This document shows, piece after piece, positions 1-43,697 of a stretch of DNA of 43,697 nt. How positions within the stretch are numbered: position 1 is the stretch's first letter; each line of letters starts with the position of its first letter. Below the pieces are notes generated by a model that worked only from the letters and a program-made list of their open reading frames with translations, searched no databases and was not told the DNA's origin. This stretch comes from a virus: positions 1 through 43,697 of the IMG/VR virus record IMGVR_UViG_3300009152_000078; one strand, 5' to 3'. Both the position numbers and the translations under genes were made by a program.

Positions 1-901
1 ACGAAGAATCGTAATAAACAAATGTTTGGGCAGTATTGGTATTAAACCACATACTTCCTTCAAGTGGAGAGGCTGGTGCGGAAGAACTAGACACCATTCG
101 TGCGCCTGTACCAATTCCACCGACTTCAATCCAAGATGAGTCATAGTAAACAAATGTTTTACCATTAGTTGACTGGAACCATAGTTGACCAGCCAAAGGT
201 GATGCAGGGGCTGTATCAGAGATAGTTGCGCCTCCAATAATGGTTTCAGCAACCCAAGCACTACCGTTCCACTTTAAGAATTGCCCAGACGATGGTGATG
301 CTACAGAAACGTCACCAATGTCATCCAAGGTATTAATGGTTGGAATAGTTCCGTTAATCCAGCGAGTTCCATCAAACTTTAAGAATTGACCATTAACTGG
401 AGTTGTAAGAACAACATCAGAAAGATCAGTTAAGTCTTCTACAAGATCTGGCTCACCACTTGCTTGGAGCCAACCACCATCATAATAAATGTATGTTTCT
501 AGTGTTGTTGAGTTAAACCAAAGATCACCAGAGTTTGGGGATGCTGGAGCAGTTGCTGCAACTTTGAGGCTTGCTCCACCACCAAAAGATGCTGAGGCAG
601 ATCCAAATTTAGTACCATTAAATACTAAGATGTCATTGAGGGCTGCACCTGTGGTATCAATCTCAATGTTGTCTACAAAAAGAGTAGGAACTTTGAGAGT
701 GTCGTCTGTTTTTAAGACGTCAGCAGAATCACGATAGAGGTTTACGTCACCAGCAGAAGCACCTGAACCCCAAGTAAGACGACCACCTGCTTCAATCTTT
801 AAGCGAGCCTGGGTATCAGCATCAACAAAAACGGTTACGGCATCAGAACCAGCAGAAACAAGTTGCTTGACAGTAATAGGTACTGTAAATTTCTGTGCCA
901 C
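1..901 (-). CDS. Tail fibre protein, 3' end cut by the window edge
   Basis: A GTG start at 901-899 opens a frame that stays open to the window edge (300 codons seen). It begins MAQKFTVPITVKQLV and continues into repeats of the type ASPxxGxLWFNSTxxxTYVYYDSSWIEVGG, at least three copies, alternating with GQFLKWNGSAWV units. Repeats of this kind are common in phage tail fibres and appendages that contact the host surface. An AGGAAG lies about 11 nt upstream of the GTG. The first residues (MAQKF) match the next gene upstream, so the two look like paralogues. The C-terminal receptor-binding part is missing. The tail-fibre call is firm as a class; the receptor is unknown. Confidence 0.8.
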   Translation of the reverse strand, partial: MAQKFTVPITVKQLVSAGSDAVTVFVDADTQARLKIEAGGRLTWGSGASAGDVNLYRDSADVLKTDDTLKVPTLFVDNIEIDTTGAALNDILVFNGTKFGSASASFGGGASLKVAATAPASPNSGDLWFNSTTLETYIYYDGGWLQASGEPDLVEDLTDLSDVVLTTPVNGQFLKFDGTRWINGTIPTINTLDDIGDVSVASPSSGQFLKWNGSAWVAETIIGGATISDTAPASPLAGQLWFQSTNGKTFVYYDSSWIEVGGIGTGARMVSSSSAPASPLEGSMWFNTNTAQTFVYYDSS

Positions 902-949
902 GACCTCAATCGCTTCCTATGTTGTGACCCCGCAAGGTCTATTTAATTC

Positions 950-2242
950 TTAACCTACTACAACAATGGTGTAGTCGTTAGCGGCAATAGTCCCATAAAG
1001 CACCACTGAGAGTGTGTTGCTATTAGAACGGGTTACATCACCAATAACGGTTGCACCAGTTGATACTTCATAAATTCCTACGTTTACATCAGTTGTACTA
1101 AAGTTGTGAGTAACAGTGGTAGTTGAAACTCCTGCAATGCTGGCGGCACAACCCTGTTTTGCTGTACGAGCAAGGGAAGGAGTGCTAGTTGTGCGACCTG
1201 ATGCTTCACCTGAAGCCGATGCCAAGTTAGTGCGAGCAACCGCTTCAGTAGATGCACCAGTACCACCGTCTGTAACAGCAACATCTGTACCGTTCCAAAC
1301 ACCTGTGGTAATTGTGCCAAGTGTTGTAATGCTTGACTGACCAACATATGTAGAAGCAATGTCAATGCTGTCGGCATTTGCTGTAATGCGGTTAGTAGTG
1401 CCAATAACGTCAAGAGAGTTTCCAGTCTTAGTAAGACCAGTACCTGCAATAACTTGACCAGCACCAGAGAATTGAGCAAAAGCAAGGGATGTAGTTCCAA
1501 GAACGATAGTATCGTTAGTTGTAAGTACCCAACCACTATCTGCGTATGCTGTACCCTCAGCAACAAATGTAAAAAATCCTGCTGTAACTTCAACAGAAGC
1601 ATCACAGTCGGTTGCACGGGTTGGTGACCCTGAAGCATTAACAGTGTAGATACCATTCTCAGAACCTGATACTTGATCCTTGATCAAGATACGGTCACCA
1701 GTTACTAGAGTTACACCATCAACAACAGAACCATTAACAAAACTTGAACTCAAAGTTCCAGCAACTGTGGTGGCTACTCTTACAGAGGCTTTAACATCAA
1801 GACCAGTACGGGCTGCGTCTACATATAGTTTAGTTGCAGCATGTCCATCAGCAGTTGGGGCAGCAACACTGATGTTGCCGTTACCATCACGTTTTGCCAA
1901 CTTGGAAGCAGTTGCAGCATCAGTTGCATCTGTAAGCATCTGCCAGAAAGTGGTAGACAACAAACCTGCGTTGCTGGTGTCAGCAAGGTTTAAGGTAAGG
2001 CTTACTGTGCCATTAGATTCACTGACAGTAAGAGCAGTGGCATATGTACCACTGGATTGCACGGCGTGGAGCATTTTGCGCCATGCGCTACCTGAGTACA
2101 CCTTGATGGTGTCTTCGGTACTGTTATAGATGAGGCGGCCTTCAAAGTTGCTACTTGACGGGTCAGTGCCCAGAACCTCAAATTTGGCGTTAACCAGTTG
2201 ATTCTGGTTGAGGTCAATATTAGTTAGAAACTTTTGAGCCAT
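950..2242 (-). CDS. Tail fibre / tail appendage protein
   Basis: This 430-residue protein starts MAQKFLTNIDLNQNQL, like its downstream neighbour. It has a GRLIYNSTEDTIKVYSGSAWRKM segment near residues 35-57, which is the fibre-type 'label on a plot' motif. A Thr/Ser/Gly-rich shaft with VTDGGTGAST near residue 325 follows. The GGTGA(S/T) motif is frequent in phage tail-fibre shafts. The C-terminal ~70 residues are beta-rich (TVTHNFSTTDVNVGIYEV) and may form the tip. AAGGAAG precedes the ATG. It lies in one minus-strand run with three other tail genes and is probably co-transcribed. Specific receptor and trimer structure cannot be read from sequence. Confidence 0.85.
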   Translation of the reverse strand: MAQKFLTNIDLNQNQLVNAKFEVLGTDPSSSNFEGRLIYNSTEDTIKVYSGSAWRKMLHAVQSSGTYATALTVSESNGTVSLTLNLADTSNAGLLSTTFWQMLTDATDAATASKLAKRDGNGNISVAAPTADGHAATKLYVDAARTGLDVKASVRVATTVAGTLSSSFVNGSVVDGVTLVTGDRILIKDQVSGSENGIYTVNASGSPTRATDCDASVEVTAGFFTFVAEGTAYADSGWVLTTNDTIVLGTTSLAFAQFSGAGQVIAGTGLTKTGNSLDVIGTTNRITANADSIDIASTYVGQSSITTLGTITTGVWNGTDVAVTDGGTGASTEAVARTNLASASGEASGRTTSTPSLARTAKQGCAASIAGVSTTTVTHNFSTTDVNVGIYEVSTGATVIGDVTRSNSNTLSVVLYGTIAANDYTIVVVG

Positions 2243-2251
2243 TGAACTTCC

Positions 2252-2680
2252 TTACGTGAGGTATGCGAAACCAGAGAACGCTGATGTAAAGTTTACTACA
2301 ACTTGTGCGGTAGAAACATAATTTACTTCCCCAAATACAACAGTTTTACCACTATCAACGACTGTAATAGACGGGTAACCACCCAAAGCATGTGTGATTG
2401 TCCAAGTTGTAGCAGCAGCACCCTGTGTATGAATGTGCCTAGCCGCTACGGGGTAAACAAGATTAAGGACTTGGTTTGGGGCAATACCCGTAATGTTTGC
2501 ACTTGCCGTACCTGTGGTGACTGTGCCAATGCTGAGAACATTAGGAGGACCCGCAACACCTGGATCATGGACTTCAAGTACTTGATCAGCAGGTTCAGTT
2601 ACGACAGAGACTGTCTTTTTCTGTGTAACCGTAACGTACTTGTTCGGTTGCTTAGTTACCTCAACGGTTTTTGTGCTCAT
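2252..2680 (-). CDS. Small tail-fibre tip protein
   Basis: This 142-residue protein has a Lys/Thr/Val N-terminus and a short GVAGPPN collagen-like break near residue 42. Its C-terminal domain carries TWTITHALGGYPSI, VVDSGKTVVFGEVNY and FSGFAYL. The pattern W-x-I-x-H-x-L-G-x-x-P-x-V-x-V-x-D-S-x-G is a recurring C-terminal domain of phage fibres and is often the distal tip. The gene overlaps the upstream one by ATGA (2677-2680), which indicates translational coupling. It is probably a companion of the two long fibres. A chaperone role for fibre folding is an alternative. Confidence 0.7.
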   Translation of the reverse strand: MSTKTVEVTKQPNKYVTVTQKKTVSVVTEPADQVLEVHDPGVAGPPNVLSIGTVTTGTASANITGIAPNQVLNLVYPVAARHIHTQGAAATTWTITHALGGYPSITVVDSGKTVVFGEVNYVSTAQVVVNFTSAFSGFAYLT

Positions 2681-3384
2681 GCAGGCGGTGCAGAGATAGC
2701 AGCCTCTACAACGACCGTCCCACTCGCCAAGCAGTCCCAGTCTCCAGCGGAGTCCTGAACAAACAAGTCAAAGTTGTAAGCACCCGCAGACACTGTGTTT
2801 TTATCTGAGATGTGCATTTCTAGTGTTCCACCAGCAATCGGGGCAAGATAACCACGTCGCTCTACTGGAAGAGCAATAACGGTGGCTTCTGAAGGGGTGG
2901 ACGCATACCAACGAAGGTCTAGGACAGTAACACCTGCGGTGTTCTTTGCCTGCATGTAGGCGTTCTGTACGGTGAGTATGTCTCCATCAGCATCTTTCCA
3001 TGTGAAAGTGCGGCGGAAGTCCACACGTTGCTTAAAGCGGATTTCCATTGCTTGTGAATCCTCCCACGGAGTAATATTGTCAAGAGCCGATACAACGATT
3101 GTACCCTTTGCTACTGGTCTCTGAACTTCATTGATAGTTGCAAGAACATCATAGGAAAGTTCTCCCAACGGTAGATCCTGGGTTTCTTCGGCACTTAGCG
3201 ACAACATAATGCCATTTTCGCTTGTTAAATCAACAGTTAATTCTTTTTTAGACAAGCCAGTAGTCTGGATAAAAGAACGAGCCTCAGTGGGTTTAATTTG
3301 TCTGTGAGTGCGCCTATCCTTGAGGATAATGAGTCGTTCCCATGGAAGCCCACGAGTGATGTTGTAGTTAACGGTATGGGCCAT
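2677..3384 (-). CDS. Two-domain baseplate/tail-tip-like protein
   Basis: The 235 residues form two similar beta-rich halves. The first holds VNYNITRGLPWERLIIL at residues 5-21 and ends in ELSYDVLATI and AKGTIVV. The second holds IRFKQRVDFRRTFTWKDADGD at about residues 113-133 and ends in GAYNFDLFVQD and ASGTVVVEA. Each half looks like the Ig-like or BppU-type N-terminal modules of tail-tip proteins (inference). It ends in ATGA overlap with the fibre-tip gene. A TAAACT hexamer sits 6 nt before the ATG, and there is no Shine-Dalgarno, so a leaderless transcript is likely. Exact role is unknown. Confidence 0.55.
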   Translation of the reverse strand: MAHTVNYNITRGLPWERLIILKDRRTHRQIKPTEARSFIQTTGLSKKELTVDLTSENGIMLSLSAEETQDLPLGELSYDVLATINEVQRPVAKGTIVVSALDNITPWEDSQAMEIRFKQRVDFRRTFTWKDADGDILTVQNAYMQAKNTAGVTVLDLRWYASTPSEATVIALPVERRGYLAPIAGGTLEMHISDKNTVSAGAYNFDLFVQDSAGDWDCLASGTVVVEAAISAPPA

Positions 3385-3390
3385 ACACTT

Positions 3391-3396
3391 AGTTTA
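3391..3396 (-). promoter_or_regulatory. -10 hexamer of a putative leaderless promoter
   Basis: TAAACT followed by exactly six bases and then the ATG at 3384. The spacing equals that of many other starts in this window. No convincing -35 was identified. Confidence 0.4.
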
Positions 3397-3398
3397 CT

Positions 3399-3566
3399 CT
3401 ATGATTCGTCACCCTTTAAGAGTGCTCCAGCAAGATGTACTGCCAAAGAAGCAATAGAAATCCAAATACCCCATTTAAGGGTTTGTCCACTAAGGGTAAT
3501 TAAAACCATGCCCGTTCCGCTGAGTGTCCAAGCAAGGCTATGCAGTTCATTAATAAGTTTCTTCAC
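3399..3566 (-). CDS. Small membrane protein, holin-like
   Basis: A 55-codon frame from GTG 3566 to TAG 3399, with AGGAG five bases before the GTG. The protein begins VKKLINELHSLAWTLSG. It has two hydrophobic stretches, around residues 11-26 (SLAWTLSGTGMVLITL) and 33-50 (GIWISIASLAVHLAGALL), and a short charged tail (KGDES). Small size, two membrane spans and placement beside tail genes fit an accessory holin or a membrane-associated phage protein. A clearer holin candidate lies at 7310-7582. Function is not proved. Confidence 0.6.
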   Translation of the reverse strand: MKKLINELHSLAWTLSGTGMVLITLSGQTLKWGIWISIASLAVHLAGALLKGDES

Positions 3567-3593
3567 AAGGCTCCTAAGTCGTCACGTTTCAAC

Positions 3594-4544
3594 TTATTGT
3601 CTACGTCTAGAAACGACTGGTGCGGGCAATATAAATGATACCGTAGTTATGGCGATGATAACTCTGCGTCCACTGACAGGTATCACTGATCCAATTGCGG
3701 TATAGGTGTCAAAGACACCCTCGTAGATATTTAATTTCTTTTCAAAGGATTTCTTAACGGCTTTAGGGGCATCCTGTACCGCATTGACAATGGCAAGACC
3801 ATCCTCTGGGGTTACCGCTGAAGCCACAATCGCATCAAACACCTCAGCCGCTTGCTCCCCTGAAACGCTTTCCAGAACTTTAGCGCTCATTGCCAGTTCG
3901 GTGGCTTGCCCTTCACTTACACCACCTTCTTGGGAAATGACCAAATCCACTACTTGAGCAACCTGATCGTTTGTAATGGTGGCATTTTCAAGAACATTCA
4001 CCACTTCAGCAAACTTGTTGTCAGAAAGTTCAGGAGTCAAAATAGCAGCAAAGGTCTGTGTCAAGACTTCGTCAGATACCTTTTCGTCAAAGATGGCGTT
4101 AATAACCGTGCCAAACTCTTTGTCATCAAGAGGGCTGTCAAGAATCTGGGTGGCAAGGGCAACTGTTTCTGCGTCAGACAAGTCACCGTCAAAAGCAGCC
4201 GTAAAGACCGCCTCTAGTTCTGCCGAGGAAAGATTGGAATCCAGCAAGTTCTCAACAATTGCCCCCATCTCTTCCACGCTTGCTTCTGCGCTAAAGACGG
4301 TATCCATCACAATTGTAAGTTCTTGGGCTGAAAGATTAGAACTCAGCAAAGAAACTAAGACTTCAGACACTTGCTCGGTATCAGATGTATCGGCAAGTAC
4401 GGCATTCATTACGGCAGTAAATTGTTCTGTAGAAAGGTCGGCGCTTAGAACCTCATCAAGTGCAGCCGTTATCTCTTCTGTTGAAGCATCAGGGGTAAAG
4501 GTGTTCTCAAGGATGTTCGTTAATACCGCATCCGATATAACCAC
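3594..4544 (-). CDS. Surface protein, C-terminal part in shifted frame: 17-residue helical repeats and membrane anchor
   Basis: This frame continues the 5592 gene after a one-base shift near 4541-4548. It encodes about 14 helical repeats of ~17 residues, consensus x-L-S-x-x-E-x-x-x-V-x-x-x-(L/F)-x-x-x, for example DLSTEQFTAVMNAVLAD and NLSSAELEAVFTAAFDG. A Lys-rich turn (KAVKKSFEKK) follows. Then come a hydrophobic segment (YTAIGSVIPVSG, VIIAITTVSFILPAPVV) and a basic end (SRRRQ). Signal peptide, Thr-rich stalk, repeats and terminal anchor together describe a membrane-anchored surface protein. The frame is open upstream to an ATG at 4673, but those residues look out of frame. I found no Shine-Dalgarno for an independent start. 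Confidence 0.6.
   Translation of the reverse strand: MVISDAVLTNILENTFTPDASTEEITAALDEVLSADLSTEQFTAVMNAVLADTSDTEQVSEVLVSLLSSNLSAQELTIVMDTVFSAEASVEEMGAIVENLLDSNLSSAELEAVFTAAFDGDLSDAETVALATQILDSPLDDKEFGTVINAIFDEKVSDEVLTQTFAAILTPELSDNKFAEVVNVLENATITNDQVAQVVDLVISQEGGVSEGQATELAMSAKVLESVSGEQAAEVFDAIVASAVTPEDGLAIVNAVQDAPKAVKKSFEKKLNIYEGVFDTYTAIGSVIPVSGRRVIIAITTVSFILPAPVVSRRRQ
3768..4490 (-). repeat. Coding tandem repeats, ~17 codons each
   Basis: About 14 degenerate repeats with the pattern LSxxExxxVxxxxLxxx. Acidic residues dominate. The DNA is diverged between copies, so the repetition is visible mainly at protein level. Confidence 0.65.
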
Positions 4545-5592
4545 CGACAGACGGTAGCGTTTGGTCTGGACAAACAGTAGCGTTTGACCCATTACACAAG
4601 TCTTCCGAAGTCGGAATAGGTGTGAAAGGTAGTGTTTGGTCTGTGTCAACGGTAGTGTCTGGGTATGTTTCATATGTTGTTGGGTCTGTTATCTCAGTTG
4701 GGATCTCTTCTGGGATTATTACTGGTATTTCTTCAGGAAGCGTCGCTGGGATGGTTACTTCTGGCATGGTTGTGGATGTCGTCCCCGTTGGTACTTCTAT
4801 TATTGGAGAAATATAGACGGGAACAGTAGATGTCGGAATTTCTGGTGTTGTTGACGTGGTCGTTGTTGATTGGGGCAATGTTGTTTGGGGTACGAAAGAA
4901 GTAGTTGTAGATATTGGAATATCTATTGTGGTCGTAACCGATACTGTAGTATCGGGAGAAATAGTAGTCGTGGTTGTTGTGGTAGTTGGAACAGTTGTTG
5001 TAGTCGTAGTACTTGTTGTTGTTGTTGTTGTTGTAGTGGTGGTTGTGGAAGTGGTAGAAGTGGTAGAAGTGGTAGTTGTAGAAGTGGAAGTGGTAGAAGT
5101 AGTCGTCGTTGCTTCAACAAAGCCATTCCAAAGCGACAAATTACTGATTGTTAAATGACCAGGTTGACAGCAAGTATCTATTGAATATTGTCGGAATGTA
5201 AAGATGTCACCCACTTGAACGGGTATTGATTTAGTTCCTGTTGCAGTATTTGCATAAGTCAACTGAACATAGACACCATTTACTGCGTACTGAGGGGGAT
5301 CGTAGTAAGCACCATCAAGGGTTTGGTAGGCCCAAGTAAAGTCCACTGTGCTTACACCTTGAGGAATGGTTGCTTCTATTTTTACCCAATGAGCAGCACC
5401 GCTACATCCGTTATAGTCAGGACCGTGTAAAGTGATCGCATCACCGATTAACTCAACAGATCCACCGCATGCTTGTGATTGGCTGTATGTCCACTCACCA
5501 AGTGTGTCTGCCTTAACAGAAGTAGTAAAAGGAGTGATCCAAGCAAAGATCGCTACAGGGAGATAGATCCAGAAACCTTTACGCAGTTTCAT
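4507..5592 (-). CDS. Secreted Thr-rich surface protein, N-terminal part (frameshifted gene)
   Basis: The start is ATG 5592, chosen because CGGAGG lies 4 nt upstream. Residues 1-29 form a signal peptide (MKLRKGFWIYLPVAIFAW, cleavage near SVKA). A beta-rich domain of ~130 residues follows with cysteines at ACGGS, NGCSG and DTCCQPG. Next is a Thr/Ser stalk of ~50 residues and a Pro/Thr/Glu-rich linker. The frame then ends at 4507 just after QTLPSVGGYIG. The downstream frame continues sensibly with VVISDAVL if one base of GTCGGTGG is removed (4541-4548). So this is a +1 frameshift, a real break, or a sequencing error. A strong promoter lies upstream. Possible roles are adhesion or superinfection exclusion (inference). 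Confidence 0.65.
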   Translation of the reverse strand: MKLRKGFWIYLPVAIFAWITPFTTSVKADTLGEWTYSQSQACGGSVELIGDAITLHGPDYNGCSGAAHWVKIEATIPQGVSTVDFTWAYQTLDGAYYDPPQYAVNGVYVQLTYANTATGTKSIPVQVGDIFTFRQYSIDTCCQPGHLTISNLSLWNGFVEATTTTSTTSTSTTTTSTTSTTSTTTTTTTTTTTSTTTTTTVPTTTTTTTTISPDTTVSVTTTIDIPISTTTSFVPQTTLPQSTTTTSTTPEIPTSTVPVYISPIIEVPTGTTSTTMPEVTIPATLPEEIPVIIPEEIPTEITDPTTYETYPDTTVDTDQTLPFTPIPTSEDLCNGSNATVCPDQTLPSVGGYIGCGINEHP

Positions 5593-5610
5593 ATGCCTCC
5601 GTAGATACGA

Positions 5611-5640
5611 AAGACGGATCGCTCGCAAGCAACCCGTCTT
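5611..5640 (-). promoter_or_regulatory. 5'-UTR hairpin upstream of the surface-protein gene
   Basis: A perfect 7-bp stem (AAGACGG / CCGTCTT) encloses a 16-nt loop that can itself pair as GCT-TGCG-AGC. It lies between the promoter and the Shine-Dalgarno of the 5592 gene and has no U-tract. It could stabilise or regulate the mRNA. Confidence 0.55.
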
Positions 5641-5659
5641 CGTTGAGTCTCGGTATTAC

Positions 5660-5689
5660 ATTATACACGATTTTGAACATCGTACTCAA
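5660..5689 (-). promoter_or_regulatory. Sigma70-type promoter for the surface-protein gene
   Basis: On the minus strand: -35 TTGAGT (5689-5684), 18-bp spacer, -10 TATAAT (5665-5660). It gives a ~60-nt leader containing the hairpin at 5611-5640. It is the best consensus promoter in this part of the window. Confidence 0.7.
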
Positions 5690-5708
5690 TACTTAGTATA
5701 TAAACCAT

Positions 5709-5852
5709 TTAATATACCCCTTCGCAGCAAGCATCACGGCTTCCACATTGAGGGCAGCGATAGTGGGCATGCTCAGGACGCATGCGAGCGCCGCAGTGAA
5801 CACACTGTTCACTACAGTCGGCTACTTGAGGACTTGGAGTTTGACTTCCCAT
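5709..5852 (-). CDS. Small double-CxxC zinc-ribbon protein
   Basis: A 47-residue frame (ATG 5852, TAA 5709) with CVHCGARMRPEH followed by YRCPQCGSRDACC. Two CxxC knuckles about 13 residues apart are typical of a zinc ribbon that binds nucleic acid or protein. It overlaps the 3' end of the preceding small gene by 31 bp in another frame. The surface-protein promoter begins just downstream. Function beyond zinc binding is unknown. Confidence 0.65.
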   Translation of the reverse strand: MGSQTPSPQVADCSEQCVHCGARMRPEHAHYRCPQCGSRDACCEGVY

Positions 5853-5980
5853 GCACCAGAACCTACAGACTTAATATTAAGTAAAATAGATGTTTTGTAG
5901 CCATGGGCTTTGGCAAGGCGCATTGCTTGATCAATAGCGTCCTGCATAGACGGGGTATGTATTGGGTAAGTGACAATCAC
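5822..5980 (-). CDS. Small hypothetical protein, probably leaderless
   Basis: A 52-residue frame from GTG 5980 to TAG 5822. It reads MIVTYPIHTPSMQDAIDQAM, then a Lys-rich helix and a beta strand (KTSILLNIKSVGSGAWEVKL). TAAACT ends 6 nt before the GTG and there is no Shine-Dalgarno, as in other leaderless starts here. An internal ATG (MQDAID) is an alternative start. Its beginning faces the PhyH gene head to head with only 16 bp between. No family recognised. Confidence 0.5.
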   Translation of the reverse strand: MIVTYPIHTPSMQDAIDQAMRLAKAHGYKTSILLNIKSVGSGAWEVKLQVLK

Positions 5981-5992
5981 GGCTATAGTTTA
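5962..5992. promoter_or_regulatory. Divergent overlapping leaderless promoters
   Basis: Plus strand: TTGGGT (5962-5967), 16-bp spacer, TATAGT (5984-5989), then 7 nt to the ATG at 5997. Minus strand: TAAACT (5992-5987), then 6 nt to the GTG at 5980. The two -10 boxes share bases 5987-5989, so the two directions should compete. Confidence 0.5.
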
Positions 5993-5996
5993 CATC

Positions 5997-6758
5997 ATGG
6001 AACTAGCCGAATTAACTATCCCAGCACCAACACCAGGACCAGCCGATTGGAATGACGATGGGTTTGTTATTAAGAAAGGCTTTCTTCCAGAAGATCTATT
6101 AGTTGCTTATGAGCAGTGCTGGATTGAGCATAATGAAGACCGACCTGGTGGCTGGCCTGATTGCACCCCATATCGCCGTCACCCAGAAGTAATGAGCATC
6201 CTGACGCATCACAACATTAATGACACGCTAGAGCGTTTGATTGGTGAACCAGCGGCTGTCCATTTAAACCTAACGGGTTGGGTAACAACTCGTCGTAATT
6301 GGCATCAAGACACCTACCTTAATCCTGAGCACGTGGGTGACTACTACGCCGCTATTTGGATTGCTTTAGAAGATATACATCCTGATTCTGGTCCTTTTCA
6401 ATTCATCCCTGGATCACACCGTTGGCCCGTGGTTACACGAGAAAAGATCCTTGCAGCGCTTTCACCAGAAGAACAAGACCATCGCTGGCCTAAATATAGT
6501 GAGCGCATATTAACTCCATTGTTTGAAGCAGAGATTGAAAAGCGCAATGCAGAAGTTGTTACATATCTTCCAAAACGAGGTGATGTTCTTTTTTGGCATG
6601 GTCGTTTGTTGCACCGTGGTTCCGAACCAAAGATTGAAGGAATGGTGCGTAAGTCTTTAATCGCACATTACTCAGGAGTTAATCACCGACATGATATGCC
6701 AACAGCGTTACAACATGGTGGTGGCTGGTATTTCCCAATTGATGGAGGCACTGTCTAA
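5997..6758 (+). CDS. Phytanoyl-CoA dioxygenase (PhyH) family Fe(II)/2-oxoglutarate oxygenase
   Basis: This 253-residue protein belongs to the PhyH family. The facial triad is visible: WHQDTYLNP supplies H-x-D (about residue 99) and LFWHGRLLHRGS supplies the distal His (about residue 206). RKSLIAHYSG follows with the Arg that usually holds 2-oxoglutarate. GPFQFIPGSHRWP is the family's GSH-x-W core. Such enzymes hydroxylate small molecules or lipid-like substrates using Fe(II), O2 and 2-oxoglutarate. The substrate here is unknown. ATG 5997 is preferred over the upstream 5970 because it fits a leaderless promoter. It overlaps the methyltransferase by one base. The pair is a plus-strand insertion in a minus-strand block, like a phage moron. 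Confidence 0.85.
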   Translation: MELAELTIPAPTPGPADWNDDGFVIKKGFLPEDLLVAYEQCWIEHNEDRPGGWPDCTPYRRHPEVMSILTHHNINDTLERLIGEPAAVHLNLTGWVTTRRNWHQDTYLNPEHVGDYYAAIWIALEDIHPDSGPFQFIPGSHRWPVVTREKILAALSPEEQDHRWPKYSERILTPLFEAEIEKRNAEVVTYLPKRGDVLFWHGRLLHRGSEPKIEGMVRKSLIAHYSGVNHRHDMPTALQHGGGWYFPIDGGTV

Positions 6759-7336
6759 TGAAACTTTTAAATGTTGGTTGTGGAACACACTACGCACAAG
6801 GTTGGGTAAACGCAGACACGTGGGAAACAGATGACACTAAACCAGATGTCAAGGTAACTCCTGGTCAACCGTACCCTTTTGAAGACAATACATTTGATGC
6901 CATATACATGGGTCATGTCTTGGAGCACATTCCATGGCTAGAAGTATCTACATTCCTTAAAGACATGCAACGTATTGCTAAACCAAATGCACCAATGCTT
7001 GTTGTTGGACCAGACGTTCATAAAACTATTAAGCGATGGAAAGAAGGACAAGAGCCATGGTGGATGGTGGAGTCAGTTATGGAACACCTAGATGTTCCTA
7101 GCACCCATGTTCCTGGTTTGGAATGGTGGGATGGTGCACATCATCATTGGAACTGCCATGAAACAAGAGTTGAGAAGTTACTGAACTCTTTGGACTTCAA
7201 GAACCTTACTAATGTGTTTGATGCAATACCTAATGATCCAGAAGGTAAATCATGGTTTGACGAAAAGAACCAGATTGAATGGCCTGTTGTAGGCAAGTAT
7301 TACTGGCAGTTAGCGTTTCTTTGCAGAAACAGGTAA
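6758..7336 (+). CDS. SAM-dependent methyltransferase (class I)
   Basis: This 192-residue protein opens with the SAM-binding loop LLNVGCGTHYAQGWVNAD (motif I, G-x-G-x). Next come PFEDNTFDAIYMGHVLEHIP, the typical DxxxxxxVLEH post-motif, and then LKDMQRIAKPNAPMLVVGPD. This is the small predicted methyltransferase type often found in glycan or sugar-modification clusters. It is translationally coupled to the PhyH gene (TAATG). Its 3' end overlaps the convergent holin gene by 27 bp. Together the two enzymes could modify a host or phage surface molecule (inference). Confidence 0.85.
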   Translation: MKLLNVGCGTHYAQGWVNADTWETDDTKPDVKVTPGQPYPFEDNTFDAIYMGHVLEHIPWLEVSTFLKDMQRIAKPNAPMLVVGPDVHKTIKRWKEGQEPWWMVESVMEHLDVPSTHVPGLEWWDGAHHHWNCHETRVEKLLNSLDFKNLTNVFDAIPNDPEGKSWFDEKNQIEWPVVGKYYWQLAFLCRNR

Positions 7337-7582
7337 CTTTGCTGGAGTTTCTTCTTTAGCCGCTACTCCAAAAGCAACATCAATGTCTTTAGCAGAAAGA
7401 TTGCCATCTTCTAGGTATAGACGAGCAAGCCGTTCTACAACGGTGGCTACCGCAGCAACACCTGCCATAAGCATGGCTTTCCAAAGTTGCACGCCTGCGA
7501 GGGTGCCTGCTCCAATAACGCCAAGACCTGACGCTGCAAAGGCTGCAAGGATACGAAGTAGGATTTGATTTAGTTTTTGCAC
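7310..7582 (-). CDS. Putative holin / membrane protein of the actinophage type
   Basis: This 90-residue protein starts at GTG 7582 (MQKLNQILLRILAAF). It has two hydrophobic segments: residues 8-31 (LLRILAAFAASGLGVIGAGTLAGV) and 32-48 (QLWKAMLMAGVAAVATV). Then comes ERLARLYLEDGNLSAKDID and a basic tail (SAKKR). The GVIGAG..AGV.LWKA.LMAG..AVATVVE pattern recurs in small membrane proteins of actinophage lysis modules annotated as holins. A TATAAT box lies 6 nt before the GTG without a Shine-Dalgarno. The lysozyme-like gene is far away at 26.2 kb, so a lysis role is inferred from family resemblance only. Confidence 0.65.
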   Translation of the reverse strand: MQKLNQILLRILAAFAASGLGVIGAGTLAGVQLWKAMLMAGVAAVATVVERLARLYLEDGNLSAKDIDVAFGVAAKEETPAKLPVSAKKR

Positions 7583-7588
7583 CTACAG

Positions 7589-7594
7589 ATTATA
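7589..7594 (-). promoter_or_regulatory. -10 hexamer of a putative leaderless promoter
   Basis: A perfect TATAAT, then exactly 6 nt, then the GTG start at 7582. Confidence 0.5.
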
Positions 7595-7599
7595 GATGA

Positions 7600-7794
7600 T
7601 TATTTAATATGCTCACGACGTTTAAAGTCATGATGAACGTCAAACATGTACCCTCGGTACGTCTTCTCTACAGGCGCATGACCATGCTCTTCAACGGCGT
7701 TCATAAGAGCCTTATGAAAGTAACGTACAGCAATGATGATGGCGGTGATAAGTAGGTAGACCATAGAACTTTTAAGTATAACCGATTTAGTCAT
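7600..7794 (-). CDS. Small single-span membrane protein
   Basis: This 64-residue protein has one membrane segment near residues 10-24 (SMVYLLITAIIIAVRYF) and a His/charged C-terminal half (MFDVHHDFKRREHIK). GGAGG lies 7 nt before the ATG, inside the end of the upstream zinc-ribbon gene, so the two are probably coupled. It sits directly upstream of the holin-like gene. An antiholin or accessory membrane role is possible but not shown. Confidence 0.55.
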   Translation of the reverse strand: MTKSVILKSSMVYLLITAIIIAVRYFHKALMNAVEEHGHAPVEKTYRGYMFDVHHDFKRREHIK

Positions 7795-7797
7795 GAA

Positions 7798-7971
7798 TCA
7801 CCCTCCGTTGGAATAAAAACCACGACCGACGAGATTGACGGCTGGGGCGTAGTACACGGGCTTGAGAGGCTCGTGACACTCTAGACAGTGCTCTACGCTC
7901 TGTGCTTCTCGGATACTGCGCTCTTCTTCATGTATGTGTCCATTGGGGCACTTGTATTGATACGTAGGCAT
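7798..7971 (-). CDS. FmdB-type zinc-ribbon protein
   Basis: A 57-residue frame beginning MPTYQYKCPNGHIHEEERSI, with a second half-site HCLECHEPLKPVY and the ending VGRGFYSNGG. The MPxYxYxCxxGH start and central CxxC are the signature of the FmdB/CxxC small regulatory zinc-ribbon family. The first knuckle here is CPNGH instead of CxxCGH, so zinc may be held by Cys, His, Cys and Cys. A TAGAAT box lies 6 nt before the ATG. The stop is 4 bp from the next start. Confidence 0.75.
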   Translation of the reverse strand: MPTYQYKCPNGHIHEEERSIREAQSVEHCLECHEPLKPVYYAPAVNLVGRGFYSNGG

Positions 7972-7977
7972 TGTGCC

Positions 7978-7983
7978 ATTCTA
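7978..7983 (-). promoter_or_regulatory. -10 hexamer of a putative leaderless promoter
   Basis: TAGAAT followed by 6 nt and the ATG at 7971. It overlaps the stop codon of the upstream ParB-like gene. Confidence 0.35.
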
Positions 7984-8376
7984 ATCAGAAAGATCATCGT
8001 TGGGTGCGGCGTACTTTACTGGAATCTCCATTTTTGGGTCAATACTGTTTGCTACAGAGATGCGATGATGACCGTCCTCAATAACAGGCCCTTTGTAGTT
8101 TGCTCCTGGGAAGTAATCGTAAACACGACCAGACCTAGCACGCAGAGGATGTTGTCCTATGGTGATAGGCGTTTGTACGCCCTCACTTTTAATTTCATTA
8201 TACAAACCATCTCGTTTTGCTTCTTTTACTTTACGAGAAGTAACATCAGGAAGATTCCGTAATGTAAGGGGCCTTCTTGAAGCGGGTTGGTCTAGTGGGA
8301 TGGCATCCATCAGGTCTTTTGCAGGGATGAACATAGCCAGTTGATCTTCGTTAAGGACGTGCTTCTTTTTAGCCAT
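7981..8376 (-). CDS. ParB-fold protein with an N-terminal clamp-binding-like motif
   Basis: The 131 residues end in a ParB/sulfiredoxin-like core: LYNEIKSEGVQTPITIG (strand-helix-strand), then IEDGHHRISVANSIDPKMEIPVKY. The DGHHR motif replaces the classic GERR/GxxR of ParB and resembles other ParB-fold nucleases and NTP-binding proteins. Residues 11-16 read DQLAMF, close to the beta sliding-clamp motif QL(S/D)LF. It is a paralogue of 9978-10334. The start overlaps the ADP-ribosyltransferase stop (TAATG). It lacks a DNA-binding helix-turn-helix, so plasmid-style partition is unlikely. Confidence 0.65.
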   Translation of the reverse strand: MAKKKHVLNEDQLAMFIPAKDLMDAIPLDQPASRRPLTLRNLPDVTSRKVKEAKRDGLYNEIKSEGVQTPITIGQHPLRARSGRVYDYFPGANYKGPVIEDGHHRISVANSIDPKMEIPVKYAAPNDDLSD

Positions 8377-8996
8377 TACTTCTTAGGCCATTCAGTTGGT
8401 ACAGATTGTGGATCAATGAGCCACTCTGCTTCAGGTCGTCTGTTTTTACCGACTGTCATTGGTCGTCCACCAAGTTCCTCTAAAGGAACTCCACGAACTA
8501 AACCTGGGGCGGCTTTAAAGATTGCTCCACGACCACGCCCCTGTGAAGCGGTAAAAGAGCGAGCAGCATGCCTATCTGAGGTAAAAGAGAGGGCGGTGTC
8601 TCTAGAAGCACCAACATCCTCTGATGGGGCACGAGTTGCTCCCCGATATAGGGGGGCATCATTTGCACGACTAGTAGTACGCACAGCCTGCGTAAGGTCT
8701 CGTAAGACAGCAGCAACACGATGGGAGTCACCAACAAGTATATTACCTGGACTTCTTTGCCAAGAACGTACTGTCTCACCCACGTTAGTTGGTTGTATCA
8801 AGTCAGCATGACTTTCCGCAAAAGGGCGCATTCCTTTACCAATACGTGTGCCTTTCCAATTATCGTCGTACTCTTCTGCGGACATCAAGGTGCTATTTAT
8901 TTTGGCAACCTTGCCTGAGAGGGCTTCATCAACAGTCATGCCATGAACGGCTTTGAAGTGGTCCCCAAATAAATATTGGTTAAGTGGCGCAGCCAT
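8376..8996 (-). CDS. Putative mono-ADP-ribosyltransferase (R-S-E type)
   Basis: In this 206-residue protein the C-terminal half carries the three ordered motifs of the R-S-E class. These are the Arg in APLYRGATRAP (about residue 117), a serine motif LSFTSDRHAARSF (about residues 135-147), and RRPEAEWLI (about residue 190), whose E-x-E would be catalytic. Enzymes of this kind move ADP-ribose from NAD to proteins. T4 uses Alt, ModA and ModB to modify host RNA polymerase and translation factors. The N-terminal ~100 residues are unassigned. It sits between small regulator-like genes and is coupled to a ParB-fold gene. The call rests on motifs and needs a structural check. Confidence 0.6.
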   Translation of the reverse strand: MAAPLNQYLFGDHFKAVHGMTVDEALSGKVAKINSTLMSAEEYDDNWKGTRIGKGMRPFAESHADLIQPTNVGETVRSWQRSPGNILVGDSHRVAAVLRDLTQAVRTTSRANDAPLYRGATRAPSEDVGASRDTALSFTSDRHAARSFTASQGRGRGAIFKAAPGLVRGVPLEELGGRPMTVGKNRRPEAEWLIDPQSVPTEWPKK

Positions 8997-9008
8997 ACAG
9001 GGCTTAAA

Positions 9009-9242
9009 TTAGTATTCGGAACCTGGGTTGTCCAGCATGTTCGCAAGTTCATTGCGATTCTTGCAATCTTCACAATGGTTTGGATCAGGGTGAACTGCCC
9101 GAAAGAAGGCTGCGATATGAGGTAGGCGACCCGATGGAGCATTATCTACAGTTGTAGAGATGTACCCTTGGTTATGAATGCGCTCTTTAGCGGTCTGAGT
9201 CAGCGGCTTCGCTGGTTCTTTTCTAGGTGTCTGCATGCCCAT
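9009..9242 (-). CDS. Small hypothetical protein with CxxC
   Basis: This 77-residue protein has a basic N-terminus (MGMQTPRKEPAKPLTQTAKE), a central PSGRLPHIAAFFRAVHPDP and a C-terminal HCEDCKNRNELANML. The single CxxC plus nearby His residues could bind one metal, perhaps as a dimer. A TACAAT box precedes the ATG by 6 nt. ATG 9242 is used; ATG 9236 is an alternative. It ends 12 nt before the ADP-ribosyltransferase gene and is likely co-transcribed with it. No family recognised. Confidence 0.55.
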   Translation of the reverse strand: MGMQTPRKEPAKPLTQTAKERIHNQGYISTTVDNAPSGRLPHIAAFFRAVHPDPNHCEDCKNRNELANMLDNPGSEY

Positions 9243-9248
9243 GCATTT

Positions 9249-9254
9249 ATTGTA
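9249..9254 (-). promoter_or_regulatory. -10 hexamer of a putative leaderless promoter
   Basis: TACAAT, 6 nt, ATG at 9242. It may drive the run 9242 to 7798. Confidence 0.45.
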
Positions 9255-9320
9255 CAGTATCCCCTAATACCAGTTTGGCACATAGGTGTGCTGCTTGTCA
9301 AGAGTTTGACTAAAGAATCT

Positions 9321-9974
9321 TTAAATTCCTGGAAGTTTTAGTTGCTCTGACTCAACTCTTGGAGTTTGTTTTCTCGTAGTGCCAGGTCGCAACATCTGTT
9401 TGAGGAATTGTTTACCTGCCATGACCTCAGAATGTGGTATTTCTTTAATGCCTTGCCATGTGTCTGCCCCTGTGGCTCTACGAGCGTCTGCTACTGTCCC
9501 TGTGTATACACTGTGAGAATCACGAGAACCACCTGACGAAAGCATGTCAGGATTATCATAGTTTGCTTTTACTAACCCCCGTTTGTGGGCATTTTGTGAA
9601 AGTTTGCTACTAAAATGAGAGAGTGTATCGCTCGCCACAATCTCAGCGTCAGGATGATCCATTTTGGCAAGTGCCATCAAAGTCATCATATGCGGGCGGA
9701 CACGCTTGTCTGCATACATGGTGTTAACAGTTAACTCCGCAGGGGTGTGAGTAAACAACTCCGTTTTATTGCCGTCAAATGAACCTTCTGACTTTGGCTC
9801 AAAGCGGTTAGGGGTTTCGCTGGCTGGTACGTGATGCATGTTTACATAACCCATAGCATGTACTGTTGTACCGCCATACCCTTCTGAATCTGGGGTGTCG
9901 GCTAGAACGCTGTAGCCAGGGAAACTGCCTCCATGAGCGTATCCTTTACCCAAGTCTTTAAAGTAGCGTGCCAT
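9321..9974 (-). CDS. 'MARY' family hypothetical protein 1
   Basis: This 217-residue protein starts MARYFKDLGKG and ends SEQLKLPGI. It shares with 10770-11486 the block TELFTHTP...MMTLMALAKMDHPDAE and the segment ASDTLSHFSSKLSQNAHKRGLV. That block, a helix with many Met/Leu then SD-x-LS-x-x-S-x-x-L-x-x-x-A-x-x-x-GLV, loosely resembles a GNAT acetyltransferase core, but no clear acetyl-CoA loop (Q/R-x-x-G-x-G/A) is present. The terminal QLKLPGI resembles a sliding-clamp peptide (QLxLPL). TATTCT lies 6 nt before the ATG. Function unknown. Confidence 0.6.
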   Translation of the reverse strand: MARYFKDLGKGYAHGGSFPGYSVLADTPDSEGYGGTTVHAMGYVNMHHVPASETPNRFEPKSEGSFDGNKTELFTHTPAELTVNTMYADKRVRPHMMTLMALAKMDHPDAEIVASDTLSHFSSKLSQNAHKRGLVKANYDNPDMLSSGGSRDSHSVYTGTVADARRATGADTWQGIKEIPHSEVMAGKQFLKQMLRPGTTRKQTPRVESEQLKLPGI

Positions 9975-9977
9975 GTC

Positions 9978-10334
9978 TCAAGAATACCTTACTGGTACTT
10001 CCATATTTGGATCAATGTCGTGTGCTGACACGAGTCGGTGGTGTCCGTCGTTGATTTGTACGTCATTTGTACGGATACGTAAATTTACAGGGCTTTTAAC
10101 GCCTTCTTTTCTAATACTGTCATGAAGGCTATCTTTTCCTTTTTTTACAAAGTATTGACCTGCCGCTGACTTTTCCTTAGATTCTTGCAACTTCTTTCTA
10201 ATGACTCCAGGAGACTTAGACAATGGAAGGTAGTCCTTGTTGATCCCCTCGGTATGCCCTGCGGTGTAGTTCATTAGTTCCCGTGCAGGGATGAACATGG
10301 ACAATTGCCCGCTTAAGTTCTCGTGTGCAGCCAT
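9978..10334 (-). CDS. ParB-fold protein with an N-terminal clamp-binding-like motif, paralogue
   Basis: The 118 residues begin MAAHENLSGQLSMFIPAREL; QLSMF is one substitution from the canonical clamp motif QLSLF. The core is LHDSIRKEGVKSPVNLRI and INDGHHRLVSAHDIDPNMEVPVRYS, closely parallel to 7981-8376 (DGHHR, DP-x-M-E-x-PV-(K/R)-Y). The N-terminal QLxMFIPA(K/R)(D/E)LM is the best conserved part outside the core, which suggests a real docking motif. A TATAAT box 6 nt before the ATG is part of a divergent promoter with 10398. Function is unknown; a clamp-linked regulator or nuclease is possible. Confidence 0.65.
   Translation of the reverse strand: MAAHENLSGQLSMFIPARELMNYTAGHTEGINKDYLPLSKSPGVIRKKLQESKEKSAAGQYFVKKGKDSLHDSIRKEGVKSPVNLRIRTNDVQINDGHHRLVSAHDIDPNMEVPVRYS
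9981..9986 (-). promoter_or_regulatory. -10 hexamer of a putative leaderless promoter
   Basis: TATTCT, 6 nt, ATG at 9974. It lies within the stop region of the upstream gene. Confidence 0.4.
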
Positions 10335-10340
10335 CGGTCA

Positions 10341-10389
10341 ATTATAGACTGTTCTTCAGGTTGTCACCGAAAAAATATGCTATTACACT
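10341..10389. promoter_or_regulatory. Back-to-back leaderless promoters with overlapping -35 region
   Basis: Plus strand: TTGTCA (10361-10366), 17-bp spacer, TACACT (10384-10389), 8 nt to ATG 10398. Minus strand: GTGACA (10367-10362), 15-bp spacer, TATAAT (10346-10341), 6 nt to ATG 10334. The -35 boxes overlap on opposite strands, so one bound regulator could switch between the directions. Confidence 0.6.
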
Positions 10390-10397
10390 TCGTACAT

Positions 10398-10736
10398 ATG
10401 CTCACCACTTGCCCGCACTGCCAACATCACTTCAATGCCAAAGAACATATGGATCAAGAAGCCTTTTTGGTTATTGAGCGTGACACCCCACACTGGAAAC
10501 TGTTAGAAACGTATCGCTTTGACATAGATAAACCAAAGTTGGACGAAGAAGTTTATACAATCGCCCAAGAATTGTTCCCCGAACTGGATCTGTCTAGTCC
10601 ATGGCGGTACATCACCACTTTAGTCAAGAGTGGGTACGTGCAAGAAGTAGGAAAACGGACTTCTAGTAGGGGTAAACCAGCAAGAACGTGTCTAATTACC
10701 CAATTTGGGCGTAAAACTATGAAAGAACTAGGTTAA
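10398..10736 (+). CDS. Zinc-finger/winged-helix DNA-binding protein
   Basis: This 112-residue protein starts MLTTCPHCQHHFNAKEH, a CxxC plus HH knuckle. A domain with YTIAQELFPELDL, WRYITTLVKSGYVQEVGKR and RGKPARTCLITQFGRK follows. Helix-turn-helix then a beta-wing with Arg/Lys residues is the winged-helix layout. ATG 10398 is preferred over in-frame ATGs at 10377 and upstream because it fits a leaderless promoter. It is a lone plus-strand gene inside a minus-strand block, divergent from a ParB-fold gene and convergent with 10770-11486 (33 bp apart). It is a good candidate for a local regulator. Confidence 0.65.
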   Translation: MLTTCPHCQHHFNAKEHMDQEAFLVIERDTPHWKLLETYRFDIDKPKLDEEVYTIAQELFPELDLSSPWRYITTLVKSGYVQEVGKRTSSRGKPARTCLITQFGRKTMKELG

Positions 10737-10769
10737 AAGACTTAGTTATTCCTTGTGGTCTTCTGCCAC

Positions 10770-11486
10770 TTAGATCCCTGGAAGTGTCAATTGTTCGGAT
10801 TTGGGTGCTTTCATCTGCTCTGTTCTCGGCTTACGACCGAGTGCTTCACGTAGAAACTGTTTACCGTTCAAGATGGCATGCTCTGGGATACGGGTTGATT
10901 CATCCATGACACGGTCGGACACCATTGTTCTGCGCTGGTATTCATCTGAATCAGCGCTTATATCCGCTTTATCCCCATGCATTTTTGGGTTATTAGGGTG
11001 TGGGAGGACTAAACCCTTCTTAGCGGCATTTTTTGATAGTCTACTGGAGTACCCTGATAGATCATCGGATGCTGTCAGTTTCATACTTGGGTTATCCATT
11101 TGGGCAATGGCTAGTAAATGTGGAACATGCCTACGCATCTCTGGGTGTGAGTAAGCGCTGTCAACTACTACCCGATCAGGATCAGAATGGAACAGTTCCG
11201 TTGGGGCTTTACCAGAACCACGAGTACGGTAGTAGTGCTCTTCAGAATGTCCACCATATACTCTTTCAGTAAATTCACTATTGTCAAAGTTAGGGGTGGT
11301 TCCTTTGCCTTGCTCATAACTTAATTTAACACGAGCAACGGGGTAGCCACCCTCATAATCGTCTTTAATGCTTCCGTTTTCTGACTCTTTACCATTCTGG
11401 TACTTGTCACTCATAGCGACATAGTTAACCCTGTCACCGTCTTCTTTGAGTCTGTTGAAGTTGCTACCTCGGTAGTATCGTGCCAT
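10770..11486 (-). CDS. 'MARY' family hypothetical protein 2
   Basis: This 238-residue paralogue of 9321-9974 starts MARYYRGSNFNRLKEDGD and ends SEQLTLPGI. Shared blocks are ELFHSDPDRVVVDSAYSHPEMRRHVPHLLAIAQMDNP and ASDDLSGYSSRLSKNAAKKGLV. The gene pair differs in its first ~80 residues and is conserved in the core and the last 8 residues (SEQLxLPGI). That suggests the C-terminal peptide is functional, and a clamp-binding peptide is one reading. TATACT lies 6 nt before the ATG. No family function known to me. Confidence 0.6.
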   Translation of the reverse strand: MARYYRGSNFNRLKEDGDRVNYVAMSDKYQNGKESENGSIKDDYEGGYPVARVKLSYEQGKGTTPNFDNSEFTERVYGGHSEEHYYRTRGSGKAPTELFHSDPDRVVVDSAYSHPEMRRHVPHLLAIAQMDNPSMKLTASDDLSGYSSRLSKNAAKKGLVLPHPNNPKMHGDKADISADSDEYQRRTMVSDRVMDESTRIPEHAILNGKQFLREALGRKPRTEQMKAPKSEQLTLPGI

Positions 11487-11492
11487 GAATCT

Positions 11493-11498
11493 AGTATA
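11493..11498 (-). promoter_or_regulatory. -10 hexamer of a putative leaderless promoter
   Basis: CTATACTAGATTCATG: TATACT, 6 nt, ATG 11486. It is nearly identical to the start at 11761 (CTATACTTGATTCATG). Confidence 0.55.
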
Positions 11499-11503
11499 GA
11501 TGG

Positions 11504-11761
11504 TTAGTTACGACGCAGAGCAGACTTAATGATTCCCGCTTTTTTATCCGCAATACCCTCGGGACCAGCGTCACGTTCTGAACGGTAGCGATTGACGGCG
11601 TTCTGTGCCATTTCCGATAGTTCTTCCCGTGGGATGGAGTGATGAGTGGAGTTCTGGGGGGTACGGATAGACAATTCGTAGTCAACAATCTTGGCATTGA
11701 GACGTGGAGTAGGACGATAGAGAACACTCCTGAACTGGTCAATACTTACCTTGTCTTGCAT
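11504..11761 (-). CDS. Small hypothetical protein
   Basis: This 85-residue basic protein starts MQDKVSIDQFRSVLYRPTPR and has a helical C-terminal half (PREELSEMAQNAVNRYRSER, KKAGIIKSALRRN). It is the first gene leftwards from the divergence region and therefore probably early expressed. TATACT sits 6 nt before its ATG, and a 12-bp direct repeat flanks the promoter. No family recognised. Confidence 0.5.
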   Translation of the reverse strand: MQDKVSIDQFRSVLYRPTPRLNAKIVDYELSIRTPQNSTHHSIPREELSEMAQNAVNRYRSERDAGPEGIADKKAGIIKSALRRN

Positions 11762-11767
11762 GAATCA

Positions 11768-11828
11768 AGTATAGGGCTATTTGGGCGAGTTGGGTGGTCG
11801 GTCGGATTTTGGAATGGGGCTATTTGGG
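11768..11828 (-). promoter_or_regulatory. Leaderless promoter plus duplicated 12-bp operator-like repeat
   Basis: TATACT at 11773-11768 is 6 nt from the ATG. GGGCTATTTGGG occurs at 11774-11785, directly beside the -10, and again at 11817-11828. The 43-bp start-to-start distance is about four helical turns. Such placement suits an operator pair for the leftward transcript. Confidence 0.45.
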
Positions 11829-11898
11829 TGGAGCCGTTCGGGTGCCAGGTGGAGCCTACCCCCCGAACACCCGTTCGCCCTCACTTAACCATGGGGGG

Positions 11899-11997
11899 TT
11901 ATCCACAGCCCTCGCCATCACCCATAAGGCTTTGCTGGGTTATCCACAGGTGCCTGTGTATATGCCTGTGGATATCTGTGGAACATCCTGTGGAACA
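11899..11997. promoter_or_regulatory. DnaA-box cluster, candidate replication origin
   Basis: There are two perfect TTATCCACA boxes on the plus strand (11899-11907 and 11940-11948). A one-mismatch box lies on the minus strand (ATATCCACA, 11975-11967), with two weaker copies of TGTTCCACA (11985-11977 and 11997-11989). The cluster lies in the non-coding region where transcription diverges and next to 16-bp iterons. That supports an origin, or at least host DnaA binding. Confidence 0.65.
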
Positions 11998-12020
11998 TAG
12001 TTAGGGGCGCCTTATCCCCA

Positions 12021-12084
12021 TGTGTCGTTCGTCACATGTGTCGTTCGTCACACCATGTGTAACAATCGTGTGACATTCGTCACA
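12021..12084. repeat. 16-bp iterons with dyad symmetry
   Basis: TGTGTCGTTCGTCACA occurs twice in direct tandem (12021-12036, 12037-12052). A third copy, TGTGACATTCGTCACA (12069-12084), is a perfect inverted repeat TGTGAC-N4-GTCACA. The gap 12053-12068 is also exactly 16 bp, so the copies stay in register. These are likely binding sites for a replication initiator or repressor. Confidence 0.65.
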
Positions 12085-12118
12085 ATAGTTGACAAGGTGC
12101 CCACCCATGTGCCCTCGC

Positions 12119-12213
12119 TTCCTAAGCCGTTCTAAGAGGCGCAGAGGCGTTTTGGCACAATGAGGCGTTCTCAGCGTTTAAACGCATCCTGAGGCATCTG
12201 AGTGGCTTAGGAA
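12119..12213. repeat. Large inverted repeat with central palindrome
   Basis: TTCCTAAGCC (12119-12128) and its perfect complement GGCTTAGGAA (12204-12213) flank a region with the 12-bp palindrome GCGTTTAAACGC (12174-12185). That palindrome is nested in CTCAG...CTGAG. The region could extrude as a cruciform or fold as RNA. Its position next to the DnaA boxes and iterons suggests part of the origin. Confidence 0.5.
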
Positions 12214-12695
12214 TAGGGCTATAACCCTTGCTGGGTAAGGGGATGCGGGGTATAGGTAGGTGTACAACGTACCCCACAATCGCCTGTATTGCTATCCACT
12301 GCACCATCGCTCCATATCGCTGTACATCGCACCACAGCGCATCCTGACGCTTCTCAGGGCATCTCCTGATCTACCCTCCAATGCCTCTATCTCCTCCTCC
12401 ATCCGATGGATGGCTGTCGCTTGGGGCGCCATATTCCAGCCCCCAGCCCGCTCCAGCCCATGGGGCATGGCTCAAAAGATTCTCAAGAATTATTCAATTG
12501 CCTATTGACAGATGTACCCTCCATGTGGAAGACTATTTGTGAAGGCGGTACCGCTTCCTTCGCAGGTTCCTTGACAATCGGCTCACACGGAAAGCGACCT
12601 TCGGGTCGCTCTTTGTCGTTCTGCCGATTGCTTGGCTTGGCGCTCATGCGCTCCTGACAACTGAAGAATCAAAACATGGTTCAATAAATTCCTCA
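12214..12695. other. Non-coding remainder of the divergence region
   Basis: No convincing gene: short frames here have no Shine-Dalgarno and no protein-like composition. It holds a GCATCCTGA motif repeated in variants (also just upstream), a TTGACA at 12505-12510 without a clear -10 at the right distance, and a UUCG-loop hairpin listed separately. The rightward early promoter should lie here but I cannot place it. Confidence 0.4.
12593..12610 (+). terminator. UUCG-tetraloop hairpin, terminator-like
   Basis: AGCGACC-TTCG-GGTCGCT is a perfect 7-bp stem with a stable UUCG loop, followed by CTTTGTCGTT. The T-run is short, so termination is uncertain. It lies ahead of the first rightward gene and could equally be an anti-termination or stability element. 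Confidence 0.4.
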
Positions 12696-12820
12696 GCGTC
12701 ACGGGCTTGCTTCGGCTTGCTCGTGGCGCTCAATGAGGGCTGGAGGTTCTCCCCCGCTCCAGTCCTGATTGAGCGCACCACGCTCCACTGGCTCACTGCC
12801 AGTGCAGTCCTGAGGAGGAC
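12696..12820 (+). promoter_or_regulatory. Gene-start RNA module 1 (P1-P2-P3 + SD hairpin)
   Basis: P1 GCGTCACG/CGTGGCGC (12696-12703, 12722-12729). P2 GCGCTCAAT/ATTGAGCGC (12726-12734, 12768-12776) with an inner CTGGAG/CTCCAG. P3 CACTGGC-tcact-GCCAGTG (12786-12804). P4 GTCCT[GAGG]AGGAC (12807-12820) presents the Shine-Dalgarno. P1 and P2 share four bases, so they may be alternatives. Confidence 0.65.
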
Positions 12821-12825
12821 ACACC

Positions 12826-13062
12826 ATGACATACAAGAACACACCCGCAAACATTCGCAAGCGAGAGCAATACATCGCTCACTACAGCGCCGATGTACGG
12901 GCACTTAGCGATGCAGAACTCCTGCACATTCTGAAGAAATCGGACGGTCTCAACACCCGCTCAGAGATCATCAAGGATGCAATCGCAGAGATCTGCGCAA
13001 GCGAACTTGCCAACAGGGGCGTCAAGTTGCCGTACCTGTCAGCGTTGCTCACGATCGGCTGA
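12826..13062 (+). CDS. Small hypothetical protein, first rightward gene
   Basis: This 78-residue protein starts MTYKNTPANIRKREQYIAHY. It is mostly helical, with DVRALSDAELLHILKKSDG and TRSEIIKDAIAEICASELANRG. The second part looks like a short two-helix unit and could be a small DNA-binding or adaptor protein (weak inference). It is preceded by start module 1 with GAGGAGG. As the first gene right of the divergence region, it is probably early. No family recognised. Confidence 0.6.
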   Translation: MTYKNTPANIRKREQYIAHYSADVRALSDAELLHILKKSDGLNTRSEIIKDAIAEICASELANRGVKLPYLSALLTIG

Positions 13063-13076
13063 GTGCGTGATCAATC

Positions 13077-13156
13077 CCCCAGCGCTTCAGGCGTGACCGT
13101 TCAATCGGTACTGGGGACTAGCGACACGCAAGTGTCGTGAATATGCCTGAGGAGGC
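13077..13156 (+). promoter_or_regulatory. Gene-start RNA module 2
   Basis: CCCCAG/CTGGGG (13077-13082, 13111-13116) closes a junction with CGC/GCG and ACCG/CGGT arms. P3 CGACAC-GCAA-GTGTCG (13122-13137) has a GNRA-type loop. P4 GCCT[GAGG]AGGC is at 13145-13156. It shares its P2 form with module 3, where the inner arm is GCTC/GAGC, a compensatory change. Confidence 0.65.
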
Positions 13157-13161
13157 ACACC

Positions 13162-13680
13162 ATGAAAGCAACAAGACAACAACTACTCAATCTCGGGGCA
13201 AGCATCCTGAGCACTGCGTACGAGGGCGGTTCCTACGGGATCGCATCGTGGGCGGTTGCCAACAGCACCTACACATGGGGCACGGAACTGGGCGAAAGCG
13301 AATTGGACGGCAACGAACACTTCGCATCGGTCACTCTGTACGACATGGAAGCGTGTGAATTGGTGGAAGACGAAGCCGAATTGGCGAAGTTGACCGATGA
13401 CGATGGCTTCAACGGTTGGGGCGGGTTCTACCGCTTCGGCACGCCACTCGTGATCAGTGAGTCCATCATTGCTGACTTCATTGAGAAGATCGGCACGGGT
13501 GAGTTCAATCAGGACAGCGTGCCTGACTACGGTCAACTACCAGTCAAGCGAGTGAGCGCTCTAGCAGGGTGCTACCTGTTCGGTGAGAATGCCATTGACG
13601 AGTTTGAGTGCGATTGTGACGCCATCGTGGCTGATGCCATCGTGCAGTTCATCCTGCTCGGTGAGGTCACATACGGCTGA
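13162..13680 (+). CDS. Acidic hypothetical phage protein
   Basis: This 172-residue acidic protein begins MKATRQQLLNLGASILSTAYEGG. It contains SYGIASWAVANSTYTWG, ASVTLYDMEACELVEDEAEL and a C-terminal ECDCDAIVADAIVQFILLG. The EGG-SY-x-I-x-x-W start resembles a small acidic protein family common in actinophage early regions, but I cannot name a function. The ATG is 6 nt after SD hairpin module 2. It is probably an early host-takeover gene by position. Confidence 0.6.
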   Translation: MKATRQQLLNLGASILSTAYEGGSYGIASWAVANSTYTWGTELGESELDGNEHFASVTLYDMEACELVEDEAELAKLTDDDGFNGWGGFYRFGTPLVISESIIADFIEKIGTGEFNQDSVPDYGQLPVKRVSALAGCYLFGENAIDEFECDCDAIVADAIVQFILLGEVTYG

Positions 13681-13686
13681 TCATTC

Positions 13687-13771
13687 CCCCAGCGCCTAGG
13701 GCGTGGCTCTTCAATGAGCACTGGGGACTAGCGACACATCCCGTGTCGTGACGATAAGACCTGAGGAGGTC
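13687..13771 (+). promoter_or_regulatory. Gene-start RNA module 3
   Basis: CCCCAG/CTGGGG (13687-13692, 13721-13726) with a GCTC/GAGC arm. P3 CGACAC-atccc-GTGTCG (13732-13748). P4 GACCT[GAGG]AGGTC (13758-13771). The outer stem and P3 are kept from module 2 while loops and the inner arm differ. Confidence 0.65.
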
Positions 13772-13775
13772 AACC

Positions 13776-14291
13776 ATGAAAGCAAATGAAATCAGAGCAA
13801 TTCTGAGTGTCAGTCCCGAAGCGGTCTTCATGAGCGCCAAGTTCAATGGGTACTTCATCATTGACGAAGTGCTTGAAGAGCAAGTGGAGGTGGGCACCTC
13901 GTGGAGGACTTCATCTACGAAGACCCGCAAAGTCACCAAGTTGAAAGGTCGCACGATCACAAGAGATCGTGGGCGTCAACAAGGATTGCAGTACAACGGT
14001 GACATCATTCCTGAGCGCCTTCCATCAATGAAGGTGAACAGTGGTCTCAACTACCGACTGCGTCCGCAGGACATCGCTGGTGTTTACACCACGATGTCGC
14101 TCAATGAGTTCCTTGAAGAGGAGCAGATTCGCATGATGGAATCGTTCACCGAAGAGCGTGACCGAGATGCGCACTACGACTCGCTCGTAGAGCAAGTCTC
14201 GGCACTGCTCGGTGTGGACATGGCAACTGCCCGACAGGGTGAGCCTCTACTTGAGGCGATCGTTGCCAAGTTCAAGGTGAGTGCATCATGA
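13776..14291 (+). CDS. Hypothetical phage protein
   Basis: This 171-residue protein begins MKANEIRAILSVSPEAVFMS. A basic stretch (TKTRKVTKLKGRTITRDRGR, about residues 48-67) is followed by helical acidic segments (LNEFLEEEQIRMMESFTEER) and VEQVSALLGVDMATARQGEPL. The basic patch could contact nucleic acid. It overlaps the next gene by ATGA (14288-14291). No family recognised. Confidence 0.55.
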   Translation: MKANEIRAILSVSPEAVFMSAKFNGYFIIDEVLEEQVEVGTSWRTSSTKTRKVTKLKGRTITRDRGRQQGLQYNGDIIPERLPSMKVNSGLNYRLRPQDIAGVYTTMSLNEFLEEEQIRMMESFTEERDRDAHYDSLVEQVSALLGVDMATARQGEPLLEAIVAKFKVSAS

Positions 14292-14506
14292 GGGACATAG
14301 TCGTAATTGGTCAAGTGATGGACGATAGAGAATTGGTGTGCCTTGTGTGCGCCGACTACTACCAAGCAGAAGCCTTACGAGAAGGTAAGGCACTGGAGTT
14401 CGCTGAAGCGTGGGACATCGGATACCCCGATGGCTACACCTGTGCGACCTGCGGTGATGCGTGGTACCCCGAGGGGTACGACCATTCAGTTGATCACAGT
14501 GCGTGA
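14288..14506 (+). CDS. Small zinc-ribbon protein
   Basis: This 72-residue protein has two CxxC pairs: LVCLVCADYY near residue 19 and GYTCATCGDAWYPEGYDH near residue 52. The spacing fits a zinc ribbon. It lacks its own start module and is translationally coupled to the preceding gene by ATGA. A role in binding nucleic acid or host proteins is possible. Confidence 0.6.
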   Translation: MRDIVVIGQVMDDRELVCLVCADYYQAEALREGKALEFAEAWDIGYPDGYTCATCGDAWYPEGYDHSVDHSA

Positions 14507-14512
14507 TCGGGA

Positions 14513-14615
14513 GCATCACGGGGGCAACCTCGTGATGTCCTCACGGTGCATCGGTCAAGTGATCGGTGCATCGTGAGGGCATTTCGCCCAATCAAGTAAC
14601 AGACCTGAGGAGGTC
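14513..14615 (+). promoter_or_regulatory. Gene-start RNA module 4
   Basis: P1 CATCACG/CGTGATG (14514-14520, 14531-14537). P2 CCTCACGGTGCA/TGCATCGTGAGG (14539-14550, 14567-14578). P3 GGGC-atttc-GCCC (14577-14589). P4 GACCT[GAGG]AGGTC (14602-14615). Confidence 0.7.
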
Positions 14616-14618
14616 ACC

Positions 14619-14936
14619 ATGGCATATCAACTAACAGTAGATGATCTTGAATTGATCACCGAGATACTGGATCAACACGAAGCGGGCACTGTCATGCAGT
14701 ACTCGGGTCGTGCGATGTACGGAGACCAGTGCTTCGGCATTGTGACCGAGGACGAGGCTTCAACATTCTTGATTCTCGGTCTTGAATTGGCTGATGCGAA
14801 CGCACAAACTCTCGGGACGATCTTGCTCCGATGTGTGCGCTCGGACAGCATGGGTCGTGACTCGGTCATCGTGTACTTCCCTACGATCTCAATGCCCGAG
14901 GGATACTCGGAAGAGGACGAGGAGGACAGCGAGTAA
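14619..14936 (+). CDS. Acidic hypothetical protein
   Basis: This 105-residue protein starts MAYQLTVDDLELITEILDQH and contains TFLILGLELADANAQTLGTILLRCVRSD. It ends in a very acidic tail (SEEDEEDSE). Alternating strands and helices suggest a compact alpha/beta fold. Acidic tails of this sort occur in phage DNA mimics and inhibitors, but nothing here is specific. It follows SD hairpin module 4. Unknown function. Confidence 0.55.
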   Translation: MAYQLTVDDLELITEILDQHEAGTVMQYSGRAMYGDQCFGIVTEDEASTFLILGLELADANAQTLGTILLRCVRSDSMGRDSVIVYFPTISMPEGYSEEDEEDSE

Positions 14937-14957
14937 ACAGCGACTGGTAGTCGGGAG

Positions 14958-15053
14958 CATCACGGGAGCGATCTCGTGGTGCCCACAGTGTTCATCGGCG
15001 TGAGTCGGTGATCAGTGTGGGCATTTGCCCAATCTAGATACCTGAGGAGGTAT
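14958..15053 (+). promoter_or_regulatory. Gene-start RNA module 5
   Basis: P1 CATCACG/CGTGGTG (14958-14964, 14975-14981). P2 begins CCCACAGTGTTCATCG and closes with TGTGGG (14982 to about 15021). P3 GGGC-attt-GCCC (15019-15030). P4 ATACCT[GAGG]AGGTAT (15038-15053), the longest SD stem. Confidence 0.7.
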
Positions 15054-15057
15054 AACC

Positions 15058-15747
15058 ATGAATAAATCAGAAGCAATCTATGACAAGGTGCAGGCAATCC
15101 TTGATCGTGCCAATCATCCCAACACGCCACAAGCGGAAGCCGAAACGGCTCTCGCCATGGCACAGAAGTTGATGATGAAGCACGGTCTTGAAGAGTCCGC
15201 ATTCGCCAAGGCTCAAGATCGCAATGAGAACATCGTGACCAACATCATTGAAGTTGGTGGCAAATGGCAACTTCGCCGTCTAGCACTCGCTGGAGCGATC
15301 GCCAAAGCCAACTCAGTCGCTTGCTATCGCTCCACATCGTGGAAAGATGGTAAGAAGGTGTTGTCGCTGGTGGTGTATGGCACCGCAGGTGACATCTTCG
15401 CTGTCAGGACGCTGTTCGCATCGGCAGACTTGCTCGCTTCTCGTGTGATCCCCAAGGGTGATCGGTCATTCCGCAGTGCGTGGTGGCTGGGATTCTCGGC
15501 GGGTGTGCGTGAAGTGTTGACCAAGTCCAAGAACGAAGTGATCGCAGAGCAAGGTGTTGGCACTGGTTTGGTACTCGCTGACAAGTTCAAGCGTGCAGAC
15601 ACTGAGATGCGTGCGAAAGTATCGCTCAAGTCTGCTGGCTACTCCCGATATTCATCGGGCAGTGGGTACTCGGCTGGTCGTAGTGCTGGTCTTTCGTTCT
15701 CCAGTGGTGGCATCGGTAACGGTGTCGCTGGAGCGCTCGGACGATGA
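15058..15747 (+). CDS. DUF2786 domain protein
   Basis: In this 229-residue protein the N-terminal domain (residues 5-45: IYDKVQAILDRANHP, EAETALAMAQKLMMKHGL) matches the DUF2786 pattern of two helices with TxxEAExAxxxAxxLMxKxxL. The middle, LRRLALAGAIAKANSVACYR, through WWLGFSAGVREVL matches the rest of the usual phage and actinobacterial version. The C-terminus is Ser/Gly-rich (SSGSGYSAGRSAGLSFSSGG). It overlaps the metallopeptidase-like gene by ATGA, and such pairs also occur in actinobacteria and their phages. Biochemical function is unknown. Confidence 0.8.
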   Translation: MNKSEAIYDKVQAILDRANHPNTPQAEAETALAMAQKLMMKHGLEESAFAKAQDRNENIVTNIIEVGGKWQLRRLALAGAIAKANSVACYRSTSWKDGKKVLSLVVYGTAGDIFAVRTLFASADLLASRVIPKGDRSFRSAWWLGFSAGVREVLTKSKNEVIAEQGVGTGLVLADKFKRADTEMRAKVSLKSAGYSRYSSGSGYSAGRSAGLSFSSGGIGNGVAGALGR

Positions 15748-16220
15748 GCATTCACGCCTACATTGACGAGGTACGGGGGAGCGTTGAGAAGCGCTCTCCC
15801 AAGATGCCCGAGCATCAAGCCACGGTGTACGCAATAGAGCATGTGGTGTCTCGTTACTTGCCATCGCAAGTGATCGCCACCAAGGATGCATACGCTTGGC
15901 TGGATCGTGTGTGTGAGACCGAGGGCTGGAATACGCCCGTGGTTGATCGCATACGCTCCACCAAGTGGGCAGGTGTCGCTGATGAGAAGCGAAGTATCAT
16001 CGGCATCAGTGGCTCCAGTACGACAGTGCTCACACTGGCTCACGAACTTGCTCACATTGTATGTGGCGAGCGTGGGCACAATGAGTGCTGGCGTCATGCG
16101 TTCGTGAACATCGTGCGAGATCACATCTCAATACAGCATGCATCACTACTGCACACCTTGTACGAGCGTTTCCAACTTCAATCAGGTCAGTGGAGGCTGA
16201 CCGATGCATCACGAGTGTGA
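15744..16220 (+). CDS. HExxH zinc metallopeptidase-like protein (TIGR04338-like)
   Basis: This 158-residue protein starts MSIHAYIDEVRGSVEKRSPK. It carries LTLAHELAHIVCGERGHNECWRHAF (about residues 97-121). HELAH is the zinc-binding HExxH motif, and a downstream His or Glu in GHNECWRH could be the third ligand. EHQATVYAIEHVV near the N-terminus and the partnership with DUF2786 fit the actinobacterial TIGR04338 metallohydrolase family. The target protein is unknown. The stop codon lies inside hairpin P1 of start module 6. Confidence 0.7.
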   Translation: MSIHAYIDEVRGSVEKRSPKMPEHQATVYAIEHVVSRYLPSQVIATKDAYAWLDRVCETEGWNTPVVDRIRSTKWAGVADEKRSIIGISGSSTTVLTLAHELAHIVCGERGHNECWRHAFVNIVRDHISIQHASLLHTLYERFQLQSGQWRLTDASRV

Positions 16221-16306
16221 ACTCGTGGTGTCCTCACAGTGCATGGGCGTTGGCTCGTGCATTGTGAGGGCATACAATGTGCCCAACTAACAAAGCCTGA
16301 GGAGGC
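16207..16306 (+). promoter_or_regulatory. Gene-start RNA module 6
   Basis: P1 CATCACGAG/CTCGTGGTG (16207-16215, 16222-16230), whose loop contains the stop codon of the upstream gene. P2 CTCACAGTGCA/TGCATTGTGAG (16233-16243, 16258-16268). P3 GGGCA-tacaatg-TGCCC (16268-16284). P4 GCCT[GAGG]AGGC (16295-16306). Confidence 0.7.
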
Positions 16307-16309
16307 ACC

Positions 16310-16564
16310 ATGGATGCAAGTATTCACAAAGTAACTGGGTTACGGATTGAGAAGTCCGATAACCCATGTCTCAAGACGATTGATCTCGTGATTGAGTACG
16401 AAGATTTGGCGTTCAGCCGTCCCCAGTGGGAGCAGGACAAAGAGTCATTCGGTTACGCAAAGTTGGAGTCAACGATCACGCTGTTCGTCAGTGACACCGT
16501 TGACATGGAGACAGTGCTGTGGCAAGCAATTGCAAACATCACTTCCCAACTCGCCAATGCGTGA
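16310..16564 (+). CDS. Small hypothetical protein
   Basis: This 84-residue protein reads MDASIHKVTGLRIEKSDNPC, then alternating strands (TIDLVIEYEDLAF, KLESTITLFVSDTV) and a C-terminal helix (METVLWQAIANITSQLANA). The pattern suggests a small beta-sheet with one packing helix. The module 6 SD hairpin precedes the ATG by 3 nt. No family recognised. Confidence 0.55.
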   Translation: MDASIHKVTGLRIEKSDNPCLKTIDLVIEYEDLAFSRPQWEQDKESFGYAKLESTITLFVSDTVDMETVLWQAIANITSQLANA

Positions 16565-16581
16565 GTAATCAGCAATGGGCA

Positions 16582-16688
16582 GTCACGGCGTGAGTCGTGG
16601 CGTGCTCGTGGTACATCGGTTCCCCCAACTGATGCATCACGAGGACGCAAGTCCACCTACACATACAAAACAGAATCTGAGGAGGTTC
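16582..16688 (+). promoter_or_regulatory. Gene-start RNA module 7
   Basis: P1 GTCACG/CGTGGC (16582-16587, 16596-16601). P2 CTCGTGGTACATCGGT/ACTGATGCATCACGAG (16605-16620, 16628-16643). P3 GGAC-GCAA-GTCC (16643-16654), a GNRA loop. P4 GAATCT[GAGG]AGGTTC (16673-16688) with one G-U pair. Confidence 0.7.
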
Positions 16689-16693
16689 TCACC

Positions 16694-17419
16694 ATGGGTG
16701 CAATAACACCAAAGCAACAGGCGTTCATTAAGACGCTGTTATTGGAGCGTGCTTCAACACTTGGTCTCAACGAAGAGCAAGTGGATCAGTACATCACCGA
16801 TAACACACTCAATGAACTCACTGCCAAGTCAGCATCATTCGCCATTGACGCCATTCGCAAGATTGAAGTCAAGCGTGTGGGCACAGATCACTTGCCCAAA
16901 GCAGAGCGCATCATCGTAAACAAGTACGCCAACCCGTGTGCCCTCTGTGGGCATCCAGTGCGGACAGGTACTGGTCACGCATTGCTCAATGCAGGCAAGT
17001 GGGCTACCTACCACAAGCAAGGTGACTGCTCTGCGGAGAGCGCTATCGTCCCCGACAAGTTGACCAATGAATCCTTCGGCACCATTGCTGATGGCTTCTA
17101 TGCGATGACATCATCGGGCACCAATGACCTCGTGTTCTACGCCATCAAGACCAACAAGGGCTTCCATAATCCTTCCATGAAGGGTCAGCGAAGCATTTAC
17201 ATGGTCGTTGGTGGTCACAAGGATGCAAAGTTGTCGGGTGAGCGTGCTCTGCATGCGATCAAGCGCATTGCAGGTCTCACGGACGAGGGTCGTAAGCAAG
17301 CACAGGCGCTGTTCGGTCAAGAGATTGGACAGTGTGGTGCGTGCGGTCGGCATCTCACTGATGAGGTGACACGCAAGCGTGGCATCGGCAATGACTGCGC
17401 AAGCAGGTTGGGCTTCTAG
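16694..17419 (+). CDS. Phage zinc-ribbon protein, DUF6011-like
   Basis: This 241-residue protein has a helical N-terminal region (TPKQQAFIKTLLLERAS), a central knuckle PCALCGHPVRTGTGHALL near residue 81 and a C-terminal QCGACGRHLTDEVTRKRGIG followed by NDCASRLGF. The C-terminal CGxCGRxLTDxxSxxRGIGxxC signature is the DUF6011-type zinc ribbon widespread in actinophages and mobile elements. Two metal sites are likely. It precedes the SNF2 helicase and may act with DNA transactions. Function not established. Confidence 0.7.
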   Translation: MGAITPKQQAFIKTLLLERASTLGLNEEQVDQYITDNTLNELTAKSASFAIDAIRKIEVKRVGTDHLPKAERIIVNKYANPCALCGHPVRTGTGHALLNAGKWATYHKQGDCSAESAIVPDKLTNESFGTIADGFYAMTSSGTNDLVFYAIKTNKGFHNPSMKGQRSIYMVVGGHKDAKLSGERALHAIKRIAGLTDEGRKQAQALFGQEIGQCGACGRHLTDEVTRKRGIGNDCASRLGF

Positions 17420-17426
17420 CCCGAGG

Positions 17427-17518
17427 GCGTCACACCTCACGGTGTGGCGTGCTCACAGTACACGGGTATGCTCGTGTGCTGTGAGGACGCAAGTCCATAA
17501 CAATTACCTGAGGAGGTA
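17427..17518 (+). promoter_or_regulatory. Gene-start RNA module 8
   Basis: P1 GTCACAC/GTGTGGC (17429-17435, 17442-17448). P2 CTCACAGTACACG/CGTGTGCTGTGAG (17452-17464, 17473-17485). P3 GGAC-GCAA-GTCC (17485-17496). P4 TACCT[GAGG]AGGTA (17505-17518). Confidence 0.7.
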
Positions 17519-17523
17519 TAACC

Positions 17524-19053
17524 ATGAATACACAATTAGAAGAACTGAGTGCGTTACTCTCGGGGCTTGATCGTGTGGCGCCAGCAATTTTGCCTGACGC
17601 TTCATTACATGCTCTGAGCAGTGCACATGACAGCGAGACCCTTGTAGACCTCGCCGAGCCTCTCTATCCATTCCAGCGTGCTGGTGTCGCTTATGCGATC
17701 AAGCAGAAGCGTTGTATTTTGGGTGACGAGATGGGTCTCGGTAAGACTCCACAAGCAATCGCAGTCGCAGTGAATGCGCACAACGAAGGGCACAAAGTCC
17801 TCATCGTTGTACCTGCATCTCTTCGCACAAACTGGGAGCGCTCGCTGAAGATGTTCGCACCATGGCTCACTGTAGCCATCGTGAAGGGCAACAAGGTTGG
17901 CGCTCTACCTCAAACTGATGTCGTGATCGTTGGTGACTCAATCATCAATGCATGGGCAATGAAGTTCACGGGTAAGTTTGGTTGCCTCATCGTTGATGAA
18001 GCACATCGCTTGAAGAGCGCTAAGAGTGGACGCACCAAGGGCGTGGCATACATCGCAAAGTCAATTCCGACTGAAGGGTATGTGCTGTTGCTCTCGGGCA
18101 CGATCATCGTGAACAGACCCAACGAACTGGTGTCACCTCTGTCATTGATTGGCAGACTTGACCGAGTGTTCGGTGGCAAGTCAGCGTTCCTCTTTCGTTA
18201 CTGCGAACCCATCCACAATGGTTGGGGTTATGTGTACAACGGAGCGACTAACACAACTGAATTGAATGACAAATTGCGTGGCACCTGCTATGTGAGGCGT
18301 AACAAAACAGATGTGTTGACGGAACTCCCAGCCAAGCGCCGTGCGCAGGTTGCTGTAGAGATCAGCGAGACTGACCTCAAGGCATACCGACATGCTGAGA
18401 ATGACTTCCGTGACTTTGTCATCGCCAATGGCGGTGTTGAAGCATGGCAGAAGGCATCCAAAGCAGAGGTCATCACACGGCTCAATGCACTACGTCACCA
18501 ACTCGGTATCGCAAAGATCCCCTATGTGGTTGAGCATGTAGAAGAACTTGTCGCTCAAGGCGAGAAGGTCATCGTGTTCGGTCATCACAGGGATGTCATC
18601 AGTGGTCTCTCCGATGCATTACAACAGCACGGAGTGGTCAAGGTAGTCGGTGGCATGAGTGATGCTGAGAAGCAGAAGTCAGTAGATGACTTCATGACAG
18701 GTGACGCCAAGGTGTTCATCGGCAACTACGACAGCGCTGGTGTGGGTCTCACTCTTACGAGTGCGTCCCATGTCGTGATGGCTGAGGTGCCGTGGACACC
18801 ATCGTCCGCCACACAGGCGGAAGATAGAGCACACCGCATTGGACAGGTCAACTCTGTCGTGGCGTGGTGGCTCTTGGCTGTAGACAGCAACAGCGATGCG
18901 ACACCTACGATTGATGATCGTATGTGGGCATTGTTGAATGCAAAGCACGAAGCGGTATCCGCAGTACTAACGGGATACGGTGAGGACATGGGTGCCGAGG
19001 GTGGAAGCATCACCCAGTCACTCATTGATGGGATTGTCGGTAACGGCGGTTGA
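17524..19053 (+). CDS. SNF2-family helicase (SMARCAL1-like)
   Basis: This 509-residue protein carries the SNF2 helicase motifs in order. LYPFQRAGVAYAI is motif Q-like (about residue 46). GDEMGLGKTPQAIA is Walker A. LIVDEAHRLKS is the DEAH box. LLSGTIIVNRPNEL is motif III. DSAGVGLTLTSASHV is motif V, and QAEDRAHRIGQ is motif VI. The layout without extra domains resembles phage SNF2 proteins and SMARCAL1/ZRANB3-type annealing helicases. A likely role is ATP-driven remodelling of replication or recombination intermediates. It is the largest gene of the rightward block and follows start module 8. The ATG is 5 nt after the SD hairpin. Confidence 0.9.
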   Translation: MNTQLEELSALLSGLDRVAPAILPDASLHALSSAHDSETLVDLAEPLYPFQRAGVAYAIKQKRCILGDEMGLGKTPQAIAVAVNAHNEGHKVLIVVPASLRTNWERSLKMFAPWLTVAIVKGNKVGALPQTDVVIVGDSIINAWAMKFTGKFGCLIVDEAHRLKSAKSGRTKGVAYIAKSIPTEGYVLLLSGTIIVNRPNELVSPLSLIGRLDRVFGGKSAFLFRYCEPIHNGWGYVYNGATNTTELNDKLRGTCYVRRNKTDVLTELPAKRRAQVAVEISETDLKAYRHAENDFRDFVIANGGVEAWQKASKAEVITRLNALRHQLGIAKIPYVVEHVEELVAQGEKVIVFGHHRDVISGLSDALQQHGVVKVVGGMSDAEKQKSVDDFMTGDAKVFIGNYDSAGVGLTLTSASHVVMAEVPWTPSSATQAEDRAHRIGQVNSVVAWWLLAVDSNSDATPTIDDRMWALLNAKHEAVSAVLTGYGEDMGAEGGSITQSLIDGIVGNGG

Positions 19054-19136
19054 TCATTGGCGCTCGGCGCCATCATGGTCGGCGCCAGTAGCGACTATCG
19101 GGGTGCCTCTGTCCTCATGGAGGTACACCATCAGTG

Positions 19137-19239
19137 CATCACGGGCGCAAGTCCGTGGTGTTCTGACAGTACATTGTCACACCGATAATGTATTGTCAGA
19201 ACATCATCCGATGTTCAATTAAGTAATGCCTGAGGAGGC
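19137..19239 (+). promoter_or_regulatory. Gene-start RNA module 9
   Basis: P1 CATCACGGGC-GCAA-GTCCGTGGTG (19137-19160), a 10-bp hairpin with a GNRA loop. P2 TTCTGACAGTACATT/AATGTATTGTCAGAA (19161-19175, 19187-19201). P3 AACAT-catccg-ATGTT (19200-19215), with stem bases wholly different from other copies. P4 GCCT[GAGG]AGGC (19228-19239). The stretch 19060-19136 before it holds another GGCGCC inverted repeat. Confidence 0.7.
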
Positions 19240-19242
19240 GCC

Positions 19243-19602
19243 ATGAAAGTAAGTGCAATAATCAATGTGTTGAATGCTGTGTACCAGCCCGATGATGAAT
19301 TGCTCATCAGGTGGCTTGATCGCAATGACTTCACTGTTCCTGACGAAGAGACTGGGTATCAAGAAGCCCCATCGGCAGACCACTGGAGCGAAGCAATCAA
19401 TCAGATGTCTTGGCTTCAACTGTTGGATGAATACGCCAACGAGACGCTCTATGACATCCTTGAATGCTTGAAGGAACACAGTGAGCCAGTAAGCGAAGTC
19501 GTGCCCGATGTTCTCAGCACCATTGAGAAGATCAACGCATACAACATCAAGTGGATGTCTGACATCGTGTCAGAGATCAAAAGCCCAAAGGAGGGCAAGT
19601 AA
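19243..19602 (+). CDS. Acidic hypothetical protein, paralogue of 19778
   Basis: This 119-residue protein starts MKVSAIINVLNAVYQPDDEL, with LLIRWLDRNDF and EAPSADHWSEAINQM. Gene 19778-20020 has the same plan (MKVSKAIELLSEINPDEEIA, ISWWESDLF, EPLSADSDEWLKAI), so the two are duplicated. Pattern: start helix, PDDE(E/L) turn, strand with W, and SAD...W-x-x-AI helix. It is coupled to a 59-residue gene by TAATG. Function unknown. Confidence 0.6.
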   Translation: MKVSAIINVLNAVYQPDDELLIRWLDRNDFTVPDEETGYQEAPSADHWSEAINQMSWLQLLDEYANETLYDILECLKEHSEPVSEVVPDVLSTIEKINAYNIKWMSDIVSEIKSPKEGK

Positions 19603-19781
19603 TGAAAGCATTAGCAACAACCAAACTGGTTGAGGTCACACTCGTCCTAGCAATAGAAACATACAGCGATAACAATGACATGGTGTGTGCAATGGATTAC
19701 ATCACAACAGCAAGCGAAGCATCCATCATTGGATGGGATGAAAGAACATTAGAAGCAACCTACAAAGGAGAACAGCAATGA
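19602..19781 (+). CDS. Small hypothetical protein
   Basis: A 59-residue frame reading MKALATTKLVEVTLVLAIET, then NDMVCAMDYITTASEASIIG and WDERTLEATYKGEQQ. The start overlaps the preceding stop (TAATG) and the end overlaps the next start (ATGA at 19778), so it is translated inside a tightly packed operon. The composition suggests a small alpha/beta protein. No family recognised. Confidence 0.6.
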   Translation: MKALATTKLVEVTLVLAIETYSDNNDMVCAMDYITTASEASIIGWDERTLEATYKGEQQ

Positions 19782-20020
19782 AGGTAAGCAAAGCAATTGA
19801 ACTGTTGAGTGAGATCAATCCTGACGAAGAGATCGCTATCTCTTGGTGGGAATCAGACTTATTCTCTACAGGTACACCTGAAGAACCATTGTCGGCAGAC
19901 TCAGACGAATGGCTCAAAGCCATTCAAGAGTTTGACGCCGAAGGCGGGTATGACTCAGTGAACGAAGAGGTTTGGAATAACCTGTACCAATCAATTAATG
20001 AAGAAGAAGGAGGCTTCTAA
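19778..20020 (+). CDS. Acidic hypothetical protein, paralogue of 19243
   Basis: This 80-residue acidic protein starts MKVSKAIELLSEINPDEEIA and contains ISWWESDLFSTGTPEEPLSAD. It aligns with the N-terminal two-thirds of 19243-19602. GGAGAACAGCA ahead of the ATG serves as Shine-Dalgarno. It overlaps the next gene by one base (TAATG). Tandem duplication within three genes suggests local expansion of a small protein family. Function unknown. Confidence 0.6.
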   Translation: MKVSKAIELLSEINPDEEIAISWWESDLFSTGTPEEPLSADSDEWLKAIQEFDAEGGYDSVNEEVWNNLYQSINEEEGGF

Positions 20021-20217
20021 TGGCAACTGAAGTTGTCGTGAAGTGGTCGTGGGAAGATGCAAAAGCAATGTACCCACACTGGACAAAAGAAGAAGCCATT
20101 GAAGCAATGGAAGAAGTTGAAGGGTATGTACACGAGAGAATCGTGGAACTCGGCAACGAAGTGCTAGAGCAAGTGTTGTACGAAATGATTGAAATTGACA
20201 AAGAAACGGAGGAATAG
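20020..20217 (+). CDS. Small acidic helical protein
   Basis: This 65-residue protein starts MATEVVVKWSWEDAKAMYPH. A Glu-rich helix follows (TKEEAIEAMEEVEGYVHERI, VLEQVLYEMIEIDKETEE). Trp residues in the first 20 positions plus a long acidic helix suggest a protein-interaction peptide. It is coupled upstream by TAATG, with GGAGG 6 nt before the ATG. No family recognised. Confidence 0.55.
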   Translation: MATEVVVKWSWEDAKAMYPHWTKEEAIEAMEEVEGYVHERIVELGNEVLEQVLYEMIEIDKETEE

Positions 20218-20219
20218 CA

Positions 20220-20471
20220 ATGAGCAACATCGGAGCACCTATGGGTGCATGGGCAGTCATCAAGTGGTTTGACTCAGGCGTGGAGGACGAACGGTACTTC
20301 TCGTTCGGCTCATACGACAACGAGATCAGTGAGGACTTTGATTCTCTCGGACAGCGAGATGATCGGATCTTCTTCTACTGCGAGGATGGCGAGGAGCAAC
20401 TGAAGGGACTCATGGGCAACAACGGTGAAGACTTTATCGTTGTCTCATACCAACTGGAGGACGCATCCTGA
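20220..20471 (+). CDS. Small acidic hypothetical protein
   Basis: This 83-residue protein reads MSNIGAPMGAWAVIKWFDSG, then beta-rich acidic segments (RYFSFGSYDNEISEDFDSLG, RIFFYCEDGEEQLKGLM, GEDFIVVSYQLEDAS). ACGGAGGAATAGCA supplies the Shine-Dalgarno and ends the upstream gene. It is the last gene of a five-gene packed operon before module 10. No family recognised. Confidence 0.55.
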   Translation: MSNIGAPMGAWAVIKWFDSGVEDERYFSFGSYDNEISEDFDSLGQRDDRIFFYCEDGEEQLKGLMGNNGEDFIVVSYQLEDAS

Positions 20472-20478
20472 TCGGGTG

Positions 20479-20586
20479 CATCATGGCTCACGCCATGGTG
20501 CGCTCACAGCCCACAGACATTGTTTGTGGGTTGTGAGGGCACTCAATGCCCGATACATTAATTAATCCCTAAGACCTGAGGAGGTC
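20479..20586 (+). promoter_or_regulatory. Gene-start RNA module 10
   Basis: P1 CATCATGG/CCATGGTG (20479-20486, 20493-20500). P2 is a 14-bp stem, CTCACAGCCCACAG/TTGTGGGTTGTGAG (20503-20516, 20524-20537). P3 GGGCA-ctcaa-TGCCC (20537-20551). P4 GACCT[GAGG]AGGTC (20573-20586). Confidence 0.7.
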
Positions 20587-20590
20587 AGTT

Positions 20591-20773
20591 ATGAGCAAGT
20601 GGATAGTAAGAGTCAATGAAACCATTGACTATGGATACGAGGTGGAAGCGAGATCCGAGGCAGAAGCCTTTGACAAGTTCTATCACCTTGATGAGGACGA
20701 ACTAGAAGTTGCGCTCAAATGGAAAGAGAGCGTGGGCTTTGAGGCACCATGGACAGCCGAGGAGGCAAAGTAA
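20591..20773 (+). CDS. Small hypothetical protein, strand-helix-strand
   Basis: This 60-residue protein reads MSKWIVRVNETIDYGYEVEA, RSEAEAFDKFYHLDED and VALKWKESVGFEAPW. The order strand (W-x-V-x-V), strand (Y-x-V-x-A), helix (S-x-x-E-A-x-x-x-F) resembles small phage proteins often annotated only as hypothetical. The ATG is 4 nt after the SD hairpin of module 10. Its end overlaps the next start by TAATG. Confidence 0.6.
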   Translation: MSKWIVRVNETIDYGYEVEARSEAEAFDKFYHLDEDELEVALKWKESVGFEAPWTAEEAK

Positions 20774-21060
20774 TGGGAAGCATGAATGCAATAGGAATGA
20801 ATGATGCTGTCGTGGACGGTCTCATTGAACTACGACAGGCGCTCTCGTGGCACCTAACATCCAATCACTACCCACCCGTACCATTGAGCATGCTTGATGT
20901 GTGCGTACTGGCGATTGAGAATGTGAGTGCAGGAAATACCGATGTCAACATCACACTCCCTGAAGGTGTGTTGTGGCGTGGGCAACCACTGGCTCCAGCG
21001 TGGGCAATCGTGGACTCGCATCATCTTGAGTCATTCATTGACGATGGGGAGGACTACTGA
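20773..21060 (+). CDS. Hypothetical protein
   Basis: This 95-residue protein starts MGSMNAIGMNDAVVDGLIEL. The ATG at 20773 is chosen because it overlaps the upstream stop and has GAGGAGG 8 nt before it; a longer version from 20749 is less likely. It contains LRQALSWHLTSNHYPPVPLS, ITLPEGVLWRGQ and a C-terminal AWAIVDSHHLESFIDDGEDY. It is coupled to the next gene. No family recognised. Confidence 0.55.
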   Translation: MGSMNAIGMNDAVVDGLIELRQALSWHLTSNHYPPVPLSMLDVCVLAIENVSAGNTDVNITLPEGVLWRGQPLAPAWAIVDSHHLESFIDDGEDY

Positions 21061-21272
21061 TGGACACACTGAGTCTCAACATCGGTGATCAGGTTGAACT
21101 CCTTGTGCAGATATACCCACAAGAGCAGTGGGTGTACATCGGAGATGTCATGGACATCACTGACACATCAGTGGTGATCTTCACCGAGGACAGCCCGCAC
21201 CATGGCGAAGGTGAGTTCCGTGAAATTGAAGTGCCTTTCGCCAAGATCATTAAAGCAGAGGTGTTCGTATGA
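21060..21272 (+). CDS. Small beta-rich protein
   Basis: This 70-residue protein reads MDTLSLNIGDQVELLVQIYP, EQWVYIGDVMDITDTSVVIF and a C-terminal REIEVPFAKIIKAEVFV. Five alternating strands suggest an SH3-like or Sm-like barrel; this is fold inference only. It overlaps both neighbours (1 bp upstream, ATGA downstream). Confidence 0.55.
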   Translation: MDTLSLNIGDQVELLVQIYPQEQWVYIGDVMDITDTSVVIFTEDSPHHGEGEFREIEVPFAKIIKAEVFV

Positions 21273-21469
21273 AGAGCGTCATGGAACACTTCAAAACCGA
21301 GGGATCGGTGCCGACAGTGGTGATCATGTGTAATCATGACTTCAGACCAGCACCTGACCTACCTTCAGATGAGTGGAGGTGTGTCAAGTGCACTGAGAAT
21401 GGCTGGGACTCTCGGCAAACACAGTTCGCTCCATGCAATGGCAACTGCCGATGCGGAGGTGAGCAATGA
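21269..21469 (+). CDS. Small Cys-rich zinc-binding protein
   Basis: This 66-residue protein has CNHDFRPAPDLP (C-x-H), WRCVKCTENGWDSR (CxxC) and PCNGNCRCGGEQ (C-x3-C-x-C). Enough ligands are present for one or two zinc ions. It is coupled to both neighbours by ATGA overlaps (21269-21272 and 21466-21469). Possible nucleic acid or host protein binding; no family recognised. Confidence 0.6.
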   Translation: MKSVMEHFKTEGSVPTVVIMCNHDFRPAPDLPSDEWRCVKCTENGWDSRQTQFAPCNGNCRCGGEQ

Positions 21470-21732
21470 TCCGATTCGTTCAAATAGGGAGCGGGTACTA
21501 CACCGTTCGTAAGGACTTGGTGGAGTCGGGTCTCTTGATCCCCTCCGTCAATACCAACGAGTACTACGGGGTTGAAGAAGTAGCCAAACTCAAGCACATC
21601 GGCAATGTCAACGAGCAGTTTGAAGATGACTTCTCGGGTGGTTACATTAAGTTTCGTGCACCCGAGGGACACTTTGTGTTTCTCTACAGCATTGACTTAG
21701 ATTGGATTAAAGAGTCGTTAAACGAGTCCTGA
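21466..21732 (+). CDS. Hypothetical protein
   Basis: This 88-residue protein reads MIRFVQIGSGYYTVRKDLVE, SGLLIPSVNTNEYYGVEEVA and YIKFRAPEGHFVFLYSIDLD. Alternating strands suggest a compact beta fold with a terminal helix. It is the last gene of the packed operon that starts at module 10, and it ends 29 bp before module 11. No family recognised. Confidence 0.55.
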   Translation: MIRFVQIGSGYYTVRKDLVESGLLIPSVNTNEYYGVEEVAKLKHIGNVNEQFEDDFSGGYIKFRAPEGHFVFLYSIDLDWIKESLNES

Positions 21733-21761
21733 GAGGCTTGTACGAGCCAGTAATAGGGTGC

Positions 21762-21875
21762 CATCAGCCTCGGCTGGTGTCATCCCGTGGATGCTCTGCT
21801 CACTGATCGGGGTAGAGCATCCACGGGGTGAAGACACTGTGTCACACCCCTGAGTTAAAGAATCTGAGGAGGTTC
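21762..21875 (+). promoter_or_regulatory. Gene-start RNA module 11
   Basis: P1 CATCAGC-ctcg-GCTGGTG (21762-21779). P2 CCCGTGGATGCTCT/AGAGCATCCACGGG (from 21784, closing near 21826), a 14-bp perfect stem. P3 GGGGTG/CACCCC with an inner GACAC/GTGTC (about 21825-21850). P4 GAATCT[GAGG]AGGTTC (21860-21875). Confidence 0.7.
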
Positions 21876-21877
21876 AA

Positions 21878-22222
21878 ATGAATAAGACAGCAATAACAAT
21901 GTCAGTAGAGCAATGGGAAGAGAAGTACAAGCCCGTCATGAATCATCTTGACAAAGATGCATCGTGGGGGACATCAGATGAAAGTGGATATGAAGGTGGA
22001 GTCATGTACGAGACCTACGGAGCCGAGTACGACTACGTCATGAAGGTTGCCAGCGTCCAGCCACACAAGGTGTGGACATGGGTAGATGGTAATGATGGCT
22101 CATACATCGTTGATGGTTGGCACATGGTCAACCGCATCGGTTACTTCATTACAGCAATTCCATGTGAGTTTGATGAAGACATCACAATCAAAGTAGACAC
22201 CTATGGAGAAGGAGCAGAATAA
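21878..22222 (+). CDS. Hypothetical protein
   Basis: This 114-residue acidic protein starts MNKTAITMSVEQWEEKYKPV. It contains WGTSDESGYEGGVMYETYGA and VWTWVDGNDGSYIVDGWHMV, a beta-rich Trp/Tyr-containing region with WxWVDGxDGxYIVxGWHxVNRIGYF. The phrase resembles small actinophage proteins of unknown function. The ATG follows the module 11 SD hairpin by 2 nt. It overlaps the next gene by TAATG. Confidence 0.6.
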   Translation: MNKTAITMSVEQWEEKYKPVMNHLDKDASWGTSDESGYEGGVMYETYGAEYDYVMKVASVQPHKVWTWVDGNDGSYIVDGWHMVNRIGYFITAIPCEFDEDITIKVDTYGEGAE

Positions 22223-22773
22223 TGAGCGAAGACACAGAGAATAAGTGCTGTGAATGCGAGGAGATCGTGGACGCCGAAGGTGACTTCGGATGGAGCACCG
22301 TCAAAGAGGATTACCTCTGCTGGGGTTGCTACGAGTCAGATCAGAATCATTCTTCAACTGTGCAACTTGTGGATGACGGCGTAGTACGCAAGTACTACAT
22401 CGGAGATCATATTCGCATGGATGAATACGGCGATGACATGTACCGATCTAAAATCACAATCAATCGTGAGTACATCCACAGTGATGCGTGGCGTGGGCAC
22501 TATGAGACCACCATTGAAGGTTGGACAGACGTCATGAACGGCTGGACAACTGGGTCTTGGGGTGATCCCATCGCTGATCGTAAAGCAACATTCAACCAGT
22601 GGGCTGAATCAGTCCTTGTTGGTGATGTCATACCACCAGTGGCTGTAGCCATCGTGGCTGATCCCACGAGCAATGTGTTCAGCATGGGCATCTCGGTGCT
22701 CACACCTGAGCCAAAAGCATTCAAAGAATGGCTGGACACCGAGTTTGACGAACTCTACGAGGCTCTGTCATGA
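22222..22773 (+). CDS. Protein with N-terminal zinc ribbon
   Basis: This 183-residue protein starts with CCECEEIVDAEGDFGW and CWGCYESDQNH, two CxC/CxxC pairs ~23 residues apart that should hold zinc. The remainder is beta-rich (KYYIGDHIRMDEYGDDMY) and then alpha/beta (PPVAVAIVADPTS, SMGISVLTPEPKAFKEW, DTEFDELYEAL). It is coupled to the next gene by ATGA (22770-22773). No family recognised. Confidence 0.6.
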   Translation: MSEDTENKCCECEEIVDAEGDFGWSTVKEDYLCWGCYESDQNHSSTVQLVDDGVVRKYYIGDHIRMDEYGDDMYRSKITINREYIHSDAWRGHYETTIEGWTDVMNGWTTGSWGDPIADRKATFNQWAESVLVGDVIPPVAVAIVADPTSNVFSMGISVLTPEPKAFKEWLDTEFDELYEALS

Positions 22774-23024
22774 GTCGGCGTAGACCGTTAGGTGGGTGGA
22801 CACCGTGGGATGAGATAGATCAAGAACTCGCATTCTTTTGTGAAACTGGATGCGGTCGCTTATGGAATGAAACCGTAACCATGTACCCCGATGACACCGA
22901 AGGTGAAGCCACATGTACTTGTGGAGCCTTGGTGGCATCGGGTACCGACTACGCCGACTACCTGTGGCAACAAGAAGAAGCCAAAGAAGCACTCAGACAC
23001 CGAGAGATGGAGAACACGATATGA
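22770..23024 (+). CDS. Small zinc-ribbon protein
   Basis: This 84-residue protein starts MSRRRPLGGWTPWDEIDQEL. It carries FFCETGCGRLWNETV and EATCTCGALVASG, giving C-x3-C and C-x-C pairs about 20 residues apart. The C-terminus is a charged helix (YLWQQEEAKEALRHREME). It is coupled to the LysM gene by ATGA. Likely zinc-binding; role unknown. Confidence 0.6.
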   Translation: MSRRRPLGGWTPWDEIDQELAFFCETGCGRLWNETVTMYPDDTEGEATCTCGALVASGTDYADYLWQQEEAKEALRHREMENTI

Positions 23025-23311
23025 GAAACAACTATGAAGCCCTTAATCAAAGAGTCACACGAGGATTCATTACTCTGCTCGTAGTAGCAGGGGCATGCTT
23101 CGCCGTGTGGGCTTACCGTGACTACGACAAAAGGATGAACACCTACTCGTGTGACACGGAGCCAGTAATCGTCTATCAGGGTGACACCCTGTGGCAGATT
23201 GCCGTCCAGCATTGCTGGGGCAATATCTCCACAGCCGTGGATGACCTCGTAGATGAGTACGGGACGCTCTTACAAATTGGGCAGGTCATCAACCTCAAAA
23301 GTAAACCATAA
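23021..23311 (+). CDS. Membrane-anchored LysM protein
   Basis: This 96-residue protein starts MRNNYEALNQRVTRGFITLL, with one membrane span (GFITLLVVAGACFAVWAY, residues 15-32). A LysM domain follows (VIVYQGDTLWQIAVQHCWGN, then VDDLVDEYGTLLQIGQVINL). LysM binds peptidoglycan, so an N-in topology would place the domain in the wall zone. It could support lysis or alter the cell envelope. ATG 23021 is used; it overlaps the previous stop. It ends the rightward operon before the promoter at 23328. Confidence 0.8.
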   Translation: MRNNYEALNQRVTRGFITLLVVAGACFAVWAYRDYDKRMNTYSCDTEPVIVYQGDTLWQIAVQHCWGNISTAVDDLVDEYGTLLQIGQVINLKSKP

Positions 23312-23327
23312 ATAAATTAAATAAAAG

Positions 23328-23356
23328 TTGTGAATAGCAATACACGAAGGTAGATT
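23328..23356 (+). promoter_or_regulatory. Putative promoter for the DUF932-WhiB pair
   Basis: TTGTGA (23328-23333), 17-bp spacer, TAGATT (23351-23356), in a locally AT-rich gap. The predicted leader is ~45 nt and has AAGGAG 7 nt before the ATG 23408. This gene has no hairpin start module, unlike its neighbours. Confidence 0.5.
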
Positions 23357-23407
23357 TATCCTCGTGGTACGAATATCCAAACAAATCAAACTAACAAGGA
23401 GCATGAA

Positions 23408-24448
23408 ATGAGCAAAGAAACATACGAATACCTCAACTCGGGGAACATCCTCGTGGGGTTCACAGAGAAGCGTGGCGAGGCATGGTGGTCAAAGAAGGAA
23501 CTCCAGCATGGCGAGCCGAACCATTACACGGGAGCGATTCCTGTGTCCGATGTACGGCGCCGTCTCTTCCATTGGAAGGCAATTGAAGCACCAGTGTTCG
23601 TGCAAGTCCCTGACTTGAAGAGTGACACTGAAGGTGCCATGAAGTTCATCCCACAAGATGATCGCAAGGCAATCGTGCGCAACGACACCTACGAGACTCT
23701 CGGTCTCTTCAAGGACACCTACGCCATCCACCAATACGATGAATGGTTGCTGGACACCGTGTCCAACGTCATTGATGACAGCAACTTGCAGATCGGTTCT
23801 GCGGGCTTGCTCCGCAATGGTGGAGTCGCTTGGGTCAGCATTGAGATGCCTGAGAGCATCAGCACTTCGGCTGGCTTTGACTTCCGTCCACACTTGTTGG
23901 CAACAACGAGCCACAACGGCACTCTTGCCACCACCTTCAAACGGTGCATCACTGCGGTAGTTTGTGATAACACGCTTGCTGGAGCGCTCTCCGAGGACGG
24001 TAGCCAGTTCAAGACACGCCACAGCAAGAACAGCAACGGTCGTGTGCAGAGCATCCGTGACGCCCTCGGCATCATTCACACCATGGCAGAGGACTTCAGC
24101 GCCGAGATTGAGCGTCTGTCCAGCATGGTTGTTACTGCATCAGAGTGGGACGCCATTGTAGAGCGCCTCATGCCAACTGTTGTGGGCACCGATGCACGAC
24201 CACAGTCGGTCAGCCGTGCTCAGAACAAGCAAGAAGCCGTACGACACCTGTACAAATACGATCCACGGGTGGCACCATGGATCGGAACGGGTCTCGGTGT
24301 GTTGCAGGCATTCAACACCTACCAGCAACACTATGTAGGCAAGATGGAGAGCCGTGTTGAGCGCAATGCACTCAATGCACTCAATGGCAAGGGCGATGAG
24401 TTTGATCGCCAAGTCATCCGTACGCTCCACGATGTGGTGATGGCATAA
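23408..24448 (+). CDS. DUF932 family phage/plasmid-like protein
   Basis: This 346-residue protein belongs to the DUF932 (phage/plasmid-like TIGR03299) family. Seen: WKAIEAPVFVQVP, AIVRNDTYETLGLFKDTYAIHQYDEW, GGVAWVSIEMPE, FRPHLLATTSHNGTLATTFK and RCITAVVCDNTLAGAL. These are the usual conserved blocks in the usual order, and the length is typical. Such proteins are common on plasmids and phages and may assist DNA replication or maintenance, but the activity is unknown. The stop overlaps the WhiB start (TAATG). Confidence 0.85.
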   Translation: MSKETYEYLNSGNILVGFTEKRGEAWWSKKELQHGEPNHYTGAIPVSDVRRRLFHWKAIEAPVFVQVPDLKSDTEGAMKFIPQDDRKAIVRNDTYETLGLFKDTYAIHQYDEWLLDTVSNVIDDSNLQIGSAGLLRNGGVAWVSIEMPESISTSAGFDFRPHLLATTSHNGTLATTFKRCITAVVCDNTLAGALSEDGSQFKTRHSKNSNGRVQSIRDALGIIHTMAEDFSAEIERLSSMVVTASEWDAIVERLMPTVVGTDARPQSVSRAQNKQEAVRHLYKYDPRVAPWIGTGLGVLQAFNTYQQHYVGKMESRVERNALNALNGKGDEFDRQVIRTLHDVVMA

Positions 24449-24801
24449 TGTCCGAGGTAGCAGTGGGGGAGCAATCCCCCACTAACACCTTGCCTGACTC
24501 TTGGTGGCGTTCAGACACTCTTGGGTTGAAGTTCCCTGAAGTAGGTGACTGGAGAGAGTTCGCTCTCTGTCGTAAAGAAGGCACCGACAAATGGTTTGCT
24601 GGGCTTTACGAACGCAGGACTAAGACTGTCATAGAAGCACAGAAGCAAGCCAAAGAGATATGCAAAGGCTGTCCTGTGCAGATCCAGTGCCTTCGTTTTG
24701 CCATCAAGAACGACATCCAGTATGGAATATGGGGTGGCAAGAGCATGACATCCATGACCACTGAGCAACGAACGAAACTAAAGGATACTTTCAATAAATG
24801 A
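24448..24801 (+). CDS. whiB: WhiB-like iron-sulfur transcription regulator 1
   Basis: This 117-residue protein has the WhiB cluster ligands: ALCRKEG, then ICKGCPVQIQC (C, CxxC, C-x5-C). The G(I/V)WGG turn follows (YGIWGGKS) and a basic tail. WhiB proteins occur only in actinobacteria and their phages, bind a 4Fe-4S cluster and act with the main sigma factor. Phage copies can repress host whiB genes or alter septation and superinfection. It is coupled to the DUF932 gene. Its 3' end overlaps the convergent glycosyltransferase by 24 bp. Confidence 0.9.
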   Translation: MSEVAVGEQSPTNTLPDSWWRSDTLGLKFPEVGDWREFALCRKEGTDKWFAGLYERRTKTVIEAQKQAKEICKGCPVQIQCLRFAIKNDIQYGIWGGKSMTSMTTEQRTKLKDTFNK

Positions 24802-25842
24802 GTTGAGGCGGTGTGTGCCGAGTTCAATGTCTCGTGCCCACACCGCTTCTCTTAAGGCTTCACCTTCATACGCTCGCCTAGCAGGGTCACGAAGATCCGC
24901 TAGATGCTTGAGCCACTGCTGAGGTTTACTCGCAGTCCTACCAATCCCCCACTTTTTACGCAACCCCTCGTACGCCGACAACGAGGAAGCAATCCATGGA
25001 ATGCCCGAGGCAGAGTACTCAAGAAGTTTGATGTCGCTCTTAGCGTGGTTAAATGGCGTGTCCCGCAATGGTGCAACACCGACATCCATGTTGAGCAGTA
25101 ATGGGTACTGAACAGCATCAACGGCTGGCAGGACACTCACCTGATCATCATGTAACCCCAACTTGCTGGCAACAGTATTTGCGTGAGCGTAGTGACCGCT
25201 ATGTTGAAACTTGATGTCACCTGAAACAATGAGCGGGTTCACAACACCTTTTAGGATCTCTAGGTCTCCTGAGCGATGGCTCGTGGCACCAACCCACCCG
25301 ACTACAGGTACAGAACTATCCGTGTGAATATGTGGAGTAAAGCGATTGACTTCCACCGTATTCTCCAATATAACTATTGGACAACGAACCCATGACTTGA
25401 TGCGATCAGCAAGGTAGGGAGTAGACACGGTCACGGCTGTACTAGAAGCAAGCACGGCTTTATAATGATTACGATTCTCTTTGGGGTTGGACTTTGGGTG
25501 AGAAGAGATAAATGCGTCATTGGATGGGTCAAGACCCCAGTACCAATCGTCTAGATCATTCACAATGACCTGCCCATATTGACGTGCCTTAAGAATGTGC
25601 TCGGGAAGATTCTCATGCATTAAGCGTTGCATAAAGACCCAATCAACATCTACCAAGTTGTCGTGTTCGTCTCTGATAAAGAAGTGATCGGTCTTCCATG
25701 TGAGTACACCGACAACTACTTCGTAGTCAATGCGCCCGATGTACTGACCATACCGTGCCCAGCCCGAACCTCCCCAATGGTGTTCACCATCTGCGGACTT
25801 CTGAGCGGACAGGAAGTCACCACTGGCAACCCCGATCCTCAT
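24778..25842 (-). CDS. Glycosyltransferase, GT-B fold
   Basis: This 354-residue protein has HHWGGSGWARYGQYI near the N-terminus, VVGWVGATSHRSGDLEIL in the middle and, in the C-terminal domain, VGVAPLRDTPFNHAKSDIKL followed by LEYSASGIPWIAS. The last block is the GT4-type nucleotide-sugar-binding motif (E-x-x-A-x-G-x-P). It could glycosylate phage DNA bases, virion proteins or host surface glycans; the sequence does not say which. The start overlaps a zinc-knuckle gene by ATGA. It is the first of the leftward-reading block's distal genes. Confidence 0.85.
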   Translation of the reverse strand: MRIGVASGDFLSAQKSADGEHHWGGSGWARYGQYIGRIDYEVVVGVLTWKTDHFFIRDEHDNLVDVDWVFMQRLMHENLPEHILKARQYGQVIVNDLDDWYWGLDPSNDAFISSHPKSNPKENRNHYKAVLASSTAVTVSTPYLADRIKSWVRCPIVILENTVEVNRFTPHIHTDSSVPVVGWVGATSHRSGDLEILKGVVNPLIVSGDIKFQHSGHYAHANTVASKLGLHDDQVSVLPAVDAVQYPLLLNMDVGVAPLRDTPFNHAKSDIKLLEYSASGIPWIASSLSAYEGLRKKWGIGRTASKPQQWLKHLADLRDPARRAYEGEALREAVWARDIELGTHRLNSFIESIL

Positions 25843-25985
25843 TGGACTTCCGTAAACTCAACTGAGCGGTTCGCCTGCTTCTTGCAGACATGAACAGGGG
25901 GTACTGAAGGGTTTACAAAGAGGGTGAGTTCATCACCGCAGGTGTCACACTTATAGTTTCGTTTGATCTTCTTGTCCGTACTCAT
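25839..25985 (-). CDS. Small zinc-knuckle protein
   Basis: A 48-residue frame reading MSTDKKIKRNYKCDTCGDEL, then TLFVNPSVPPVHVCKKQANR. CxxC plus HVC could form a C2HC knuckle. The start overlaps the excisionase-like gene (ATGA, 25982-25985) and the end overlaps the glycosyltransferase start (ATGA, 25839-25842). Position inside a coupled operon supports it being a real gene. Confidence 0.65.
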   Translation of the reverse strand: MSTDKKIKRNYKCDTCGDELTLFVNPSVPPVHVCKKQANRSVEFTEVQ

Positions 25986-26188
25986 TGTGTGACCTTCCAT
26001 GGACGCCATTCCTTTAGAAATACTATGACTTCTCGTTTATCCCAAATAGGTGAGGAGGCAAGGTTAGCAATGGGCTGTGGGAACTTCTTGTTCTTGCGTA
26101 GGGCGTGAATACGCTGTTTGCTAACACCGAGAACAACAGCGAGTTCGCTGGTGCCCAAGAGGTGCTCAGGTTGTAGGTTTGTTGTCAT
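25982..26188 (-). CDS. AlpA/excisionase-type helix-turn-helix protein
   Basis: This 68-residue protein has GTSELAVVLGVSKQRIHALR followed by KNKKFPQPIANLASSPIWDK. That is the MerR-like winged helix of the AlpA/Xis class: helix-turn-helix, then FP-x-P and a W-x-x-x-(D/E) wing. Such proteins regulate transcription or assist excision; no integrase is visible here, so regulation is more likely. It has a leaderless promoter with good -35 and -10 boxes. Confidence 0.75.
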   Translation of the reverse strand: MTTNLQPEHLLGTSELAVVLGVSKQRIHALRKNKKFPQPIANLASSPIWDKREVIVFLKEWRPWKVTQ

Positions 26189-26194
26189 GGGTAC

Positions 26195-26223
26195 ATCCTA
26201 CAGGTTTGTGTACGATGTGTCTA
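26195..26223 (-). promoter_or_regulatory. Leaderless promoter with good -35
   Basis: Minus strand: TAGACA (26223-26218), 17-bp spacer, TAGGAT (26200-26195), then 6 nt to ATG 26188. It is the most complete example of the -10/6-nt/start arrangement. Confidence 0.6.
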
Positions 26224-26230
26224 CTACCCT

Positions 26231-26728
26231 TTAAAGGCTCCAGTGACCGAGTCCACCATTGTCATAAAGGTACTTGGCAACCGACAGGTTGCAATCAACA
26301 TCAAAGAGTCCTTTAATGTCGGTACCGCAGATTTTGCGAGTGATCGTCTTCCAACTGGAGTTGATCTGTACGAGTCCGAGGTCTTGTGAGCCGTTGCTGT
26401 TCTTATAACGATTCCATGCTTCGGGATTACAACGACTTTCCCTAAAGGCGATGTATGAGAAAGCCTGCACGGGTAGTCCGTATTCACGAAACTTGGCTTC
26501 CCACTTGGGGCACCGTTGTGTGTGATCGGTTGATATTCCTGCTGGAACTACCTCAGGCAATGTAGAGGTGGTACTCGTAGTGCTCGGTGGCAGTATGAGG
26601 AATGGTGTTACGTCAATAAAGGTAATCTTTGCTACTTCGGGCGTTGGTTCTTTTGGTGCTAACCCCAACAGCATTGTGATGATGGAGGTAAAGGTAAGTC
26701 CAATAATAACTAGCGTGCGATCTAACAA
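26231..26728 (-). CDS. Membrane-anchored lysozyme / transglycosylase-like protein
   Basis: The protein has an N-terminal membrane segment (TLVIIGLTFTSIITMLLG), a Thr/Ser-Pro linker (STTSTTSTLPE) and a lysozyme-like domain. That domain shows FSYIAFRESRCNPEAWN (catalytic Glu in RES), QDLGLVQINSSWKTIT and ICG...DVDCNLSVAKYLYDNGG. This matches SLT/lytic transglycosylase or resuscitation-type lysozymes that cut peptidoglycan. TTG 26728 is preferred because AAGGAG lies 7 nt before it; a GTG at 26767 lies inside a terminator hairpin. It could be the endolysin or an entry/egress helper. The holin-like gene is distant. Confidence 0.75.
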   Translation of the reverse strand: MLDRTLVIIGLTFTSIITMLLGLAPKEPTPEVAKITFIDVTPFLILPPSTTSTTSTLPEVVPAGISTDHTQRCPKWEAKFREYGLPVQAFSYIAFRESRCNPEAWNRYKNSNGSQDLGLVQINSSWKTITRKICGTDIKGLFDVDCNLSVAKYLYDNGGLGHWSL

Positions 26729-26758
26729 TAGTCTCTCCTTGATAGGCGGATAAAGCAA

Positions 26759-26796
26759 AACGCCCACAGTATTCTGTGAAGAACTCTATGGGCGTT
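26759..26796 (-). terminator. Terminator downstream of the WhiB 2 gene
   Basis: The 8-bp stem AACGCCCA/TGGGCGTT closes a loop that holds CACAG-AATA-CTGTG. On the minus strand it is followed by TTGCTTTA. It lies between the WhiB gene (ends 26817) and the lysozyme gene. Confidence 0.55.
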
Positions 26797-26816
26797 ACCC
26801 TTCTAGTTTACCTGCG

Positions 26817-27233
26817 TTAAGAGGGAATCAACCTAAACTTAAGCATCTCCAAGTCAATCGGGGTTGTCCCCATTTTAGGGATCTCCTCAATATTTATTTT
26901 ATTAATCTCTTTTGACTCAGCATCCACACATTCTGTACACCTGCAACTCTGTCTGTACCGCATCCATGTTCCATGCGGACGCAAGACGCTTGCCTTCGGG
27001 TGTTCAACTACTAATGCGGTGCGCTCTTGTGGTGTGAGTCCTCCCCACATGCCCCACTTCTCTTCAAGACCATCGTCTAAGCATTCTTTCCAGACGGGGC
27101 ACTGTCTACACACAACACGAGATACAAGATAATAGTTCTCGGGGACATCTGTGTCTAGTGGTGGGTACCATAAGTCAATGTGACGATCTTTGCAGAGCGC
27201 TTGCTCTCTCCAATCATCTTCAAACTGAGGCAA
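26817..27233 (-). CDS. whiB: WhiB-like iron-sulfur transcription regulator 2
   Basis: This 138-residue protein has ALCKDRHIDLWYP, VVCRQCPVWKECLDDG and GMWGGLTPQERTAL, giving the four Cys ligands and the GxWGG turn. A second Cys pair in a C-terminal extension (YRQSCRCTECVDAES) is typical of some phage and actinobacterial versions. The start is TTG 27233, overlapping the upstream stop; no ATG gives a full domain. The two WhiB genes differ in order and tail and are not recent duplicates. Terminator follows. Confidence 0.9.
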   Translation of the reverse strand: MPQFEDDWREQALCKDRHIDLWYPPLDTDVPENYYLVSRVVCRQCPVWKECLDDGLEEKWGMWGGLTPQERTALVVEHPKASVLRPHGTWMRYRQSCRCTECVDAESKEINKINIEEIPKMGTTPIDLEMLKFRLIPS

Positions 27234-27638
27234 TTAGAAATCGGCTGACGGTGAGGCGTCATTGATGCGGTTATCTCGCATCGGACGGATAGCGGACTCA
27301 ACTGCTTTATAAATAGTTGTACTCATCTGTTCTATTTGATGCAACAACTTACTAACTTCACCTTTAAGTTTCTCGTTGACTACAACAAGTTGAAGCACTT
27401 GATCCCAATTGTCTAGGAGCACCTCAGCCATGGACAATTCTGCCTTGTCTGCAAACTCAGCAATGGTGGGTGCTCTATCTTGCACCAGCATCTGCGGAAT
27501 AGCACTCAAAGCGTTGCTAAGGCGCTGGCGCTCTCGCTCCAGTTCTATGTCCATCATGCCCATACGGCGGGCGTGACGTGAGTCTTCTGCTTTCTTCTCT
27601 TCAAGCCATTCGGTGTAAGCGTTATAGTTGTGTTGCAT
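27234..27638 (-). CDS. Coiled-coil hypothetical protein
   Basis: The 134 residues from ATG 27638 (MQHNYNAYTEWLEEKKAEDS) include a charged helix (RHARRMGMMDIELERERQRL) and a second long helix (QVLQLVVVNEKLKGEVSKLL). Heptad-like spacing suggests a coiled coil. GAGGAGG about 11 nt upstream supports this start over a longer frame beginning at 27692. It overlaps the DUF6378 gene by 17 bp. Function unknown. Confidence 0.55.
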   Translation of the reverse strand: MQHNYNAYTEWLEEKKAEDSRHARRMGMMDIELERERQRLSNALSAIPQMLVQDRAPTIAEFADKAELSMAEVLLDNWDQVLQLVVVNEKLKGEVSKLLHQIEQMSTTIYKAVESAIRPMRDNRINDASPSADF

Positions 27639-27960
27639 CAGGCAAGCCCTCCTCACGAACGACACAGTCCCAACCACAAGCGCTGTAGCCAATGCTGTCT
27701 GTCCAATGGTCTCGCTTCTCAGGACTCCATGAAAGACGTGATGTCTTTAGGAGCATCATCATGATGGCAACGTCATGTGGTTTTAGACTGAACTCTTGAC
27801 GGCGGTCAATGACACGGCGCAAGTAAGTTGTCCAGAAGTCTGCTGTTGTAGAGAAGTCATCAATGGGGTCACCGTAACTGTCATTACGTTCACCATTAAT
27901 AAGCATGTCTGCTTCAGTGAGCACGTCAGTGCGGTTGTTGAATACGGGTGGCTTCATCAT
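27622..27960 (-). CDS. DUF6378 family protein
   Basis: This 112-residue protein has the signature NGERNDSYGDPIDDFSTTAD, then KPHDVAIMMMLLKTSRLSWS and DHWTDSIGYSACGWD. This compact helical family occurs in many phages near nucleotide-metabolism genes. The ERNDxYGDPxxNF motif resembles the acidic helices of MazG-type pyrophosphatases (loose inference). It overlaps the HAD nucleotidase by ATGA, so both may tune nucleotide pools. Confidence 0.75.
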   Translation of the reverse strand: MMKPPVFNNRTDVLTEADMLINGERNDSYGDPIDDFSTTADFWTTYLRRVIDRRQEFSLKPHDVAIMMMLLKTSRLSWSPEKRDHWTDSIGYSACGWDCVVREEGLPDATQL

Positions 27961-28547
27961 AGGTATACCTCTGTGTCTGTGTTGTAGATGTCTAAAAGGA
28001 TAACGAAGTTGCGCATGTTAGAAACACGAAGTGCATCTAGGTGATGGGTATTCCATGGTTGCGTGTGGAGAACTGATACAGCGCCAGCGTTCTTCATGTC
28101 TAGGTAATTGTTAACATGGTCATCAATTGCCATGAACTTGCCACCGTGTTCTCGGATGGCGTCACCTTTATTTGTAGGGAACCACAAGTGATCGGGTGTA
28201 AGTCCGTGAGTGTCTAACCATTGACGTGTTTGCTCGTGGGCTTCCACAGGTCGGTATGTCATCACATGAATGGTGAGTCCCATTTCACGAAAGCGCTTCC
28301 ATGCATAGTCGGCGTTGTATGCTGCGGGCATGCTATTGAAGAGGTTGTGGTCACGAGAACCAACACGCAGATGTTCTTCAAACTCTTCTTTGTGCATTCC
28401 CCACTCTTTGTAGAACTCCCAAGTGGTTGGGGAAGGTAACTTAGAAGAAGATAGACCTACAACATCTATACAATATTTACGGAAAGCGTCTGCAAACGGA
28501 TAAAGAACCCCGTCTAGATCAATTGCTACATCCGTAATCTTGTCCAT
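27957..28547 (-). CDS. HAD-superfamily 5'(3')-deoxyribonucleotidase-like phosphatase
   Basis: The 196 residues begin MDKITDVAIDLDGVLYPFAD. DLDGVLYP is HAD motif I (D-x-D). IHVMTYRPVEAHEQTRQWL contains motif II (T), NKG is motif III and AIDDHVNNYLD is motif IV (DD). Domain order and length fit a cytosolic or phage deoxyribonucleotidase that dephosphorylates nucleoside monophosphates. ATG 28547 with GAAGGA upstream is preferred to the TTG at 28562. It overlaps a small gene ahead and DUF6378 behind. Confidence 0.8.
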   Translation of the reverse strand: MDKITDVAIDLDGVLYPFADAFRKYCIDVVGLSSSKLPSPTTWEFYKEWGMHKEEFEEHLRVGSRDHNLFNSMPAAYNADYAWKRFREMGLTIHVMTYRPVEAHEQTRQWLDTHGLTPDHLWFPTNKGDAIREHGGKFMAIDDHVNNYLDMKNAGAVSVLHTQPWNTHHLDALRVSNMRNFVILLDIYNTDTEVYL

Positions 28548-28695
28548 TAATTTCCTTCGCAAAGTACCAAGCGGTACGGATTGGCTTTGTATCGTTGGGT
28601 TCTAATTCAAGCGTTGTGCCCTTGACCGCTCGCCCTCTTTCGTCCATTGTTTCTGTCTCGTACTGGTACGCCCACACCATGCGACGTTTCAACAT
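28519..28695 (-). CDS. Small hypothetical protein
   Basis: A 58-residue frame starting MLKRRMVWAYQYETETMDER, then VKGTTLELEPNDTKPIRTAW and YFAKEINGQDYGCSN. GAAGG lies 6 nt before the ATG. It overlaps the start of the HAD nucleotidase by 29 bp in another frame. A possible TTGACA-N17-TATTTT promoter sits just at its start. No family recognised. Confidence 0.5.
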   Translation of the reverse strand: MLKRRMVWAYQYETETMDERGRAVKGTTLELEPNDTKPIRTAWYFAKEINGQDYGCSN

Positions 28696-28720
28696 AAAAT
28701 ACCTTCAATTCTTGGTCTTG

Positions 28721-30157
28721 TCAATTATCTTCGGACAAATCCAGTATCTCAGAATATAGAGCGTTGGTTGCGCTACTGCCCATACCGCCACCATCCAGCA
28801 TGCGGTTAGTCTCTCCAGCCTTGGCACCAAACAAGCGAGACAGCACACCACTAGAGCCTCGGGCTTCCATCTCTAGGCGGATGGTGTCTCGGGTGTCATT
28901 GATGTCTTTAAAGCGATCTACGAGATTAAAGAACCTGTCCATCTCATGGGATAGGGATTGATCAAGACCCTGTCCTTCTAGTTCTTCAGCAAAGCGTGCG
29001 AACATAACACGTCCTACTTGCATCTCAATAAGCGCTCTCATAGCGGACTGTAATTGATCCTTTGTGCGGATCTCAATCGGCAATCTAAATGCGCATTCTG
29101 AATGTTCCTTGAATTGAGGACATCTGTTACTCAAATAGCAATTGTCGCACTGTCGTAAAGGGTCAGCATTGTAACGAATTACGTTCACTCTTTCAGGGTC
29201 AATTTCTATTGATTCCCCTTCAGTATCAACGGTTTGCGAGCCAAAGGATGTGACCGCTTCTATGCCCATTACGGGTAGCAATACACGGTCATTCTCGTGC
29301 CGCTTGTTTGGGGTGTTGATAGCAATAGTTGACCCCCCAGAAGCCAGAAAAGTGGGGGTATGCGTATCAGGGTGAATAGCAATTGTTTGATCTGTTTCAG
29401 GTGAGTTGAATTCTTGCTCATCATCGGTATTCATCGGGTCATAGCCCCCAAAAGTATGTGTCTCCCATTGTTGCCATGAGGCAATCGCAAGGGTTCCAAC
29501 GGCGGATACATTGTCATCCATTACAGCATCAAAATCAATCCCAAGTCTGGTGATGTCAGCACGATGTTTTCTGCGAGCGGATTCCTTTTGTTGTGCTGGA
29601 TACCTGCGCAACCCGTGTCCATCCCATACCTGTGTCTCTCCATAGCGTATGGCGCTCGTCCAAGAGCCTACGATGACGGTATCCCATTGGATACGTTCAA
29701 TGAGGTCGGGCTTAGACGTAATGCCCACTAACTTGGCGCTCCAGCGAGTAGCAATAGAAGCGATACGAGCCACATTCTTTCCTGTGACTGCCTTGTCGCT
29801 GACTGCCGCTCGCCCATACTTCTGACAGAGCCAAGCCAAGCGCTCTAAATCATTCTCGTCATTCCATAATGGGTAGTACTTCTCACCCAGCCATGCGCCA
29901 TCATAATCAGGGCGCCCGATGACCATGTACAGCGAGTCTGCGAAGTCCCTGACAAAGGTATCAAAACGATTCATGTCTTCGTCATTCTCAGAGGTGTAGA
30001 CAAGGATGTCCCCACCATTAAAGAGTGCAGATAGATCTAGTTCTTTCTTCTTGGGGATGGGGAAGTGAGTCAAATTGAGGGCATAGCGTTGCACGCCCGC
30101 ATTCACGAGCATCTTTCGGTATGACCCCTTCTCCGCTCCGCCAAAGAAGATCTTCAT
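28721..30157 (-). CDS. Large conserved actinophage hypothetical protein with Cys motif
   Basis: The 478 residues start MKIFFGGAEKGSYRKMLVNA. The N-terminal ~210 residues form an alpha/beta domain (ILVYTSENDEDMN, LYMVIGRPDYDGAW, VIVGSWTSAIRYG). A low-complexity Thr/Asn-rich linker follows. Next come QCDNCYLSNRCPQFKEHSEC (C-x2-C-x5-C-x7-C), likely a metal site, and a helical C-terminus (RFAEELEGQGLDQSLSHEMD). The ATG overlaps the next gene by ATGA, which excludes the longer frame to 30292. I do not recognise a catalytic activity. A structural or nucleic-acid role is possible. Confidence 0.6.
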   Translation of the reverse strand: MKIFFGGAEKGSYRKMLVNAGVQRYALNLTHFPIPKKKELDLSALFNGGDILVYTSENDEDMNRFDTFVRDFADSLYMVIGRPDYDGAWLGEKYYPLWNDENDLERLAWLCQKYGRAAVSDKAVTGKNVARIASIATRWSAKLVGITSKPDLIERIQWDTVIVGSWTSAIRYGETQVWDGHGLRRYPAQQKESARRKHRADITRLGIDFDAVMDDNVSAVGTLAIASWQQWETHTFGGYDPMNTDDEQEFNSPETDQTIAIHPDTHTPTFLASGGSTIAINTPNKRHENDRVLLPVMGIEAVTSFGSQTVDTEGESIEIDPERVNVIRYNADPLRQCDNCYLSNRCPQFKEHSECAFRLPIEIRTKDQLQSAMRALIEMQVGRVMFARFAEELEGQGLDQSLSHEMDRFFNLVDRFKDINDTRDTIRLEMEARGSSGVLSRLFGAKAGETNRMLDGGGMGSSATNALYSEILDLSEDN

Positions 30158-30420
30158 TCTTGGGTTGGTAGTTCTTCCCAGCCAGCCTTGCGCCATACTG
30201 ACGGGCTGTGGTTTTGCTCTACGAGGAGGGCTTCCAATTTGTCTACATACAAGCGAAGAATATGGATACAAGGGTCTCCGCCTTCGTCCCATACTCCGTC
30301 TTCGTCCTCAGTGGTCGGTATCCCATCGTGTGTGGAACACACTGGAGGTCCTACAAACTTATGATCCATACCAAAAGAAAGCCATTCATCAAAATCCATC
30401 TCCACATTATCTTTAGACAT
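30154..30420 (-). CDS. Small acidic hypothetical protein
   Basis: This 88-residue protein reads MSKDNVEMDFDEWLSFGMDH, PPVCSTHDGIPTTEDED, PCIHILRLYVDKLEALL and WRKAGWEELP. Cys/His content (CSTHD, DPCIHI) may hold a metal. It overlaps both neighbours. Similar small proteins occur in actinophage genomes but without assigned function. Confidence 0.6.
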   Translation of the reverse strand: MSKDNVEMDFDEWLSFGMDHKFVGPPVCSTHDGIPTTEDEDGVWDEGGDPCIHILRLYVDKLEALLVEQNHSPSVWRKAGWEELPTQE

Positions 30421-30895
30421 CTGTCCAGTTCCTTTCCGCTCTTGCTAGAGCCTGTGCATCTGATTCTTCTACGATTGCGCCCCATTCCCTTTTGAAACGA
30501 GACTCAGACCATTCGGGTCTAACAGTGTCAGGCACTGTCATTAGTAGTGTGGGTATTCCATTATGGGCTACCCGTGCTACGACCTTGGGATCAACATCAA
30601 TGTACCAATTGATACGACCATATGCGGCGTGTAAGTTCTGAATTCTTGCAACTTTATCTTCAACTGTATTTTCAGAAATGAAATCAACGGTGGACGCTTT
30701 AAAGCCTTCACGTTTTAACCAACTGAGGCATCCATCTTGGTTGGTAATACCTGGAGCGAATACAGACATGCGACCGCTGTACGCAGTGAACAGTGTGCTC
30801 CATAGTTTCCTGCCTTCAGGGATGGGTTGTCTTGCGCCAACGTCATCACTTACACGACTAGGCAATGACAGAACGTCAAGTGCCACAATGATCAT
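30413..30895 (-). CDS. Hypothetical protein, possibly HAD-like
   Basis: This 160-residue protein starts MIIVALDVLSLPSRVSDD. It has an alpha/beta rhythm with LWSTLFTAYSGRMSVFAPGI, GRINWYIDVDPKVVARVAH and GIPTLLMTVPDT. The NWYIDVDPKVV...NGIPTLL phrase looks like a HAD or Rossmann late strand with DD-type acids. The motif I Asp (DxD) is not clean (ALDVLS). Treat as hypothetical. It shares one base with the upstream gene's stop. Confidence 0.5.
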   Translation of the reverse strand: MIIVALDVLSLPSRVSDDVGARQPIPEGRKLWSTLFTAYSGRMSVFAPGITNQDGCLSWLKREGFKASTVDFISENTVEDKVARIQNLHAAYGRINWYIDVDPKVVARVAHNGIPTLLMTVPDTVRPEWSESRFKREWGAIVEESDAQALARAERNWTDV

Positions 30896-31356
30896 CAGTC
30901 GTAGAGACCCATCTCAATGCGCTCACGGTGGGCATAGTGTTCGGCGGCTGGGCAATACATGCAAAGGTACTGTCTCTTGTCTTTGGCGATGCCTGTCTTG
31001 CGTCCAATAGTTTTGGAGTCAATGCACCAGTCAATGCAACCATCTTTAGGTCGGTTATGTCGGCTGAAGCATTTGAGAGCGTCTACTTTAAGTTCGTCTC
31101 GGGTGTCACGAATGAACACATCATTCTTTGCCAAGTCACTCTTGATGGCGGTCTCTGAGTCCAACTTCTTAGCGGTCTCTGCGTCTGTGCGATAAATGAC
31201 AGCGTTACAGTTCTGCGGGTCAGGTACTTGTGCGTTGTGGCGATCACAGAGTTCACGCAACTCTTGGTCGTACTCGGCGGGTCCATCATATGGTTTCATT
31301 TTCCACATAACGGCGTGGGTCTTGCATACTAAAAGACGGTGGTCGTCTGCTGCCAT
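30895..31356 (-). CDS. Cys-rich hypothetical protein
   Basis: This 153-residue protein contains LLVCKTHAVMW, ELCDRHNAQ, KCFSRHNRPKDGCIDWCID and YLCMYCPAAEHYAHRER. Several Cys/His pairs imply one or two zinc sites. The N-terminus MAADDHRLLVC and the basic middle suggest a nucleic acid partner. Two small hairpins separate it from the upstream gene. No family recognised. Confidence 0.6.
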   Translation of the reverse strand: MAADDHRLLVCKTHAVMWKMKPYDGPAEYDQELRELCDRHNAQVPDPQNCNAVIYRTDAETAKKLDSETAIKSDLAKNDVFIRDTRDELKVDALKCFSRHNRPKDGCIDWCIDSKTIGRKTGIAKDKRQYLCMYCPAAEHYAHRERIEMGLYD

Positions 31357-31368
31357 GTTGTACTCCTA

Positions 31369-31405
31369 ACTTCGGTCTAGCCGAAGCCTACTACATATTT
31401 AGTAG
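31369..31405. other. Two tandem intergenic hairpins
   Basis: TTCGG/CCGAA (in 31373-31388) and CCTACTA-N6-TAGTAGG (in 31386-31405). No U-tract. It spans the 3' end of the 31399 gene and may mark mRNA processing. Confidence 0.35.
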
Positions 31406-31719
31406 GATCCGTCTCCACCTCTACGACGGTTCTTAAAACGAGCATTTACTTCCCGTGCAGTGTCACTGGTCAGGTCATCCATAGGTTCGCCATCTTGCAT
31501 ACTGCCATTGCGATCTTGACGGTAATTGTGCAAGCGAGACTGTACGGCTCCCGAATAATCGGGTACGAAAACTGTTTCGTTGAGGGCTTTGTCTTCCAAA
31601 TTGGAAGCAATTAGTCGGGAAAGTCTAGGAAGATCTGATTGTCCTGTTCCCGATAGACCACGACTTGCTCGGTCAACTTGACGGCGTGGATCTCTGCCTG
31701 ATTCGTTACCTCGTGCCAT
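31399..31719 (-). CDS. Small basic protein, MARGNESG family 1
   Basis: This 106-residue basic protein starts MARGNESGRDPRRQVDRA and ends EVNARFKNRRRGGDGSY. Its first 13 residues match 33703-34074, and the DNA there is nearly identical over ~45 bp. The rest differs. AAGGACTAACC ahead of the ATG is the Shine-Dalgarno. Disordered, Arg-rich composition suggests DNA binding or packaging into virions; unproven. Confidence 0.6.
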   Translation of the reverse strand: MARGNESGRDPRRQVDRASRGLSGTGQSDLPRLSRLIASNLEDKALNETVFVPDYSGAVQSRLHNYRQDRNGSMQDGEPMDDLTSDTAREVNARFKNRRRGGDGSY

Positions 31720-31728
31720 GGTTAGTCC

Positions 31729-31932
31729 TTATCGGTGTAGATGTGCTTCGGGGGCGTTAGCCAAGGGTGTGCGCTCTACAACGCCGTATTGTGCTTGGAG
31801 TTCCATAGCACGAACACTGGCGTCAGTTGGGTCAAGGTCACCGCCACGGTTAGGTGTAGTGCTCTTAAACTTACCGTCCTTGGCGCCAAGGCGGAGATCA
31901 TTGTTCATTGAGCGAGTGTCATTTACAGCCAT
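31729..31932 (-). CDS. Small hypothetical protein
   Basis: This 67-residue protein reads MAVNDTRSMNNDLRLGAKDG, KFKSTTPNRGGDLDPTDAS and VRAMELQAQYGVVERT. It is probably disordered at the N-terminus with one C-terminal helix. TAGGAT lies 6 nt before the ATG, but AGGA could instead be a Shine-Dalgarno. It belongs to the run of small proteins at 31.4-35.6 kb. Confidence 0.55.
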   Translation of the reverse strand: MAVNDTRSMNNDLRLGAKDGKFKSTTPNRGGDLDPTDASVRAMELQAQYGVVERTPLANAPEAHLHR

Positions 31933-31957
31933 AATACAATCCTATCATTTATGAGAG

Positions 31958-32707
31958 TTATTGGTTACCTAAAGATTGACGAATGTTAGCAAAAGCCGCT
32001 TCAGCAATTCCACGTTTTTGTGCACGGGTTTTTGCTGGTTTAGTTGATGGTGCAGGTTGGCGTGCTGCTTTCATTTGTTGTACGCCAGTAATCGCTTGTT
32101 GCTGTAGTGGAGTTGGGTTAAAAGTACGTGGGGGAGTGCCTGGATTTGTATATTGCTTTTTTAGTGGCGCAACAGCGGCTTGACCCATGGCATTCTGGTA
32201 CCCCGTTAACACAGGATTGAGATTGGGTTTAGGGGTAGGCGTTTGCCAACGAGCAAGATTTTGATTGATTGCTCCAGCACCTGTAGTCAAGGATGATGAA
32301 GGACCAGGAGCGGCTGGTTTAAAAGCGTTTTGGTAGGCTTGTTGCAAAGGTGCAATCTTTGCTTGGTTCACACCTTGTGTATACATATTCTGCCAGTTTG
32401 TAGCAAATTGCTGACCTGCTTGTGCCTGCTGTTCCTTGTCAATTGCGTTGGTGCGTCGTGCATCAGCAATATTACGAGTAGCCTTTAAAAGCGAAGGCAT
32501 AACAGACGCTGTGCGAGTGTCTCTAATTTCGCCACCACTCCACGATTGGCGAGTACCAGCGTTTGCTGGTTGGTAACGGTTTTGTTGGACAGAAGAACCT
32601 TGTTTGAAATCACTACTCATCCACGAAGGGGTACGTGATAGGAACCCTTGGTTCATTGAGTTCCAACGGTTGGCTTGGATGTTGCCAATGTAATCGTTGT
32701 CTGCCAT
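31958..32707 (-). CDS. Gln/Asn/Pro-rich disordered protein
   Basis: This 249-residue protein starts MADNDYIGNIQANRWNSMNQ. It is rich in Gln, Asn, Pro and Ala, with loosely repeated blocks (KIAPLQQAYQNAF near residue 118, AVAPLKKQYTNPG near 180, TPLQQQAITGVQQ). The repeated A-P-L-(Q/K)-(Q/K)-x-Y unit suggests tandem duplication. It ends in a basic helix (KTRAQKRGIAEAAFANIRQ). A structural, scaffold-like or virion-internal role is possible; no homology recognised. Confidence 0.55.
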   Translation of the reverse strand: MADNDYIGNIQANRWNSMNQGFLSRTPSWMSSDFKQGSSVQQNRYQPANAGTRQSWSGGEIRDTRTASVMPSLLKATRNIADARRTNAIDKEQQAQAGQQFATNWQNMYTQGVNQAKIAPLQQAYQNAFKPAAPGPSSSLTTGAGAINQNLARWQTPTPKPNLNPVLTGYQNAMGQAAVAPLKKQYTNPGTPPRTFNPTPLQQQAITGVQQMKAARQPAPSTKPAKTRAQKRGIAEAAFANIRQSLGNQ

Positions 32708-32709
32708 AC

Positions 32710-33024
32710 TTACCCCAAACTCTGCATTGAATATCGGCTGGAACTAGAGAAATTCTCTTCCATAAACGTGCCATCACGGAACATTACAGGTGCCCCTGAA
32801 ACCCAAGAACGGTTAGAGGCTGTGTAGCGGTCAATGTTTAACACATCCATTATACCCATTGTTTGCTTTGCGTATCCTTCTCGTGGAGCAAATAACTGGT
32901 GAGGATGGTTAGGGCGAATTTGGCGAATGCTCTCTGGATCAGAGATAGCCGACCTCAAGGCGTTATCAACCAGAGTCTCTGTGTGTGACTGCCATGGCTT
33001 GGCGTTAGGAATACTTTGTGACAT
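32710..33024 (-). CDS. Hypothetical protein
   Basis: This 104-residue protein starts MSQSIPNAKPWQSHTETLVD and has RPNHPHQLFAPREGYAKQT, MGIMDVLNIDRYTASNRSW and a Ser-rich end (SSSSRYSMQSLG). It is spaced 2 bp from each neighbour's coding end, typical of this packed run. No family recognised. Confidence 0.55.
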   Translation of the reverse strand: MSQSIPNAKPWQSHTETLVDNALRSAISDPESIRQIRPNHPHQLFAPREGYAKQTMGIMDVLNIDRYTASNRSWVSGAPVMFRDGTFMEENFSSSSRYSMQSLG

Positions 33025-33026
33025 AT

Positions 33027-33431
33027 TTAAGAGAACGGATCCCAGTTATCGGTCTCAGATGAACCACTCTGAGTCTGTTGTGTTTCTTGAGCCTTCTTAG
33101 AAAGCGCACGCCCTAGTTTTCTTCCTGCTTTACTACCTAACTTAGCGGTGAGTGGTCCTCCCATGGAGGCACCAAGTAACCCACCAGCCTTCCCTGCCAT
33201 ATTTTCTACCTTGTCAGGGTTATTGCTTGCATACTCTGAAGCATTAGCCCACGCATTCTCTGCAAGAGGTTTAGCCGCATCCATAGTGTTTTGAGCAAGT
33301 GGTTGAAGGTGCTGTGACACTGCGTTAGACACATGATCTTTCATGCCACTAAATAATGAACCACGCCTACTAGACCTTGTAGACGGACTTGGGCTGCTTG
33401 CAAGTGGATCGTCGTCGTATTCACTAGCCAT
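33027..33431 (-). CDS. Hypothetical protein with glycine-zipper-like segment
   Basis: The 134 residues from ATG 33431 begin MASEYDDDPLASSPSPSTRS. The middle is helical (MKDHVSNAVSQHLQPLAQNT). Then AGKAGGLLGASMGGPLTAKL and GSKAGRKLGRALSKKAQ follow. The Gly/Ala-spaced stretch could insert into or cross a membrane. It could be a small membrane-active or virion-internal protein; unproven. The start is preferred because the longer one lies inside the previous gene. Confidence 0.55.
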   Translation of the reverse strand: MASEYDDDPLASSPSPSTRSSRRGSLFSGMKDHVSNAVSQHLQPLAQNTMDAAKPLAENAWANASEYASNNPDKVENMAGKAGGLLGASMGGPLTAKLGSKAGRKLGRALSKKAQETQQTQSGSSETDNWDPFS

Positions 33432-33433
33432 AA

Positions 33434-33703
33434 TTAATCTTTGTACCAATCTGAGTTAGGGCGCTTCATGCCGTATGGGTTAGCGTCATCATTCTTGGTG
33501 TTGTAGTACATTCCACCGTCGGCACTCTCATAATGACCGTCATCGCCTGTACGAGTTCTTGGCTTTTTAGGTGGCTTCTTACCACCGCCACCAGTCATTG
33601 TGGATGGATGACCTTGCATCATCTCTGCTCGCTTACGGTTCTTCCACGCCTGCATGTCTACGACACGTGCGCCGTCACCGCCTGAATCTACCCCCCGTGC
33701 CAT
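33434..33703 (-). CDS. Small basic protein, MARG-type start
   Basis: The 89 residues from ATG 33703 (MARGVDSGGDGARVVDMQAW) are basic, with GGGGKKPPKKPRTRTGDDGH in the middle and YYNTKNDDANPYGMKR near the end. The start overlaps the preceding stop by one base (TAATG). The MARG-x-x-SG start recalls 31399 and 33703. Disordered; function unknown. Confidence 0.55.
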   Translation of the reverse strand: MARGVDSGGDGARVVDMQAWKNRKRAEMMQGHPSTMTGGGGKKPPKKPRTRTGDDGHYESADGGMYYNTKNDDANPYGMKRPNSDWYKD

Positions 33704-34074
33704 TACTTTACTTCCCACTCTTCAGGGCTTTTGCCCCACTCATCTTTATGCAAAAGATCTGAGTTACCTCGCACCATGTCTTTAGCGGCACGCCTCGCAC
33801 CCATCTTTGTTTTATGGTTTGTAAGACCCGTGATGCGTTTTACACCATGCTCATTACCTGCTGGAAACTCCACTACTGGGGCGTGTCCTTTGCCTCGTTC
33901 TGCGTCTGGTTTAGAACCAATGTCTACTCTACGATTAGCAGGGTTGTCTGACATCTCTGTCATTGTCATGCCACCTGTTGGTGCTGGTGCACTACTCATC
34001 CAACCAAAGTTACGCATATCGCCACGACCAACTTTACGGCGTGGGTCTCTGCCTGATTCATTACCTCGTGCCAT
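33703..34074 (-). CDS. Small basic protein, MARGNESG family 2
   Basis: This 123-residue protein starts MARGNESGRDPRRKVGRGDM and shares its first 13 residues with 31399-31719. Later parts (PVVEFPAGNEHGVKRITGL, GARRAAKDMVRGNSDLLHKD) differ. The N-terminal identity at protein and DNA level suggests recent recombination or a functional N-terminal tag. It starts 3 bp after the 34077 gene ends. Confidence 0.55.
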   Translation of the reverse strand: MARGNESGRDPRRKVGRGDMRNFGWMSSAPAPTGGMTMTEMSDNPANRRVDIGSKPDAERGKGHAPVVEFPAGNEHGVKRITGLTNHKTKMGARRAAKDMVRGNSDLLHKDEWGKSPEEWEVK

Positions 34075-34076
34075 GA

Positions 34077-34307
34077 TCAGCCAAACGTCCTTTTGAATAG
34101 TTTTCCGTTAACCATCATGCGCTTGGTGTAACCAGCGCCTACGTTGCGACCTTGGTAATGCATCATGGCTTGGTTTTCTTTGTTAGTAGTCAAGTGTGTT
34201 TGGTACTTGCCACCTTTATTTTTACGTGACTGTACTTCGTAGGTATTCTCTGAAGGCTCTTCGCCTTCGCCCGTGTAGGTTCGGTAGTTTTTAAGTCCGT
34301 CAGCCAT
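34077..34307 (-). CDS. Small basic hypothetical protein
   Basis: This 76-residue protein starts MADGLKNYRTYTGEGEEPSE and has TYEVQSRKNKGGKYQTHLTT and NVGAGYTKRMMVNGKLFKRT. High Lys, Tyr and Gly content suggests RNA- or DNA-associated or virion-internal use. No family recognised. Confidence 0.5.
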   Translation of the reverse strand: MADGLKNYRTYTGEGEEPSENTYEVQSRKNKGGKYQTHLTTNKENQAMMHYQGRNVGAGYTKRMMVNGKLFKRTFG

Positions 34308-34310
34308 GAG

Positions 34311-34802
34311 TTATCTCCAAGGTGGTGCTAGTGATTTAAGTTGTGACTGGCGCTGAAGGCTTAACTCTGTTGCCTCATCACGCTTTTGGTCACGGGAAAT
34401 GCCACGAGGTCCGACTTTGCCGTCATTGGTAAGCCGAATAGGCTCGGCTCCAGGTGGGGCAAACTTCTTACCTTGTGCTTGTAATTGAAGTCCAGTGTAC
34501 AAGTTAAACTCATCGGGCCAGATGTAATCGCCCGCATTAATCCGTTCACCTTTGTGCACACCACGGGAGTACTGACGAGCATTCATACGGCTCAATGAGC
34601 CAAGGATCTTGTCTTGTCGGCGGTTAGCCGACATCGTTCCTAGGTATCCGTCTGGATACTGTGTGTCAGCGCCTGTCTGGTACCCCGAGAGTTGCCAGTC
34701 TTTTTGATTGCGAAATACAGGTGATGGACCAAACTCACCTTGCGTGTTTCCGCCTGGGGGTGCCGAAGGACTCATCCATGATGTAAAAGTATTCTTACTC
34801 AC
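34311..34802 (-). CDS. Hypothetical protein
   Basis: The 163 residues start at GTG 34802 (MSKNTFTSWMSPSAPPGGNT), overlapping the upstream stop (GTGA). They contain YQTGADTQYPDGYLGTMSAN and RRQDKILGSLSRMNARQYSR, then PDEFNLYTGLQLQAQGKKF. Basic and Gln-rich, mostly unordered. The N-terminal TSWMSPSAP recalls SWMSSDF in 31958 and GWMSSAPAP in 33703. This W-M-S-(P/S) motif is shared by three neighbours. Confidence 0.5.
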   Translation of the reverse strand: MSKNTFTSWMSPSAPPGGNTQGEFGPSPVFRNQKDWQLSGYQTGADTQYPDGYLGTMSANRRQDKILGSLSRMNARQYSRGVHKGERINAGDYIWPDEFNLYTGLQLQAQGKKFAPPGAEPIRLTNDGKVGPRGISRDQKRDEATELSLQRQSQLKSLAPPWR

Positions 34803-34966
34803 ACGCCCACCTGACCTTGTCCACTTGGACTAAGTAGACCCCCCATTGTACCTCCTCCAGTTGGTTCAATTGGATGAAGGTGGTAACGAGCACCATTACG
34901 CTCGCCAGTGTGTTGTGCAGGAGTACGCCCTACTGAGGGCTTACGAGGCTTCTTCTTGGAAGCCAT
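34799..34966 (-). CDS. Small basic protein
   Basis: A 55-residue frame reading MASKKKPRKPSVGRTPAQHT, RNGARYHLHPIEPTGGGTMG and GLLSPSGQGQVGV. The strongly basic first 15 residues could bind nucleic acid. It overlaps the next gene by GTGA and follows the 34969 gene directly. No family recognised. Confidence 0.5.
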   Translation of the reverse strand: MASKKKPRKPSVGRTPAQHTGERNGARYHLHPIEPTGGGTMGGLLSPSGQGQVGV

Positions 34967-34968
34967 AG

Positions 34969-35583
34969 TTACTTCTCTTTGCGTTTTGGCGCTTTAGGAT
35001 TAGGAATAGTAGGTTTAGGGTATTCACCTGTTGCCACCATAGGGTTAGCAATCCGCTTTGTTCGCTTGGAAGGCTTTGCATTAGGTAATAGTTCTTGTTT
35101 TCGTGCAGCACGGGCTTGTGTTCGTGCTTTTGCCTTCTTGCTCTTCTCTGCTGCAAGTGAAACGTCACGTTCTGTGAAGTAAGCATCTAGGCGGGCTTGC
35201 CCATCTTCGGGGCTAAGTTGTGTACCAGATCCAATGGCGTATGGGTGCGTTTTTTCAGGGTTACGGTCAGTTATCCCTTCCCCTGCAAGTTCCTCAACTG
35301 CGTTTGAGTTTGGTTGTCGGAGAGCAATACGAACACTGCCTACTTCGCCAAGACGGCGGACAGTCATAGGTTTACTGCTCTCTATCTTTACACTGCTGGT
35401 GAGTTTTGCTTCGTAACCTTTGTCATCTGGACCGTTAGTTCCAGGTGCTCGTGCAGGAGTATGTACTTCAGGAACTATTTTCTCTGTAGGTTCTTCACTG
35501 CCTCGTGACATGTTTGGCATGTCCCAAATTTTGAAAGAGGGTGCTGCTGAGGTGCCAGCATTAAAGTGGTCTTTACGAGCCAT
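34969..35583 (-). CDS. Basic disordered protein
   Basis: The 204 residues from ATG 35583 (MARKDHFNAGTSAAPSFKIW) include a central TVRRLGEVGSVRIALRQPNS and a Lys/Arg-rich end (KKAKARTQARAARKQELLP, KPSKRTKRIANPMV, PKAPKRKEK). The composition matches the neighbouring small basic proteins. GAGG 5 nt before the ATG decides the start over GTG 35586. It is possibly nucleoid- or virion-associated (inference). Confidence 0.55.
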   Translation of the reverse strand: MARKDHFNAGTSAAPSFKIWDMPNMSRGSEEPTEKIVPEVHTPARAPGTNGPDDKGYEAKLTSSVKIESSKPMTVRRLGEVGSVRIALRQPNSNAVEELAGEGITDRNPEKTHPYAIGSGTQLSPEDGQARLDAYFTERDVSLAAEKSKKAKARTQARAARKQELLPNAKPSKRTKRIANPMVATGEYPKPTIPNPKAPKRKEK

Positions 35584-35585
35584 CA

Positions 35586-35876
35586 CTACCTCACGATTGG
35601 TTTAAATGAGATAGCCGAAATGGCTTCTCCGTTGTCTCCAATAATATCATCAAAGCCAATAATATAAGTAAGATCAACACCACGTGGAGCAACAAAGCCT
35701 CGGGCGATTGCTGCTGCTTTGGCTGCTTGATTAACAGCGCTGGCGCCGATAGCACGCATCTTAGGTGCTTGTCCTGCGTTTACCGCACGAGCAAGAATAG
35801 AACCAACACTTTGTGGGTTACTACTTCCTGAGACTTTTAAGATATCGTCAATAGGTGTATGTAATTCTTGTGACAT
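35586..35876 (-). CDS. spoVS: SpoVS-like (Alba-fold) protein
   Basis: This 96-residue protein is a clear SpoVS-family member: DILKVSGSSNPQSVGSIL, MRAIGASAVNQAAKAAAIAR, GFVAPRGVDLTYIIGFDDI and ISAISFKPIVR. SpoVS is an Alba-like DNA/RNA-binding fold. In Bacillus it affects sporulation and septation; the role in phages is unknown. AGGAG precedes the ATG. Residue order and length are like chromosomal copies, so it was probably acquired from a host and kept. It may act on phage nucleoid or on host cell division. Confidence 0.85.
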   Translation of the reverse strand: MSQELHTPIDDILKVSGSSNPQSVGSILARAVNAGQAPKMRAIGASAVNQAAKAAAIARGFVAPRGVDLTYIIGFDDIIGDNGEAISAISFKPIVR

Positions 35877-35921
35877 TGTAGGACTCCTAATAGAACAAGG
35901 TATTTATATTGTTCACAAAGT

Positions 35922-36287
35922 TTAGGAGTAGTTTGCTTCCTTTAAGAGTTCAATCAGGTCATCTAAACGCATCACAACGTACGAATCACCCAGTGCTTTT
36001 TCCCCTTTACCTTTCCTCTTCACAACCAGCGCAGGAACAGCGTCATTTAAGCGCTTTGCTTGTTCTACAGTATCGTTGAGCCACCCACTGATATTGAAGG
36101 ACTTGTCATTCTTGCACTGAACGCAAACTTTCCTTTGAGTGTCTGGTCGCTGTATTCCATGCAAGTCTCCAGCATCTAGACCACCTGCAAGGGCTGTCCT
36201 GTGAGTATTGGGAAAACCGTTAGTGATGAAGTGATCACGAACCAGGACCTCATAGGAAGTACCTTTGGCTTTATTCTTGTTTCCCAT
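35922..36287 (-). CDS. Holliday junction resolvase-like nuclease (Hjc type)
   Basis: The 121 residues from ATG 36287 (MGNKNKAKGTSYEVLVRDHF) continue with GFPNTHRTALAGGLDAGDLHGI and RKVCVQCKNDKSFNISGWLND. E in SYEVLV, D in DAGD and the C-K/Q-x-K in VQCKND give the PD-(D/E)XK pattern of Hjc/Hjr resolvases and their actinophage relatives. It probably cuts branched recombination or replication DNA before packaging. A longer frame to 36359 is rejected because the 58-residue gene ends inside it. Confidence 0.75.
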   Translation of the reverse strand: MGNKNKAKGTSYEVLVRDHFITNGFPNTHRTALAGGLDAGDLHGIQRPDTQRKVCVQCKNDKSFNISGWLNDTVEQAKRLNDAVPALVVKRKGKGEKALGDSYVVMRLDDLIELLKEANYS

Positions 36288-36447
36288 TACCAAACTCCCA
36301 TTCCCAATCTTCGTAATGTGACAAGACATTAGCAATTTCGTAGAGGAAGGATGGCTCAAAATTAACTTGCACTCTGCCTTTTCCTTCTCTTATAACATCA
36401 GCCATAAGGCGGACAGTTTCACTTAGTGGCATTTCGTGTTCGGACAT
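36271..36447 (-). CDS. Small acidic hypothetical protein
   Basis: A 58-residue frame from ATG 36447, with GGAG 9 nt before it: MSEHEMPLSETVRLMADVIR, VQVNFEPSFLYEIANVLSHY, EDWEWEFGNGKQE. A single strand-helix layout and acidic end are visible. It lies 2 bp after the oxygenase gene and overlaps the resolvase by 17 bp. No family recognised. Confidence 0.55.
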   Translation of the reverse strand: MSEHEMPLSETVRLMADVIREGKGRVQVNFEPSFLYEIANVLSHYEDWEWEFGNGKQE

Positions 36448-36449
36448 AT

Positions 36450-37235
36450 CTACTCCGTGTATTTAGTAATGATTAGGTAACCTGTTTTTGTGCAATGTTT
36501 GTGAGGCATATTCTTAACACTTTTACGCACGAGAACACGTTGTAGCCAGCGGTCTGTCCCGTCATAACGGGCTTGAAAAGGTTTGCGTCCATGCACAGTT
36601 GTAGCGTTGTCAATGATAAGTAAGTCTCCTGTTTGAAGGATAACTTCTTTGGTGTGCTTCTCAATGGCTTTGTTTAGTTCTTCTAGTGCACCAACAGCAT
36701 CTTTCCAAAGTCCTACCATGACAGATTTATCGTATTTTAGTTGGTGAGTACCATCTGGACGTTCGTACAAAATGGCAATATCTTTTGGTTGGTCTGGTTC
36801 TCCGTTAGTTCTAAAACTTTCATCAACAGATGTGCGGAACCAAGGTTGTTTAAGTAGGTGTATGCAGTCGGCGCTTAGATCAGGAAGTATGTCTTCAATA
36901 TCAGCGTAAGTGGTTGCAGCAGCAGGGTCACCTCGTAAACACAAGAGTAAAACGTAGTCTGGAAGATATGGATGAAAGCATGTTTCAGTATGCAAATCTA
37001 AATTGATTTTAGAAGATGTAGAAATCTGTGAATACTCGGTTTTTTGATTTGGAAGAATGTTTTGAACAATACTTCCTTGCTGTTCTTGCAGGTACCCAAC
37101 GGGGTGCCCAAGGACATGAGCAATATTGAACAAAAGTTCATGTGCTGTAGGTGTAACCGAATCCGATAACACAGGCACCAAAGGCGTTGGGGGGATGTGC
37201 CCAAGGTATTGATGTTGAAGAAGGGCAATGGTCAT
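36450..37235 (-). CDS. TauD/clavaminate-synthase-like Fe(II)/2-oxoglutarate oxygenase
   Basis: This 261-residue protein has the oxygenase triad: DLHTETCFHPYLPDYVLLL gives H-x-E (about residue 82) and IIDNATTVHGRKPFQARYDG gives the distal His and the Arg region (LQRVLVRK). The fold type and H-T-E plus VHGRxxFxARYDGxDRWLQR match amino acid beta-hydroxylases such as AsnO/VioC (L-Asn or L-Arg). The substrate in this phage is unknown, and a free amino acid or a peptide residue are both possible. It overlaps the next gene by ATGA, amid recombination genes, which is unusual for a metabolic gene. Confidence 0.8.
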   Translation of the reverse strand: MTIALLQHQYLGHIPPTPLVPVLSDSVTPTAHELLFNIAHVLGHPVGYLQEQQGSIVQNILPNQKTEYSQISTSSKINLDLHTETCFHPYLPDYVLLLCLRGDPAAATTYADIEDILPDLSADCIHLLKQPWFRTSVDESFRTNGEPDQPKDIAILYERPDGTHQLKYDKSVMVGLWKDAVGALEELNKAIEKHTKEVILQTGDLLIIDNATTVHGRKPFQARYDGTDRWLQRVLVRKSVKNMPHKHCTKTGYLIITKYTE

Positions 37236-37768
37236 GGGAGGTAACGGGCTTGACGGCGCTCTTGTGGAGCCACACTGATACGTCTACTAAGTTCTCGGGA
37301 GAGCACTTGGGCGCTTCGCTCACATCTTTCAAATACTGAATCCACCATCTTGCGGTAAGCACGAGTAGTGAGGTGCGCTTCTTGTTGCTCAATCACACGG
37401 GGGTCAACATCACGGCGTGCTTTAGCAAGTGTGACGGTGTCACCTTTAGCGTTATCTCCCCATTGACCGATCAGTATCTGTGCTTCAATGATGCGGCAGT
37501 TGTTGGCTTGGCGCTCTTCGTCAATCTCTGCTGTAACTAACTCGGCTTTAGCGTAAGAAACCCACGCCATGAGTTCCCCGTAAAGGGACATAAGTTCAGC
37601 GTCGGATAACTCGTCCAGGTATTCGGGTAACTGTGGAATCTCCGATGTCGGGCGTGGTGGCAGTGTGAACTTCTTGCTGAACTGCGCTTGCGCTGTCGTT
37701 TGTGATTGTGATTGTGTCGGTGTTGTCTGTGTCAGTGGCTCTGGTCGTGTAATAGTTCGTGTTGTCAT
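37232..37768 (-). CDS. Hypothetical helical protein, start overlaps the Cas4-like gene
   Basis: This 178-residue protein starts MTTRTITRPEPLTQTTPTQS. The first ~50 residues are Thr/Gln-rich. Two helical blocks follow (ELSDAELMSLYGELMAWVSY, AKAELVTAEIDEERQANNC) and a basic end (RRISVAPQERRQARYL). Its first 173 bp are also the end of the Cas4-like gene in another frame. The conserved-looking part begins after residue 50, so a later start is possible. Probably a partner in the recombination module. Confidence 0.6.
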   Translation of the reverse strand: MTTRTITRPEPLTQTTPTQSQSQTTAQAQFSKKFTLPPRPTSEIPQLPEYLDELSDAELMSLYGELMAWVSYAKAELVTAEIDEERQANNCRIIEAQILIGQWGDNAKGDTVTLAKARRDVDPRVIEQQEAHLTTRAYRKMVDSVFERCERSAQVLSRELSRRISVAPQERRQARYLP

Positions 37769-38636
37769 TGTCTTCCTTCCAGCATGTCTTTTTGTGTGGG
37801 CATGTCTTGCATGTTTTGTGGTCTGAATCGTTCACCCATGCAGGACGCATAGGTGGGATAGATGAATCTAGCGCCTTGGTAACCGTTTCGCAAGCGGTCA
37901 AAATAGGATCTACTAACTCTTGCTGGAAATGCACTACAAACTCTTTTACGTCCTGGGTGGCTTTCCATTCATAGATAAAAACCATGGTGTGTATGCCCGT
38001 GCAGTACATGTAGAGCATGGCTTGTCGGACATGTGACGGGAAGGGTTGCCTAATGCGCTTCCACATCTCATCGGGGTTGCCGTCAGCATCTTTAAAGATG
38101 TCATAACTTTCGTAACGCACGGTGCCAGCGCCCACACTCTTTAGTTCAATCAAGAATGGTGGCTCTTTACCTGTGTCCACAATACCGTCAGCATGTCCAA
38201 GGATCCGATGGTATTCATTAGTGACGGGCACTTCCCGATATAGCGGATAAGGGATACCGCAACTTGGGCAGGCTTTAGGGGAGGTGTCTTCCCACTTGTG
38301 GTTACACACAGTACTTGAGCACTGCCACATACCTTTAAGAAAACCTAAGTCTTTAATCCAGTTCTGCCACTTGGAGTGGATGGAATGACCTTCAGCAAAT
38401 ACGTTTAAACGCTGAAAGCCAAACTTGTCTTCAATGCCTTTGTAGCCTTTGATGGTGTACCAAGATGAGCGTGGGCACCAATCTTTTTTAGAGATTTCAC
38501 TAGGGTGCAGATGCAGAGTATCACGGTTGGAATCAAGGCGTTGCTGAATAAGCAAACCTTGTACGAGAGGCACAACCTTACCTTTAGCAGTAAGCGCCTT
38601 CTTGTACTCTTGAAGGTGCCATGGTGTTTCAGTCAT
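37596..38636 (-). CDS. Cas4-like PD-(D/E)XK exonuclease with Fe-S cysteines
   Basis: This 346-residue protein is Cas4/RecB-like. DWCPRSSWY (about residue 52) supplies the first Fe-S Cys and KTCKTCPHKKTCW (about residue 283) the remaining three. The nuclease centre is GHADGIV (D) and FLIELKSVG (E-x-K), with a Q-x-x-x-Y helix (VRQAMLYMY). It has an extra zinc-ribbon insert (STVCNHKW, ACPSCGIP). It probably resects DNA ends for RecA-mediated recombination. The last ~55 residues are low complexity and overlap the next gene. No CRISPR array is present. Confidence 0.85.
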   Translation of the reverse strand: MTETPWHLQEYKKALTAKGKVVPLVQGLLIQQRLDSNRDTLHLHPSEISKKDWCPRSSWYTIKGYKGIEDKFGFQRLNVFAEGHSIHSKWQNWIKDLGFLKGMWQCSSTVCNHKWEDTSPKACPSCGIPYPLYREVPVTNEYHRILGHADGIVDTGKEPPFLIELKSVGAGTVRYESYDIFKDADGNPDEMWKRIRQPFPSHVRQAMLYMYCTGIHTMVFIYEWKATQDVKEFVVHFQQELVDPILTACETVTKALDSSIPPMRPAWVNDSDHKTCKTCPHKKTCWKEDNDNTNYYTTRATDTDNTDTITITNDSASAVQQEVHTATTPDIGDSTVTRIPGRVIRR

Positions 38637-38970
38637 TATTTAAACCACTCATTTCTAGGAAGTCATCTTCAGTAAGAACAACATAACGTCGGTTATGTAG
38701 GTCAAACTGTAATACAGGGAGCCTATCTTCCAGAATGGCACGCTCAATGAGTTCTGCAAGATCTTTGTGCTTAAGAGTTATCTGAGTTTCATTAGTCGTA
38801 AACTTGTTTTCAATGAGGATGTCAGCAGTGCGAACGTCATTCTTACGAAGCCAACCTGATCCTGAGCCAGCGTTGCGTGATCCCTTGTAGGACTTGGCAG
38901 AGCGTTGCTCTTGGCGCTTGGACTTCTTGTTGATCGCTTTGCGGTCTGTGCTGTCCCCACCAAAGATCAC
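38629..38970 (-). CDS. PD-(D/E)XK-like nuclease, possible junction resolvase
   Basis: The 113 residues begin MIFGGDSTDRKAINKKSKRQ. Basic residues and GSRNAGSGSGWLRKNDVRTA lead into DILIENKFTTNETQITLKHK. D-x-L-(I)-E-x-K fits the catalytic PD-(D/E)XK core, and RNAGSGSG is typical of small phage resolvase-like nucleases. GTG 38970 overlaps the RecA-like stop (GTGA). A role in branch resolution or end processing alongside RecA and the Cas4-like nuclease is likely. Confidence 0.65.
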   Translation of the reverse strand: MIFGGDSTDRKAINKKSKRQEQRSAKSYKGSRNAGSGSGWLRKNDVRTADILIENKFTTNETQITLKHKDLAELIERAILEDRLPVLQFDLHNRRYVVLTEDDFLEMSGLNND

Positions 38971-39983
38971 GCCAATCCAAACTTCTCAAAGACGGCTTTG
39001 GTGATCCCTTCACGAAGGGTTGTGTCTTCTCGCACGGACTGTAGGACTGCGTCTTTACCTTGCCAACGCTGTTCGCCATAAGAGTAGTAAGCGCCTGCAC
39101 GAGTAATCAAATCGTATGCAATGGCAATATTCACAACGTCTTTTGTAGTGTCAAAGTCACCACGATCAAATCCTTGCGTTGGCGCAAAGTAGTAATCCAC
39201 GACAGCCACTTGTTGTGGTCGGTAAGTCTTGTTCTTAATGGTACGAGCCTTGATGGTTTGACCTACGGTCTCATCTTTGGTTTTAATCCACTCGTCACGC
39301 TTTACTTCTACACGAGTGAAGTAATGGAAGTTCTTAGCCTTGCCACCTGGGGTCGTACGATTATCTCCGTACATCACGCCAATCTTTTCACGCCACTGGT
39401 TAATCATCAAGCCTGTGCACTCTCGTTCATCATGGATCAACGAACGCTTTTGTGCTTTAGAAGACTTACGGAAGAACTTACCTGTGAGTCGTGCACCTAA
39501 ACCAACAGTGAACTCTTCCATCATTTTCTCTGACTCATCACCAGGAACTAGCGCTGGAAGGGAGTCAATAACAATGAGGTCTACAGCACGATTGTCTAGC
39601 GTCTTGATAACGAGATCGTAAACGTGTTCCATGATGTTGGACTCAACAACCCACAAGCGATCAAGGTCTACACCAAGAGATTTGGCGTAGTCAGGGACGT
39701 ACTCTTCAGCAGCAACCCAAAGAGCGCAGAAGTCAGGGTTGAGTGCTTGGTTAGCCGCAATGGTCTTGTACGCAAGAGCGGTCTTACCTGACGATTCTTC
39801 TCCAATGATTTCACTCCACTGGTTAGCAGGCCAACCACCACCAAGCATCAAGTCAAAAGCAAGAATACCCGATGTAATGCGTGGCATTTCTTGGCGAACA
39901 TCACTTCCTTTTACGATATGTCCTTCGCCATACTTCTTGTTCATGGCATTGATGATTGATCTGAGGCTCTCGTAGTCTGACAT
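38967..39983 (-). CDS. RecA/UvsX-like recombinase
   Basis: This 338-residue protein has IIGEESSGKTALAYKTI (Walker A, GEESSGKT), VDLIVIDSLPALVP (Walker B) and GLMINQWREKIGVMYGDNRTTPGG (the RecA loop-2 region; RecA has GNPETTTGG). A KN-F-F/Y-like KAKNFHYFTRVEVKRDEW follows. Length is close to bacterial RecA. It would coat ssDNA and drive strand exchange in phage replication. Adjacent nuclease genes form a recombination cassette. Confidence 0.9.
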   Translation of the reverse strand: MSDYESLRSIINAMNKKYGEGHIVKGSDVRQEMPRITSGILAFDLMLGGGWPANQWSEIIGEESSGKTALAYKTIAANQALNPDFCALWVAAEEYVPDYAKSLGVDLDRLWVVESNIMEHVYDLVIKTLDNRAVDLIVIDSLPALVPGDESEKMMEEFTVGLGARLTGKFFRKSSKAQKRSLIHDERECTGLMINQWREKIGVMYGDNRTTPGGKAKNFHYFTRVEVKRDEWIKTKDETVGQTIKARTIKNKTYRPQQVAVVDYYFAPTQGFDRGDFDTTKDVVNIAIAYDLITRAGAYYSYGEQRWQGKDAVLQSVREDTTLREGITKAVFEKFGLA

Positions 39984-40382
39984 TTAAACGCTCCAACTTG
40001 ATTGATCGGCTTGTCCGTACTTACCATTCCAGCCACATTCAAAACAACGTGGTGCTGGCTGTGCCCCGTTGATCATACTGTTTGAACCACGTCCCACACG
40101 ACTAAAAACGTTTTTACTTCCGCATTCAGGACACGACATGTTTCCTTCTTTTCGTGCGGCTTCTCCGCCTTTCCAAAGTCTGATGGCATCGCCCATTCCA
40201 ATTTGTTCTGTAGGTTGTCGTTGTGGGTCAAGTAGTGCTTGACGCTCACCCTCTTGTAAAGGTCTGTGTGGTGGTGCCTCGGGCGTTGTAAAGCGCAAGG
40301 CTGGAGTAGTAGGTGGTGTTGCGTAAGTGCGTTCAGGAGTTGGTTTTTCTCCTGCAATCTTTTTTGCCCACCAATCACTCAT
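39984..40382 (-). CDS. Phage zinc-ribbon protein
   Basis: The 132 residues start MSDWWAKKIAGEKPTPERTY with a Pro/Thr-rich N-terminal half. They continue with MGDAIRLWKGGEAARKEG and a zinc ribbon (MSCPECGSKNVFSRVGRGSN, PRCFECGWNGKYGQ). CxxC repeats 24 residues apart with GW-N are typical. Similar proteins sit beside polA or recA in many actinophages. DNA or polymerase contact is likely but not shown. Confidence 0.7.
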   Translation of the reverse strand: MSDWWAKKIAGEKPTPERTYATPPTTPALRFTTPEAPPHRPLQEGERQALLDPQRQPTEQIGMGDAIRLWKGGEAARKEGNMSCPECGSKNVFSRVGRGSNSMINGAQPAPRCFECGWNGKYGQADQSSWSV

Positions 40383-40731
40383 ATTCTTCTCCTTCTAATT
40401 CAAACTGATCCAGCATGAGTAGGATCTTTTCTGACTCTATTAATTTATTTAGCAAAGCCATTCCAAAGACAGTGAACACCGAAATGATCTCTTCTTTGGG
40501 AGATATTAGTTTATCGGACTTTTCTAGAAAATCAGCAAACCAAAGGGAACCTTCGGTAATTTCACTGTAGACATCTGTAGCCATTAGCACTCCCCAACGT
40601 GACATTACGTCTGCGAGTTCTACGTCTTCAACATCTACTGATGGTGGTGAAAACCCCATTTGGTGGGCGTAAGTCTGTCCTTCAGAAACTGAAAGCATCA
40701 AATAGAAATTACGCTTATCAATATCGGTCAT
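40375..40731 (-). CDS. Acidic helical hypothetical protein
   Basis: The 118 residues from ATG 40731 (MTDIDKRNFYLMLSVSEGQT) include SPPSVDVEDVELADVMSRWG, SLWFADFLEKSDKLISPKEE and a C-terminal helix (LNKLIESEKILLMLDQFELE). The start overlaps the polymerase stop (TGATG). Acidic, mostly helical. No family recognised; position suggests a replication accessory protein. Confidence 0.55.
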   Translation of the reverse strand: MTDIDKRNFYLMLSVSEGQTYAHQMGFSPPSVDVEDVELADVMSRWGVLMATDVYSEITEGSLWFADFLEKSDKLISPKEEIISVFTVFGMALLNKLIESEKILLMLDQFELEGEEYE

Positions 40732-42812
40732 CACTTAGCGTCTGCCCAGTTGTGGGCAACATTGCAAGACACTCGTAAGGGCACCCCACGCAGGACTACC
40801 CCGTCTCCCATGGCTGTTATAAATTGCGGCATAATTATCTCCCAAGAATCTTCTGGTACTGCGGTCACGATTTCGTCGTGTACCTGAAGCAACATCTTAG
40901 TACCAGTTCCTTCTAAGGCTTTTTCAATGTCAATCATGGCTACTTTGCAAATGTCTGCGGCACTCCCCTGCACCACAGCATTAATAGCCTGTCTCTCGGC
41001 TCTGGAGCGCTTCTCATCGTCTAAGGACTTAATGTCGGGTAAACGGCGCCTGCGCCCTGTCAGGGTCTTTACGTAGCCTTTACCACGGGCTTGGGATATG
41101 ACATGGCGCTTCCATTGCGTAAGTCCCGAGAACTGCTCGTAATAGCGGTTAATCATGTACTTAGCCCGTTCTTCGGTAATACCCGTGGTACGGGATAACT
41201 TCTGATAACCACCGCCGTAGGCAGTAAGGAAGTTAACGCCCTTACCGATCTGACGTTCCTCACTGGTTACATCTTCTACGGGCTTTCCAAAGAGAAGTGC
41301 AGCAGCACCAGCATGAATGTCAATATCGTTGTTAAAGATGTGAATAAGTTCAGGGTCTTTAGAAAACATAGCCATAACACGGAGTTCAATTTGGTCATAG
41401 TCAGCAACCATCAAGGTGTATCCGTCGGGGGCAGTAAAAAGACTTCGGATACTGGACTCTCGTGGAATGTTCTGAAGGTTTGGGTTGGACGCAGACAAGC
41501 GACCAGTAGCGGTGCGATGCAAGTGGAAGGAAGGGTGCAAGCGTCCGTTGGTCAACTTAGGTAGTAGACCATCTACATATGTTGTTTTAAGTTTCTGCGT
41601 TTCAGACCAATCCAGGAGTAAGGTAATTGCAGGATGCTTTGACTCCAGCCGATGCAATGACTCTTCATCTACTGAAGGAGCGCCACCTTTGGTTTCTTTA
41701 AAGGGCTTTAAGCCAAGCCCACCTTCACGCTTCTTGTTAAACAAAAAAGCCTGCTTATGTTTTGTGGAGTCAGGGTTAAAGCCAATGGGTGCATACTTGG
41801 ACAAAGCAAGCAAGGTGTCTCGCATCTTGCCGTCCAACTCTGTTCCAAGGTGCTTAAGGCGTTGAGAGTCAACTGGGATGCCTTCGTTTTCCATCTGCAT
41901 CAACACACGAAGTACTTTGGAATCTTGCTCTACTACTCGGGTCAGATCATCTTGACTTTTGACGTACCCAGCCAAGCGCTCGTAGAGCATCCATGTCCAG
42001 CGTGCATCTAAGTGCACGTAGCGTGCAGCCATATCAAAGGGAACAGTATCAATAATCTTACCCAACTTGCCTTCGCTGGCGTATGGGTTTAGGTTGTCAT
42101 AATTGTGCTTAATCAAGTTCTCTAACGAGTAAGACATCAGGTTCTCGTTGATGGCATGCTGAAGCAACATTGTGTCCCGATATGGGCCTGGGGGTACTTC
42201 ACCGTAGTACTTGCTGATAGAACGGGCATCAAACTTTACGTTGTGACCAATCTTGGTAAGGTCACTAAAGAAGAGAGGCTTCAAAGCCTCAAACACAACA
42301 GAACGAGATAATTGAGTTGGTGGTTCTTCATATACAGCAGGAATGAAGTAACGAGCCTTTGCTGTGGACTCTTGCCCGTTCTTTAGTATCTTGCGGTAGC
42401 CCTCGGGTGGTGTAGTTGTACCATCACCAACTTCCTCGGGGCTAACTAAGAAACCTTGGCTATGCCCCATAGGGATAGCCCAAGAAATACCTGTGGTAGC
42501 AATGCCAATCCAAAAGACTTCGTTACGCAAAGGATCTAAGGCAAGCATCTTAAGGTAATCGCTTTCTACCTTTTCTCGTGCTTTGCGTGAGATGTCAGGA
42601 CTAGGGTTCTTCAATTTGGCGATGTGCTGTTTCCAATCCTTCTCAATATGCTCAAGCACATCGGGATGGCGAGAAAGGATGCCACGAGACTCAATGTCAA
42701 AGGCAAAAGCACCTGCCTCTTGGCAAGTTGTAATGATGGTTTGTATCTCATCAAGGGTAGACACAACACGGGGCGCTGGGCGCCCCGTGAGTGTTTCAGT
42801 AAGGAAAGTCAC
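40731..42812 (-). CDS. Family A DNA polymerase (Pol I-like) with 3'-5' exonuclease
   Basis: The 693 residues start at GTG 42812 (MTFLTETLTGRPAPRVVSTL). GAFAFDIESRG (D-x-E) and KIGHNVKFDARSI mark the 3'-5' exonuclease. Polymerase motifs are ATGRLSASNPNLQNIPRES, VADYDQIELRVMAMF (A), RQIGKGVNFLTAYGGG (B, O-helix) and LLQVHDEIV (C). The position equal to E. coli Phe762 is Phe (VNF). There is no 5'-3' exonuclease domain, so this is a phage replicative version. Phe or Tyr at that site has been linked to lytic phages (established for viral metagenomes). It follows the ssDNA-binding-like gene by 3 bp. Confidence 0.95.
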   Translation of the reverse strand: MTFLTETLTGRPAPRVVSTLDEIQTIITTCQEAGAFAFDIESRGILSRHPDVLEHIEKDWKQHIAKLKNPSPDISRKAREKVESDYLKMLALDPLRNEVFWIGIATTGISWAIPMGHSQGFLVSPEEVGDGTTTPPEGYRKILKNGQESTAKARYFIPAVYEEPPTQLSRSVVFEALKPLFFSDLTKIGHNVKFDARSISKYYGEVPPGPYRDTMLLQHAINENLMSYSLENLIKHNYDNLNPYASEGKLGKIIDTVPFDMAARYVHLDARWTWMLYERLAGYVKSQDDLTRVVEQDSKVLRVLMQMENEGIPVDSQRLKHLGTELDGKMRDTLLALSKYAPIGFNPDSTKHKQAFLFNKKREGGLGLKPFKETKGGAPSVDEESLHRLESKHPAITLLLDWSETQKLKTTYVDGLLPKLTNGRLHPSFHLHRTATGRLSASNPNLQNIPRESSIRSLFTAPDGYTLMVADYDQIELRVMAMFSKDPELIHIFNNDIDIHAGAAALLFGKPVEDVTSEERQIGKGVNFLTAYGGGYQKLSRTTGITEERAKYMINRYYEQFSGLTQWKRHVISQARGKGYVKTLTGRRRRLPDIKSLDDEKRSRAERQAINAVVQGSAADICKVAMIDIEKALEGTGTKMLLQVHDEIVTAVPEDSWEIIMPQFITAMGDGVVLRGVPLRVSCNVAHNWADAK

Positions 42813-42815
42813 GGC

Positions 42816-43582
<767 letters not shown>

Positions 43583-43584
43583 CT

Positions 43585-43648
43585 AAATGTTTGGTTGGCC
43601 GGATGTGTTAACCGGCAACACCAAACTCCGCAGCGAGGAGACCGGTTG
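43585..43648 (-). promoter_or_regulatory. leuA attenuator region (bacterial)
   Basis: Downstream of the leader peptide, CCTCGCTGCGG can pair with CCGTAGCGAGG inside the leader. GCCGG-N9-CCGGC can form a further hairpin close to the leuA start. The competing pairs fit transcription or translation attenuation controlled by leucine. Confidence 0.6.
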
Positions 43649-43693
43649 TTAGGCCTCGCTACGGCGGATAAGGAGGAGTCCGCGGAGCTTCAT
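43649..43693 (-). CDS. leuA leader peptide
   Basis: A 14-residue frame (MKLRGLLLIRRSEA) with four Leu codons of 14, three of them adjacent (CTC CTC CTT). Leader peptides of this kind control leuA by ribosome stalling when charged tRNA-Leu is scarce, as known in actinobacteria. It belongs to the non-phage end of the window. Confidence 0.75.
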   Translation of the reverse strand: MKLRGLLLIRRSEA

Positions 43694-43697
43694 AAGG

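Follow-up and report, generated by a model that had tools for sequence, protein, structure and literature searches.

The window, i.e. the whole stretch of viral DNA analysed here (43,697 nucleotides; IMG/VR record IMGVR_UViG_3300009152_000078), carries a block of rightward genes. In an initial annotation eleven of their starts were described as preceded by ordered hairpins P1-P2-P3 that end in a Shine-Dalgarno (SD) hairpin, all copies of a single module. The SD hairpin was indeed present at 11 of 11 plus-strand starts: CTGAGGAGG is located just 5' of the ATG, inside a covarying hairpin. The P1-P2-P3 set, however, was absent at 13162 and 13776, and instead of a single module two different folds occupy the slot. 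The eleven starts split into nine with serial hairpins P1-P2-P3 (HP) and two with a three-way junction (TL). Likewise, the single covariance model envisaged for all eleven had to be divided; the nine HP copies fit model R2, whereas the two TL copies need model R1. The features are as follows.

12689-12822, plus strand: module 1 of gene 12826, diverged HP-type domain (R2 36.8 bits); SD hairpin 12807-12820
13075-13120, plus strand: module 2 of gene 13162, TL core (R1 66.7 bits, E 9.5e-15; alignment A1)
about 13121-13139, plus strand: module 2, hairpin P3, 3' of the TL core
13144-13157, plus strand: SD hairpin of gene 13162
13685-13730, plus strand: module 3 of gene 13776, TL core (R1 66.5 bits, E 1.1e-14)
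about 13731-13750, plus strand: module 3, hairpin P3, 3' of the TL core
13758-13771, plus strand: SD hairpin of gene 13776
14506-14617, plus strand: module 4 of gene 14619, HP domain P1-P2-P3 (R2 94.1 bits); SD hairpin 14602-14615
14950-15054, plus strand: module 5 of gene 15058, HP domain (R2 85.9 bits); SD hairpin 15038-15053
16199-16309, plus strand: module 6 of gene 16310, HP domain (R2 96.4 bits); SD hairpin 16295-16306
16573-16689, plus strand: module 7 of gene 16694, HP domain (R2 76.4 bits); SD hairpin 16672-16689
17420-17520, plus strand: module 8 of gene 17524 (SNF2-type helicase), HP domain (R2 83.2 bits); SD hairpin 17505-17518
19129-19242, plus strand: module 9 of gene 19243, HP domain (R2 94.8 bits); SD hairpin 19227-19240
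20471-20588, plus strand: module 10 of gene 20591, HP domain (R2 92.5 bits); SD hairpin 20573-20586
21751-21876, plus strand: module 11 of gene 21878, diverged HP domain (R2 38.8 bits); SD hairpin 21860-21875

In module 1, CTGAGGA of the SD (12810-12816) has a possible pairing partner in TCCTCAG (12690-12696), which relatives carry at this position too; the minimum free energy (MFE) structure has TTCCTCAG paired with the SD. The P1 loop of module 6 holds the stop codon of the previous gene (end 16220). The MFE structure of module 10 is a three-way junction closed by ATCGGGT/GCCCGAT, and the domain of module 11 is closed by GGGTG/CACCC.

The spaced motif CTGAGGAGG-N2-9-ATG was found eleven times in the window, always on the plus strand at the listed starts; 100 dinucleotide shuffles averaged 0.08. 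The SD hairpin has the form NNCCT-GAGG-AGGNN with 4-7 bp, and the folding energy of each of the eleven lies between -4.2 and -6.3 kcal/mol. The pair outside CCT/AGG was standard in 224 of 245 sites (AT, GC, TA and GT types); a stem of 4 bp was absent in 26 of the 245, which were selected by sequence and include chance sites. Stems were longer where the pairs were weaker: 4.3 bp when closed by G-C (n = 73), 5.3 by A-T (n = 99) and 6.8 with a U-G pair (n = 22), at mean energies of -5.1, -5.7 and -5.6, respectively. T-A closed hairpins had 4.9 bp and -5.0 (n = 16); two small classes were off the trend (G-T closed, -3.3, n = 5; C-G closed, -8.0, n = 2).

The stem bases had been reported to change in pairs, and alignments with relatives bore this out. 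The covariation check proposed at the time was carried out against a tree-based null with a short R-scape-like script of our own in place of R-scape (100 and 60 null alignments); 8 of 14 TL pairs and 6 of 37 tested HP pairs reached E<0.05. In the TL copies a short hairpin follows a branched three-way-junction domain. In the TL alignment A1, 99.6% of the cells of the 14 pairs were paired, a share inflated by construction because 13 of the 14 had been required or favoured by the finder. Three controls argue against a fold that merely resulted from choosing paired sequences. Among 104 picks made by sequence only (CGTG N3-4 TTCAAT), all three TL helices were present in 71, none in 30 and some in 3. 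In the hexamer control, the 59 other hexamers with the same letters gave 4 in 34,662 occurrences versus 73 in 1,639 for TTCAAT. Finally, pair 12-15, which was outside the selection, was standard in 70 of 72 copies, showed 27 changes affecting both sides and reached E 0.01 under the tree null. Judged from these alignments, TL is a strongly covarying RNA family. G16, the UUCAA loop bases and C44 behind the closing stem are unpaired and invariant in A1.

TL is compact (about 45 nt) and occurs in many environmental phage contigs. A strict TL pattern was absent from 84,980 prokaryote species genomes, which speaks against a cellular origin as far as one exact pattern, which divergent copies could escape, can tell. 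A BLAST search for TL in named phages, a weak test at 46 nt, gave partial matches at E of about 10 for one query (16 records) and none for the other; a whole-locus query with locus L213 had no matches. The CTGAGGAGG core was missing within 80 nt in 59 of 110 TL copies; thus, TL does not depend on the SD hairpin.

Seven of the HP copies scored 76-96 bits with R2; those at 21878 and 12826 are diverged members. Also listed by this search were the two TL copies (18.5 and 12.0 bits), the SD hairpin being part of R2, and, on the minus strand, seven echoes of the hairpins (11.8-25.2 bits). Another 27 weak hits outside the kin set (15.5-27.2 bits) are not claimed as HP, since R2 spans the linker and the SD hairpin and partly scores the latter. 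The HP alignment A3 comprises 45 of 68 candidate rows. One of those left out was TL and three came from a different, probably coding, site, so these four did not count as HP; the remainder were removed by hand as near-duplicates. Pairs C46-G70, A47-U69 and C12-G31 are invariant, and U11-G32 in P1 is a wobble in 42 of 45 rows. Beyond the six pairs that passed the tree null no other did; the triple-covariation pairs 10-33 and 33-83 were just short of the cut-off (E 0.083). The alternative pairing at column 33 was present in 45 of 45 aligned copies, and the a:b and b:c folds were nearly balanced (mean probability 0.59 vs 0.41; both above 0.1 in 32 of 45). HP is thus predicted to be able to form two mutually exclusive folds, a reading which rests on complementarity in all 45 rows and on folding because the column-33 pairs miss the tree-null cut-off. 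The P2 stem has 14-16 bp, or about 20 pairs once the b:c extension is counted, a length that would be compatible with an RNase III processing site. Compared with shuffles, the upstream domains of the nine HP-type copies folded with z of -4.6 to -8.4 and the two TL copies with -3.0 and -2.6. For comparison, z was -0.7, -1.9, -3.0 and -4.0 in four control stretches that precede starts within packed gene runs; since controls reach -4.0, folding energy by itself is weak evidence, above all for TL.

Where are the elements placed? The stop of the previous ORF was found for 110 of 110 distinct TL copies (search span: 60 nt on the 5' side plus the first 20 nt of the element) at a median gap of 8 nt (quartiles 7-11). 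A downstream start was found for 109 of 110 (within 120 nt behind the element), at a median of 46 nt from the element end (quartiles 44-48). Distinct copies are not independent events, as related contigs supply near-identical ones. A stop gap of 4-24 together with a start at 38-57 was met by random positions in 28 of 5000 trials. P1 of HP likewise started a median of 8 nt past the stop, which could be located for 57 of 65 rows (the 65 include one TL row). This arrangement leaves little room for a promoter, and promoter-like matches, scanned for sigma-70-type sites only, were not in excess (4 vs a shuffle mean of 8.9); both argue against promoter leaders within the limits of that scan, which promoters of another type or lying in the upstream gene could escape. 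Nor were intrinsic terminators in excess (8 vs a shuffle mean of 7.0; 12000-22500, both strands), and neither of the two plus-strand sites was an upstream domain, so the modules were rejected as intrinsic terminators. The earlier view that the module marks operon heads holds in one respect: genes in packed runs lack it. Fifteen starts of the block that have no module were checked; 14 overlap the previous ORF or lie at most 2 nt after its stop, and the sole exception, 23408, has a 96-nt gap. A promoter-proximal leader is, however, unlikely; the module would rather stand at the beginning of a translation unit within a transcript.

The same placement, 8 nt behind the stop, corresponds to the edge of a terminating ribosome, given the size of its footprint. 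Possibly, then, the structure stops terminating ribosomes from sliding on, and an A-rich strand with a tuned SD hairpin sets the initiation rate. Such a translation insulator would explain the placement with no need for cleavage, it fits the genes between modules, which overlap and look coupled, and it fits SD hairpin energies that are similar across the large pair classes. It leaves unexplained the invariant unpaired bases of TL and the self-cleaving ribozyme that other phages have in this slot (see below); we consider it possible but would not bet on it. A DNA-level element, i.e. a boundary for gene-cassette shuffling akin to integron-like folded sites or an operator, with incidental RNA structure, is very improbable. 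Small-gene content does seem to vary among relatives while modules stay at the junctions, yet a DNA site accounts neither for the fixed distances to stop and start, nor for SD hairpin covariation, nor for G-U pairs such as 11-32 of P1, which only RNA tolerates.

In related phages module copies sit at homologous starts, as had been anticipated; the module-headed genes are only partly common to relatives. An earlier comparison had labelled HP by a loose regular expression; it was repeated with model-scored copies (120 sites, 4 missed; 17 loci plus the window; weaker R2 hits left out). In 10 of 23 gene families TL precedes the gene in some phages and HP the same gene in others. The closest TL/HP protein pair was 97.5% identical; nine of the ten swap families have a pair of at least 62%, one only 35%. 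By this comparison TL and HP appear functionally equivalent in the slot. Interchange would be expected of any strong block, and stable compact folds at gene boundaries might stabilise mRNA by blocking 5'-to-3' or 3'-to-5' exonucleases and so protect neighbouring messages after random cleavage. This is unlikely, as a stabiliser needs neither the HP alternative pairing nor a fixed distance to the start. Even less probably, the modules bind a phage or host protein by which the early genes are switched as a regulon, with HP as a two-state switch. The invariant HP pairs, the conserved U11-G32 wobble and the near balance of the two folds would suit it; TL and HP, however, interchange without a visible common recognition element.

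In other phage contigs a hammerhead core plus the SD pattern yielded 46 distinct matches. Stems I and III of at least 4 bp form around GUC in 38 of these (25 loci), 37 of them with an SD stem of at least 4 bp; seven of the other eight have a 2-bp SD stem and one (L249, stem I broken) has 4. With Rfam Hammerhead_1 the best case scored 32.8 bits (gathering 34; E 1.3e-4), and a scan of 12 such loci at gathering gave no hits. TL was absent from hammerhead loci by R1 (0 of 26 in one set, none in a second). Because the two were never found in the same locus, an equivalence across phage groups can be argued from position only.

We favour the mRNA-processing option of the initial annotation: the modules would be intercistronic RNA punctuation which segments or insulates a polycistronic early mRNA, and the SD hairpin would restart translation. 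The computations show the folds, their covariation, their set position from stop to start, the interchange of TL and HP and the hammerheads in this slot elsewhere; co-transcription and cleavage are here deduced, and we consider the whole an even bet. TL or HP folds immediately 3' of the preceding gene's stop codon, and a short, mostly A-rich single strand leads on to an SD hairpin of about -5 to -6 kcal/mol. The genes would be co-transcribed and the message separated at the upstream structure, either because the RNA cuts itself or because a host nuclease, RNase III for example, acts on the long P2. After separation the downstream gene would have a folded 5' end of its own, with an SD hairpin that ribosomes can open, and its translation would be uncoupled from that of the gene before it, unlike in the overlapping genes between modules. 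A bolder version is rather unlikely: TL as a self-cleaving ribozyme of a class not yet described, or else a tRNA-like element that a host tRNA-processing enzyme cuts, serving phages as interchangeable punctuation, with HP as a bistable RNA that reaches the same end by a different route and hammerheads as the version of other, not visibly related phages. The invariant unpaired bases of TL and the slot shared with hammerheads are only suggestive of self-cleavage.

The role of hammerheads in prokaryotes and phages is described as an open question in the passages cited (PMC6155905, PMC10085705). One arrangement of stop, structured RNA, SD hairpin and start is filled by hammerheads in some phages; elsewhere two other covarying RNAs take their place. 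This may offer a direct and testable role, namely dividing a polycistronic message and restarting translation. From two ribozyme classes sharing a location it has been argued that other RNAs there may also be ribozymes (PMC10085705); by this logic TL is a good candidate for in vitro work. In addition, the modules could be used to flag gene starts when uncultured phages are annotated.

How do the modules compare with known systems? Rfam release 15 had no match over the window at gathering score. At E<=5 eight sub-threshold matches were obtained in 12600-22000, none over the TL core and none to a ribozyme; the best, RF00515 PyrR, overlaps module 11 (35.7 bits against a gathering score of 54; E 0.051), and the others (miRNA, sRNA and snoRNA families) lie on or close to HP hairpins. 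In TL loci of other phages the only match at E<=2 was mir-33 (E 0.65, away from TL). A known RNA family is thus ruled out at gathering and for TL also at these loose thresholds; the TL fold is without match among the catalogued families searched, and to our knowledge has no known catalytic core. The hammerhead (RF00163) core CUGANGA/GAAA is absent from TL and HP, and a strict hammerhead finder detected none in the window. Phage hammerheads are likewise structured RNAs at gene boundaries in the sections cited (PMC3088659, PMC6155905, PMC10085705), and those identified here in other phages occupy, like the modules, an intercistronic slot 5' of an SD hairpin and start. ARAGORN found no tRNA or tmRNA genes. 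The TL loop UUCAAU/UUCGAU resembles the T-loop of the tRNA elbow, and the arm beside this T-loop-like hairpin carries an invariant bulged G (A1); unlike tRNA, TL has no anticodon arm. Because the loop variants GUCAUA and GUCGUA (22 of 110 copies) break the classical T-loop, a tRNA mimic is kept only within the ribozyme or tRNA-like proposal.

In the early genes of T7, RNase III processing sites are hairpins between the genes of a polycistronic transcript, from stop to start. The modules similarly are hairpins between early genes, between stop and start. They differ in that two alternative folds share one slot and the SD has its own covarying hairpin, and cleavage would be an extrapolation here. 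The start-associated sequences (SAS) of cluster K mycobacteriophages are a conserved 13-bp GGGATAGGAGCCC just before starts, with up to two mismatches (PMC3203893). As with SAS and their extended form, ESAS, in the parts cited (PMC3203893, PMC12699233), many copies lie at starts in the non-structural half of the genome, nearly all in one orientation and mostly before genes with a large upstream gap, and the SD is inside the repeat; about half of the SAS have a second, inverted-repeat element just upstream, as there is a second element here. The modules are nevertheless distinct, in agreement with the initial annotation. The SAS consensus was at chance in the window (7 matches with at most 3 mismatches, chance mean 6.46), with none at the eleven starts. 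ESAS are imperfect 17-bp inverted repeats whose departures, in the section cited, do not support RNA pairing, and the authors favour DNA-binding sites (PMC3203893); in the modules the arms covary, i.e. the sequence varies while pairing is kept.

Each of eleven plus-strand genes, 12826 to 21878, was preceded by CTGAGGAGG with its start codon (11 found, 0.08 expected), and the Shine-Dalgarno sequence (SD) is enclosed in a hairpin, NNCCT-GAGG-AGGNN. The initial annotation had placed one and the same module of ordered hairpins at all eleven starts. This stood for the start-linked SD hairpin, which is present throughout; a covariance model of the serial hairpins P1-P2-P3 (HP) matched well in nine of the eleven modules. 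At starts 13162 and 13776 a branched fold that had been missed, a three-way-junction RNA (TL), takes the place of HP. The TL closing stem has 6 bp. The first arm has 3 bp plus a pair that spans a two-base loop, and carries a bulged G that is invariant; between the arms lies an unpaired U-G, in rare cases U-A; the second arm has 3-4 bp and the loop UUCAAU and is followed by one or two bases, mostly A. This loop is proposed to touch the bulged G. On its 3' side the closing stem is mostly followed by A-C.

A set of 245 TGAGGAGG start sites was gathered by sequence alone from the loci collected to that point, and in 224 of these, chance sites included, a standard pair lies directly outside CCT/AGG (AT 121, GC 74, TA 16, then GT and TG). 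Weaker pairs were accompanied by a longer SD stem. The three largest classes kept a mean folding energy of -5.1 to -5.7 kcal/mol, from which the small classes deviated. Stem lengthening at similar calculated energy is what selection for a set SD-hairpin stability would give. In module 1 alone, in front of gene 12826, an upstream strand TCCTCAG (12689-12696) is an exact complement of the SD core CTGAGGA (12810-12816), also in relatives. Through this predicted pairing the block's first gene might have an off-state.

The case for TL is one of covariation and position, not of folding energy, because for the copies in the window the gain in stability over shuffles was modest (z -3.0 and -2.6), and two of the four control stretches had z values of -3.0 and -4.0. 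In an alignment of 72 sequences, for whose collection most TL pairs had been required, standard pairs occupied 99.6% of 979 cells and 12 of 14 pairs had changed on both sides; three controls free of that bias were run. The covariation score was 0.656; shuffles gave 0.151, and sliding gave no more than 0.090. Against a tree-based null, computed by a short script in R-scape style, 8 of 14 pairs had E<0.05, as had one further pair, columns 24 and 32, which adjoin paired columns. The TL model identified copies in 35 of 93, 6 of 71 and 24 of 53 sources; these were mostly fetched by TL-like or SD-like patterns and the fractions are not prevalences. Close kin contained 60 copies in 17 loci. Some of the TL phages beyond the near kin have proteins 25-44% identical to those of the window. 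An Rfam search gave no match over TL, and one strict TL pattern had 0 matches among the 84,980 species whose genomes were scanned.

That stem bases change in pairs, as noted initially, was borne out for HP. P1 and P2 covary, with 97.6% of 1375 cells paired and both-side changes in 21 of 31 pairs. Segment b, which follows P1, can pair either with a, the P1 base, or with c, which follows P2. The alignment columns 10, 33 and 83 read A-U-A in 28 of 45 sequences and G-C-G in 17. Because the three columns change together, both alternative pairings are kept. Folding energies give the two almost equal weight: a:b has a mean probability of 0.59 and b:c of 0.41, and both exceed 0.1 in 32 of 45 sequences; P2 had a mean probability of 1.0 and the SD hairpin of 0.97 in this set. 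Of 37 HP pairs, 6 passed when set against the stricter tree-based null, and the two alternative pairs fell just short (E 0.083). At 21711-21823, overlapping module 11 before gene 21878, a full-length Rfam PyrR binding-site match scored below threshold (35.7 bits, gathering 54, E 0.051), probably by chance on a long hairpin.

The two folds exchange in front of related genes. Module type was scored by the TL and HP models at 120 start sites clustered by downstream protein, and both types occurred in 10 of 23 families with at least two members, the SD hairpin being retained. An example is a pair of 97.5% identical proteins, preceded by HP (16573) in the window and by TL (1877) in the phage contig L052. 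One of the ten mixed families had a closest TL/HP protein pair of just 35% identity. Other phage contigs have hammerhead-core sequences followed by the SD hairpin. Scanning for a pattern of hammerhead core and SD yielded 39 stretches and, over all loci collected, 46 distinct matches. Stems I and III had at least 4 bp around GUC in 38 of the 46, in 25 loci. The SD stem had at least 4 bp in 37 of those 38; in the remaining eight it had 2 bp in seven and 4 in one. A stricter hammerhead finder, run before the pattern scan, accepted seven, six with TGAGGAGG within 60 nt. Rfam supported single cases with scores below threshold. The arrangement with hammerhead, TL or HP appears to span phages without visible relationship, because none of 40 window proteins had a match in any of the ten compared loci having hammerhead-like cores.

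Many hammerhead copies (L015, L026, L031, L048, L217-L249) have, by eye, a loop II TAGTT or TGGTT complementary to AACTA/AACCA immediately 5' of the SD hairpin; the two might form a tertiary contact taking in the start region. A further recurring element 5' of the SD hairpin, approximately AGTA-NNN-CCAC-AAGCC stem GGCTT-TTAGT-TTATT, is neither hammerhead nor TL and could be another ribozyme or a processing hairpin.

Further recurring element in hammerhead phages (pattern read by eye)
L048: 1347, 206, 4099 and 3705, minus strand
L066: 4590 and 5260, minus strand
L070: 967, 1709 and 2118, plus strand
L078: 8526 and 8934, minus strand
L015: 6991, minus strand

A second TL finder, which used sequence and pairing but not position, returned 110 distinct copies. 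All 110 had an upstream ORF stop in the searched stretch, with the closing stem following at a median of 8 nt; for 109 there was a start codon, at a median of 46 nt after the stem; 28 of 5000 random positions met both tested ranges. In the 57 of 65 HP rows with an identified stop, HP begins a median of 8 nt past it. Because TL and HP start so close to the stop there is little space for a promoter, and no excess of promoter-like or terminator-like matches was found. Therefore, the modules most likely are located inside a transcript, between genes, separating those that do not overlap; that they mark operon heads, as promoter-proximal leaders, is unlikely. That genes in packed runs lack the module was confirmed: of the 15 starts without a module that were checked in the rightward block, 14 overlap or touch the preceding ORF. 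The sole long gap before such a start, 23312-23407, is AT-rich with a plain AAGGAG SD and precedes a DUF932 gene at 23408.

The source is a single virus record of 43.7 kb. An actinobacterial host is likely, because distant relatives of the gene 16694 protein were confined to Mycobacterium, Streptomyces and Gordonia phages (165 records) and the DNA polymerase encoded in another part of the window was closest, among the matches listed, to Streptomyces phages. The stretch 11899-12060 lies between the divergent blocks of genes and contains two sites with the DnaA-box motif TTATCCACA and tandem CACATGTGTCGTTCGTCA-like repeats, possibly a replication origin or promoter region; the motif alone is not significant (2 sites against 0.55 expected, a count that 15 of 100 shuffles also attain). 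Minus-strand genes have a near-identical start region at 31674-31725 and 34029-34080 (52 nt, 90%), also at 31305-31322, probably paralogous N-termini.

Other minus-strand genes of the window
28721-30292, minus strand: queuine tRNA-ribosyltransferase-like protein
27957-28562, minus strand: protein with weak profile matches to polynucleotide kinase / deoxyribonucleotidase

The shared layout reads stop, about 8 nt, folded RNA, a mostly A-rich strand, SD hairpin and start. Self-cleavage is the established activity of the hammerhead class, and the folded RNA of the hammerhead phages is presumably self-cleaving. TL and HP in the same role would divide the message, and each gene would thereby be given a 5' end that is folded and a tuned ribosome site of its own. 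We give such punctuation by separation of the message an even chance. Against it, TL can stand without the SD hairpin, whose core was absent within 80 nt of 59 of the 110 TL copies, and TL and hammerheads were never seen together in one of the loci scanned. That TL and HP only insulate translation is in our judgement rather improbable. For TL itself, self-cutting, cutting by a host enzyme and mere insulation of translation would be the three options. In titles and abstract openings of the mostly open-access papers listed, no prior description of TL/HP modules was recognised. The RNase III sites of T7 are a further system for comparison. On testing for class membership TL and HP fell outside the hammerhead ribozymes (PMC3088659, PMC6155905, PMC10085705). 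An equivalent of the start-associated and extended start-associated sequences of cluster K phages (PMC3203893, PMC12699233) had been proposed initially; both defining features tested were absent from the modules here, and what stands is the likeness in layout.
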